From positions 64,604-105,940 of the forward strand of contig CAMDWQ010000005.1 of assembly GCA_945877765.1 (NCBI GenBank): a DNA stretch of 41,337 nucleotides, in the 5' to 3' direction. The translations under genes were made by a program, and so were the position numbers. Below the pieces are notes generated by a model. That model was not told the origin of the DNA, ran no database searches, and saw only the letters and a program-made list of their open reading frames with translations. Positions 1 to 41,337 of the stretch are shown in pieces. Source of the stretch: Candidatus Omnitrophota bacterium (lineage in GTDB: Bacteria > Omnitrophota > Gorgyraeia > 2-02-FULL-51-18). Within the stretch, counting starts at the first letter, position 1. Each line of letters opens with the position of its first letter.

Positions 1-1
1 A

Positions 2-106
2 TCTCTGGCGCGCCTTATTTTCGATTACGCCAAATCCAAGCATCTACCTATTTCCCGCGTCACCTTCTGGGAAACTCAGAGCTCCTCCGCCACATACTCA
101 CGCTAA
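2..106 (+). CDS. queD: 6-carboxytetrahydropterin synthase QueD, C-terminal end (partial)
   Basis: The window opens inside a plus-strand reading frame of 34 residues that ends in TAA. The visible end reads SLARLIFDYAKSK, then a short link, then ISRVTFWETQSSSATYSR. This matches the end of the QueD/6-pyruvoyl-tetrahydropterin synthase family: a helix of the type ENLARYIFE, then a last strand of the type VxVWETPTSxATY. The Glu of WET is the conserved pterin-contacting residue of the family. QueD makes 6-carboxytetrahydropterin in queuosine synthesis. The start and the zinc-binding histidines lie outside the window. The next gene runs convergently and ends 10 bases away. The match is on a short tail, so confidence is good but not complete. 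Confidence 0.8.
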   Translation, partial: SLARLIFDYAKSKHLPISRVTFWETQSSSATYSR

Positions 107-115
107 ATTAAAAAA

Positions 116-1861
116 TTATAATAGATCGCCGCTAACACTAAAATAAAATTGTCCGTGGGATCTATCTGTCGGAGTATCTCCCACGGGGACACCATACTCA
201 AAACGGCCGACTAGGTTGTGCGGCAGGTCAAAGCGCATTCCGCCGCCAACTCCCCAGTCGCTGCGGCTGCCCGCTTCACCCACCGCATGAGCCTTGAGCT
301 TGGAATAACCACCGTCGACAAATCCGATAAAATTGAGTTTGTTCCAGAGCGTCTGGTTTGTCCACGGCACTTTGGCCTCTCGGGGAATAAAATAAAAAGG
401 AACGCGAAGCTCGGCCGTAGCATTAATACCATTGTCACCAAGATAATCACTCTGCGGATAACCGCGCACACCATACGCACCGTCCATATCAAATTGCTCA
501 GCAGATACCAAGCGATCCGGCGAAATTTGACCCGCGCCCTTAATCAGGAAGTAAGTAGAATCTTTGATGGGATTGATGCGATTGACAGACGCTGAATATT
601 TGAAGAAACCAGCGCCGGCGTCCGCGCGCGAAAGAAGCGGGTCATGCTTGTCCGAAGCCCTAAACCAGGACGTACCAAACGTCAGATCGTTGGTGATAAA
701 TGTCCGGCCATACTTGTCAGTTTCGTCCACATTCAATCCCGTTTTGACCATGCGAAGCTCATCTTTGGAGGAGATAATACCAAGAATTGTATTTTTGATG
801 CTCTTGGATTCAAAGCTATTGGTCCAAGTCAGGCCCAACCATCCGTTGTCAAGCACCGGCTGATTCAGGAAAGCACTGTAGGAAAGCGCCGTCCCACCCA
901 GATCTAATATCTTAAAAGGGCCGCCGATCGATACGTCCGTATAATTAAAGGTAGCGCCAACCCGCGTGTCATATTCCCCTACCGGCACGGCATACTGGGT
1001 TCCGATGGCAAACACCTCTTCGCCAAATTGGGCGCGGGCTGCAAAAATATCATCAACGCCCAATAGATTGGTATTTCTCAAAGACACGCTGTATCTTTCT
1101 TTACCGGTTAACTTCGTTCCAAAGTTGTTGATTTCTCCGCCGATGTGAAGCGGGAGACGATCTTTGACGTCCAAAATCAGATCCGATGTTCCGACAGACT
1201 TACCCGGAACAATCACCGCTCTTACTTCATGGTCAGGGTGCAGATTGTTTCTCTGAATATTCTTTGCCAATTCCGAATACTGCAATACTTTGCCTATCAG
1301 CTTCGCAACATATTTTTTAATCTGTTGGGTGCTAAAATATCGATTTCCCTGCACTTGGACCGCGCCAAGTTTGCCTTCAAATATTTGAATTTTCAAAAGT
1401 TTGTCTGACATTTTTTGGGGCGGGAGATAAGCGCGGCACGTAATATAACCTTTTGACTGGTAAAGCTGAGTGATGCTTAAAGCAATTTGTTTTACCTCGG
1501 CTAGCGTCATCTGCTTACCCTGGAAGGGAGACACAATCTTTTGGATCTCCTCGGAAGCAATGACCGTATTTCCTGTAAATTGAATATGATCAATCTGAAA
1601 AACGTCCTCTTCTGTCGGAGGAGCGGACTCGGCCGGACGCTGAGCGGGCTTGGCGTCGCGGTTCTGATCAGCCACTTCGATGGCCGCCTTATTTTTTGAG
1701 GATTCGATACGAACTGTGGATTCCTGACGTTGTTCGGAAACCTTTATCCGCTGCTGCTCCGTCGCGGCACTGACTGCGGCGATTGCCTCATGATCCATGA
1801 TGAATGAACTAAGCAGAAAAATAACCAGAAAAAAACTAGCCGCTTTATTAAAAAGTTTCAT
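116..1861 (-). other. TpsB/FhaC-type transporter portion from the internal ATG
   Basis: Reading from the internal ATG at 1861 gives 581 residues. The sequence opens MKLFNKAASFFLVIFLLSSF and continues to a likely cleavage site near EAIAA, a classical Sec signal peptide. A charged Gln/Glu/Lys-rich linker follows. Then come a POTRA_2-like domain starting FQIDHIQFTGN and a ShlB/FhaC barrel ending in aromatic-rich beta strands. VRGYP is the conserved loop-6 motif of Omp85/TpsB proteins, which export large TpsA proteins across the outer membrane. No TpsA partner is seen nearby. The region before this ATG has only a weak purine stretch (GGAAAA) as a ribosome site, so translation may be coupled to, or continuous with, the glycosylase. 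Confidence 0.75.
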
Positions 1862-2440
1862 AATTTTTCTAAGATTTTCCAGGTGCGAACGCATATCCTG
1901 CCTCTTCTTAGGGTTGTATAGAAGATATGCCGGATGATACAAAAGCATGCAAAGAATTTCTTTTTTTTCTTTAAAAAAAGTACCGGTGATTATTTTTCCA
2001 ACATGCTCATCCATCGGCTCGTCGGCAAGCGCAGGCATTACATGCTTCAACGCGGTGCGCCCTAAAAGTAAAATGATTTCAGGATTCATCAAACGAATTT
2101 GTTTTTCAAGAAAAGGAGAGCATTCAGCCGCTTCTTCATCGCGGGGAGGCCGGTTGTCCGGCGGACGGCATTTGACAATATTAATGATCAGCATGTCCTG
2201 ATTCGTATCGAGTCCAATATCCGCCATTACACTATCCAAAACTTTCCCCGCGCGGCCCACGAAACACTGGCCTCTCTTATCTTCTTCCGCGCCCGGCGCT
2301 TCGCCGATGACAAGAATTTTGGACGCCGGATTGCCTCGGTCAAAAACAAGATGACTTCTGCCCTCTGATAAGGCACAGCGCGTGCAATTGTTTTTTAGGA
2401 AGGAACTTTTGAATTGGCTGTAGGCGGTCAAATCAGACAA
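116..2440 (-). CDS. Type-4 uracil-DNA glycosylase joined in frame to a TpsB/FhaC outer-membrane transporter
   Basis: This is one open frame of 774 residues with two unrelated halves. Residues 1-193 form a complete type-4 (Fe-S) uracil-DNA glycosylase. The four cluster cysteines are C19, C22, C91 and C107. Also present are the GEAPGAEE motif at 46-53, KCRPPDNR at 90-97 and HPAYLL near 168-173. It removes uracil from DNA in the cytoplasm. Residue 194 is an ATG that begins a textbook signal peptide, followed by POTRA domains (about 280-420) and a beta-barrel with the VRGYP motif near residue 657. The glycosylase half has no stop codon. The first possible start is TTG at 2440, because an in-frame TGA lies just upstream. 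Either the two halves are two genes whose separating stop was lost, or this is a real fusion. Two proteins made from two starts is the more likely reading, because the halves work in different compartments. Confidence 0.85.
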   Translation of the reverse strand: MSDLTAYSQFKSSFLKNNCTRCALSEGRSHLVFDRGNPASKILVIGEAPGAEEDKRGQCFVGRAGKVLDSVMADIGLDTNQDMLIINIVKCRPPDNRPPRDEEAAECSPFLEKQIRLMNPEIILLLGRTALKHVMPALADEPMDEHVGKIITGTFFKEKKEILCMLLYHPAYLLYNPKKRQDMRSHLENLRKIMKLFNKAASFFLVIFLLSSFIMDHEAIAAVSAATEQQRIKVSEQRQESTVRIESSKNKAAIEVADQNRDAKPAQRPAESAPPTEEDVFQIDHIQFTGNTVIASEEIQKIVSPFQGKQMTLAEVKQIALSITQLYQSKGYITCRAYLPPQKMSDKLLKIQIFEGKLGAVQVQGNRYFSTQQIKKYVAKLIGKVLQYSELAKNIQRNNLHPDHEVRAVIVPGKSVGTSDLILDVKDRLPLHIGGEINNFGTKLTGKERYSVSLRNTNLLGVDDIFAARAQFGEEVFAIGTQYAVPVGEYDTRVGATFNYTDVSIGGPFKILDLGGTALSYSAFLNQPVLDNGWLGLTWTNSFESKSIKNTILGIISSKDELRMVKTGLNVDETDKYGRTFITNDLTFGTSWFRASDKHDPLLSRADAGAGFFKYSASVNRINPIKDSTYFLIKGAGQISPDRLVSAEQFDMDGAYGVRGYPQSDYLGDNGINATAELRVPFYFIPREAKVPWTNQTLWNKLNFIGFVDGGYSKLKAHAVGEAGSRSDWGVGGGMRFDLPHNLVGRFEYGVPVGDTPTDRSHGQFYFSVSGDLL

Positions 2441-2446
2441 TGAACG

Positions 2447-2510
2447 ATGTCATCCCCGAAATCTTTGATCGGGGATCAAATCTGATTCCCGCTTTCGCGG
2501 GAATGACACA
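2447..2510. repeat. Dispersed palindromic repeat TGTCATCCCCGA...TCGGGAATGACA (copy 1)
   Basis: The copy consists of ATGTCATCCCCGA, a short spacer, TCGGGGATCA, then TGATTCCCGC and GCGGGAATGACA. It can fold as two GC-rich hairpins with matching outer ends TGTCAT/ATGACA. Related copies lie at 19220-19281, 28626-28700 and 40149-40228, with halves at 4350-4387 and 41162-41190. It separates the glycosylase start from the next gene upstream and supplies the last ten codons of that gene (CHSRESGNQI). Confidence 0.8.
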
Positions 2511-3054
2511 CGAAGCGGAGAGCTAAATTGTAGCTTCCAAAGAAAACAACGGCGTAGAAAAAATCCCCCGCCAGAGAATTTCTAAAAAAAGGCAGTGCCA
2601 TCGCATAACACTCGACAAGCCCCGAAAAACTTTTAGGGTACATATTTTCAAACAAAAATACCCCCAGATTGGTCAGGATAAAAAATAAAACGCTTCCGGC
2701 AAAAGTCCCCAAGACGATGTTGAGCGCGCCGGGATTTTTTTTGACCCAAAATCCAATCCCCACTGTCAGCAAAAAACATCCCCAGACCAGCCAAAACAAG
2801 TCATGAGGCCCAATCCACAGATCACTGGCCATGATCGCAAGCACCGGCACCGATAGAGCCGCTCCCGGTGACAAAACCGCCCCCGAAAAAAGAGCCAGCG
2901 CCGTCAGCGGCGCAAAATTATCCCCGTGCGGCAATAAACGCACCACCACCCCGATAAAGATTAGAAATAAGGCAAGCAACTGTTCAAATTTTTTGTGGTC
3001 CATACGTTCATCATACCCAAGAGCTCGAAATCTGTCCACTTTTCCCCCGATCAT
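2476..3054 (-). CDS. Small multi-pass membrane protein, DUF6580-like
   Basis: This 192-residue protein has about five hydrophobic segments. The RLLPHGDNFAPLTALALFSG stretch matches the N-terminal signature of the DUF6580 family (PHxxNFxPVxAxALFxGA), whose function is not known to me. The ATG overlaps the stop of the upstream PIG-L gene as ATGA, so translational coupling is likely. A second ATG at codon 18 (MDHKKFEQ) fits the usual short N-terminus of the family and may be the true start. The final residues, CHSRESGNQI, are encoded by a dispersed palindromic repeat, so the original C-terminus has been replaced or extended by that repeat. Confidence 0.7.
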   Translation of the reverse strand: MIGGKVDRFRALGYDERMDHKKFEQLLALFLIFIGVVVRLLPHGDNFAPLTALALFSGAVLSPGAALSVPVLAIMASDLWIGPHDLFWLVWGCFLLTVGIGFWVKKNPGALNIVLGTFAGSVLFFILTNLGVFLFENMYPKSFSGLVECYAMALPFFRNSLAGDFFYAVVFFGSYNLALRFVCHSRESGNQI

Positions 3055-4355
3055 TGAAGCTCAATCACCCGCCAAACACCAAAATCAAATGCCAGACGGT
3101 TTTTGGCGGTCTTGGTAGAAACAAAAAGCGTCTCTGGGTTTTTAAGCGATTTGCGAGGAATCCGGATAAAAAGGCGTTTTTTGTCTACTTTAAAACGAAT
3201 CCCCGGGTCCGAAACAGAGCGCGCGCCGTCTTTAATGTAAAGCTTGCCGCCAAACAGCCTGAACTTAAGTTTTGGCATCTGGGTGAAAGGCATGGATTTT
3301 TTATAAGAAAAAACATGCGTCGAGAAAGTGCCTAATTCGTCAATGGCATAAACAATCGGGATGCTAATAAAAAGCTCTTTGTCGTTGGCCGCATATTCCA
3401 CTCCCAAAGACGCGGCACTTTCCGCTTCCCAAAATTGCTCGGAGTTTCCCGGTAAAGTCGCGATGATCTCGCGGGGAGGTGCCGCATAGATCTCATTGGT
3501 CCGTACAAAGGACAATAAGAAATTTTTTGAATAGGACATCTGACTCTCGTAGGACAAGAGACTCTGTTCCTTTTTTTGGACTTGCTCCGGAGACAACTCA
3601 TGACGCGCCCACTGTAGACGGGCACTCTCCTTAGACGCGGGCGGATCCAGCGAAAGCGACGGCGCCAATTTTCTGGGTTTGGGCCAGTCATGCTCGTGGA
3701 CCAGATAGAGATGGACCGACGGTATTTTTTCTAGCCGTCCCTCGAGATTCAATAGCGCCACCTTCAGAAAAAGTGACGCCGCTTGATGATCCAGATTTTG
3801 ATCCGTCGGCGCTGTGACAAACACATGGGTCGGTCTTAACTCCAGCAGGACTTTTTCAAAATCATGGACAATATTGTAGCCGCGGTAATATTTGCCGTAA
3901 GAAAAATCGTCTTCATGAATGACCTTGTTAATACGCGTAAAAAAACCTCGGAAAGGTTTTTTGCTGGTCCAGAATCTCTCCCAGATAGGCATGGTTCCCA
4001 TATCCGGATAACCAAAAAAAATCAGATCCTTCTCAGGCACTTGAAGCAAAGACATCGCTTTTAGCGCCTCCCTCTTTCTCAACCGGCCGATCTTGACAAA
4101 ATCAACCTTGGTGATCATCGGTCTTTTTTGATGAAAAAGTGCTGAGAGTTCATTGGACTCCCCATGGGTCAGATAGACCACTTTCACTTTCGCGCCGGCT
4201 CCCAGCGCCGACTGAATGGCACCAGCACATCCAATCGCCTCGTCATCCGGGTGAGGTGCAATGATGAGCACGCGGTCGTCTTTGGTAAAAGTTAGATTTT
4301 CAGAATAGGCAGGATTCACAGTAAGCAGTAATATCATCCCCACAAAAAATGTCAT
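3051..4355 (-). CDS. Exported PIG-L (LmbE-like) family deacetylase with C-terminal extension
   Basis: The core begins with VLIIAPHPDDEAIG, the zinc-binding PHPDDE motif of PIG-L/LmbE N-acetylglucosaminyl deacetylases. A second zinc/active-site patch reads NLDHQAA. These enzymes remove acetyl groups from GlcNAc-type sugars. I place the start at the ATG at 4355 because it opens a signal peptide (MTFFVGMILLLTVNPAYS). The frame is open upstream to a TTG at 4463, but that stretch overlaps the glycosyltransferase gene and includes repeat DNA. Beyond about 250 residues of enzyme there is an extra beta-rich C-terminal region that I do not recognise. It may sit outside the cytoplasmic membrane and trim glycans made with the adjacent GT39 enzyme. 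Confidence 0.85.
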   Translation of the reverse strand: MTFFVGMILLLTVNPAYSENLTFTKDDRVLIIAPHPDDEAIGCAGAIQSALGAGAKVKVVYLTHGESNELSALFHQKRPMITKVDFVKIGRLRKREALKAMSLLQVPEKDLIFFGYPDMGTMPIWERFWTSKKPFRGFFTRINKVIHEDDFSYGKYYRGYNIVHDFEKVLLELRPTHVFVTAPTDQNLDHQAASLFLKVALLNLEGRLEKIPSVHLYLVHEHDWPKPRKLAPSLSLDPPASKESARLQWARHELSPEQVQKKEQSLLSYESQMSYSKNFLLSFVRTNEIYAAPPREIIATLPGNSEQFWEAESAASLGVEYAANDKELFISIPIVYAIDELGTFSTHVFSYKKSMPFTQMPKLKFRLFGGKLYIKDGARSVSDPGIRFKVDKKRLFIRIPRKSLKNPETLFVSTKTAKNRLAFDFGVWRVIELQ

Positions 4356-4387
4356 CCCCGCACCCGTCGATGGACGGGTCCCCCTTC
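4350..4387. repeat. Half copy of the TGTCATCCCCG palindromic repeat
   Basis: ATGTCATCCCCGCACC is followed by GTCGATGGACGGGTCCCC, with a short CCCGTC/GACGGG inverted repeat. It matches one arm of the dispersed repeat family. It overlaps the predicted start codon of the PIG-L gene and fills the frame upstream of it, which explains why that frame is open beyond the signal peptide. Confidence 0.5.
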
Positions 4388-4437
4388 TTTTTGGCGGAAA
4401 AGCAGGGGTTAGTTTTCTCGCAAAGTTTGTGAACACA

Positions 4438-6126
4438 TTATTGTGCCCAGTCAAGGCGGACAATCACTCTCTGAGGGCGTTCTTCGAGAATTGTTACTTG
4501 AATCGGATCTACCACGATCGTCTTAAGAAACCGATACTCCTTGGCCCGCAAAAAACCATACACCGGAAAATTATTCAGTCCCAAATTCAGCAGATCCTGA
4601 CTTGAGGAGATCATGGGGAGCGCATGTTTAGTGTAAAAGGTCCCCTTGGGATTATCCGTGAGCACTGCCATTTTTTTATTTCCAGAATAAAACGAGACCC
4701 CGCGGACTAAGAGCTTCCCGGCAATAAAAACCCGCGGCGCTTTCCCCTGGGCATCCTTTTCATACGTTTTGACATAGCCATCCGAGGCAAAAAATGAATC
4801 GGCTTTAGGCAAAAGTAGGACAAAAGCGATGAGGGTAAATACAACGCTGGCTAAAATAATCAGAAAAAAAGCCGGCCTTGCCCGCCGTCTCCATAAACAA
4901 ATAAGCGCCGCCCAGGACAAAGGCACCACGATCAAAGAAAAAAGAATAACCGCCCACTCAATCCCCAGGTGATTTTGGGCTCCATAAATAGAGACGCCGA
5001 CCGCCATCCCCAGCGGAAGCGCTCCCAACACAAAAGCGGCAGTCGCCCAAAATAAAAAAAGATTACGCGTCTTCGGCCGCAGTGCCCTGCCAAAAACCGC
5101 CGCCCAGCCGCCGACGATAAGCGCTATCATCGGGTAAACCGGAAAGATGTAGCTAAGCAGCTTCGATTTGGCCATCATAAAAAATACAAAAAAGGAAAAA
5201 ACACAGGAAATGAGAAGCAAAAACTCACGGCGATAAAGCCCTGCCGTGCGGATAGCCTGGCGAAATCCGTAAGCCAGCGCAAAGGGTACGGCAAAACTCC
5301 AAGGGAAAAATCCAAGAAAAACGCCCCCGGGATAAAAATAATACCGGTCAAAACTTTTGTGCTCAGCGACAAAAAACCGGCGGATATTTTCATGAATAAA
5401 AAAATGGCTCAAGAAACCCCAGCCATGCTCCCGCGTCATCTGCGCATACCAAGGAAACCCGATCACCGCAAACAAAATCCCGCCGCTGATCCAGGGAAAT
5501 TTCTTAAAAAGCGCCAATTCCTTGTTAGCCGCCAAGTAAATAAATATGGCCATGAGCGGCAACAGAATACCCAAAAGCCCCTTTGTCAAAAGCCCAAGCG
5601 CCATGAATACAAACAAAAGATGCCAAGCCGCCTGGCGGTACCGCGGCTTGAAATAACCCAGACTGAAGACGTAGAGCGCCGCCGTCACAAAAAGAGCCAG
5701 ATACATATCGGTCAGAACGATACGCGAGAGAACAATGCATTTACCCGCCGTCGCCAACACCGCCGCGCTAACAAAAGCCGTAATAGAACGCCGGAAAAGA
5801 ACACGCCCCCAAAGGTAGGTAACCAGGACAAGCAAGATACCCCCAAGACACGGTCCCAGCCGCGCGGACCATTCGCTAATTCCAAACAGAGTGAAGCAGA
5901 CATACATCACCCAGTAAAAAAAGATTGGTTTCTCAAACTGCGGGGAGCCAAAAATAACCGGCGTGGACATATCGCCGCGCTCCACCATTTCCTTGGCGGT
6001 CAGGCTGTAGAACGGCTCATCCGGATCCAGGAGACCAAAACCACCCAGGTTCGTGCCGAAAAGAACAGCCGCTAGCACCAAAAGGCCGCCCATGAAATAA
6101 AGATCTTTTCTCAGTGATAGATTCAT
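4438..6126 (-). CDS. GT39-family (ArnT/PMT-like) membrane glycosyltransferase
   Basis: This 562-residue protein has about 11-12 membrane helices and a soluble C-terminal part from about residue 440. Its first external loop reads GGFGLLDPDEPFYSLTAKEM. The acidic residues D34, D36 and E37 sit where GT39/ArnT/PMT enzymes hold their catalytic aspartate, and they are followed by FEKPIFFYW, also typical. Such enzymes move a sugar from a polyprenyl-phosphate donor to a lipid or protein on the outer face of the inner membrane. The acceptor cannot be told from sequence. It is followed on the same strand by PIG-L and the DUF6580-like gene. This suggests one envelope-glycan operon read from the divergent promoter near 6130. 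Confidence 0.85.
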   Translation of the reverse strand: MNLSLRKDLYFMGGLLVLAAVLFGTNLGGFGLLDPDEPFYSLTAKEMVERGDMSTPVIFGSPQFEKPIFFYWVMYVCFTLFGISEWSARLGPCLGGILLVLVTYLWGRVLFRRSITAFVSAAVLATAGKCIVLSRIVLTDMYLALFVTAALYVFSLGYFKPRYRQAAWHLLFVFMALGLLTKGLLGILLPLMAIFIYLAANKELALFKKFPWISGGILFAVIGFPWYAQMTREHGWGFLSHFFIHENIRRFFVAEHKSFDRYYFYPGGVFLGFFPWSFAVPFALAYGFRQAIRTAGLYRREFLLLISCVFSFFVFFMMAKSKLLSYIFPVYPMIALIVGGWAAVFGRALRPKTRNLFLFWATAAFVLGALPLGMAVGVSIYGAQNHLGIEWAVILFSLIVVPLSWAALICLWRRRARPAFFLIILASVVFTLIAFVLLLPKADSFFASDGYVKTYEKDAQGKAPRVFIAGKLLVRGVSFYSGNKKMAVLTDNPKGTFYTKHALPMISSSQDLLNLGLNNFPVYGFLRAKEYRFLKTIVVDPIQVTILEERPQRVIVRLDWAQ

Positions 6127-6162
6127 GCCGGTTATATTAACATATCCATATATAATATCGCC
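6127..6162. promoter_or_regulatory. 36-bp divergent promoter region, leaderless for mutY
   Basis: The whole gap between the divergent GT39 and mutY genes is 36 bases and very AT-rich. On the plus strand TATAAT (6151-6156) is followed by exactly six bases and then the mutY ATG, so transcription should begin on or next to the A of ATG. On the minus strand TAATAT lies seven bases before the GT39 ATG. Neither gene has room for a ribosome-binding site, so both messages are probably leaderless. Confidence 0.65.
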
Positions 6163-7305
6163 ATGACTCTATCGGCTAAACTTCTGGCATGGTTTGACAA
6201 AAACCAACGCCCCCTTCCCTGGCGCCAACACTACCGGCCCTACGACGTCTGGATTTCAGAAATCATGCTCCAGCAGACTCAGATGAACACGGTACTTCCT
6301 TATTATGAGCGTTGGATGAAGCAATTTCCGGATGTCCGCACGCTGGCAGATAGCGATTTAAAAAAAGTCTTAAAAGCCTGGGAAGGCCTCGGTTATTATT
6401 CGCGCGCGCGGAATCTGCACCACACCGCCCTTGAGATCGTTCGAAAACACGACGGCATCTTCCCTTCGGATTTCCAGACGATACACGATTTTAAGGGAAT
6501 CGGCCGTTACACCGCCGGCGCCATCAGCAGCATCGCCTTCAATCAGGAAATGCCCATCGTCGACGGCAACATCCTGCGCGTGCTCTCGCGCGTTTACGCA
6601 ATCAAAGCGCCGATTGATATCGAAAAAAATAAACCCCTTTTCTGGGAACTCGAGGAAAAATTAATCCCCAAAGGCAAAGCCCGCTATTTCAACCAAGCCC
6701 TGATGGAATTGGGCGCCCTCATCTGCTCCACCGAAAATCCCTCCTGCGCCATCTGCCCCATCCGCCCATTTTGCCAAGCCTATAAAAACGGCGACCCCGA
6801 AAACTACCCCGTCCGCTCCAAAAAAGTAAAATCCATCAAAATCACCGCCGCCGCCCTCGTCCTAAAAAATAAAGGAAAATATCTCCTACGCCTGCGTCCT
6901 TTGGGTGAAATCATGGGTGGTTTATGGGAATTTCCTGAATGGAAACTATCAAAAAATAAAAAGCTCTCTCTTTCACTCATCCAAAAAAGATTGCTAAAAT
7001 TAGTTGGTGACGATTATGGCATCCACGCCACGAGTCTCGAGCCACTTGGCGTAATTAAAAGAAATTACACTTATTTTAATGAGATTCTACACGTATACCT
7101 GCACCCCGCCACGGGTGGCACCGGAGGGGAGGCCTCCGCCGCCCGCAGTGAAGAATTACACGAGGACAGGCGGAGTCCCGCAGGTGACAGGCCCCGTAGC
7201 TCCCAGCACCTTTGGATACACTCGAACAAGTTTTCAGAATATCCTTTTTCCTCTGCCCATGCTAAAATCGTCAAATTAATTTCAGAACCCAGGAGAACTA
7301 AATGA
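6163..7305 (+). CDS. mutY: A/G-specific adenine DNA glycosylase MutY
   Basis: MutY removes adenine mispaired with 8-oxoguanine. All hallmarks are present. The catalytic Glu is E33 in [10 protein letters not shown] helix-hairpin-helix reads [10 protein letters not shown], and the catalytic Asp is D134 in VDGN. The Fe-S cysteines C188, C195, C198 and C204 have the standard 6-2-5 spacing. A NUDIX-like C-terminal domain that reads 8-oxoG starts near residue 225. Within that domain about 30 residues (316-345, GC-rich DNA) interrupt the usual path between HVYLHP and the conserved FSSAH motif. They look like repeat DNA inserted in frame. The gene ends as ATGA, overlapping the next gene. It is read from a leaderless promoter. 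Confidence 0.95.
7108..7197. repeat. GC-rich in-frame insertion within mutY
   Basis: This stretch of about 90 bases is much richer in G+C than its AT-rich surroundings. It holds short inverted repeats such as GGAGGGGAGGCCTCC and GGCGGAGTCCCGC. It encodes [20 protein letters not shown]-like, low-complexity residues that do not belong to the NUDIX-like fold. Its length is compatible with three, so the frame survives. No second copy was found by eye in the window. Confidence 0.45.
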
Positions 7306-7952
7306 CCAAAAAATTATCCGCTCTCGTTTTAGCACTCGTTTTTTTAGCCGCCTCTCCCGTCTGGGCCACCAATTTTGCCAAAACCCGTCCATCCACCCAA
7401 TCCTCCGTGAAAACGGAGAAAAAAGCGGAAGCTGCCGCCCCGGTTGCAGCGCCCGTCATTAAACAAGAAGAGGAAAAAGTCATGGCCAAAACCAAATTTA
7501 CCATTGAGACAACGATGGGCACGATCGAAGGTGAGCTGTTTGACGAGAAGGCGCCCAATACCGTCAAAAATTTCATCGACCTGGCCAAAAAAGGATTTTA
7601 CGACGGCATTATTTTCCACCGCGTCATCCCTGATTTCATGATCCAGACCGGTGACCCCACAGGTACCGGCACCGGCGGCCCTGGCTACGAATTCAGGGAT
7701 GAATTCAACATGAAGCTCCACCACGATAAACCCGGCATGCTCTCCATGGCCAATAGCGGCCCCAACACCAACGGCAGTCAATTCTTCATCACCGACGCCC
7801 CAACCCCATGGCTCGACAACAAACACTCCATCTTTGGACAAGTCACTAAGGGAATGGACGTTGTTAAAGCGATTGCCAACGCTCCCGCAGACGGTGGGGA
7901 TAAACCAAAGACAACGATTTCGATGAAGAAAGTAACTATCGTTCAGGCGTAA
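7302..7952 (+). CDS. Exported cyclophilin-type peptidyl-prolyl cis-trans isomerase
   Basis: This 216-residue protein begins with a signal peptide ending near PVWA. An Ala/Lys/Glu-rich linker follows, then a complete bacterial cyclophilin domain (about 64-216). Visible signatures are [28 protein letters not shown] and [10 protein letters not shown]. It catalyses proline isomerisation, most likely in the periplasm. The start overlaps the mutY stop by four bases (ATGA) and has a good ribosome site (AGGAGAA). A second ATG at 7483 (MAKTKFTIE), preceded by GAGGAAAAA, would give a cytoplasmic form without the signal peptide. That form is possible but unproven. Confidence 0.92.
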
Positions 7953-8032
7953 AATTTAAGGAGTCGTACTCCATAGATTTTGACAAATATAGGGAGTTCT
8001 ATATTTAAAAGTAAGACTCCTCTGGGGCTAAG

Positions 8033-8077
8033 TTTGTTCATATGTTCATTGATGAACAAAAGAACTTGTGGTATACT
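8033..8077 (+). promoter_or_regulatory. Promoter with dyad operator for the AbrB/RelE-type pair
   Basis: A -35 box TTGATG (8049-8054) is separated by 17 bases from TATACT (8072-8077). A perfect inverted repeat, TTTGTTCAT (8033-8041) and ATGAACAAA (8052-8060), covers the -35 box. Inside it lies a tighter dyad, GTTCATTGATGAAC (8044-8057). This is the arrangement expected for self-repression by the AbrB-type antitoxin encoded just downstream. The rest of the gap from 7953 to 8032 holds small hairpins such as GGAGTCGTACTCC that may end the cyclophilin message. Confidence 0.6.
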
Positions 8078-8103
8078 TGCATTGCCTATTGAAAGGAGGC
8101 TTC

Positions 8104-8361
8104 ATGACACTCACACTGAGACTAAATGCCAGAAACGATATCCACCTTCCCTCAGAGGTGTTAAAACTGCTGAATCTGGGTCATGGGAGAATTCTAAAAG
8201 CTGAGCTGAAGGATAATCGATTGATTTTGATTCCGGTAGATTTAGAACCTCGCTACTCTCACGAAGATTTGGAAACAATTGATAAGGTCTATGCCGATCA
8301 AAAGAAAAAAGGATTGATTCATCTGAAATCTGACAAAGACATCGACGCGCTCTTAGAATAA
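8104..8361 (+). CDS. AbrB/SpoVT-type antitoxin
   Basis: This 85-residue protein opens MTLTLRLNARNDIHLPSEV, followed by LNLGHGRILKAELKDNRLIL, the swapped-hairpin DNA-binding pattern of AbrB/MazE-type antitoxins. The C-terminal part is charged and would wrap the toxin. I chose the ATG at 8104 because a strong ribosome site, AAAGGAGG (8092-8099), sits just before it. The frame is open further upstream, but that part contains the promoter. The toxin gene follows after four bases. Likely autoregulated through the dyad at 8033-8060. Confidence 0.8.
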   Translation: MTLTLRLNARNDIHLPSEVLKLLNLGHGRILKAELKDNRLILIPVDLEPRYSHEDLETIDKVYADQKKKGLIHLKSDKDIDALLE

Positions 8362-8365
8362 ATTC

Positions 8366-8653
8366 GTGAAACATCTTTCCGTAACCACGCAATTTCAAAA
8401 GCAACTTGCAACACTTCTTCCCGCTGACAGAGATCAGACGATTGAAGCTCTTAAGACATTAAAATCCTCGATTCACCAAGGAAAAATTCCGCAAGGTCTT
8501 GGCTTTAAAAAAATTAACGGCGATAAATATGAAATCAGAATTGATATTCGGCTTAGAATTGTCCTGAAAAAAGATGGGGACTTTCTGGTTTGTGTTTTGC
8601 TTGGCAATCATGACCAGGTCAGACAATACTTAAAAAACTTCCGCAACCGGTAA
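8366..8653 (+). CDS. RelE/ParE-superfamily toxin
   Basis: This 95-residue protein has a GTG start. It reads KHLSVTTQFQKQLATLLPADRDQ, then IPQGLGFKKINGDKYEIRID, then RLRIVLKKDGD and LLGNHDQVRQYL. This is the compact helix-plus-beta-sheet layout of RelE/ParE-type toxins: a basic strand IRIDIRLRIV and a late His in GNHDQVRQYLK. RelE members cut mRNA on the ribosome, while ParE members block gyrase. Which applies here cannot be decided by eye. It directly follows the AbrB-type antitoxin, so it is the toxin of that pair. Confidence 0.75.
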   Translation: MKHLSVTTQFQKQLATLLPADRDQTIEALKTLKSSIHQGKIPQGLGFKKINGDKYEIRIDIRLRIVLKKDGDFLVCVLLGNHDQVRQYLKNFRNR

Positions 8654-8657
8654 ACCC

Positions 8658-11600
8658 TTACGCCGCCTGCTCGCTCAAGCGCCGAAAATGCGCGTGGGCA
8701 TTCATCGCCTCGGCCAAATCTACCGCGCGAAGCGTCGGTGGGACAGCGTAAAGATTGATCAGAGCTTCATCGCCTAAAATGAGGCCGAGAAATTCTTCTT
8801 TGGATAGCGCAAAACCCGTCAGATTTTTAAACCACTCATACACCTGGTTAAATACCGCATCCTCCACGGAAAGATTTTCAATCGCGCCTACCCGATCCAT
8901 TAAAGATAGGAGAGGATTTGGCAAGACAATGTCTTCCATATTGTTGTCATGCACAAGGTCCTGGATTTTGACAAATCGCGCTTTCACGCCTTTGGCGGTG
9001 GCTTGCCCAAGCAGCGCTATCCGATTGATCTTTAGATAGTCCTGCGAAAGTAAATGGACTTGGCTTGCCTCTTGATGCTGGATTTGGTCTCCCACGGTAA
9101 ACGGCTTCTCTCTTAGCCTCGAAGAGGAGGCTATCACCGCTTGAGCGAGTTTCACCAATCGATCTTCTCCCACCAAATGAATTTCAAGATATTTAGTCTT
9201 TCGCGCGGCGATAGAATAAATCAGTGTCTTCACCGCCTCGGCCTGATCCTGAATCGAAAGCCCCTTAAAGCTATCCAGATGCAAATAGGCCTCAATCGGC
9301 TTTTCTGCCAACTCTTTTGGTAGAGGCTGATTAAATCGGCGGTCAAAAGCCTTTAGAGTGTTGATTAGATCCTGATACGAAATTAATTCCGCCGCTTGCG
9401 CGCCGCGCGTCTTACCAGAACGGGACTTCACAATGCGAAAGGGCCTATTACCAACATAAACCTGCACCTGCCCCGGAAATTTTTTCCTAAAACTTAAAAT
9501 CGCTATCCTGTCTGATGTCTCAAGCGCCATAAGATGCCCCTGGCTATTCACCGCCAAAACCAATTCATCAAATCCCGCAAGCGTCGCCCCAAAGCCCGCC
9601 AGTCTTGGCCCTCGACTTTCTTCCGCCAACCTCGCTCCTATTTTGGCCGGATAAGCCTTCGCACGAGCTCGCTTGGCCGCAGCCGCTGCTGTATAAATAT
9701 TCTGAATAGCCAAAGCCAATACCTTTTGATCGCCTTCGGACTCTGCAACAACCCTGCGGCCCTCTGGTGATAAAGTAAGCTGCGTCACTTGGGTATTTTT
9801 TTCACCTCCACCGACAATACTACTGGCTGGTATAAATTTGCTCTCGACCAAGTTCATTGATTGAAGATAACGCTTCAGTGCACTAAATATGCTGGTATGA
9901 CTAAATTCGTACATCTGCATGACTTCCAAAGTAGACAGTGTCGGGTGATTGGAATCAGCCAGATAGATCAATATCGCCGCAGACCTCTCCGCCCACAAGG
10001 CCGATTTGACAGGTGTGACCTCGACGATAGCCTGTACTTTCTTGAGCGCTGCGTCCAGCGCCGCCTCAACCTCGCCCTCGTTGTCCACTGAAAGATCACG
10101 GGCAGGCTGGCGAATCAATATCAAATCCTGACTCACGAATTTGGGCCGGACATCTTGGGGTAAATATCCCAAAACATTGCTTGCCGACCTTTTAAACCCG
10201 GGAGCTATGATCAATCTTATGGGCCCACCGGTCAATTGGGACGTGTTCTGCCTGAACAACTGATTTATCCCTCCAAGGCTGTTTGAGGCAATGACTGATT
10301 CGAAACCGCGCTTCTCCATCGCCCTCACCAAACGGCCGCGGGCTTCTGCATCCGGGTGAATCACCGCCACTGAATCCGTAACCTGCAGCATCCCGGCCGC
10401 TTCTTCCGGCGCCGCCAACCGCGCGCCAGTAGCACTGCCGCTCTGCGGTATCGCGGCTGCGTCTGCTTTTATTTTACGGCGGAGAAGCTGAAGCTGTCGA
10501 GCCAGAGCTTCCGGGTCCTCTTTATGTCTGTCGGCTAGGTCACGACCGAGTGGGGTCAAGGCCAGTGTATTGACGCGGACATTACGCAAAGAGCCGTTGC
10601 TTTGAACCGATCTTTTTCGTCTCTCCCCAACATCGATAAGGCCTATTGCTTGCAGATTTTCCTGTATCGTGTAACTCCCATCGCGATTCACACCCCAAAG
10701 CTGCTCCGCATCGGGCCCATCAATAATCGGATGGCTCTGAGCCGCCAATGCAACCAATGCACTTGCTAACTTGAGCTCATACGGAGTCGGTGTTCTTCGG
10801 ACAGGTGGACTGTCTGGGGTGCGATCTGGAAAAGAAATGGTGTCGAGCTCCTTTTTAAGCATTTTCACAAGCGTCTCCAAATCGGTGGACTTCGATTTAA
10901 GATAGACGCCTTGGATTACCCAGGGATCCTCGTGAAAGTATTGCCTGGTTTGAGCCTGACTGTCCGTTAATGGAAGCACCCTATACGGGCTCAAGGCTTT
11001 ATCAGGCCGGATTCTTTTGTCTGGTGTCACCAAAAGTCTTATAAAATCCTTCCCGAGAGATAAGTCATGATACATGTCTTGATTCAAGGCCTGACCCCGG
11101 TCTTTAAATGAAAGCACTTTTGTAAAACCGATCTCACGCAGAGCTTCCACCAATTTTTCTCTCGCATCATCGTTCCATTCCATAACCGCAATCGGCTCGG
11201 TCGCCGATACGATCCACGGCCATGCTGCCCCGGTAGACTTCATTTTTTTCCCGCTCTCCGCCAGCCTCGCTCCGTCAGCAAGGACGGGCCGCTCGAGATC
11301 CTTAATGGCCCGAGCCAAAGCATCCGGATCACCTTGATATTTTGTGACGAGCTCACGACCCGGATCTTCAATAGAGAGCTCTTTTGTCGAAATAGTTCGT
11401 GTCCCCTGTCTCTTGTCGGCGATTTCAACGGGGACCTCTTTACGCGATACAAGTTTTAGCGGGAGAAGATACTGCCTAGCCGCTTTACTAAACGTTTTCG
11501 GGTCCATTTCCCACAGGTCTCCTGCTTGCAGAAAGTGCACACTCGCCTCTGGCTGGCCAGCCAAGTAGACCAACACTTTCGCCGCCGCCTTTTGTACGAG

Positions 11601-14600
11601 CGTAGGTTCCGCAGCGGGTCTGTCGACTCTAGCCGCATCTGTTAGTCCCTGCACTTCGTCCAGCTTCAGCTGGAGCAAATTCATAAAATGATCCTCCGGA
11701 CTGAGAGTATACGCCAAGCCGGTTTCGCGGATTATTTTGAGATCGTCAGCAAGGAGCGCTCCCAGAATGGTCCTTGCGGCCCTGAGAGATTGTCCAAACT
11801 GAGCAGCGGCTAAACCCTTACCCGGCGCTATCAAAAGTTTTATTTTTGGCGCCGACGATAAATCGACACTCTCGGATGTATAAGTGAGCTCTGCGCGATT
11901 TCTAAACGCAAGAACACTCGTGTACCCCATGTTCTCCAGAGCCTCTGTCAGGCGCTCTCTAACGCCTTGATTTTCATGCATCACGGCCACAGCGTCTGTC
12001 TTGGACAAAGCCCATCCTTCATCCGCAGGGCTTGCCAGCCTCGCTCCCTCAGCCCGCCCTGACTTCTTCAGCCTTCCCGCATGACCGTTTCCTTGGGATT
12101 CATAAATATCCTGAATAGCCCGGGCTAAACCAGTTTCATCGTTTGGATATTGACTAGCCAGATTAGCCGCGGTCTCTGTCAAAGTAAGCTTTGTGGTGAT
12201 TGACCGTCCCGCTGTAGGCGGTGTTAAATCTATTACTTCTTTCTCGACTATCCCTATTGGAACCAGATACGCCGCCATATGAACAATATCCGTCGAGCTT
12301 TGCTCTATCGCTTCTTTTATATCCTGAGAATACATGACTAAAAGATCATTCTGACGCATATATAGCAAAAGCCGCGCCGAGTCTATTGATTTTTTGGTTA
12401 ACTTTGTAACGGATTGCTTAGAAGGCTTATTTTTACTTACACCGTTTCCGCCCAGCTCCCTTTCCAGCTCCTCCTCGACAACAAGATCATCGGCTAACCG
12501 CCTACCCAAAATAGATGACTTGATCAGTTTAGGAGGCGCGTCAAAATATTGATGCAGTGCCAGTATTCTGGACACCTTAAGTGATTTTGATAAATTTCTG
12601 TAAAATTGAACCGCATCTTTTGTATATCCAGGGCTGATAACGAGTCTTATTGGATTAGCTTCGACGTCCAGTTCCCGTCTTTTAAACTCCCCCGGAATCA
12701 AATCTCGGCTTTGTAGAGAAATAACCCTGGTGTATTCAAATCTTTTTTCAAGGAGATCCGCCAAACGCTGACAGATGAGATTATCATGATGCAAGACAAG
12801 AACGGTGTCCGTTAAGGATATAGGTCGCGGCGCATCGGCCAGCCTCGCTCCGTCGTATGCATCGAGGAGACCCTGAATCGCTTGGGCCAATCCATTTAGG
12901 TTTTTTAGGTAAGCCTCGAGTAGATCAGCGCCTTGATTGGTCAGAGTGACATTTCTCTGAATCTCTATACTCTTGGCTTTCCTCCCAGCGGCAAGCACTT
13001 CCGTTTTGATATAGATCAGTTCCAGATCTTTCAACCACTCATCAATGGAATGCCACATGGATTCTGTCATCATTTCGTGCCCGGATGTAGCGATAGACAA
13101 CGAATCGTCGTCTGGCTGTTTGCCCAACATCATCAATCGATTTGCTAATTTTTTTGACTGCGGCGTCGCTTTGACCGTGTGGGGCTTAGCACTCTTGACC
13201 TTTATCGCGGCCGGTTTGGATTTTGACCTTGCTTCACGCAGATCCTGAATGCCGTGGGCCAATGCTTGCAACATTTCCTCGTCCTGGTCAGCCAACGGGT
13301 AGCGGGCGACCAAATCAAGACCAATCGGCAATAGAGTGGCCCGCGTCACTTCACTTTTACGAGTGCTGCCTCCAAAATGAGGAACACGAGCGACCACTTT
13401 ATCCGTGCTTATGAGTCCTCTTGCATTAAGATATCTGACCGTGTTTGGAAAATCTTTTGGTTCCAGCGACCATTTCTTATTTGCCTCTGTAACAGTTATG
13501 GCGTGTGATTTTATCTTGGCTAAATAGCTCACCATCCTTGCCGAATCCTGGGCGGCTTTTGTCAATTTTCGGACCTTCATCGTTTTGGAAGTCTTGACCG
13601 GAGCGCTCGCGCCAAGAGCCTCTAGCTCTGCCTTCAATGCAATCTCAACATCCGACGCATCAATCCACAGGTTCCCTAGAATAGGGTTACCAATAAACTT
13701 AATATCTTTCTCCGCTACAAAAAATCGCGGCAGATTCCGACCCCCGGCTACATTTACCGAGGATTTAAGTGCAAATATGAATTGGGTCCGTCCTCCGCGC
13801 TGATCCGGCCTAATCGCTAGTTTTATAACCCGGTCCCCTTCGTACAAACCAAGCTTCTCAAACTCCCCGGGTATGTCCCCTAAGCCCTTGCAAACAAGCA
13901 CAGTTGTAAATCCAAATGATGGCCCCCGGAGCAGCTCAGCCAAAAGGTTTCTGGCGTCTTCATTGTTGTGTATCACGGCGATGACATCCTCTTTTGCAAG
14001 AGTCCATGGAGTGCTCGGCACTGCTGAATCTGCGGCCGGGGCTTGTTTCCCTGCCAGCCGCGCGCCCTCTCTAGATAAATTAAGCGCTCCCTGAATCGCC
14101 CCGGCTAGAGCGTCTGCTTCACCCCCCCGGTGTAGCTCTACCAGCTCACGGCCACGCGGCGTGATTGTAAGTTTCACCACATTCCTCTTCTGCGTTCCAC
14201 CAAGGTGAGGAATGGCAGATCGTTCGATCGATTTCCGTGCCAGACCTTTGAGGCTAAGATAATTTGCCACGGACATAAACTGATGTTTTTTTAGATTTAA
14301 TTTGTTTAAGGCGTCCACCGAAAGAATAAGCGATTGCTTAGGATCTGCCAAATAAATCAACGCCCGCGCCGAGTTTTTGGACCTCGGCGTCAATGTTGTG
14401 CTTTTAGTTCTGGCAGACTGAGCCTCATATCTATCTATCTCTTGCCGGATTCTACGGCTAAGATCGTCTATACTGACATTCAAATAGGACAAATTTTTTT
14501 GGGTGATAATTCTCAAATCATCAGGAGGGGAAAAATAGGACTCCACACCTTGGAAGTGTACACCTCTAAGGTGTGAAGCGGTACCCGCAAGCGAAAATCC

Positions 14601-17600
14601 AACCCTATTTCCCAGCCTCAAGCTCTGTGCTATACTTGGGCTATGGAGCAACCAATCAGTCCCTACATTCACTGTGATAAAGAGATCCACCACGGGAGAG
14701 CTTGTTTTATCGGCACCCGAGTGCCGGTGTACATCGTCCTGGAGCTTCTCGAAGCCGGGGAAACTCCGGACGAGATATTGAAAGATTACCCCCGCTTGAC
14801 GCTCAAGCACATTCAGGCCGCTCTCCACTTTGCCGCCGAAACCCTGAAAAACGCGGAATATCCCCTCGTTGCCTGATTTTTCATCCGTCCAAACCCGGTA
14901 CCCCGCCTCCAAGACATGTGGAATCATCGTGATGAAATTCCACCCGATGATCAAAGAGGATATGTTGAACGCGCTAGAAAAATTATTTACAGATGTACCG
15001 CTGGAGACTATCCGCGGAAAGTTGATTATCCTTTTAAAGGATCGCCATTCACTTTCATAAGCAGACGCCAACCGCGCGGCGGGAGACGCCGTATTGGCTT
15101 TCACCAAAAATTTCCAGGCAGCTAGAGCGTCTTCCGCCGGTGAGCCCCGCTTAAATTCTGCTCTGAGGTTTTTTTCAGCGGTCGGTTTAACTTTTCGCTC
15201 CTCTTCGTCATACCGTGCATCGAAATAAATTCTTAACGCTTCTTTTAATTGCTCACGAGATACACCGGAAGTGCGATAAAATTGAAGTTCCTTGTTGTCA
15301 AAATCTTTCAGCCAACTGCTTGTTTTAAGTGCCACCTGTCTGTCCCGAAATTGCTGCGCCTGCTTGGCGGGAAGCTCTATCGCCTTAATCTTAGAAAACT
15401 GCCCCTGTGCCTCTGGCGACGGTGCCGATTCAATAGGAGAAGCATCACTAAAATTGTTTATAATCGTGTAGCCGCTTAATGCAGGGTCTTCTCGAAGGCT
15501 CCTCCGGGCCTCCTCGCCGGCATGCACGAGAACAACAACCTTGGAATCGACTTTCTGGATTAGTTGCACAACCTCCGCATGATCTCCGTGAGCCGTGAAA
15601 TTAATGTGAAGAATCTTCGCTTGGACTTTCTTCGTAGCACTGGTGCGTCCGTCGCGGAAAGGGGGGAATGTAAAATCTTTTCCCTTAGCTGTTCGCAGAA
15701 GCCTAAAAGCTGGGGAATCCTCGGCGAGCCATCCGACCATAATCACTGTATTTTTTTCGTCTTCAATCAATTTTTCTAGGTGTCCAATCGCCGTTCCTCC
15801 ATACAACATTCCCGAGCCGGCAATAATGACGCAGGGATCCTTATCAGGATGATCGGAATCCGTGATTTCGCGGATTGGGCTGTCGTTTCTAAACCAGGAT
15901 TTAAATTCCGCATAATCTGGATCGCCGCGGAGTTTTTTGACAGTTTCAACAGCCCCTCCGTCCATATAAATAGGGAAGTTTTTGGGTAATTCTCCTCTCT
16001 CAACGGCCTGCTTCAGAATCAACGCAATTTCCTCGGCGCGCCCCAAAATGAAAGCGGGGATTAAAACTTTTCCGCCGCGATTATAAGTTTCCCGAACCGC
16101 ATCAACCAACATTTTTCGCCTTTCTTCAATCGGCGGCAGATTTTGATGGGCATTGGTTGCATCAACAATGAATGTGCCTGTCTGAAGTGCTGGGGGAGAC
16201 ATCGCATTCGGCGGTAACGTCAAACGGCTGGTAGTCGACGTATCTCCGGAATAAGTAAAATTTCCGTAAGGCGTGGCCACTGTCAGTGACACAGCTCCAG
16301 GAATGTGGCCGGCGTGGCTCATAAATATTTTGACATCTTCTTGGGCCTGATACCACTGTCCGGTTTTGATCGTAACCAGAGAAGCAAAAACTTTTCCAAC
16401 TAGCTGCAACCATGCTATACGAGGGATGCGGGCGCCTCCTCCGAGCACATCCTTCCACTGGTCGAAAAGTAAGCGGGCGGTTGTTTGAGAAGAAATAATT
16501 TTCGCATCCGGATAATCCCGATGAAACCACGGCGCATACAAGCAATGATCCAGATGGGCATGCGTGATGAATGCGGCAACAGGCGTGTAGCCGCCCAAAG
16601 CTTCGCGTAGTTTCACGGATTTTTGTTCGATAGGGGTATCGGATTTTGGATCATGGCCCAGATCCAGAATCAGCGCTTTATTTCCAGGCATCTTGACCAC
16701 GATCAAGTTCCCACTGCCAGGCTCATAGCCGCCAACTAGCTGAAATTTGAGTTTATTCTCAAGCGTTTCTTCATTTGCCAACCGCACGCCCGCATCCACA
16801 CCCAAATTCTGAAGATCTTTAAAATTCAAAGTCAGCTGCTCTCTGAGGCTATCACTAACCAGCTCTCCAAGTATTTTTTGGCCTGTGACCCACTCATAAG
16901 CGGTCATAGCGGGATCGGCTGGTGTCTGAATCAGATGATTTGCGTTACGTAATTGAATTTCATGAATATTTCCTAAACTCAGCGAACCTATCTCGCCTGC
17001 AAGGTAATCAGGCAGGCTGGCTGATTTTTTTAGCAGCAATGGGTCTTGGGCAACTTCTCGAGCCATGTGACTTACTAACACACGATCTTCCGTATCTAAT
17101 ATCGCGCTTATAGTCTCTACGAATGACTTGTCCTTTATGTCTTCCCAAGATTCCTGTGATAAAGCCTGCTGAAATGCTGGAAATACCAAAGAATTAATCA
17201 CAGCTCTATGGATATCCCTTTTCAATTCCGAGCTTAAATCATCGTGCCTTTTTAAATATCCAAAAATGAATTTCAGGAGAGGCTTCAATACCAATAGATC
17301 TACCTCATCATCAGGGTCATAATATCGTCTTAAATGAGATCCATTGAGTCCCGCGCGCAGAGTCGCCGCGTTAATGTCATCATAAGTTTTGACATAGATT
17401 AAGAATTTCCTGTGCTGTTCTTTATAGCTAGCTATGTCTCGATAGTTCATCGTCGGCAAAGCCAGCCACTGTCCAAAACTTGGAAGCGTCACAGCCAGGG
17501 ATGACCTCTCCTCCTTCATTTGGGCAATGATCGCGTTTGCCTCACTTATCATTTTAGTTAGCTCGTCTTGATGGATCCCAACCAATAGGTCGATATTTTT

Positions 17601-19637
17601 GAGAACGTTCTCAGCAAAAGTGACCAATTTGCTCTCATCCGTTGAAAGGGATTTTATGAATAATTTAGTTGTATCGCTAAAGGAATCTGCACTTAATGAT
17701 TCCCATGAAGCCGGATGGATGATCGAGGGTTTCAGAGCATCAAGAAGCTTCCGTTGCAAAGCAGCAATTTGCTCGTCTACGGACTGCCCTGCCAACCGCG
17801 CGGCGCTGGGCAGAGTCACTTGCAGCTCCTTGGCCAAATCCTTCATAGTCGCCAGACGGCTCACGGCCGGAGTCAGCGGGCGATTCACAAGCGCCAGAAT
17901 TCCCATTTTGTCAGCGTTTGCAGAATTGCCCGCCGGTTTCTCACTCAAAAGAAGCTCTTCGTATCGTTTGCGATTTGTCTCCCCAAGCACCTGCGGCGTC
18001 ACGGAAACATACGAGATATTTTTAGATTTTAATAAGGCCTTCAAATTGGGGCTGTGGTAACCACCTGTGATGAGGATTGAAATACCGGATCGAGGATTGA
18101 GGATGGAGGATGGAGGGTTGTGTTTTCCTCTATCATCCATCCTCAATCCTCCATCCATTTTTATCCATTCTCTTTGAATTTTCTCTACAAACTTCTCATC
18201 ACGCTTTCGAGTTAGCTCATAGAAAGTCCGGCATTTTTGTAGAATCTCCTCATATCCCTCTTCCAGGAAGATCGCCTTGTCATAATTGTCTTTTAATTCC
18301 ATAATCCTGCGGTTTAAAAATCCGCTCATTTTGGTGATGTCAAAATCTTTTGGGTTTTCTTCATACGCGCGGAATTCATCGGGGGTCAGCGTGAGATTCA
18401 GAAGTGCCTTGAGATTTCGAAGCGCCAAAGACGCCTTGTGTAAAGCTTCCTCGTCGGGAACCTGGATGAGCGCCTTGTACACAGCGGCTTCCAAAAGTTT
18501 TTGCTCTTCCAAAAGCTCGGGGGTGTTTAAGTGTTGTGACTGGTTTAAGTATTCCAGGTAAAGTTTGAGATTGGGGTAGGCCTCGAGATTTTTAATTTTT
18601 TCTTCCAGTAGTTTCACCAAAACCAACTGCTGTGCGTGTCCGCTCTTGGCTGAGCTCGAAGAGAGCGCGGGTTTAAGCTCCTCTTGATCGGCGGAAGACA
18701 AGGAGGCAACAGCCTTTAATTGCTCGCGGCCGGCAAGGTCAAAATTGATGCGCGACTCTTGTTCTTTGAGGTGGCTAAATTTTTGGGCATTGGGGTAGCG
18801 GGCTACTTCCAAGCCTAGGGCGCGGGCTTGATCCATTAGAGCCACAAAATAATCCGCGATGGCTATTTTTTCCTTCAGAAAATCTTCATGCTTTTGGTCA
18901 AATGCCAGAAGAAAGGGATTAAACGTCTTAGATTTTAAAATTTGTGCGGTGTTGGCGGCTTTTTCAAGATACTCCTGGAATTTCTGTCGTTTTTTAACGA
19001 TGGCGCGGTACACCTCGAGCGACTGCCAGTAAAGAGACTCGTCCTCCACTCCAAGGAGAGTAAAATCATTCTTAGTGGTAAGGTTCAAGTATTCCGGCCC
19101 GGAAAGCTCTCCGGCTCTTAAATACTTAAGCCCGACATTTTCTCTTTTCTTGGGATCCGCGCCTTTCAAAGCCGTAAGCGATACATCCCCGAAGCCCGCT
19201 TCAACAAAAACAAATGGCTCGTCATTCCCGCGCAGACGAGAATCAGTTTGATCCCCGATTAAAGATCTCGGGGATGACATTGCAAGAGCTTTAGAAGATG
19301 ATAATAAACTCTCCAGAATTTTAGCGATATTTTTTTGCCCTGAAAAATTAGTATGAGGGTCTTGGATAAGAATGACGGTTTTGGTGCCAGAGGGGTCAGA
19401 CCCCTGTGGTACCTGGTAGGCGTCTTCGATTGTGGCTACTGATTCAGGGATTGGGGGAAGTAGCTTTTTAGCCCAATGAAGGTTTTTTTGTTTTTGCCCT
19501 CCATCCTCAATCCTCCATCCTAGATCCGCTTTTAAGAGTTCAGGTGCCGCATACGAAAAGTCTTGAATTACAAGACATAAAACTAGCGTGGAAGCGATCC
19601 ATTTTAGGCCGCACGTTCTGACCGCTTTAGAAATCAT
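8658..19637 (-). CDS. Giant exported multidomain protein with repeated ARLA junction motifs
   Basis: This is one uninterrupted frame of 3,659 residues from the ATG at 19637. That start opens a Sec signal peptide (MISKAVRTCGLKWIASTLVL, cleaved near SYAAP). The frame is open to 19736, giving the 3,692-residue numbering used here, but the promoter TATAAT at 19686-19681 lies inside that extra part. Order of parts: an N-terminal domain (about 60-640); a helical region (645-980); a complete beta-CASP metallo-beta-lactamase (about 995-1490); an insert of 178 residues read antisense to a toxin-antitoxin cassette (1558-1736); six repeat modules (about 1738-3366); and an unknown C-terminal domain (3367-3692). 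(G/A/V)RLA pentapeptides sit at residues 645, 983, 1553, 1891, 2296, 2564, 2822, 3104 and 3367, nearly always at domain borders. No function for the whole is known to me. A polyprotein cut at ARLA sites, or a modular envelope machine, are both possible. Confidence 0.9.
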   Translation of the reverse strand: MISKAVRTCGLKWIASTLVLCLVIQDFSYAAPELLKADLGWRIEDGGQKQKNLHWAKKLLPPIPESVATIEDAYQVPQGSDPSGTKTVILIQDPHTNFSGQKNIAKILESLLSSSKALAMSSPRSLIGDQTDSRLRGNDEPFVFVEAGFGDVSLTALKGADPKKRENVGLKYLRAGELSGPEYLNLTTKNDFTLLGVEDESLYWQSLEVYRAIVKKRQKFQEYLEKAANTAQILKSKTFNPFLLAFDQKHEDFLKEKIAIADYFVALMDQARALGLEVARYPNAQKFSHLKEQESRINFDLAGREQLKAVASLSSADQEELKPALSSSSAKSGHAQQLVLVKLLEEKIKNLEAYPNLKLYLEYLNQSQHLNTPELLEEQKLLEAAVYKALIQVPDEEALHKASLALRNLKALLNLTLTPDEFRAYEENPKDFDITKMSGFLNRRIMELKDNYDKAIFLEEGYEEILQKCRTFYELTRKRDEKFVEKIQREWIKMDGGLRMDDRGKHNPPSSILNPRSGISILITGGYHSPNLKALLKSKNISYVSVTPQVLGETNRKRYEELLLSEKPAGNSANADKMGILALVNRPLTPAVSRLATMKDLAKELQVTLPSAARLAGQSVDEQIAALQRKLLDALKPSIIHPASWESLSADSFSDTTKLFIKSLSTDESKLVTFAENVLKNIDLLVGIHQDELTKMISEANAIIAQMKEERSSLAVTLPSFGQWLALPTMNYRDIASYKEQHRKFLIYVKTYDDINAATLRAGLNGSHLRRYYDPDDEVDLLVLKPLLKFIFGYLKRHDDLSSELKRDIHRAVINSLVFPAFQQALSQESWEDIKDKSFVETISAILDTEDRVLVSHMAREVAQDPLLLKKSASLPDYLAGEIGSLSLGNIHEIQLRNANHLIQTPADPAMTAYEWVTGQKILGELVSDSLREQLTLNFKDLQNLGVDAGVRLANEETLENKLKFQLVGGYEPGSGNLIVVKMPGNKALILDLGHDPKSDTPIEQKSVKLREALGGYTPVAAFITHAHLDHCLYAPWFHRDYPDAKIISSQTTARLLFDQWKDVLGGGARIPRIAWLQLVGKVFASLVTIKTGQWYQAQEDVKIFMSHAGHIPGAVSLTVATPYGNFTYSGDTSTTSRLTLPPNAMSPPALQTGTFIVDATNAHQNLPPIEERRKMLVDAVRETYNRGGKVLIPAFILGRAEEIALILKQAVERGELPKNFPIYMDGGAVETVKKLRGDPDYAEFKSWFRNDSPIREITDSDHPDKDPCVIIAGSGMLYGGTAIGHLEKLIEDEKNTVIMVGWLAEDSPAFRLLRTAKGKDFTFPPFRDGRTSATKKVQAKILHINFTAHGDHAEVVQLIQKVDSKVVVLVHAGEEARRSLREDPALSGYTIINNFSDASPIESAPSPEAQGQFSKIKAIELPAKQAQQFRDRQVALKTSSWLKDFDNKELQFYRTSGVSREQLKEALRIYFDARYDEEERKVKPTAEKNLRAEFKRGSPAEDALAAWKFLVKANTASPAARLASAYESEWRSFKRIINFPRIVSSGTSVNNFSSAFNISSLIIGWNFITMIPHVLEAGYRVWTDEKSGNEGIFRVFQGFGGKVESGLNVLERQAGVIFQYLVRSFPGFEKLQDDVHRHSGADKTSSPVVDLFITVNVGTDWLLHSPSIAQSLRLGNRVGFSLAGTASHLRGVHFQGVESYFSPPDDLRIITQKNLSYLNVSIDDLSRRIRQEIDRYEAQSARTKSTTLTPRSKNSARALIYLADPKQSLILSVDALNKLNLKKHQFMSVANYLSLKGLARKSIERSAIPHLGGTQKRNVVKLTITPRGRELVELHRGGEADALAGAIQGALNLSREGARLAGKQAPAADSAVPSTPWTLAKEDVIAVIHNNEDARNLLAELLRGPSFGFTTVLVCKGLGDIPGEFEKLGLYEGDRVIKLAIRPDQRGGRTQFIFALKSSVNVAGGRNLPRFFVAEKDIKFIGNPILGNLWIDASDVEIALKAELEALGASAPVKTSKTMKVRKLTKAAQDSARMVSYLAKIKSHAITVTEANKKWSLEPKDFPNTVRYLNARGLISTDKVVARVPHFGGSTRKSEVTRATLLPIGLDLVARYPLADQDEEMLQALAHGIQDLREARSKSKPAAIKVKSAKPHTVKATPQSKKLANRLMMLGKQPDDDSLSIATSGHEMMTESMWHSIDEWLKDLELIYIKTEVLAAGRKAKSIEIQRNVTLTNQGADLLEAYLKNLNGLAQAIQGLLDAYDGARLADAPRPISLTDTVLVLHHDNLICQRLADLLEKRFEYTRVISLQSRDLIPGEFKRRELDVEANPIRLVISPGYTKDAVQFYRNLSKSLKVSRILALHQYFDAPPKLIKSSILGRRLADDLVVEEELERELGGNGVSKNKPSKQSVTKLTKKSIDSARLLLYMRQNDLLVMYSQDIKEAIEQSSTDIVHMAAYLVPIGIVEKEVIDLTPPTAGRSITTKLTLTETAANLASQYPNDETGLARAIQDIYESQGNGHAGRLKKSGRAEGARLASPADEGWALSKTDAVAVMHENQGVRERLTEALENMGYTSVLAFRNRAELTYTSESVDLSSAPKIKLLIAPGKGLAAAQFGQSLRAARTILGALLADDLKIIRETGLAYTLSPEDHFMNLLQLKLDEVQGLTDAARVDRPAAEPTLVQKAAAKVLVYLAGQPEASVHFLQAGDLWEMDPKTFSKAARQYLLPLKLVSRKEVPVEIADKRQGTRTISTKELSIEDPGRELVTKYQGDPDALARAIKDLERPVLADGARLAESGKKMKSTGAAWPWIVSATEPIAVMEWNDDAREKLVEALREIGFTKVLSFKDRGQALNQDMYHDLSLGKDFIRLLVTPDKRIRPDKALSPYRVLPLTDSQAQTRQYFHEDPWVIQGVYLKSKSTDLETLVKMLKKELDTISFPDRTPDSPPVRRTPTPYELKLASALVALAAQSHPIIDGPDAEQLWGVNRDGSYTIQENLQAIGLIDVGERRKRSVQSNGSLRNVRVNTLALTPLGRDLADRHKEDPEALARQLQLLRRKIKADAAAIPQSGSATGARLAAPEEAAGMLQVTDSVAVIHPDAEARGRLVRAMEKRGFESVIASNSLGGINQLFRQNTSQLTGGPIRLIIAPGFKRSASNVLGYLPQDVRPKFVSQDLILIRQPARDLSVDNEGEVEAALDAALKKVQAIVEVTPVKSALWAERSAAILIYLADSNHPTLSTLEVMQMYEFSHTSIFSALKRYLQSMNLVESKFIPASSIVGGGEKNTQVTQLTLSPEGRRVVAESEGDQKVLALAIQNIYTAAAAAKRARAKAYPAKIGARLAEESRGPRLAGFGATLAGFDELVLAVNSQGHLMALETSDRIAILSFRKKFPGQVQVYVGNRPFRIVKSRSGKTRGAQAAELISYQDLINTLKAFDRRFNQPLPKELAEKPIEAYLHLDSFKGLSIQDQAEAVKTLIYSIAARKTKYLEIHLVGEDRLVKLAQAVIASSSRLREKPFTVGDQIQHQEASQVHLLSQDYLKINRIALLGQATAKGVKARFVKIQDLVHDNNMEDIVLPNPLLSLMDRVGAIENLSVEDAVFNQVYEWFKNLTGFALSKEEFLGLILGDEALINLYAVPPTLRAVDLAEAMNAHAHFRRLSEQAA
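8661..9638 (-). other. C-terminal domain of the giant protein (unrecognised)
   Basis: After the last GARLA motif (residue 3367) comes a short Gly/Leu-rich stretch with two further near-motifs (GPRLAG, GATLAG). About 320 residues of mixed alpha/beta sequence follow, with no family I recognise. It starts LVLAVNSQGHLMALETSDRI and ends in helices to SEQAA. It shares no obvious sequence with the repeat modules. Confidence 0.5.
9639..10427 (-). repeat. Giant-protein repeat module 6 (receiver-like fold + winged helix)
   Basis: Begins with GARLA. The receiver-like half reads VTDSVAVIHPDAEARGRLVR, then FESVIAS and RLIIAPGFK. The winged-helix half reads AAILIYLADSNHPTLSTLEV, with a wing around EKNTQVTQLTLSPEGRRVV and a last helix KVLALAIQNIY. 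It aligns by eye with modules 2-5. The acidic pocket and phosphoacceptor Asp of true receivers are absent. Confidence 0.65.
10428..11273 (-). repeat. Giant-protein repeat module 5
   Basis: Begins with GARLA. It holds VSATEPIAVMEWNDDAREKL, then FTKVLSFKDRG and RLLVTPDKR in the receiver-like half. The winged-helix half has KLASALVALAAQSHP, with a wing NVRVNTLALTPLGRDLA and last helix EALARQLQLL. At 282 residues it is slightly longer than modules 3, 4 and 6. Confidence 0.65.
11274..12047 (-). repeat. Giant-protein repeat module 4
   Basis: Begins with GARLA. The receiver-like half reads KTDAVAVMHENQGVRERLTE, then YTSVLAFRNRA and KLLIAPGKG, and ends LADDLKIIRETGL. The winged-helix half reads AAAKVLVYLAGQPEASVHFL, with a wing around RTISTKELSI and last helix DALARAIKDLE. 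It is 258 residues and the clearest copy for defining the unit. Confidence 0.7.
12048..12851 (-). repeat. Giant-protein repeat module 3
   Basis: Begins with GARLA. The receiver-like half reads LTDTVLVLHHDNLICQRLAD, then YTRVISLQSRD and RLVISPGYT. The winged-helix half reads SARLLLYMRQNDLLVMYSQD, with a wing around RSITTKLTLTETAANLA and last helix TGLARAIQDIYES. It is 268 residues. Confidence 0.68.
12852..14066 (-). repeat. Giant-protein repeat module 2, with a second winged helix
   Basis: Begins with GARLA. The receiver-like half reads KEDVIAVIHNNEDARNLLAE, then FTTVLVCKGLG and KLAIRPDQR. It is followed by two winged-helix domains. The first has RKSEVTRATLLPIGLDLV. The second is linked by a Lys/Ala/Pro-rich stretch and has QRNVTLTNQGADLLEA, then NGLAQAIQGLL. 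At 405 residues it is about one winged helix longer than its neighbours, which points to local duplication. The two winged helices are not separated by an ARLA motif. Confidence 0.65.
14067..14530 (-). repeat. Giant-protein repeat module 1, N-terminally truncated
   Basis: Only the end of the receiver-like half remains (DDLRIITQKNLSYLNVSIDD, equivalent to DDLKIIRETGLAYTLSPEDH of module 4). A complete winged-helix half follows: SARALIYLADPKQSLILSVD, wing RNVVKLTITPRGRELV, last helix DALAGAIQGAL, ending at GARLA. The missing part is exactly where the toxin-antitoxin cassette starts, so the cassette replaced about 100 residues of this module. Confidence 0.6.
14544..14575. repeat. 32-bp imperfect palindrome at the cassette border
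   Basis: CACACCTT at 14544-14551 and AAGGTGTG at 14568-14575 are exact inverse partners, and the centre GTGTACAC is itself palindromic. Most of the 32 bases are symmetrical. It sits about 55 bases before the -10 box of the DUF433 gene, so it could be an operator, a recombination site or a border hairpin. On the other strand it is translated as part of the giant protein. Confidence 0.6.
14608..14636 (+). promoter_or_regulatory. Leaderless promoter of the DUF433 gene
   Basis: TATACT (14631-14636) is followed by exactly six bases and then the ATG at 14643. A weak -35 candidate, TTTCCC, lies 17 bases before it. The spacing to ATG is identical to that of mutY and the desaturase gene. Confidence 0.55.
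14643..14876 (+). CDS. DUF433 family antitoxin
   Basis: This 77-residue protein reads YIHCDKEIHHGRACFIGTRV, then PVYIVLELLEAGETPDEILK, then YPRLTLKHIQAALHFAAE. This is the full DUF433 pattern (ixxdpxixgGkpvIkGTRvpV...yP.Lt..di.aal.yaa), a helix-turn-helix antitoxin paired in many genomes with DUF5615 PIN-like toxins. It runs opposite to, and entirely inside, the giant gene. Its match to the family over its whole length argues that this strand, not the minus strand, is the original coding strand here. Confidence 0.85.
   Translation: MEQPISPYIHCDKEIHHGRACFIGTRVPVYIVLELLEAGETPDEILKDYPRLTLKHIQAALHFAAETLKNAEYPLVA
14869..15060 (+). pseudogene. DUF5615 PIN-like toxin, C-terminal remnant
   Basis: This frame overlaps the end of the DUF433 gene by eight bases and starts at TTG. 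It reads PDFSSVQTRYPASKTCGIIV, then MKFHP, then DVPLETIRGKLIILLKDRHS. It fits only the last half of a DUF5615 protein (DF..xxRYPxxxxxGIIVlrl...pxexlxGxLvvv). The N-terminal half, which carries the acidic active-site residues, is missing, so the toxin should be dead. It lies in the normal toxin position right after DUF433. Confidence 0.6.
15240..16775 (-). other. Beta-CASP metallo-beta-lactamase domain of the giant protein
   Basis: All sequence signatures of CPSF/RNase J-type beta-CASP nucleases are present. THAHLDH (residues 1058-1064) binds metal, SHAGHIPGA gives the next His, and YSGDTS gives the bridging Asp. IPAFILGRAEEI and AGSGMLYGG are typical of the beta-CASP cap. AHGDH (about residue 1381) and LVHAGEE (about 1403) supply the late histidines. 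Catalytic residues look intact, so hydrolase activity on RNA or a related phosphodiester is expected. Its place inside a protein with a Sec signal peptide is unusual, because relatives are cytoplasmic. Confidence 0.85.
16791..17804 (-). other. Alpha-helical region between ARLA motifs of the giant protein
   Basis: Residues 645-980 lie between AARLA and GVRLA. They are mostly helical, with patches such as LRRYYDPDDEVDLLVLKPLL and a run of short amphipathic helices. I recognise no family. It is flanked by the N-terminal domain and the beta-CASP enzyme. Confidence 0.4.
18092..18158. repeat. Inverted pair of GGATGGAGGATTGAGGATGG elements inside the giant gene
   Basis: A run of GGATTGAGGATGGAGGATGG type (18094-18117) faces its inverse complement CATCCTCAATCCTCCATCC (18138-18157) across a short loop. 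On the minus strand the pair encodes KMDGGLRMDDRGK and PPSSILNPRSG, a segment that looks foreign to the surrounding helices. A third copy lies at 19498-19521. Confidence 0.7.
19220..19281. repeat. Dispersed palindromic repeat inside the giant gene
   Basis: GTCATTCCCGCGCAGACGAG is followed by TGATCCCCGATT and CTCGGGGATGACAT. It is the same family as the intergenic copies at 2447, 28626 and 40149. Here it is read as coding sequence (MSSPRSLIGDQTDSRLRGND) within the N-terminal domain. Confidence 0.75.
19383..19413. repeat. AGGGGTCAGACCCCT palindrome inside the giant gene
   Basis: AGGGGTCAGACCCCT (19391-19405) lies inside a longer near-palindrome bounded by GGTGCCA and TGGTACC. It encodes YQVPQGSDPSGTK on the minus strand. 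This kind of palindrome is a common dispersed element in bacterial genomes. It lies about 100 bases from the next repeat. Confidence 0.6.
19498..19521. repeat. Third copy of the GGATGGAGGATTGAGGATGG element
   Basis: On the minus strand this reads GGATGGAGGATTGAGGATGG and encodes the WRIEDGG stretch right after the signal peptide. It matches the pair at 18092-18158. Confidence 0.65.
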
Positions 19638-19680
19638 GGGCGGCTTCCGTGGGTTCGCGTTTTGGTTTATAAGTATAGGT

Positions 19681-19710
19681 ATTATATGGGCTTGGGAACA
19701 TACAGAAAAT
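19681..19710 (-). promoter_or_regulatory. Likely promoter of the giant gene
   Basis: On the minus strand TATAAT (19686-19681) lies about 44 bases before the ATG at 19637. The -35 region, 17 bases further up (TTTTCT), is weak. A GGAA patch precedes the ATG. The frame is open upstream of this box, but the box and the signal peptide together favour the downstream start. Confidence 0.45.
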
Positions 19711-19780
19711 ATGCCTGATGGCGGGCTAAAAAGCAAATAAATTATAATCTATAACTAATTTGTTTCCATAGAGTTACAAC

Positions 19781-21040
19781 TTATCTTATCTCTTTTACCC
19801 TCGGCGAGACCCATTTCATCACCGCGAGCCTTCCAACGCATGAAATAAGAAATAGGGTAAGGAAGGAATATCCGAAAATCGGGGGAATGTGTTGAAACAA
19901 AAGACCGCCGATCGCGGAACCTAAAAGCATCGCACTGCTGTTGATGATATTAAAATAAGAAGTGCCCCGAATTCGTATCGACGGCGGCAACGCTTCAAGG
20001 ACAAAATTACTTGTCAGAAGTGTAAATCCTCCCCAGACGCATCCAGCGGCGATCTGGACAAAAAATAGGTAGCCCAGATTTCTTGAAATCATCCAGAAAA
20101 AAGGCACCACTGCAATGCCCCAGCCGGCGATACGCAGGATTTTGACATTGCCGTCACGATCGCCCAGTTTTCCCCATATCCCTTGAAACAAAAATCCCGA
20201 AAGTGACGCCGTCGTCACCACCACCATGTAAGAGGCGTAGCTATAACCAAGATCCTTTAAAATAAAAAAAGCCAACAGCGGCCCTGAAATATTCACGCTG
20301 AGCGACATGAGCGACACAAACGTCACAAACCGCGCAAAATTTCCCCGGTCGGCCGGCACCGTGGAGTGGCTTCGAAATTGCTTGAGAAAATCGATAAAAC
20401 TAAAATACACATCATGAGACGTATGCCGAAACGGCTCTTTCATTTTGGTCAGGCAAATCCAAGAATAAAATCGGCACGTCATCGCGAATACAAAGATAAG
20501 CGTAAAACCCACGATATTTTCTTTTCCAAAATAATGGAGTGTAAGCCCCGCCGCGATAGAAACAGCCACAGTGAGAATTCCCTGCAAACGATTTCTCCAG
20601 CCAAAGTACTTTCCTCTTTTTTTGACCGGAATATAATCCGACATAAGACTTTGCCAAGCGGGGCCGGCGAAAGCAAAGCACGAGGTGAGGATCGTCGCCG
20701 CGATCAGAAGCATCCATGGCATCAGCGCTGGACGCCCGCGGAAAACATACGGAATCAAAATCACCGGCAGCCACGAAAGGGCGTGAAGAAACACAACCAC
20801 GTTGATCAGTTTTAAACGCGAACCGATGGATTGAGTAATCCGTGCAGAATAGGTCTGAAGAATAGCGCCGACCAGCATTGGGATAGAGGCTAGATACATC
20901 ACTTGATGAGCGGTAGCGCCGAGAGCGATTCCATAAGGGATCAGATAGCACTCACTCACACCCATCATCATCGCCGCGAACAACCCATCCAGAATGGAAT
21001 AATAAAGACTGCGGCGAATAGAACCTTTTTCAAATTTCAT
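19781..21040 (-). CDS. Major facilitator superfamily transporter
   Basis: This 419-residue protein has about 12 membrane helices. The loop between helices 4 and 5 reads SDYIPVKKRGKYFGWRNRLQ, similar to a large subgroup of MFS proteins of unknown substrate. A loop with GKLGDRDGN between helices 8 and 9 is the second-half equivalent of the MFS motif A. The start has a clear ribosome site (GAGGAAAG) that is supplied by the edge of a dispersed GGGGAGG repeat. Upstream on the same strand is the tlpA-like gene, 261 bases away across a repeat cluster. Confidence 0.8.
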   Translation of the reverse strand: MKFEKGSIRRSLYYSILDGLFAAMMMGVSECYLIPYGIALGATAHQVMYLASIPMLVGAILQTYSARITQSIGSRLKLINVVVFLHALSWLPVILIPYVFRGRPALMPWMLLIAATILTSCFAFAGPAWQSLMSDYIPVKKRGKYFGWRNRLQGILTVAVSIAAGLTLHYFGKENIVGFTLIFVFAMTCRFYSWICLTKMKEPFRHTSHDVYFSFIDFLKQFRSHSTVPADRGNFARFVTFVSLMSLSVNISGPLLAFFILKDLGYSYASYMVVVTTASLSGFLFQGIWGKLGDRDGNVKILRIAGWGIAVVPFFWMISRNLGYLFFVQIAAGCVWGGFTLLTSNFVLEALPPSIRIRGTSYFNIINSSAMLLGSAIGGLLFQHIPPIFGYSFLTLFLISCVGRLAVMKWVSPRVKEIR

Positions 21041-21301
21041 GCTTCACTTTCCTCCCCTTTCGAAGGGGAGGTGCCGGAGGCGGAGGGGTTGTAAGGTTGG
21101 CGGAGTTTGTGTCATTTTATTCATGCCGTACAACGTGTCAACCACCCCGTCGCCTTCGGCACCACCCCTCCTTCGAAAGGAGGGGAAATGGTGCTCAATT
21201 TGTTCCTCTTTTGAAAGGGAAGGGAAAGAGAGCTCTTTCCTCCCCTTTCGAAGGGGAGGTGCCGGAGGCAGAGGGGTTGACTCATCGGAGGAAAAACACT
21301 G
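21041..21301. repeat. Cluster of three CCTCCCCTTTCGAAGGGGAGG repeats
   Basis: The gap between the MFS and tlpA-like genes is filled by repeats. CCTCCCCTTTCGAAGGGGAGG followed by TGCCGGAGGCGGAGGGGTTG lies at 21051-21091. A nearly identical copy lies at 21238-21279. An inverted, diverged copy lies at 21140-21186 (CACCCCGTCGCCTTCGGC and CCTCCTTCGAAAGGAGG). Each contains a strong hairpin around TTCGAA. No gene is seen here. Confidence 0.8.
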
Positions 21302-21805
21302 CTATTGAATCGCCTTCTCCACATCCGCCACCAATTCCGGCGTGTACGCGTTATACTCCCCCAAAATTTTCCCATTGGAGGCGACCAGAAAACTCGTCGG
21401 GATACCCACGATTCCATTTTTTTCAGCGACACTTTGCTCTGCATCTAAAAGCACCGGGTAATTGATCCCATTTTTCTTTGCAAAATTAGATACTTTCTGA
21501 CTGGACTCTCCTACGTCGATACCAAGCACTGTGAATGTTTCCCCGCCTTTTGTTTTCTGCAAATCAATCAATCCGGGGATTTCTTCACGGCAGGGCGGGC
21601 ACCACGTCGCCCAAAAATTAACGAGCACCGCTTTGTGGGACTTTAGCACCGTCGAAAGACTGACTTCTTTGCCCTCTGTATTTTTGAGCGTAAAATCCTG
21701 CATCTGCCCGGACTGGGCCACACTCTGCGGCGCCCCCACGCATCCAAAGATAAAAAGTGAGACCGAAATACAGACGATGACCGCCATCCGATTCTTTAAT
21801 GTCAT
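21302..21805 (-). CDS. TlpA/ResA-like thioredoxin-fold lipoprotein
   Basis: This 167-residue protein begins with a lipoprotein signal (VSLFIFGC, with the lipobox Cys near residue 22). The thioredoxin-like domain has FWATWCPPCREEIPGL, with the WCPPC redox motif, then a cis-Pro loop GIPTSF. Such proteins reduce disulfides in the periplasm, for example in cytochrome c maturation. Its ATG overlaps the stop of the ccdA-like gene (ATGA). That fits the pairing of a membrane electron carrier with its periplasmic acceptor. Confidence 0.92.
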   Translation of the reverse strand: MTLKNRMAVIVCISVSLFIFGCVGAPQSVAQSGQMQDFTLKNTEGKEVSLSTVLKSHKAVLVNFWATWCPPCREEIPGLIDLQKTKGGETFTVLGIDVGESSQKVSNFAKKNGINYPVLLDAEQSVAEKNGIVGIPTSFLVASNGKILGEYNAYTPELVADVEKAIQ

Positions 21806-22506
21806 ACCAAAAGCCCTCCCATTTTGATGAAAAGATACTCTGCCGCAAAAATTAAAATATAGCCAAAAACTTTCTTTACCCGCTCAAGCCACTTCCCCGA
21901 TTTGGGCATCGAATGAATCAAACCCGAAAATGTCCCCAGAAGAATCATCAAAAATCCGACTCCATAACCAAAGGTAAAAAGAAGAGAAAACCCATAAAGT
22001 AAATTTTGTTTAGACCCGACATAAACCAATACCACCGCAAGCGCCGGCGCCGTGCATGGCCCCACGATAAGCCCTGAAAACATGCCGATCACGAGCGCTC
22101 CCAAATATCCTTTTTTCTGATGAAATCGACTGGAAGCACCAATGGCTAACTGGGGGATCTCAAAAACGCCAAGCATCGAAAGTCCTAAAAATAGACACAC
22201 ATTCGCCACTACAAAATAAGTCGCTGGATGAGAGCCAATGGCCCCGAAAAGCTTCCCCGAAAGTGACGCAAACGCTCCCAGTACGGCATACATGATCGCC
22301 ATTCCCAGCACATAGACAAGAGAGAGGGCAAAACCCTTCCAGCGGCTGCCGGCGCTACGCGCCCCGATAAACCCAAGCGTCAGCGGAATCACCGGATAAA
22401 CGCAAGGCGTAAAACTCACAAGAACTCCCGCCAAAAATACAGCCACAAAGGCCAGGACGGGACTAGTTTGAATCAGCTGGTCTAAATTTCCAAGAAGCGC
22501 GCTCAT
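21802..22506 (-). CDS. CcdA/DsbD-like thiol-disulfide membrane transporter
   Basis: This 234-residue protein has about six membrane helices. Cysteines lie in VSFTPCVYPVIP and VGPCTAPAL, the paired motifs of the CcdA/DsbD transmembrane domain that carries electrons from cytoplasmic thioredoxin to periplasmic partners. It lacks the DsbD alpha and gamma domains, so the TlpA-like protein encoded next to it is the probable acceptor. It overlaps rlmN upstream and the tlpA-like gene downstream by four bases each (ATGA), showing tight coupling. Confidence 0.9.
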   Translation of the reverse strand: MSALLGNLDQLIQTSPVLAFVAVFLAGVLVSFTPCVYPVIPLTLGFIGARSAGSRWKGFALSLVYVLGMAIMYAVLGAFASLSGKLFGAIGSHPATYFVVANVCLFLGLSMLGVFEIPQLAIGASSRFHQKKGYLGALVIGMFSGLIVGPCTAPALAVVLVYVGSKQNLLYGFSLLFTFGYGVGFLMILLGTFSGLIHSMPKSGKWLERVKKVFGYILIFAAEYLFIKMGGLLV

Positions 22507-23582
22507 CTTTTATCTTTTCTCTTTTCTCTCTTCTGGTGGACCGACCGAAGCTGCCCGCAAGCCGCCTGAATGTCACGACCCTTGGAAAAACGCACCGTCG
22601 TCTTGACACCAAATTTTTGCAAAATCTGCTGAAACCGCACCACCTCTTCATAAGTGGGCGCCACATGCGGAAACTCGGCAATGGGGTTGTAAGGAATCAG
22701 GTTGACCTTACAAAGCATCCCCTTGAGAAGCCTCGCCAGCTGATTGGCCTCGTTGTCGGAAGCATTCACGCCCTTGACCAGAATATATTCAAACGTAATC
22801 GCACGCCCGGTCTTCTTCACATATTTTTTACAAGTCTCGATCAACGCTTTGACCGGATAAGCGGTGTTAACCGGCATCAGAGCCCCGCGCACCGAATCAT
22901 TGGGTCCGTGCAGCGATATCGAAAGCTCCACTTGCAAACCTTCCTCCGCCAACATCTCAATTTTGGGGATAATGCCGCAGGTGGAGACGGTAATTTTGCG
23001 CGCACCGATATTGAGGGCATTTTTTGAATTCAACATGCGAATCGTTTTGAGAAGCTCGGGATAATTGTCAAACGGCTCACCGATTCCCATGAAAACAATA
23101 TTGCTGATTTTTTTATTCGGCGAAAGATCCCGCGCCAAAAGAACTTGAGAGAGAATTTCCCCCACTTTCAAATTACGAAAAAAACCATCCTGCCCGCTGG
23201 CGCAAAAAGCGCAGTGAAATTTGCATCCCACCTGCGAAGAAATACAAATCGTGCGGCGCTCCTTCATCGGCATGTACACCGCCTCGACCGAATCCTTTTC
23301 GTTCAATTTTAAGAGCAGTTTGACGCTCTTGTCGCCCACAGACACTTCCCGCGTCACTTCTTTGGGAATGCCGATGACAAACAGCTCTTTGAGACGATTG
23401 CGCAGATCCTCTGAAAGATTGGTCATTTTGTCAAATTCATAGACGCTCTTTCCAAAAATCCACTGATGGATCTGGTCGGCGCGATAAAGCTCAATCCCCG
23501 CGGCATGCAATTTTTTCTTCAATTCATCGAGCGTCATATTGAGGACGTCGATTGGTTTTGCGATTTCAGACTTAAGAGACAT
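22503..23582 (-). CDS. rlmN: Dual-specificity RNA methyltransferase RlmN
   Basis: RlmN is a radical-SAM enzyme that methylates C2 of A2503 in 23S rRNA and of A37 in some tRNAs. The cluster motif is VGCKFHCAFC (Cys-x3-Cys-x2-Cys). The two catalytic cysteines are in RTICISSQ and AACGQL. The GIGEPFDNY glycine motif binds SAM. I place the start at the ATG at 23582 (MSLKSEIAKP), about nine bases after an AAAGGA ribosome site. The longer frame to 23687 overlaps the mutase gene and does not resemble the family. About 359 residues is normal length. The start overlaps the end of the phosphatase gene by 11 bases. Confidence 0.95.
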   Translation of the reverse strand: MSLKSEIAKPIDVLNMTLDELKKKLHAAGIELYRADQIHQWIFGKSVYEFDKMTNLSEDLRNRLKELFVIGIPKEVTREVSVGDKSVKLLLKLNEKDSVEAVYMPMKERRTICISSQVGCKFHCAFCASGQDGFFRNLKVGEILSQVLLARDLSPNKKISNIVFMGIGEPFDNYPELLKTIRMLNSKNALNIGARKITVSTCGIIPKIEMLAEEGLQVELSISLHGPNDSVRGALMPVNTAYPVKALIETCKKYVKKTGRAITFEYILVKGVNASDNEANQLARLLKGMLCKVNLIPYNPIAEFPHVAPTYEEVVRFQQILQKFGVKTTVRFSKGRDIQAACGQLRSVHQKREKRKDKR

Positions 23583-24210
23583 GGCGGTCATTCCTTTGGT
23601 TGCGCGGCAGGTGAGTCGTGTCATTGATGCCCTGCACGCGGATGCGGCCTTCAGTGTATTCAGCAAAAAGAAGGCTTGTGTTTTCAATGTGTAAATTTAA
23701 AAGTAGCGTATCCAGATCGGCTTTGAGCCACTCGGCTAAAAGCGCGGTGATCGCTCCGCCATGCGTCACCAAAAGCACAGTTTTTCCCTCGTGTTTTCTT
23801 GCAATCTCACGCACGCGGCCAGCAATGCGGCGTCGAAAAGCAGCGAGATTTTCGCTTTTGGGAATCAAACATTGGGAGGGTTTCTTGAGCCACTTTTGGA
23901 AACCTTTATCGTAAAGCTCATCGACCTCTTTGGGTGACATTCCCTCCCAGTCCCCCAGATTGATTTCACGAAGCAAGGGGTCACGCACAATTTTTACTTT
24001 CCAGTGCCGTGTAATTTCTAAAGTCGTCGAATACGCGCGGCCTAAGTCGCTGGAATAAATCTTATCCACTTTAAAATTTTTGATGCGAGCGGCCAACTTC
24101 CTTGCCTGCGCCAAACCTTTGGGGGTCAACTTCGAATCCAACTGCCCCTGAATACGATTTTGTAAATTCAGATCCGATTCCGCATGGCGAACGATGATTA
24201 AGCGTGTCAT
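23572..24210 (-). CDS. Histidine phosphatase superfamily (phosphoglycerate mutase-like) protein
   Basis: This 212-residue protein has LIIVRHAESDLNLQNRIQGQ (the RHG-type phosphohistidine motif, here RHAES). It also has YSSDLGRAYSTTLEI, a Glu in LREINLGDWEGM, and VTHGGAITALL with the second catalytic His. The family includes cofactor-dependent phosphoglycerate mutase and CobC-type phosphatases. At this length, with GDWEG, a broad-specificity phosphatase is likelier than a glycolytic mutase. It lies eight bases after the gamma-carbonic anhydrase-like gene. Confidence 0.88.
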   Translation of the reverse strand: MTRLIIVRHAESDLNLQNRIQGQLDSKLTPKGLAQARKLAARIKNFKVDKIYSSDLGRAYSTTLEITRHWKVKIVRDPLLREINLGDWEGMSPKEVDELYDKGFQKWLKKPSQCLIPKSENLAAFRRRIAGRVREIARKHEGKTVLLVTHGGAITALLAEWLKADLDTLLLNLHIENTSLLFAEYTEGRIRVQGINDTTHLPRNQRNDRHVS

Positions 24211-24218
24211 GGCGTGTT

Positions 24219-24731
24219 TTAACCGAGATATTTCTTATATTTTTTGGCTAATTGAGCATAGCGCTGAGCATGCGGCAAATGTTTACCCGCTTCTTGCGGC
24301 GTTAATTCGCGAACTACTTTTCCCGGGACACCCAATACCAAAGATCTCTCAGGAATCACAGCATCTTCGAGCACCACCGCCCCCGCGCCGATCAGGCTAA
24401 AAGCACCAATTTTGGCACCGCTTAAAATCCGGGCGCCAATGCCAATAAGTGCTCCATGCCCAATATCGCAAGCATGAATCGTGGCTTGGTGGCCGATAAT
24501 CACGCCGTCGCCGATTTTACAGCCTTTTCCCCAATCCACGTGAACCACCGCGCCGTCCTGAATATTCGACGCTTCACCGATATGGATCGGCGCCAGATCC
24601 GCTCGAAGCACCGCGGTAAACCACACGCTGGACCACTGCCCGATCGTGACATCCCCAATGATATGAGCGCCCGGGGCCACAAAAACAGACTCGTGAATTT
24701 TAGGTTTCTTTTTCTCGAAAGGTAAAATCAT
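24219..24731 (-). CDS. Gamma-carbonic anhydrase-like hexapeptide-repeat protein (YrdA type)
   Basis: This 170-residue left-handed beta-helix protein has hexapeptide repeats of the type IGDVTIGQWSSVWF and IGIGARILSGAKIG. The three zinc histidines of the gamma-class are present: H64 (VVHVD), H81 and H86 (IGHQATIH). Many members of this YrdA/PaaY group show little carbonic anhydrase activity, so the reaction is open. It starts a minus-strand run continuing through the phosphatase, rlmN, ccdA-like and tlpA-like genes. TATACT lies eight bases before its ATG, so the message may be nearly leaderless. Confidence 0.9.
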   Translation of the reverse strand: MILPFEKKKPKIHESVFVAPGAHIIGDVTIGQWSSVWFTAVLRADLAPIHIGEASNIQDGAVVHVDWGKGCKIGDGVIIGHQATIHACDIGHGALIGIGARILSGAKIGAFSLIGAGAVVLEDAVIPERSLVLGVPGKVVRELTPQEAGKHLPHAQRYAQLAKKYKKYLG

Positions 24732-24739
24732 AGCGGGTT

Positions 24740-24748
24740 AGTATACCA
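24740..24748 (-). promoter_or_regulatory. Extended -10 promoter of the gamma-CA-like operon
   Basis: On the minus strand TGGTATACT occupies 24748-24740. It is an extended -10 box (TGn plus TATACT) that ends eight bases before the ATG. No good -35 is seen, as expected for an extended -10 promoter. Confidence 0.55.
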
Positions 24749-24749
24749 T

Positions 24750-25763
24750 TTACTTGGTTAGCGAGACGTCGATTTCTTCTTCGATTTCGCCGACGATTTC
24801 TTCCACGAGGTCTTCCAGTGTCACCAAGCCCACCGCTTTTTGCGTCTGCGGGTCACGAACAATCGCAATCTGCGTCTTTCTCTTAAGAAATTCTTTCATT
24901 AGCTCCGCCACCTTCTGCGCCGGCGTCACAAAATAGGGCACGCTCATCAAATCGCTTAAATGAATCAGTTCGCTATGTTTAAAAAGGTACAAAAGGTCGC
25001 GCACATAGATAATACCAACGATGTTGGACTTATCCTTGTGATAGACGGGGATTCGGTTGTGCCCTTCCTCGAGAAATATGCGCTCGATCTGGGGCTCCTC
25101 CATATTGATTTCGACGGCAGCCATCTGCTCTAAGGGGGTCATCACCTCGTCGACGCTAATCTCATCAAAATGAAAAATCCTCTCGAGCATTTTTCTTTCG
25201 GAGTCTCCGTAATAGCCCTCCTCCTTGCCTATTTTCACCATCATTTTGATTTCTTCCTCGGTGACTAGGGGCGAGCGATGGTGAGGATTGCCGCCCATTA
25301 GACGTATTGCTCCCGAGCTGATCCACGTCAGTACATACGTCAGAGGTGTAAATAGGGCAATCATAAACGACATGACATGCCGCGCAAAAAAAGCCACTCC
25401 CTCGGGATGGTTGGTGGCGAAAATCTTGGGGATGAGCTCCCCGAAAATCACCACAAACAAGGTGATGATGAGCGTCGAAATAAAAAGCCCTGTGCCGCCG
25501 CCCAAATAGTGCACCAAAATCGTCGTCGAGATCGTGGCGATCGCCGTATTCACCAGGTTGTTGCCTACTAAAATCGTGGCAATCATCTTGTCCATGCGGG
25601 AGAGAATCCTGAAAATGCGCGACGCCCCGGGCCTTTTTTTCTCAATCATGTGGCGTAGGCGGACCTTGTTTAAGGCAATCAGCGCCGTCTCAGACGCCGA
25701 AAAAAAAGCTGAGAATGCGAAAAGGACGATAAGAATGATAAACAAAGTAGTGCTGATAGGCAT
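24750..25763 (-). CDS. CNNM/CorC-type membrane protein (DUF21 plus CBS pair)
   Basis: This 337-residue protein has an N-terminal DUF21/CNNM membrane domain (about 1-185), with FFSASETALIALNKVRLRHM and the FGELIPK motif in a later helix. Two CBS domains follow (about 200-325; EVMTPLEQMAAVEI and VGLVTLEDLVEEIVGEIEEE). Relatives include CorC/HlyC/MpfA proteins linked to Mg2+ or Na+ export. The CorC_HlyC C-terminal domain usually found after the CBS pair is absent, and the protein ends a few residues later. It is divergent from nuoJ. Confidence 0.88.
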   Translation of the reverse strand: MPISTTLFIILIVLFAFSAFFSASETALIALNKVRLRHMIEKKRPGASRIFRILSRMDKMIATILVGNNLVNTAIATISTTILVHYLGGGTGLFISTLIITLFVVIFGELIPKIFATNHPEGVAFFARHVMSFMIALFTPLTYVLTWISSGAIRLMGGNPHHRSPLVTEEEIKMMVKIGKEEGYYGDSERKMLERIFHFDEISVDEVMTPLEQMAAVEINMEEPQIERIFLEEGHNRIPVYHKDKSNIVGIIYVRDLLYLFKHSELIHLSDLMSVPYFVTPAQKVAELMKEFLKRKTQIAIVRDPQTQKAVGLVTLEDLVEEIVGEIEEEIDVSLTK

Positions 25764-25772
25764 CGTGGCTAC

Positions 25773-25778
25773 ATTATA
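25773..25778 (-). promoter_or_regulatory. -10 box of the CNNM/CorC-type gene
   Basis: On the minus strand TATAAT ends nine bases before the ATG at 25763, which leaves room for a leader of only about two or three bases. The -35 hexamer 17 bases upstream is poor. Confidence 0.5.
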
Positions 25779-25825
25779 CTTAAAGAGAGCCTCTTAGTAG
25801 AAACAAAATAACGGCGACTTACTCA

Positions 25826-25854
25826 TTGACTTTGCGGAGACCGCCCCATAAAAT
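25826..25854 (+). promoter_or_regulatory. Near-consensus sigma70 promoter of nuoJKLMN
   Basis: TTGACT (25826-25831), 17 bases, then TAAAAT (25849-25854). The ATG of nuoJ lies 12 bases further on, so the leader is only about six bases and has no ribosome site. It shows that nuoJ begins a transcription unit here rather than continuing from nuoA-I. Confidence 0.75.
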
Positions 25855-25866
25855 AGTCCGATTCTT

Positions 25867-26358
25867 ATGCTAGAAACAGTCCTTTTTTATCTTATTTCTC
25901 TGGGGGTCATTGCCTCCGCTATTGGCGTCGTTTTAACCCGTTCAGCGGTTTATAGCGTTCTATGCCTGGTGTCTGCCATGTGTCTTATGGCCGGCCTATT
26001 CATCCTTCTAAAAGCTTTCTTGGTGGCCACCGTTTTAGTGCTCGTCTATGCCGGCGCTATCCTGGTGCTCTTTTTGTTTGTCGTCATGCTCATTGATTTT
26101 CGCAAGCTCAACGATGACTGGACAGGTGTCCGTTTCCCAGCCGTCTTGGCAGGACTTCTGGCAGTCTTTCTTTTTTTTCAATTTTTTAAGGTGATTCTCA
26201 CACTCCAACTACCGGCAAAAATCGCTCTCCACGGCACCACTAAAGAAATCGGAACCGCGCTGTTTACTCAATACCTTCTTCCTTTTGAATTGACTTCCTT
26301 TCTGGTGTTATCAGCGATCGTCAGCGTGGTCGTGCTAGCCAAGAAAGACGCCAAATGA
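25867..26358 (+). CDS. nuoJ: NADH-quinone oxidoreductase subunit J
   Basis: This 163-residue membrane protein has five hydrophobic segments. The third, VLVYAGAILVLFLFVVMLID, carries the characteristic YAGAI(l/m)VLFLFV motif with the pi-bulge helix of NuoJ. It is part of the proton-pumping membrane arm of complex I. Its stop overlaps the nuoK start (ATGA). It is the first gene of the J-K-L-M-N block, and nuoA-I are not in the window. Confidence 0.95.
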   Translation: MLETVLFYLISLGVIASAIGVVLTRSAVYSVLCLVSAMCLMAGLFILLKAFLVATVLVLVYAGAILVLFLFVVMLIDFRKLNDDWTGVRFPAVLAGLLAVFLFFQFFKVILTLQLPAKIALHGTTKEIGTALFTQYLLPFELTSFLVLSAIVSVVVLAKKDAK

Positions 26359-26660
26359 TTATCGGGCTCGGGCATTATCTGGTGGTTTCGGCCATTCTAT
26401 TTTGCATCGGCCTTTTCGGGCTCCTCATCCGAAAAAATATCCTGATGATGATGCTCTCTATCGAGCTCATCCTCAATGCCGCCAATCTCTCATTTGTCAG
26501 TTTCTCCGCCTTTAATGGCAATCTCTCAGGCCAAGTGGTCGTTTTTTTCACCATGATCGTAGCGGCCGCCGAAGTGACGGTGGGCTTGGCGGTTGTCGTC
26601 ATGCTTTATCGTAAAAACAACACCACCAATGTCGACAAGCTGGATTCTTTAAAATGGTAG
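26355..26660 (+). CDS. nuoK: NADH-quinone oxidoreductase subunit K
   Basis: This 101-residue protein has three membrane helices. It shows LIRKNILMMMLSIELILNAA, with the membrane Glu of NuoK on the second helix. A second Glu lies in AAAEVTVGLAVVVMLYR on the third helix, followed by the usual short tail. It is normal length and forms part of the proton path of complex I. It overlaps nuoJ by four bases and nuoL by seven. Confidence 0.96.
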   Translation: MIIGLGHYLVVSAILFCIGLFGLLIRKNILMMMLSIELILNAANLSFVSFSAFNGNLSGQVVVFFTMIVAAAEVTVGLAVVVMLYRKNNTTNVDKLDSLKW

Positions 26661-28600
26661 ACAACTTCCTCGACCGTTTGCCCTCCATCCCCTGGATTAT
26701 TTTATTTTCACCGCTAGTGGCGACGGCATTGATCACATTTTTTTTCCAGAAATCGCCCAAAATTTCCGCGGGCGTTGCGCTGGCAGGAATATTTACCTCG
26801 CTAGTGGGAAGTGTGTCGCTTTTTTGGTTTCACTCGCACAATCACTTCTTGCCGGCAGAATCCTCGTGGAGCTGGATCCGTATCGCGGGACTGTCGGTAG
26901 ATTTTGGCTTTCTCTTGGATCCGCTCTCGATTCTGATGCTCTTGGTTGTCACCGGCGTCGGCAGCTGTGTTTTCCTGTATTCCACTGCCTACATGAAAGA
27001 CGATTCCTCGTATGCCCGCTACTTTGCCAGCCTTTCGCTGTTTGCTTTTTCCATGCTGGGAATCGTGCTGGCCAATAATTTTCTGATGCTCTTTGTATTC
27101 TGGGAGCTTGTCGCGGTGAGCTCGTACCTTTTGATTGGTTTTTGGTTTGAAAAACCCTCCGCGGCAGATGCCGGCAACAAAGCCTTCATCGTCAACCGCG
27201 TAGCTGATTTTGGTTTTATTCTGGGAATCTTTTTGGTGTGGATGCTCTCAGGGGCTGGCGGAGGCGAAAAAACTTTTCAATTTTCAACCTTGGCTTATAG
27301 TTTTCCCGGCTTACTTCAATCGGGGCTGATCTCTCAAGCCCTCTTGATGACCGCGATTCTTCTTATTTTTTGCGGAGTCGCCGGAAAATCCGCTCAATTT
27401 CCGCTTTATATCTGGCTGCCGGATGCCATGGAAGGCCCCACTCCCGTTAGCGCCCTAATTCACGCGGCGACCATGGTTGCTGCCGGTGTGTATCTTTTGA
27501 GCCGCTCTTTTTTTCTCGTCAGCACTTCCGTCGAAGCCCTGCACATTATCGCCTGGTTTGGCGGCATCACTGCTCTTTTGGCGGCACTCCTGGCGCTGGT
27601 ACAAAATGATATTAAAAAAATTCTCGCCTACTCCACAGTCAGTCAGCTAGGTTACATGGTGATGGCAGTGGGCTTAGGGAGCGCTAATGTTGCCATGTAC
27701 CATTTGACGACGCACGCCTTTTTCAAAGCCCTCCTTTTCCTCGGTGCGGGTGCCATGATTCACGCGTTGCATACACAAGATATCTGGGAGATGGGTGGAC
27801 TTTTGAAGAAAATGCCTGTAACAGCCATCACTTTTTTAATCGGCACACTGGCTCTGTGTGGAATTTTTCCCTTTTCAGGTTTTTTTAGTAAAGATGAAAT
27901 TTTGACTTTGGCGCTGGAACACAACAAGCCGCTTTTTGTGATTGGCCTTTTCACCGCAGGGCTTACCGCGTTTTACATGACACGGGCCGTCTGGGTGGCT
28001 ATCTTAGGCCATGCGCGTACCAAGAAGAAACATCACGACAATCATAGCCATAATCACGCCCCAAGCCATGGGCATGATGCCCCTTGGCCGATGAAGCTTC
28101 CCCTTGTAGCGCTGGCATTTCTATCTATCATTGCCGGGTTTATCGGCATCCCAGCTTTTATTGCCGGCGAACACGGCGAGCATATGCCGATGAATTATTG
28201 GGTTGCAGGAATCTCAACGGTTGTAGCGCTGACCGGCATCGGTCTTGGTACGCTCACTTACCGCAAGCTCATGTCCAATGAAGACCCCCTCAAAAAAATG
28301 TTCGGCCAAGTTTATTCTTTTGTTGTGCATAAATACTATCTGGATGAGTTCTTTGTGGCGCTGGCAAATGTATTCTCTGCCGAAGGCAGATCCGCCTCTG
28401 GAGGACAGAAATCTTTAGCGGGGCTTCTTTTGTGGTTTGACTTAAATATTGTCATTGAAAAAGGCGCAAACGGCACTGCAGCGCTGACGCGTGGTGTTGG
28501 CTCGTTGGTACGTCGTGCACAAACCGGACGCCTGCAGACTTACGCCATGGCGTTTGGTTTTGGCATTGTGCTATTGGTTTATTGGACTCTATTAAGATAA
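26654..28600 (+). CDS. nuoL: NADH-quinone oxidoreductase subunit L
   Basis: This 648-residue antiporter-like subunit has the expected motifs: FVFWELVAVSSYLLIGFWFE, GKSAQFPLYIWLPDAMEGPT, VSALIHAATMVAAGVYL and YSTVSQLGYM. The catalytic Lys/Glu/His residues of the proton channel lie in these stretches. The C-terminal part should form the long lateral helix. A loop near residues 453-478 is very rich in histidine (HHDNHSHNHAPSHGHD), which is uncommon and could bind metal. It is followed by a 117-base gap holding a dispersed palindromic repeat, then nuoM. Confidence 0.96.
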   Translation: MVDNFLDRLPSIPWIILFSPLVATALITFFFQKSPKISAGVALAGIFTSLVGSVSLFWFHSHNHFLPAESSWSWIRIAGLSVDFGFLLDPLSILMLLVVTGVGSCVFLYSTAYMKDDSSYARYFASLSLFAFSMLGIVLANNFLMLFVFWELVAVSSYLLIGFWFEKPSAADAGNKAFIVNRVADFGFILGIFLVWMLSGAGGGEKTFQFSTLAYSFPGLLQSGLISQALLMTAILLIFCGVAGKSAQFPLYIWLPDAMEGPTPVSALIHAATMVAAGVYLLSRSFFLVSTSVEALHIIAWFGGITALLAALLALVQNDIKKILAYSTVSQLGYMVMAVGLGSANVAMYHLTTHAFFKALLFLGAGAMIHALHTQDIWEMGGLLKKMPVTAITFLIGTLALCGIFPFSGFFSKDEILTLALEHNKPLFVIGLFTAGLTAFYMTRAVWVAILGHARTKKKHHDNHSHNHAPSHGHDAPWPMKLPLVALAFLSIIAGFIGIPAFIAGEHGEHMPMNYWVAGISTVVALTGIGLGTLTYRKLMSNEDPLKKMFGQVYSFVVHKYYLDEFFVALANVFSAEGRSASGGQKSLAGLLLWFDLNIVIEKGANGTAALTRGVGSLVRRAQTGRLQTYAMAFGFGIVLLVYWTLLR

Positions 28601-28625
28601 AATCTGTCGTGCCAGTGTCGTCATA

Positions 28626-28700
28626 GTGTCATCCCCGAAATATTTAATCGGGGATCATGTATAAGTTTGATTCCCGATAAGTAATTTCGGGAATGACACT
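28626..28700. repeat. Dispersed palindromic repeat between nuoL and nuoM
   Basis: TGTCATCCCCGAAATATTTA is followed by ATCGGGGATCA, then TGATTCCCGATAAG and TTCGGGAATGACA. It is the same family as the copies at 2447, 19220 and 40149. It could stabilise or segment the nuo mRNA between L and M. Confidence 0.8.
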
Positions 28701-28717
28701 AAAAATAAGAGGCTAAT

Positions 28718-30181
28718 ATGTTTGGACCCATTTCTTATATTTTATTTGCCCCCATCCTCGGGGCCGTTCTACTTTTATTCGTGCCGAAGGGGAAAACCTC
28801 TGTTTTAAAGACTATTTCTGTCACCAGTGTGTCCATCTCCCTCTTTTTTGCCGTGAAAGCTTTTATCCAGTACGACCGTGTCGCGGCGGGCTATCAATTC
28901 ATCGATAAATTGGACTGGCTTCCCTCTCTGGGCATCTCCTATCACGTCGGGGTGGACGGCATCAATTTGGTGCTGATCCTCATGACAGCGATTATTTCAT
29001 TCGTCGGAGTCATCCTTTCGCTTTCGGTTGAGAATCGTCTAAAAGAGTATCTGGTATTTTATTTATTCCTGATTGCCGGCTGTTTTGGCGTCCTCTGCTC
29101 CTTGAATATTTTCTTCATGTATTTTTTCTACGAAACCGCGGTCATCCCCGTATTTCCTCTCATCGGTATCTGGGGCTCGGGCAACAAAGAATACGCCACG
29201 ATGAAGCTGACTCTTTACCTGACACTTGGCGCGGTCCTAGCGCTCATTGCCGTAATCTGTCTTTACTTTGCGGCGGGAATCAACACGTTTGATTTCACGC
29301 TGATACAAGCGCATCTAGCGGCGCATCCTTTGCCGCTGTCATTTCAACAGTGGGCTTTCCCTCTGGTCATGGTGGGTTTTGGTATCATCTTGACCCTCTG
29401 GCCTTTTCACACCTGGTCGCCGATGGGATACGCCGCAGCACCGACTTCGGTGAGCATGCTGCACGCGGGCGTCTTAAAAAAACTCGGCGCTTACGCGATT
29501 ATTCGCTTGGGGATTACCCTCATGCCGCAGGGCGCGGCTCTGTGGATGCCTTACGTGGCTTGGATTGCCATCATCAACATCGTTTATTGCGGCCTGGTTG
29601 CTTTTACCCAAAAAGATTTAAAATATATTCTTGGTTATTCCAGCTGTAGTCACATGGGCTACATTCTTCTGGGATTATCCTGCCTGACCAGCCTGTCGCT
29701 GACGGGCACCGTTTTCTTCATGTTCGCGCATGGCATCATGGCTTCTTTAAGTTTTGCTCTGGTGGGCTTTATTTATCACCAGACGCATACCCGCATGATA
29801 GATGATTTGGGCGGCTTGGGGAAAAAACTTCCTTTCATCTCCATCCTTTTTGTCATGACCGCCATGGCATCGGCCGGGCTTCCGGGTTTTGCCAACTTTA
29901 TCGGAGAAATGATAATTCTTTTGGGCGCTTGGGATAAGCACCGTCTCCAAGTCGTCGGCGCCGTGTTGGGTCTTGTCATCACCGCCGGTTACATGTTGAA
30001 AACAGTGCGCGCTTGCATTCAAGGGCCTTTAAACCCCCGCTGGAATCACCTCAAAGACGCCACATGGACCGGCCGGCTGCCCTATCTTCTCTTAATGGTC
30101 ATTTTAATTGTGGTGGGCTGTTTTCCGTCCCTCCTTCTGCCGACCATCGCGTCAGCCACGCAAGTTATTTTAAACGGATAA
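28718..30181 (+). CDS. nuoM: NADH-quinone oxidoreductase subunit M
   Basis: This 487-residue antiporter-like subunit shows YFFYETAVIPVFPLIGIWGS (with the channel Glu), LWPFHTWSPMGYAAAPTSVS, MLHAGVLKKLGAYAIIRLG and YSSCSHMGYILLG. It has an AAGAGG ribosome site seven bases before ATG, unlike the leaderless genes, as expected inside an operon. Normal length for NuoM. nuoN follows after four bases. Confidence 0.96.
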   Translation: MFGPISYILFAPILGAVLLLFVPKGKTSVLKTISVTSVSISLFFAVKAFIQYDRVAAGYQFIDKLDWLPSLGISYHVGVDGINLVLILMTAIISFVGVILSLSVENRLKEYLVFYLFLIAGCFGVLCSLNIFFMYFFYETAVIPVFPLIGIWGSGNKEYATMKLTLYLTLGAVLALIAVICLYFAAGINTFDFTLIQAHLAAHPLPLSFQQWAFPLVMVGFGIILTLWPFHTWSPMGYAAAPTSVSMLHAGVLKKLGAYAIIRLGITLMPQGAALWMPYVAWIAIINIVYCGLVAFTQKDLKYILGYSSCSHMGYILLGLSCLTSLSLTGTVFFMFAHGIMASLSFALVGFIYHQTHTRMIDDLGGLGKKLPFISILFVMTAMASAGLPGFANFIGEMIILLGAWDKHRLQVVGAVLGLVITAGYMLKTVRACIQGPLNPRWNHLKDATWTGRLPYLLLMVILIVVGCFPSLLLPTIASATQVILNG

Positions 30182-30185
30182 TCCG

Positions 30186-31643
30186 ATGTCCTCCTTCTTA
30201 AATATTCACTGGCCACTGCTTACCACCGAGATTGCGCTCATTTCATTTGCCATTCTCATGATGATCTGGGACCTTTTTATCCCCGATACCGAAAAACGAG
30301 GCAAATTGCTGGCAAATGCGGCCCTCATTGGCGTCGCAGGCCTGACCATCCTGCAAGTCCTACGCTGGGGTATTTTTGGCACGACGCTGGGGGGCAGTTT
30401 TATTCAGGATGGCGTGTCCTCGTTTTTCAAAGTAATCTTCTGTCTCTCGGCCTTCTTCACTCTTTTTATGGCACGCGACTATCAGGCTAAGCTCAAGCGC
30501 GGCCACGGCGAGTTTACTCTCCTGGTCCTTTTTAGCCTCATCGGCATTCTGTTTTTAGCCTCCGCGAATGATTTTCTGCTTTTTTTCATCTCACTTGAAA
30601 TTTTAAGTATTTCTCTTTATATCATGACCGCTTATTTAAAAGACGACGCGCGCTCCATTGAAGCCGGCATCAAATACATCGTGCTGGGCGCACTGTCTAC
30701 TGCTGTTTTTCTCTATGGCTTAAGTTTTATCTATGGCACCACCGGCAGCACTTCTTACCTCGAGATTCAAAAAAATCTCGCCCTCATGCCCAGCATCCCG
30801 ACTGGCTTTATTTTTGGAATGATCTTGGTAGTTTCGTCGCTAGCCTTTAAAATTGCGGCGGTTCCGTTTCATCTGTGGGTGCCGGATATTTATGAGGGGG
30901 CTCCGGCGCCGGTGGTCTCTTTTCTTGCCACCGCTTCCAAAGCCGCGGGGTTTCTGGCGCTCATTCGCCTTTCAATGACCGTCTTTGCGCCGCTGGAGAC
31001 GACGCTTGCGGCCATCTACAGCGTCCTAGCAGTCCTGACAATTATTTACGGCAATCTGGGCGCTATCCCGCAAACCAATATCAAGCGGCTCATGGGTTAT
31101 TCCAGTATAGGACACGCCGGTTATTTATTGATTGGCCTTGCGGCTTTCGGCTCTTCGGGGAAAGAAGCAATCCTGTTTTATCTTTTGAGTTATCTTTTTA
31201 GCACGGCGGGGATATTTCTTGTCATTGTAGCACTTTCAAAAACAGCCAAAACCAGTCAGATTAGCGAATACGCGGGACTCGGTCAAAGGTCTCCCGTGCT
31301 TGCCGCCGGGATGCTGATTTCTTTATTGTCTTTAGCGGGAGTGCCGCCGCTATCAGGATTTTTGGCGAAGTTTTATCTTTTATGGGCAGGTGTCAAAGCC
31401 GGTTACCTATGGCTTGTGATCGTCGGGATTCTCAACGTCGTGATATCGCTTTATTACTATTTAAAAATTGTGAAGACGATGTATTTAGAAAAACCTTCGG
31501 ATTTATCTCCGCTAAACGTCACAGCTTCGCAGAAAGCAATGCAGTACTTCTCAATGTTTGCGATCGTGCTCTTGGGAGTCTGGCCGGGTCCTTTTGTCCA
31601 TTGGGCCCAAACCGCTTTTACCGCCGTACTTAGTCTCCGCTAA
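30186..31643 (+). CDS. nuoN: NADH-quinone oxidoreductase subunit N
   Basis: This 485-residue antiporter-like subunit has FFISLEILSISLYIMTAYLK, FKIAAVPFHLWVPDIYEGAP, PVVSFLATASKAAGFLALIR and YSSIGHAGYLLIGL. It ends GVWPGPFVHWAQTAFTAVLS-LR. The last 24 codons recur, diverged but in frame and with the stop, at 34697-34767. It is the last gene of the nuo block, facing the accessory island. Confidence 0.96.
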   Translation: MSSFLNIHWPLLTTEIALISFAILMMIWDLFIPDTEKRGKLLANAALIGVAGLTILQVLRWGIFGTTLGGSFIQDGVSSFFKVIFCLSAFFTLFMARDYQAKLKRGHGEFTLLVLFSLIGILFLASANDFLLFFISLEILSISLYIMTAYLKDDARSIEAGIKYIVLGALSTAVFLYGLSFIYGTTGSTSYLEIQKNLALMPSIPTGFIFGMILVVSSLAFKIAAVPFHLWVPDIYEGAPAPVVSFLATASKAAGFLALIRLSMTVFAPLETTLAAIYSVLAVLTIIYGNLGAIPQTNIKRLMGYSSIGHAGYLLIGLAAFGSSGKEAILFYLLSYLFSTAGIFLVIVALSKTAKTSQISEYAGLGQRSPVLAAGMLISLLSLAGVPPLSGFLAKFYLLWAGVKAGYLWLVIVGILNVVISLYYYLKIVKTMYLEKPSDLSPLNVTASQKAMQYFSMFAIVLLGVWPGPFVHWAQTAFTAVLSLR

Positions 31644-31669
31644 AAAACCTAAAGAAGTCCCAGGACTTC
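31642..31669 (-). terminator. Possible terminator overlapping the mazF-like stop
   Basis: On the minus strand GAAGTCC, TG, GGACTTC is a perfect seven-base stem (31669-31654), followed after six bases by six Ts (31647-31642). The hairpin lies within the last codons of the mazF-like gene. The T-run is a little distant, so strength is uncertain. The same stem could also slow transcription coming out of nuoN. Confidence 0.4.
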
Positions 31670-31996
31670 ACGAATTTTCGCATCCACCTTATTCAATACA
31701 TTAGGCCCTAAACAACCAAGCTGTCTGACAGCGTGGGATCTCGTTATACGCGCAATCTTATCGGACTTTATTAAAGTTGGGGCTTTTAAACCGGTCGCAG
31801 GAAATTCAGGATCGTTATTGTCAATTAGAATATCATAGGAAAAGGCGTTGCTAATTTTAGAGGACAATGCGACAAAGATTGGATCAGTATTTAATCGGTT
31901 ATATTGATCTGAGGATATAACAAGAGCGGGGCGAACCTTCGTTGTTGTTGCATCAGAAAATGGAAACTTAATGAGAACAATGTCACCTCGTGTCAT
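31649..31996 (-). CDS. MazF/PemK-family endoribonuclease toxin
   Basis: This 115-residue protein begins MTRGDIVLIKFPFSDATTTK followed by VRPALVISSDQYN. This is the GDIVL(v/i).fPFsd...kxRPalVis signature of MazF/PemK mRNA interferases. Later come VALSSKIS, then GLKAPTLIKSDKIARITRSH, with the conserved Thr/Ser-Lys-Asp segment. Its ATG overlaps the stop of the antitoxin-like gene (ATGA), the normal antitoxin-toxin arrangement. It lies in the accessory island just downstream of nuoN on the opposite strand. Confidence 0.9.
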   Translation of the reverse strand: MTRGDIVLIKFPFSDATTTKVRPALVISSDQYNRLNTDPIFVALSSKISNAFSYDILIDNNDPEFPATGLKAPTLIKSDKIARITRSHAVRQLGCLGPNVLNKVDAKIREVLGLL

Positions 31997-32232
31997 TTGA
32001 TTTCAGTGCCATCATTTTCCGAGTAAATATCCTCTTGGGGATCATTTAAAAATGAAAATGCGCCCGAAGAAAAAGGCAGTGATAAAAATTCTTCATCGCT
32101 AGCTTCCTCAATATTTTCAATTTCAGGCATCACAAAAACAATAATATTATAGGACTTTGTTGGTAGCTCACGGATCTCAACTGGCTTCGACTGAAACCAT
32201 TGCAATTTTTCACTATCTTTAGTTAATGTCAT
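31993..32232 (-). CDS. Putative antitoxin of the MazF/PemK-like toxin
   Basis: This 79-residue acidic protein has no DNA-binding domain I recognise. It has a short beta part (PTKSYNIIVFVMPEIENIEE) and an acidic aromatic tail (DEEFLSLPFSSGAFSFLNDP) of the kind that wraps MazF-type toxins. Its position and four-base overlap with the toxin gene are the main evidence. An AGGATT ribosome site precedes the ATG. It follows the DUF6941-like gene by ten bases, so all three share a message. Confidence 0.65.
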   Translation of the reverse strand: MTLTKDSEKLQWFQSKPVEIRELPTKSYNIIVFVMPEIENIEEASDEEFLSLPFSSGAFSFLNDPQEDIYSENDGTEIK

Positions 32233-32242
32233 TTTTGGAATC

Positions 32243-32644
32243 CTATATCGCCTTTGCTTCCCGCAATAAAAATTTTCTAGAAATAATTAGATTGTCATGG
32301 CAATAAAAATCAAAACGATAATTTCCAAATTCAGGAAAACGCAATCCTCGAAATTCAAAATTTAATTCAATTTTTTCCTGAGGATTTTTACAATTAATTC
32401 GTGCATTTAACCCGCCTAGAGCCCTGTCAGTATCTTCATGGATGCATTTGAGTGAGCAATCATACTCCCCATTACCCTCTGTTAAAACTAAAAAAACATT
32501 CAGTCTTGGATGCGCGCAAGGTGCTTTGGATGAGTTAATGTTGTCAAAAAGCCCTATTAATGACTTTTTACTCGTCATTTTGTCTTCAATGACGGAGTCA
32601 CAAATGATCATCGCTAAAGGGATTAAATCAGGTTTATTAGACAT
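32243..32644 (-). CDS. DUF6941-like protein
   Basis: A 133-residue protein from the ATG at 32644 (MSNKPDLIPLAMIICDSVIE), preceded by an AAGAGG ribosome site. The frame is open to 32698 without support. The N-terminal stretch, ALxICDxVIEDxxTxKxSLIG-(l/i)F, is the hallmark of DUF6941. It forms a small beta-rich fold of unknown function that recurs as an accessory gene in many bacteria. Its place ahead of a MazEF-like pair in a variable island is typical of cargo genes. Confidence 0.7.
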   Translation of the reverse strand: MSNKPDLIPLAMIICDSVIEDKMTSKKSLIGLFDNINSSKAPCAHPRLNVFLVLTEGNGEYDCSLKCIHEDTDRALGGLNARINCKNPQEKIELNFEFRGLRFPEFGNYRFDFYCHDNLIISRKFLLREAKAI

Positions 32645-32968
32645 ATAGCCTCTTTTTTGAATGGGCAATAGTTTACCAGTAAAATATTTCCTACGCAAAC
32701 CATACCGCTACGAGTAACCATATGCAAAGCTGGTTGTAGTATACCTGATAATCGGGCCTGTTTAAAGGCCCGCTGCGTTGCTCGTTCTCTATTCTGAGCT
32801 CCCCGCGAAAATAACTACCCCGATTTGGGGTTCGAATGAGCGTCCAAATTGGCTCCCTCGATTGGACGAATTTCGCAACGCCTTTTTGTACGAAAATATC
32901 TTTGAAACTAACCCACACTTCCAATCAGTAGAACTTACTTTTGGGCACTTATAACCAGAAATGCCAAA
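32645..32968. other. Non-coding gap between the secY-like and DUF6941-like genes: promoter and repeat
   Basis: No convincing gene lies here. It holds a minus-strand promoter (TTTAAA at 32766-32761, 17 bases, TATACT at 32743-32738) for the DUF6941-mazEF run. A hairpin GGGCCTGTTTAAAGGCCC overlaps its -35. A repeat lies at about 32821-32860 (CCCCGATTTGGGGTTCGAAT then GAGCGTCCAAATTGGCTC), which recurs at 36466-36500. The small open frames here come from that repeat. Confidence 0.55.
32738..32766 (-). promoter_or_regulatory. Promoter for the DUF6941-mazEF-like operon
   Basis: Minus-strand TTTAAA (32766-32761), 17-base spacer, TATACT (32743-32738). The -35 overlaps one arm of a GGGCC...GGCCC hairpin. 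The leader to the ATG at 32644 is about 85 bases, unlike the leaderless genes elsewhere in the window. Confidence 0.5.
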
Positions 32969-34429
32969 TCAAATTGTCGGATTGTCAACTTTCAGAATTA
33001 GATTCCTCGCCTCAGATATTTTGTCTGATGGCGTATAAATACGATATTGGTCTATCATTGTCCGAATCGGCATTCCCCAACTGAAACGAAACGGCTCTAT
33101 TAAACTCTTTATGCCGTGTGTTTTCAAATACATCGTCTTTATTTCGGCCTCTGGCTCAGTAAACGCCGTATAGCAGACGCCCCAATCCTTTTCACTGGAC
33201 TCCTGCTTCGACTTAAAGAAGTTTACTTGGCTTAATGTATCCAATAGAACTCCAATAAATACAATAATGGAGAAATGCGGGATTAACCCAAACGCTATAC
33301 TTGATTTTCCGCCAATCTCATTTACACCTACATATTCTTCCAGAAGATCGGGCAAGACAAACGCAGCAATGAGAAACAGAGCCGCTATTTTTAAGTTCTC
33401 ATTCATTCGTTGCTTTAAAAGATCCGTTCCTTCTATCGAAAATCCAAATTGCCTGATTTGTCCTGCCATACGATTGGAATCAAAAACGACCCGCGAATAT
33501 AAAAATGTCAGCCAAAAAATAGCGGCAATAACGTAAACGAGATAGCTAATATAACTCTTATCAAATAAGGTACTACAGAACGGAATAATAAAAGCTATCT
33601 TAGTATAGGAAATAGCTTCTCGGCCCACCATGGTCGGACGAAAATTAAGGGTGCCCACCTCAGCATTATTTCGATTTATTTTCACTGTGGTTTTCTTGTT
33701 ATAAAAATAATAAGCGCCATAAATGAGCATGGCCGTCAGTAAAATAATTAGTGGTGCCGTGCCTGGCGATGAAATCCTGTTTGCTGGTTCAGAACTCATC
33801 AATGCGGTCGAAAAGCGCTGACAGTACACTATAAAATCAATAAATAAAGGGGAAATAATGACCCACGCATAGCCATTTCCTATTCCTCGGCGATTAATCA
33901 TCTCCGCTAAGAAAATGATGAGAACGACTGCAGAGGTCATCGTCAAAACACACGTGATTTGGAACACCATACCCGGATTTGAAACGATCGAGATTCCACC
34001 AAAACGATTCGGATTTTGTAACCAAAGGCTGATTATAAAACTCTGTATCACCGATAAAGCTAGAGTCAGAGCATATGTATATTGGACAATTTTAGCCCTG
34101 CCCTTTTCATCGCCCATTAAATATCCCCGAAGTAGCGGCATGACAACAGAAGCTAGTTGAAGCAACAAACATGAGCTGACAAATGTCATCATGCCCAATG
34201 AGAATATAGAAATTCGCGCACTTTTCAAAACATTGTATTGAAAAATAGGAGACGGTTTGTCGCCGATTCCACGCATGAACATCTCCACACGAGACAGATC
34301 AATACCAGGAATGGGAATCATAAAAGCGAGTCTGAGAAGAGCAACAACAGCAACCGTGAAAATGAGCCGTTTTCTCATTTCAACGTCCTTGATCAGCCAT
34401 TGCACAAGCTCTGTGAATGAATGTTTCAT
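32969..34429 (-). CDS. SecY-like translocase with C-terminal DUF2007-like domain
   Basis: A 486-residue protein from the ATG at 34429, with an AATAGGGA ribosome site. The longer frame to 34447 lacks one. The SecY core is clear: KRLIFTVAVVALLRLAFMIP followed by IPGID, then SIFSLGMMTFVSSCLLLQLA, KIVQYTYALTLALSVIQS and RRGIGNGYAWVI. These match SecY helices 1-5. The sequence is divergent in the second half. About 65 residues after the last helix form a DUF2007-like domain (AEIKTMYLKTHGIKSLIEPF then DKISEARNLI). The gene is far from any ribosomal protein operon, so it is probably a second SecY. No SecA2 or cargo gene is nearby. Confidence 0.82.
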   Translation of the reverse strand: MKHSFTELVQWLIKDVEMRKRLIFTVAVVALLRLAFMIPIPGIDLSRVEMFMRGIGDKPSPIFQYNVLKSARISIFSLGMMTFVSSCLLLQLASVVMPLLRGYLMGDEKGRAKIVQYTYALTLALSVIQSFIISLWLQNPNRFGGISIVSNPGMVFQITCVLTMTSAVVLIIFLAEMINRRGIGNGYAWVIISPLFIDFIVYCQRFSTALMSSEPANRISSPGTAPLIILLTAMLIYGAYYFYNKKTTVKINRNNAEVGTLNFRPTMVGREAISYTKIAFIIPFCSTLFDKSYISYLVYVIAAIFWLTFLYSRVVFDSNRMAGQIRQFGFSIEGTDLLKQRMNENLKIAALFLIAAFVLPDLLEEYVGVNEIGGKSSIAFGLIPHFSIIVFIGVLLDTLSQVNFFKSKQESSEKDWGVCYTAFTEPEAEIKTMYLKTHGIKSLIEPFRFSWGMPIRTMIDQYRIYTPSDKISEARNLILKVDNPTI

Positions 34430-34477
34430 AGTTGTCCCTATTGCCATTGATCTGCGTATACAATGAGTCTACTTCAA

Positions 34478-34515
34478 ATAAAAACCCCTTGCAACTTTTT
34501 AGTTTGCAAGGGGTT
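34478..34515 (-). terminator. Strong intrinsic terminator
   Basis: On the minus strand AACCCCTTGCAA and TTGCAAGGGGTT form a 12-base stem with a nine-base loop, followed by TTTTTATTT. It would stop minus-strand transcripts coming from the DUF1016 gene through the duplicated nuoN/nrdA fragments. It insulates the secY-like gene, whose own promoter must lie between 34430 and 34480. Confidence 0.8.
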
Positions 34516-34520
34516 AGAAC

Positions 34521-34560
34521 TAATTGGCTCATCGATCAGGACTCGAACCTCAAAACTATT
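34521..34560 (-). repeat. tRNA 3'-end-like repeat
   Basis: On the minus strand GAGGTTCGAGTCCTGATCGA then TGAGCCAATTAG looks like a T-arm, acceptor strand and CCA of a tRNA. No matching 5' acceptor strand (TCATCGA) is seen within 90 bases, so it is not a whole tRNA gene. A related copy is at 36489-36515, and a shorter one near 32845. Such fragments often mark integration sites. Confidence 0.45.
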
Positions 34561-34626
34561 TTGGAAGGGTTCCCCGCAACATCTGACTGGCACTTTTTAG
34601 CTCAGGACTTGAGCCTGAACAACCCC

Positions 34627-34697
34627 TTAACTCCCGCAAGCCAAACAATCATCCTTGTTCTGAAGCGAGCAGGCGATATCCGCTAATTTTTCTTCCT
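34627..34697 (-). pseudogene. Duplicate of the 3' end of nrdA
   Basis: The minus strand encodes [22 protein letters not shown] and a stop, identical in protein to the true nrdA end at 36531-36602. The base differences I can see are synonymous (TTA for CTG, AGT for AGC). It has no start and is fused directly to a nuoN 3' fragment. It is a dead remnant that marks a duplication or recombination junction. Confidence 0.85.
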
Positions 34698-34767
34698 AGG
34701 AGTATGGCCGGGTCCTTTTGTCCGGTGGGCCCAACCCGCTTTTACCGCTACGCTCGGCCTCCGCTAA
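34697..34767 (+). pseudogene. Duplicate of the 3' end of nuoN
   Basis: The plus strand encodes GVWPGPFVRWAQPAFTATLG-LR and a stop, against GVWPGPFVHWAQTAFTAVLS-LR in nuoN. Several changes are synonymous. The fragment begins where the nrdA copy ends, at a shared GGAG. It continues past the stop with sequence resembling that after the real nuoN (AAGCCCCAGG against AAGTCCCAGG). Confidence 0.85.
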
Positions 34768-34793
34768 AAAAAATTCGGTAAGCCCCAGGCGTA

Positions 34794-35975
34794 TTATTTT
34801 GGGCATAGGCCCCAAAAACTTTTTCCTTTAGTATAATCCTCTTTGGCCTTTCTGACCCTGCCTTCCCTGGCCGCCTGTAAACCACCTCGAACAGCGTTTA
34901 ACGCTTTTTCATTTTTGTATAACCATGCTTCACTATTTTTGACATCTATCAACAACCGTTCTCGATTCAGTTCCCGGATAAGCTCTGCTTCCGTGGGCAA
35001 ATACAGTTTGTATCTTGAGGCAAATATTTGGCGGTTGTCTTTTGAAAGGGTGTACCGGACAACCGCTTCTTTTTTATCTTCGCATAAAATAAGACCCACC
35101 GTCGGGTTGTCGTCCGGTTGTTTTACCTCTCGATCATAATAATGGACATACATCTGCATCTGCCCGATATCCTGGTGGACAAGTTTACCGACCTTTAGAT
35201 CGATGATCAAATAGCATTTTAATATCGTATGGTAGAACACAAGATCGATATAGAAGTGGTCTCCATCGAGTGATATGCGCTTTTGCCTGGCCACGAAAGT
35301 AAAGCCTTTGCCCAATTCGAGCAGAAATTTCGATAAATTATCAACCAGCGCTTGTTCCAATGTGCTTTCATAAAGCTTGGCTTGCGGAGACAATCCGGTG
35401 AATTCCAAGACATACGGATCTTTGATTATATCGTCGTAGCTACGAATCTCCTGGCCTTTTTGTGCCAATTTCGTAAGGCCTTTCTTGTCTTTACTCAAAG
35501 CCAGCCGCTCAAAGAGAAGAGAGCCTTTTTGGCGCTCAAGCTCCCGCGCCGACCAGCTGTTTTGGACGGATTCAATTTCATAGAACGAACGCGCCTTGGG
35601 ATTATCCACCCGCATCAGAATACGATAATGTGTCCAGCTTAATTCGTGACGCAGTGCGTCACGTTTTGGATAGCACATATAGAAATACCGAATATTGCGT
35701 AAATTGGACTCGTCAAACCCCTTGCCAAAATCAGCAGTAAGTTGGTCAGAAAGTCTCTTTAAAATCGCCTCTCCGTATTCGGCCCGAGACTTTCCTTTCT
35801 GCTCTTCTTCCACAATCTCGCGTCCGATATGCCAATAGGCGGCGACCATTTCGGTGTTGATGGCACGTACAATATTTCCTCTGGAATTTTCAATGATTTT
35901 GCGTATGCGATCGTAGATCCCTTTCGCTTGCACGCTAGATTTGATCAATCCGTCAGTTTTTCTTTTAGATTTCAT
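34794..35975 (-). CDS. DUF1016/YhcG-family PD-(D/E)XK nuclease
   Basis: This 393-residue protein has an N-terminal helical DUF1016 region (RAINTEMVAAYWHIGREIVE, then SDQLTADFGKGFDESNLRNI, then LSWTHYRILMRV). It has a C-terminal PD-(D/E)XK nuclease fold, with FYIDLVFYHTILKCYLIIDL and K in DLKVGK as the active site, and GQMQMYVHYYD as the following helix. These proteins are common accessory genes whose natural substrate is unclear to me, with DNA binding or cleavage inferred from the fold. The start lies next to a frameshifted zeta-toxin remnant. Confidence 0.92.
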   Translation of the reverse strand: MKSKRKTDGLIKSSVQAKGIYDRIRKIIENSRGNIVRAINTEMVAAYWHIGREIVEEEQKGKSRAEYGEAILKRLSDQLTADFGKGFDESNLRNIRYFYMCYPKRDALRHELSWTHYRILMRVDNPKARSFYEIESVQNSWSARELERQKGSLLFERLALSKDKKGLTKLAQKGQEIRSYDDIIKDPYVLEFTGLSPQAKLYESTLEQALVDNLSKFLLELGKGFTFVARQKRISLDGDHFYIDLVFYHTILKCYLIIDLKVGKLVHQDIGQMQMYVHYYDREVKQPDDNPTVGLILCEDKKEAVVRYTLSKDNRQIFASRYKLYLPTEAELIRELNRERLLIDVKNSEAWLYKNEKALNAVRGGLQAAREGRVRKAKEDYTKGKSFWGLCPK

Positions 35976-35984
35976 AATATGGCC

Positions 35985-36140
35985 TTTTTAAAAAAAATCT
36001 TATCGGATACAAACCTTGCGCTATTAAACCAGCGTTATAAAGTTGTCGCAATGTGCGTGAAGGGGTAAGAACTTTCTAGCGAAAGTTGTTTTGCCTGAGC
36101 CGTTGGGACCGGCGATGATGTAGAGGTTTTTTGGGTTCAT
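35985..36140 (-). pseudogene. Zeta-toxin-like P-loop kinase, N-terminal remnant with frameshift
   Basis: From an ATG at 36140 the frame reads MNPKNLYIIAGPNGSGKTTF, then ARKFLPLHAHCDNF, and stops after 38 codons. Shifting frame after NF continues as NAGLIAQGLYPI. The joined sequence matches the beginning of zeta-toxin/UDP-GlcNAc kinase-type proteins (YIIAGPNGAGKTTFA..FLP....NFvNAD.IA.GLsP). The rest of the gene is missing where the DUF1016 gene begins. It is a broken toxin, the fourth toxin-antitoxin trace in this window. Confidence 0.65.
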
Positions 36141-36169
36141 ACTGGGGTACCGAAAAAGCTATGGCTTAC

Positions 36170-36379
36170 TCAGAAATGAATTAGTAACAACTGAATGCCG
36201 ATGATTATTAATACAACTCCTATGAGCCATTTCTGAAACTTTCGACCCCATAATATCATTTCTTTTTTGGCAAATTTGGATTGCAACTTATCAAGAAATG
36301 TTTCTGAAACAACTCTATCGCCAAACTTTATGATTATTAGACCCAAGGTAATTAAAATTAATCCTATCAGCAATAACAT
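36170..36379 (-). CDS. Small two-helix membrane protein of unknown function
   Basis: This 69-residue protein has a hydrophobic segment at each end (LLLIGLILITLGLIIIKFGD and WLIGVVLIIIGIQLLLIHF) and a charged middle (TFLDKLQSKFAKKEMILWGR). The ATG has a strong ribosome site, AAAAGGAGC, seven bases upstream, which argues for a real gene. I recognise no family. Accessory-island location. Confidence 0.6.
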   Translation of the reverse strand: MLLLIGLILITLGLIIIKFGDRVVSETFLDKLQSKFAKKEMILWGRKFQKWLIGVVLIIIGIQLLLIHF

Positions 36380-36530
36380 TTAGTAGCTCCTTTTACAAAA
36401 TATATTAAAAAAAGCACGGCCAATTTTTTGACCTCGCCTTTTCATTTTGTTGCGCTTAGCCACCCCCATGTGGGGTACGAATGAGCGTCCAAATTGGCTC
36501 ATCGATCAGGACTCGAGTCCACACAATACT
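36380..36530. other. Gap after nrdA holding the tRNA-like/AATTGGCTC repeat
   Basis: The gap holds CCCCATGTGGGG at 36466-36477, GAATGAGCGTCCAAATTGGCTC (in part) at 36479-36500, and ATCGATCAGGACTCGAG at 36501-36517. These parallel sequences at 32821-32860 and 34521-34560. No gene is supported. Confidence 0.6.
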
Positions 36531-38915
36531 TTAGCTCCCGCAAGCCAAACAATCATCCTTGTTCTGAAGCGAGCAGGCGATATCCGCCAGTTTTTCTTCC
36601 TTGGAGGCGTTGACGTGGCCATTGGTAGAAACGGTGGCGCTGGGGGAAGCTTCCTCTTTGTCGATGGTGAATTTGATGGCGTCGACGGCCGCTTTGGTGC
36701 GTAGATAATACATTCCGGTCTTTAGGCCTCTCTTCCATGAATGAAAGTGCATGGAAGTCAGCTTGGCGAAATTGGGGTCCTGAACGAAAAGATTCAGGGA
36801 CTGGGATTGGCAGATAAATGCCCCGCGGTCGGCGGCCATGTCAATCAACGATCTTTGCTTGATTTCCCAGACCGTCTTGTAAATATCTTTGATTTTCTGG
36901 GGAATCTCTTCAATGTTTTGAACGGAGCCGTTCAGTGTGACGATTTTATCTTTTAGTTTATTATTCCAAATACCGAGGTCCACAAGATCCTTCAGAAGAT
37001 ACTTGTTCACGACGACAAATTCTCCCGAAAGCACGCGCCGCGTATAAATATTGGACGTGTACGGCTCAATGCATTCGTTATTCCCAAGAATTTGCGAAGT
37101 CGAAGCCGTGGGCATGGGGGCTAAAAGAAGTGAATTTCTCACGCCGTGTTGTTTGACTTCTTCCTTGAGAGCATTCCAGTCCCAGCGAGAAGACGGCTGG
37201 ACATTCCACATATCAAATTGGAAAATCCCTTGAGACACCGGCGATCCCGGAAAAGTCTCATAGGGCCCATGAATCTTGGCTAGATCCTTGGAGGCTGACA
37301 TGGCCGCGAAATAAATCGTCTCAAATATTTCCTTATTTATTGCACGCGCTTCATCCGACTCAAACGGCATCCGCAGGAGAATAAAAACATCCGCCAGCCC
37401 CTGCACCCCAATTCCGATCGGACGGTGCCTAAAATTGGAACGGCGCGTTTCCTCCACCGGATAAAAGTTGATGTCGATGATTTTGTTGAGGTTTTTGGTG
37501 GTGACATAAGTCACTTCATAAAGCTTCTGGTGGTCTATCTGGCCATCGATGACAAACCTCGGCAGGGCAATAGACGCTAGATTGCAAACCGCAATTTCGT
37601 CTTCCGAAGTGTACTCAATAATCTCAGTGCATAAATTAGAGCTCTTGATAGTCCCGAGATTCTTCTGGTTGGATTTTTGATTGGCGGCATCTTTGTAAAG
37701 CATGTAAGGCGTGCCGGTCTCGATTTGAGATTCAAGAATAGCGCTCCACAATTCCTGGGCTTTTACGACTTTGCGCGCTTTTCCCTCTTTTTCATATTTT
37801 TCATAAAGAGCCTCAAACTCACTACCATAGACATCCGAGAGGCCCTTGGCTTCATTGGGACAAAAAAGTGACCACATCCCGTTTTCTTCGACGCGTTTCA
37901 TGAAAAGATCGGGAATCCAAAGCGCGTAGAAAAGATCGCGTGCTTTCATTTCTTCTTTGCCGTGATTTTTGCGCAAATCCATAAACTCAAATACGTCTGC
38001 ATGCCATGGCTCTAGATAAATCGCAAAAGCGCCCTTTCGCTTGCCGCCACCCTGATCAACGTAACGCGCCGTATCATTGAATACACGCAACATCGGCACA
38101 ATCCCGTTGGATGTCCCGTTAGAACCACGAATATACGAGCCGGTCGCTCGGACGTTGTGAATGCTTAGCCCAATGCCGCCCGCGGACTGTGAAATTTTGG
38201 CACAAGATTTGAGAGTATCGTAAATCCCGTCAATGCTGTCATCTTTCATCGTCAGAAGAAAACAAGAGGAAAGTTGGGGTTTGGGAGTGCCGGAGTTAAA
38301 AAGCGTGGGAGTCGCATGCGTAAACCAGCGTCCGGAAAGAAGATTGTACGTCTCAATCGCGGCTTCGATATCCTCACGGTGAATCCCCACCGATACGCGC
38401 ATGAGCATGTGCTGAGGACGCTCCACGACTTTCCCGTTAATCTTCAAAAGGTAACCTTTTTCCAAGGTCTTAAACCCGAAATAATCATAATCAAAATCGC
38501 GGTCGTAAATAATCGTCGAATCAAGGATATCGGCGTTTTTTTCAATAATTTTATAGATGTCTTTGGCGACTAAAGGCGATTTCTGACCGGTGCGGGGATT
38601 GACATACGTGTAAAGATCGCGCATCGTTTCCGAAAAAGATTTCTTAGTGTTTTTGTGCAGGTTGGATACCGCGATACGAGAGGCTAAAAGCGCGTAGTCG
38701 GGATGTTTGGTCGTCAGCGATGCTGCAATTTCAGCCGCAAGATTATCCAAGTCAGACGTGGTAACCCCGTCGAAAATCCCCTGAATGACTTTTTTGGCGA
38801 CATCAGCCGGGTCTACATGCTTAGGGTCGAGGCTGTAACAAAGTCTTTCGATGCGGGAGGTAACTTTGTCAAACTTAACGGACTCTTTCCGCCCATCTCT
38901 TTTCATAACAAACAT
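36531..38915 (-). CDS. nrdA: Class Ia ribonucleotide reductase, large subunit
   Basis: This 794-residue enzyme reduces ribonucleoside diphosphates. An N-terminal ATP-cone (about 5-95) starts [20 protein letters not shown]. Catalytic motifs are SSCFLL (first redox Cys), SNLCTEI (thiyl Cys and Glu), [20 protein letters not shown] and the C-terminal redox pair CLACGS. The ATP-cone implies overall allosteric control by dATP/ATP. An AGGAAA ribosome site precedes the ATG. It lies 22 bases after nrdB, in a B-then-A order. Its 3' end faces the accessory island and is partly copied at 34627-34697. Confidence 0.97.
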
Positions 38916-38937
38916 AGAAAGTTTCCTTTTTTTTCCG

Positions 38938-39903
38938 TTAAAAATCTGCGTCTAAATTAAAACTATACTCTTCTTTATTGTTGTTATTCATTACGCCGGC
39001 CTTTTGGTATTCAGCCACTCGCTTTTCAAAGAAATTGGTCTTTCCCTGCAGTGAAATCAATTCCATGAAATCAAAAGGATTGGTGGCCTTAAAAAGCTTC
39101 GGATGGCCGAGTGCCACTAGCAAGCGATCCGCCACAAACTCAATGTACTGACACATCATTTTAGAATTCATGCCAATCAAATCTACCGGCAAGGCATCCG
39201 ACACAAATTCTTTCTCAATTTCCACGGCATTGCCGATAATCTCATGGATAAACTCGGTAGAAAGTTTCTCCTGGAGCATGCTATAAAGCAAGCAGGCAAA
39301 GTCGCAGTGAAGCCCCTCATCGCGTGAAATTAATTCATTGGAAAATGAAAGACCCGGCATAAGTCCGCGTTTTTTAAGCCAAAAAATAGAGCAGAAACTA
39401 CCGGAAAAGAAAATCCCCTCAATCGCCGCAAAAGCCACTAATCTCTCGGCAAAACTGCCCTTACGAATCCAGCGAAGCGCCCACTCTCCCTTTTTACCAA
39501 CGCACGGCACCGTGTCCATCGCTGTTAAAAGCCGTGTTTTCTCCGCCGCATCCTTGATATAGGTATCAATTAATAGAGAATAAGTTTCCGAGTGGATGTT
39601 TTCCATCATGATCTGGAAACCATAAAAACAGCGCGCTTCGGGGATTTGTACTTCGCGGATAAAATTGACTGCTAAATTTTCATTCACAATACCATCAGAG
39701 GCCGCAAAAAAAGCCAGCACGTGCTTAACAAAATGCCGCTCGCCTTCGGCCATGTTGTCCCAGTCTTTTTGATCGTGGGAAAGATCGATTTCCTCGGCGG
39801 TCCAAAAACTAGCTTCCGCCTGCTTGTACATATTCCAGATTTCCTGATGCTGAATGGGAAAAAGGACGAAGCGGTTTTTATTTTCTTTGAGAAGTGGTTC
39901 CAT
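38938..39903 (-). CDS. nrdB: Class Ia ribonucleotide reductase, small subunit
   Basis: This 321-residue ferritin-like protein holds the radical cofactor. Metal ligands lie in [46 protein letters not shown] and DEGLHCDF. The radical Tyr appears to be Y108 in HSETYSLL, the same arrangement as in eukaryote-type R2 proteins. The C-terminal tail ends FNLDADF, as expected for docking to NrdA. It is preceded by a leader that holds an intrinsic terminator, with a sigma70 promoter and an NrdR-like box further up. Confidence 0.97.
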
Positions 39904-39935
39904 GGGCTACCCGCTTTCTTTCTGTTTTTAATGGC

Positions 39936-39982
39936 AAAAAAACCTTAGAATTTTTACTTGCTCACACTAAAAAATTCTAAGG
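39936..39982 (-). terminator. Intrinsic terminator in the nrdBA leader
   Basis: On the minus strand CCTTAGAATTTTT and AAAAATTCTAAGG make a 13-base perfect stem (39982-39970 with 39955-39943) and a 14-base loop, followed at once by seven Ts (39942-39936). It lies between the nrd promoter (40047-40019) and the nrdB ATG at 39903. It therefore should stop most nrd transcripts before the gene unless something prevents it. Confidence 0.85.
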
Positions 39983-40018
39983 GGTCGTTAAAATTAATGC
40001 GTACCGTTACCTAATCGA

Positions 40019-40047
40019 AGTATAAACCCGGCATTTTGTCATGTCAA
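40019..40047 (-). promoter_or_regulatory. Consensus sigma70 promoter of nrdBA
   Basis: Minus-strand TTGACA (40047-40042), a 17-base spacer and TATACT (40024-40019). This is as close to consensus as any promoter in the window. Transcription should start near 40012, giving a leader of about 109 bases. Confidence 0.85.
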
Positions 40048-40053
40048 GAAAAA

Positions 40054-40069
40054 ATACAATATATTGTGT
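40054..40069 (-). promoter_or_regulatory. NrdR-like box upstream of the nrd promoter
   Basis: Minus-strand ACACAATATATTGTAT matches the NrdR box pattern ACACWATATATWGTGT except for one base near the end. It lies six bases upstream of the -35. NrdR normally binds a pair of boxes about 31 bases apart. A second clear box is not visible, only a weak ACAAAATG...TTTAT pattern across the spacer. Confidence 0.65.
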
Positions 40070-40148
40070 TATTTAACATAAATTTAACATAAAAACACAA
40101 GTCGCCCAGCCCGCTCGAGCTACCCTAAACTCCCCAGAACTCCCCCAA

Positions 40149-40228
40149 ATGTCATTCCCGAAGGCTTTAATCGGGAATCAAACCTTAGGCTAGACATGAT
40201 CCCCGATAAAAAAATTCGGGGATGACAA
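40149..40228. repeat. Dispersed palindromic repeat between nrd and the desaturase gene
   Basis: TGTCATTCCCGAAGGCTTTA then ATCGGGAATCA, a spacer, and TGATCCCCGATAAAA then TTCGGGGATGACA. This is the same family as at 2447 and 28626 but with the two half-elements in swapped order. It directly follows the desaturase stop. Confidence 0.8.
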
Positions 40229-40229
40229 A

Positions 40230-41138
40230 CTATTCTATTGTCATTAATGACATTTCCGCTTCCTGTCTAGTTTTTATAATCTGCTCACGCGGCGTCCGTC
40301 TCAAATCACGAGCCATGCCAATTTTTTCCAGCGTCCAGATGATCCACTTACTCGGGTCCCAATGATACCACTGAATTCCGTTGCGATAGTCATTGGGAAA
40401 ACGGTGATGATAGTTGTGATAACCTTCTCCATTGGTCAAGATCGCGCCCAACCAATGATCCCGCGCGCTGACAAAGGGGTCATAGGGCCGAGAACCGAAA
40501 GTATGCGCGAATGAATTAATAAAAAAAGCAGAATTAAATACCAAAAAAAGTCTTAGGCCCACCGCGAAAATCAGCGCACCCAAAAGATGGCCGGTCCAGG
40601 CACCGAGCAAAAGTGGTATCAAAATACCAGAAGTAAGCGCCCAAAACTGATAATGTTCGTGCTGGTGCTTAATCAACCGGCTTTTCAAGAGGTCTTTGAC
40701 GTTGTCATAATTAACCGGCTGCTTCCAAAAAAGAATCCAGCCGACATGCGCATAAAAAAAACCATCCTTAATATTGTAGGGGTCGCGCTCCGTATCCGTG
40801 TACTGATGATGAACCCGGTGCAGCGAGGACCACTTAAGCGCCGACTGCTCAAACGTCGCCGCGCCAAAAAAAAGAAGAACAAACCGTATCACCGGATTGG
40901 TTTTAAACGTGCTATGGGCAAAATACCGGTGATAGCCGACCGTGATAGCAAGCGATGTGGCTATAAAATAAACGGCGAACAAGATTATCTCTGACCGAGA
41001 AACCCCAAATTGATATATATAAAGAGGCGCGGCAACAAGTGCCGTCATTGTGACGGCACCGATAAATATAACACTTCCCCACCGCACTATCTTTTTACGG
41101 CCTTGAAACACTTGAGGGGTTGCTATGGAGAGATCCAT
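40230..41138 (-). CDS. Acyl-CoA/acyl-lipid delta-9-type fatty-acid desaturase
   Basis: A 302-residue membrane di-iron enzyme from the ATG at 41138 (MDLSIATPQ). The frame is open to 41174, but TATAAT lies in that part. The three histidine boxes are HRYFAH, HRVHH and HNYHH. They lie in the order and spacing of stearoyl-CoA-type desaturases, with about four membrane helices. It introduces a double bond into fatty acyl chains and so tunes membrane fluidity. It lies upstream of nrdBA on the same strand but is separated by a repeat and by the nrd promoter. Confidence 0.92.
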   Translation of the reverse strand: MDLSIATPQVFQGRKKIVRWGSVIFIGAVTMTALVAAPLYIYQFGVSRSEIILFAVYFIATSLAITVGYHRYFAHSTFKTNPVIRFVLLFFGAATFEQSALKWSSLHRVHHQYTDTERDPYNIKDGFFYAHVGWILFWKQPVNYDNVKDLLKSRLIKHQHEHYQFWALTSGILIPLLLGAWTGHLLGALIFAVGLRLFLVFNSAFFINSFAHTFGSRPYDPFVSARDHWLGAILTNGEGYHNYHHRFPNDYRNGIQWYHWDPSKWIIWTLEKIGMARDLRRTPREQIIKTRQEAEMSLMTIE

Positions 41139-41144
41139 GAGCTC

Positions 41145-41150
41145 ATTATA
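41145..41150 (-). promoter_or_regulatory. Leaderless -10 box of the desaturase gene
   Basis: Minus-strand TATAAT (41150-41145) is followed by GAGCTC and then ATG at 41138, exactly six bases. The same spacing is seen for mutY and DUF433. No convincing -35 is seen. Part of a dispersed repeat (two TGTCATTCCC half-elements, 41162-41190) lies just upstream. Confidence 0.55.
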
Positions 41151-41195
41151 TCTCAGATACGCTGTCATTCCCATGTCATTCCCGAGAGAGTAGTG

Positions 41196-41336
41196 TCAAG
41201 TTCTATGGACACTTTCAAGAGTGTCTGTAAATAAAATCTTTCTTGGTTTAGCCTTTTTTGGTGGTTGTTCCTGCCTTTGTTTAGAAAGCTCTTGTATGAT
41301 ACCAAAGACCCAGAGATTTAAGGCTTTAATGGACTG
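41196..41336 (-). CDS. Partial unknown gene running off the window edge
   Basis: The minus strand is open for 46 codons to the window end and stops with TGA at 41196. It reads QSIKALNLWVFGIIQELSKQ, then a basic stretch PPKKAKPRKILF, and ends TDTLESVHRT. I do not recognise it. GACACT and AGTGTC flank six bases at 41208-41225 over its last codons, and TGTCAAG at the stop resembles an insertion-sequence end. It could be the tail of a mobile-element gene, but this is weak. Confidence 0.4.
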   Translation of the reverse strand, partial: QSIKALNLWVFGIIQELSKQRQEQPPKKAKPRKILFTDTLESVHRT

Positions 41337-41337
41337 G

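Follow-up and report, generated by a model that had tools for sequence, protein, structure and literature searches.

An accessory SecY with a fused DUF2007-type tail in Omnitrophota

Why would a bacterium carry, in addition to its housekeeping SecY, a diverged SecY-like channel that ends in a soluble domain? The question is raised by a gene, here secY2 (32969..34429, minus strand), in the 41,337-nucleotide stretch that we analyzed (the window). The window comes from a 1.65-Mb metagenome assembly, 98% complete, of a Candidatus Omnitrophota bacterium. The first-pass annotation had described the gene as a second SecY in an accessory island away from ribosomal genes, with divergence in its second half and a DUF2007-like tail, and had speculated that it exports a very large protein encoded nearby.

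A second SecY in an island

The secY2 reading frame contains two candidate start codons, a first ATG at 34447 (32969-34447, 492 residues) and a second at 34429 (486 residues). The second ATG is the more probable start, since AATAGGGACAACT lies upstream of it and the first has nothing before it that resembles a ribosome-binding site. Thus, the coordinates first assigned to the gene, 32969-34429, fit.

The protein is clearly a SecY, as annotated. It passed the cut-off of the Pfam SecY family PF00344 (101.1 bits versus 32.2; E 1e-28) over nearly the whole profile (1-305 of 306), and a sequence search matched it to SecY chains in the PDB at E about 1e-27. An AlphaFold2 model made with nine homologues (mean pLDDT 71.6, pTM 0.75), in which the plug and loops were poorly defined, had SecY 5aww_Y as its top Foldseek match (E 5.1e-14, TMt 0.73). 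The PF00344 match (residues 80-404), the model helices and Foldseek together delimit a ten-helix channel part comprising residues up to 411 (33215..34429, minus strand). NCBIfam gave only the general SecY model (TIGR00967, the housekeeping equivalog), which scored 108.8 bits, far under its cut-off of 253.6.

We determined whether secY2 is the housekeeping copy of its genome. The housekeeping secY (376 bits) lies on another contig, in the order rpsE-rplO-secY-adk, and the two proteins are 27% identical. This excludes secY2 as the housekeeping copy, as well as the possibility, raised with the first-pass annotation, that the genome holds no other secY; the gene is indeed a second copy, and the secY of the ribosomal operon is a different gene. 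Similarly, four carrier genomes, reached via loci L048, L049, L052 and L053, each had one strong housekeeping secY together with a single weaker paralogue. We also rejected an assembly artefact or pseudogene, since intact copies of the reading frame occur in at least two phyla and dN/dS is well below 1.

Canonical secE and secA were present in 14/14 Omnitrophota carriers, the host genome having a normal copy of each. No second secA of canonical size was seen in the carriers, and a search of the 14 for a second SecE recovered only a fusion, described below. Neither a second secA nor accessory export genes occurred among the neighbors in the window or the neighbors shared across loci.

The accessory-island location is supported by low GC and by duplication of the 3′ end of nuoN. 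GC content is 0.375-0.41 at 32-34 kb, versus about 0.48 in most of the window. The island is bounded by a 73-bp direct repeat (85% identical, E 2e-19), the left copy of which is the nuoN 3′ end (31575..31647, plus strand), while the right copy (34699..34771, plus strand) still reads GVWPGPFVRWAQPAFTATLGLR-stop. Such a duplication is what an element inserted at the 3′ end of nuoN would leave. Between the repeats, secY2 is accompanied by genes for a PemK/MazF-like toxin homologue (31649..31996) and a DUF6941 protein (32243..32698), both on the minus strand. Adjoining the island is a gene for a YhcG/DUF1016 nuclease-like protein (34794..35975, minus strand), which is a PADLOC candidate (PDC-S02). 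Further diverged direct repeats near the island (32812-32855/36457-36500 and 34602-34702/36506-36606; 88-89% identical) are possibly older element boundaries.

At the other SecY2 loci, the neighbors are mostly ordinary metabolic genes and the neighborhoods differ, and thus no operon partner is implied. An all-against-all comparison of neighbors likewise found no operon partner conserved across lineages. The neighbors that recurred were DUF1016 at two loci and DUF5674 with a small ORF at two (in genomes G301 and G045); in family f17, metabolic genes have been vertically kept around the gene. In G045, a gene encoding DUF1016_N and a staphylococcal-nuclease-like domain (L111:7704-8759) begins about 30 bases after the paralogue on the same strand. 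Related proteins without a Pfam match are encoded near the accessory SecY at two loci of a second phylum (L049:2209-2943 and L074:7300-8058).

The DUF2007-type tail and its distribution

To the channel part is fused a C-terminal domain (32969..33214, minus strand) with a predicted beta-alpha-beta-beta-alpha fold. Alone, the window tail (residues about 412-492) had no Pfam match even at E<10, and as a single sequence it missed the DUF2007 (PF09413) cut-off. For the tails of its relatives, DUF2007 was the best Pfam family (E 0.001 to 0.05, under cut-off), and the tail of the G292 paralogue reached E 1e-4 in a genome-wide search. The tail of the second SecY of G045, a genome with 8% estimated contamination, scored above the DUF2007 cut-off (27.6 versus 25.7 bits), with no clear match to the main tail profile. 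Comparison by hhalign of a 15-tail profile with 21 free-standing DUF2007 proteins of Omnitrophota gave a probability of 96.6 (E 5.5e-10, 65 columns), as against at most 0.67 for 20 column-shuffled controls. The best PDB match of the tail model, although weak (E 0.012), was the DUF2007 protein RPA1041 (2hfv), which shares the fold. Since the G045 tail passes the Pfam cut-off, the profiles match and the best PDB match is 2hfv, we conclude that the tail is related to DUF2007. The soluble DUF2007-type tail of the first-pass annotation is therefore upheld; the sensor-like character also suggested for it would derive from the DUF2007 family name only. The SecY2 tail differs from DUF2007 in forming its own subfamily, in carrying a WG[ML]P[IV]RT motif in most members and in being found here always at the end of a SecY. 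Among open-licence papers, we found none that joins SecY to DUF2007.

Using the tail profile, we surveyed two phyla. Matches were found in 14/384 Omnitrophota genomes, in 3/46 genomes of a second phylum (that including the record labelled Deltaproteobacteria nXXbin1) and at eight loci in named genome records. All matches that were read lay at the C-terminal end of SecY-like ORFs, which were about 475-560 residues long. Thus, the fusion of SecY and tail is conserved across Omnitrophota and the second phylum. The tail does not lack conservation in orthologues, a possibility raised with the first-pass annotation; it is their best-conserved part, and WG[ML]P[IV]RT is among the best-conserved stretches. 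Presence is patchy, as G083 lacks SecY2 despite belonging to the same genus as the carrier G049, and none of the 12 other genomes of the window's own family shows a second SecY; the incompleteness of metagenome assemblies weakens such absences. No viral, phage or plasmid homologues of the tail were found, including among viral contigs.

A tree built from the channel part placed all of the 21 paralogues on one side of a branch and the 30 housekeeping sequences, including Thermus, in one group (support 94). Branches were long, leaving the inner order unsure, and some SecY2 members were extremely diverged in the channel part (branch lengths >3). The codons of secY2 are under purifying selection in both parts: dN/dS of close pairs was 0.08-0.18 for the whole gene, with channel and tail both constrained. 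Because the same combination recurs in distant relatives, we conclude that SecY2-DUF2007 is a real, little-noticed kind of accessory channel. The best reading of its distribution is that secY2 is an accessory gene moved between genomes in islands.

Loops C4 and C5 and a probable pairing with SecE

SecY2 shares with housekeeping SecY (PF00344, TIGR00967; Thermus thermophilus 5aww) the ten-helix fold and the TM2 LGxMP, GIGNG and TM10 motifs; most accessory members retain the TM2 LGxxP, GIGNG and TM10 G/D/Q positions. It differs in that PGxRPG is lost, loop C4 is shortened and a DUF2007 domain stands in for the C-tail, and its gene is unlinked from ribosomal genes, patchy and mobile.

The motif is missing from cytoplasmic loop C5 (TM8-TM9; 33398..33484, minus strand), where it contains the residue corresponding to E. 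coli R357. When 29 housekeeping sequences were aligned with 21 accessory ones, PG[VI]R(P/S/A)G/PGxRPG was found in 29/29 of the former and 0/21 of the latter. Relative to housekeeping SecY, cytoplasmic loop C4 (TM6-TM7; 33623..33700, minus strand) has lost both length and basic charge, with means of 26 residues and +2.1 as against 34 residues and +6.5. Quantitation of the housekeeping-conserved columns kept in the accessory family gave means of 0.38-0.42 in most membrane segments, versus 0.28 in TM7, 0.24 in C4 and 0.12 in C5, the least conserved region of SecY2. The divergence first noticed in the second half of the protein is thus real.

Published descriptions have the R357/RPG site conserved throughout the domains of life, and regard it as a probable switch for coupling to SecA and the ribosome. 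It has been tied to SecA coupling (PMC4826270), and in SecY R357E the opening of the plug is blocked even though SecA binding is not abolished (PMC6021171). Given the effect of R357E, the absence of the C5 motif and the shorter, less basic C4, the sequences indicate a family that has lost the part coupling SecY to its usual drivers and bears a new domain at its C-terminus.

Although SecE pairing is a property of housekeeping SecY, for SecY2 it is inferred. In G301, a single ORF (L045:646-2331) encodes SecY, a DUF2007-type tail and a SecE-like segment. The last was detected at E 3.4e-4 genome-wide (Pfam 16.4 bits, under the cut-off of 22.7) and is 29% identical to G301's own SecE (E 2e-7). This single natural fusion strongly hints at SecE as the partner of the family, although it falls short of proof.

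Proposed role and alternatives

We propose that SecY2, a paralogue of housekeeping SecY, acts as an accessory translocon subunit that has spread in islands. It would form a channel with SecE, either the host's or, where fused, its own, and this channel would still pass or insert polypeptides while no longer being coupled to SecA or the ribosome through C4 and C5. The DUF2007 module, which follows TM10 and should be cytosolic by SecY topology, replaces the usual short C-tail and, from its place beside TM10, may be where a dedicated partner or ligand now docks or gates the channel. A channel docked or gated in this way could therefore serve a narrow substrate set without competing with essential SecYEG for SecA and ribosomes. 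We give this reading, an accessory SecY-SecE channel decoupled from SecA and the ribosome and docked or gated via the DUF2007 module, about an even chance of being correct. Against it, the carriers have neither a second SecE or SecA nor a conserved partner gene in common, and C4 and C5 may have lost sequence by drift in a protein that has ceased to translocate. A stronger form, in which SecY2 would define a ligand- or partner-controlled class of SecY that has dropped the almost universal SecA/ribosome coupling site, uses a fused PII-like DUF2007 for docking or gating and in one lineage became a SecY-DUF2007-SecE chain, is offered tentatively.

SecY2 might instead be ordinary accessory Sec, in which the channel uses host SecA and the tail tunes substrate choice. 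In streptococci and staphylococci, the SecA2/SecY2 (aSec) system has linked secA2, Asp and glycosyltransferase genes. Its SecY2, like that of the window, is a diverged extra SecY that accompanies the housekeeping copy (PMC6973325). The window SecY2 differs in lacking these linked genes, in its DUF2007 tail and in the phyla that carry it. Canonical secA and secE in every carrier and the retained channel motifs are compatible with use of host SecA. However, the site tied to SecA coupling (PMC4826270) is absent in 21/21 accessory copies and C5 is the least conserved region, neither a second secA nor accessory export genes adjoin secY2, and the NCBIfam score is that of the general SecY model only; we consider this reading unlikely. 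We judge equally improbable a pseudo-translocon, which would conduct no polypeptide and would serve as a regulator, scaffold or decoy by binding SecE, a ligand or membrane proteins. Degraded C4 and C5 speak for such a protein, as does a conserved tail on a channel part that is extremely diverged in some members, yet most members keep the TM2, GIGNG and TM10 positions and dN/dS is low in both channel and tail.

Two further readings start from neighboring genes. The channel could be cargo of a mobile or defence island that acts with nuclease or toxin genes, for example by moving or blocking a toxic product at the membrane. The PemK-like toxin gene in the island, the adjoining YhcG/DUF1016 gene and the DUF1016_N-nuclease gene following the G045 paralogue fit this idea. 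Since most other loci have ordinary metabolic neighbors, with a stable metabolic context in f17, PADLOC has no match for SecY2 itself and the tail has no plasmid, phage or viral-contig matches, we regard it as very unlikely. Still less credible, to the point that we give it almost no weight, is the export role first suggested for SecY2, in which its substrate would be the giant encoded at 8.7-19.7 kb. The two genes share the window, and giant ORFs are typical of Omnitrophota (PMC10066038). However, relatives of the N-terminal part of this giant occur in 42/57 other genomes searched, including 12/12 other family members, none of which shows a second SecY, while G026 and G049 carry SecY2 without such a giant. 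Genomes with at least two SecA_DEAD matches, used as a rough stand-in for the presence of SecA-domain giants, were also not significantly enriched among carriers (4/14 versus 58/370 other genomes; one-sided Fisher p 0.17).

The giant itself (8658-19736) is a 3,692-residue ORF with a likely signal peptide and an internal metallo-beta-lactamase/beta-CASP/RMMBL module; relatives of its N-terminus are numerous in the same genome and found throughout the family. In two giant ORFs, of 20,415 residues (L067:5860-19899; G035, C94) and 11,957 residues (L072:3-19901; G080, C26), SecY (125 and 103 bits, respectively) is followed by SecA parts (DEAD, preprotein-binding; P-loop or wing), and by their domains they appear to place channel, motor and giant passenger in a single chain. 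Divergent SecA domains have been reported in giants of this kind; our literature search of open-licence papers found no description of a SecY domain in them. Like SecY2, both have a divergent SecY domain outside the ribosomal operon and no intact PGxRPG in the two read; unlike SecY2, they show no DUF2007 tail and are fused to SecA and thousands of further residues. Other giants have SecA domains without a Pfam SecY (L063:9149-19900 in G385, L064:2-11866 in G194 and L065:2-15001 in G096), that of G385 running on into peptidase M23 and glycosyl hydrolase 76 domains.

A SecY family that recurs under selection without R357/RPG offers a natural way to learn what purpose that switch serves, and whether a SecY channel can operate with a different partner. 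In G301, the SecE fusion supplies a single-chain construct ready for use. On our best reading, Sec channels move as accessory genes between uncultured bacteria, an exchange that plain "SecY" annotation hides.
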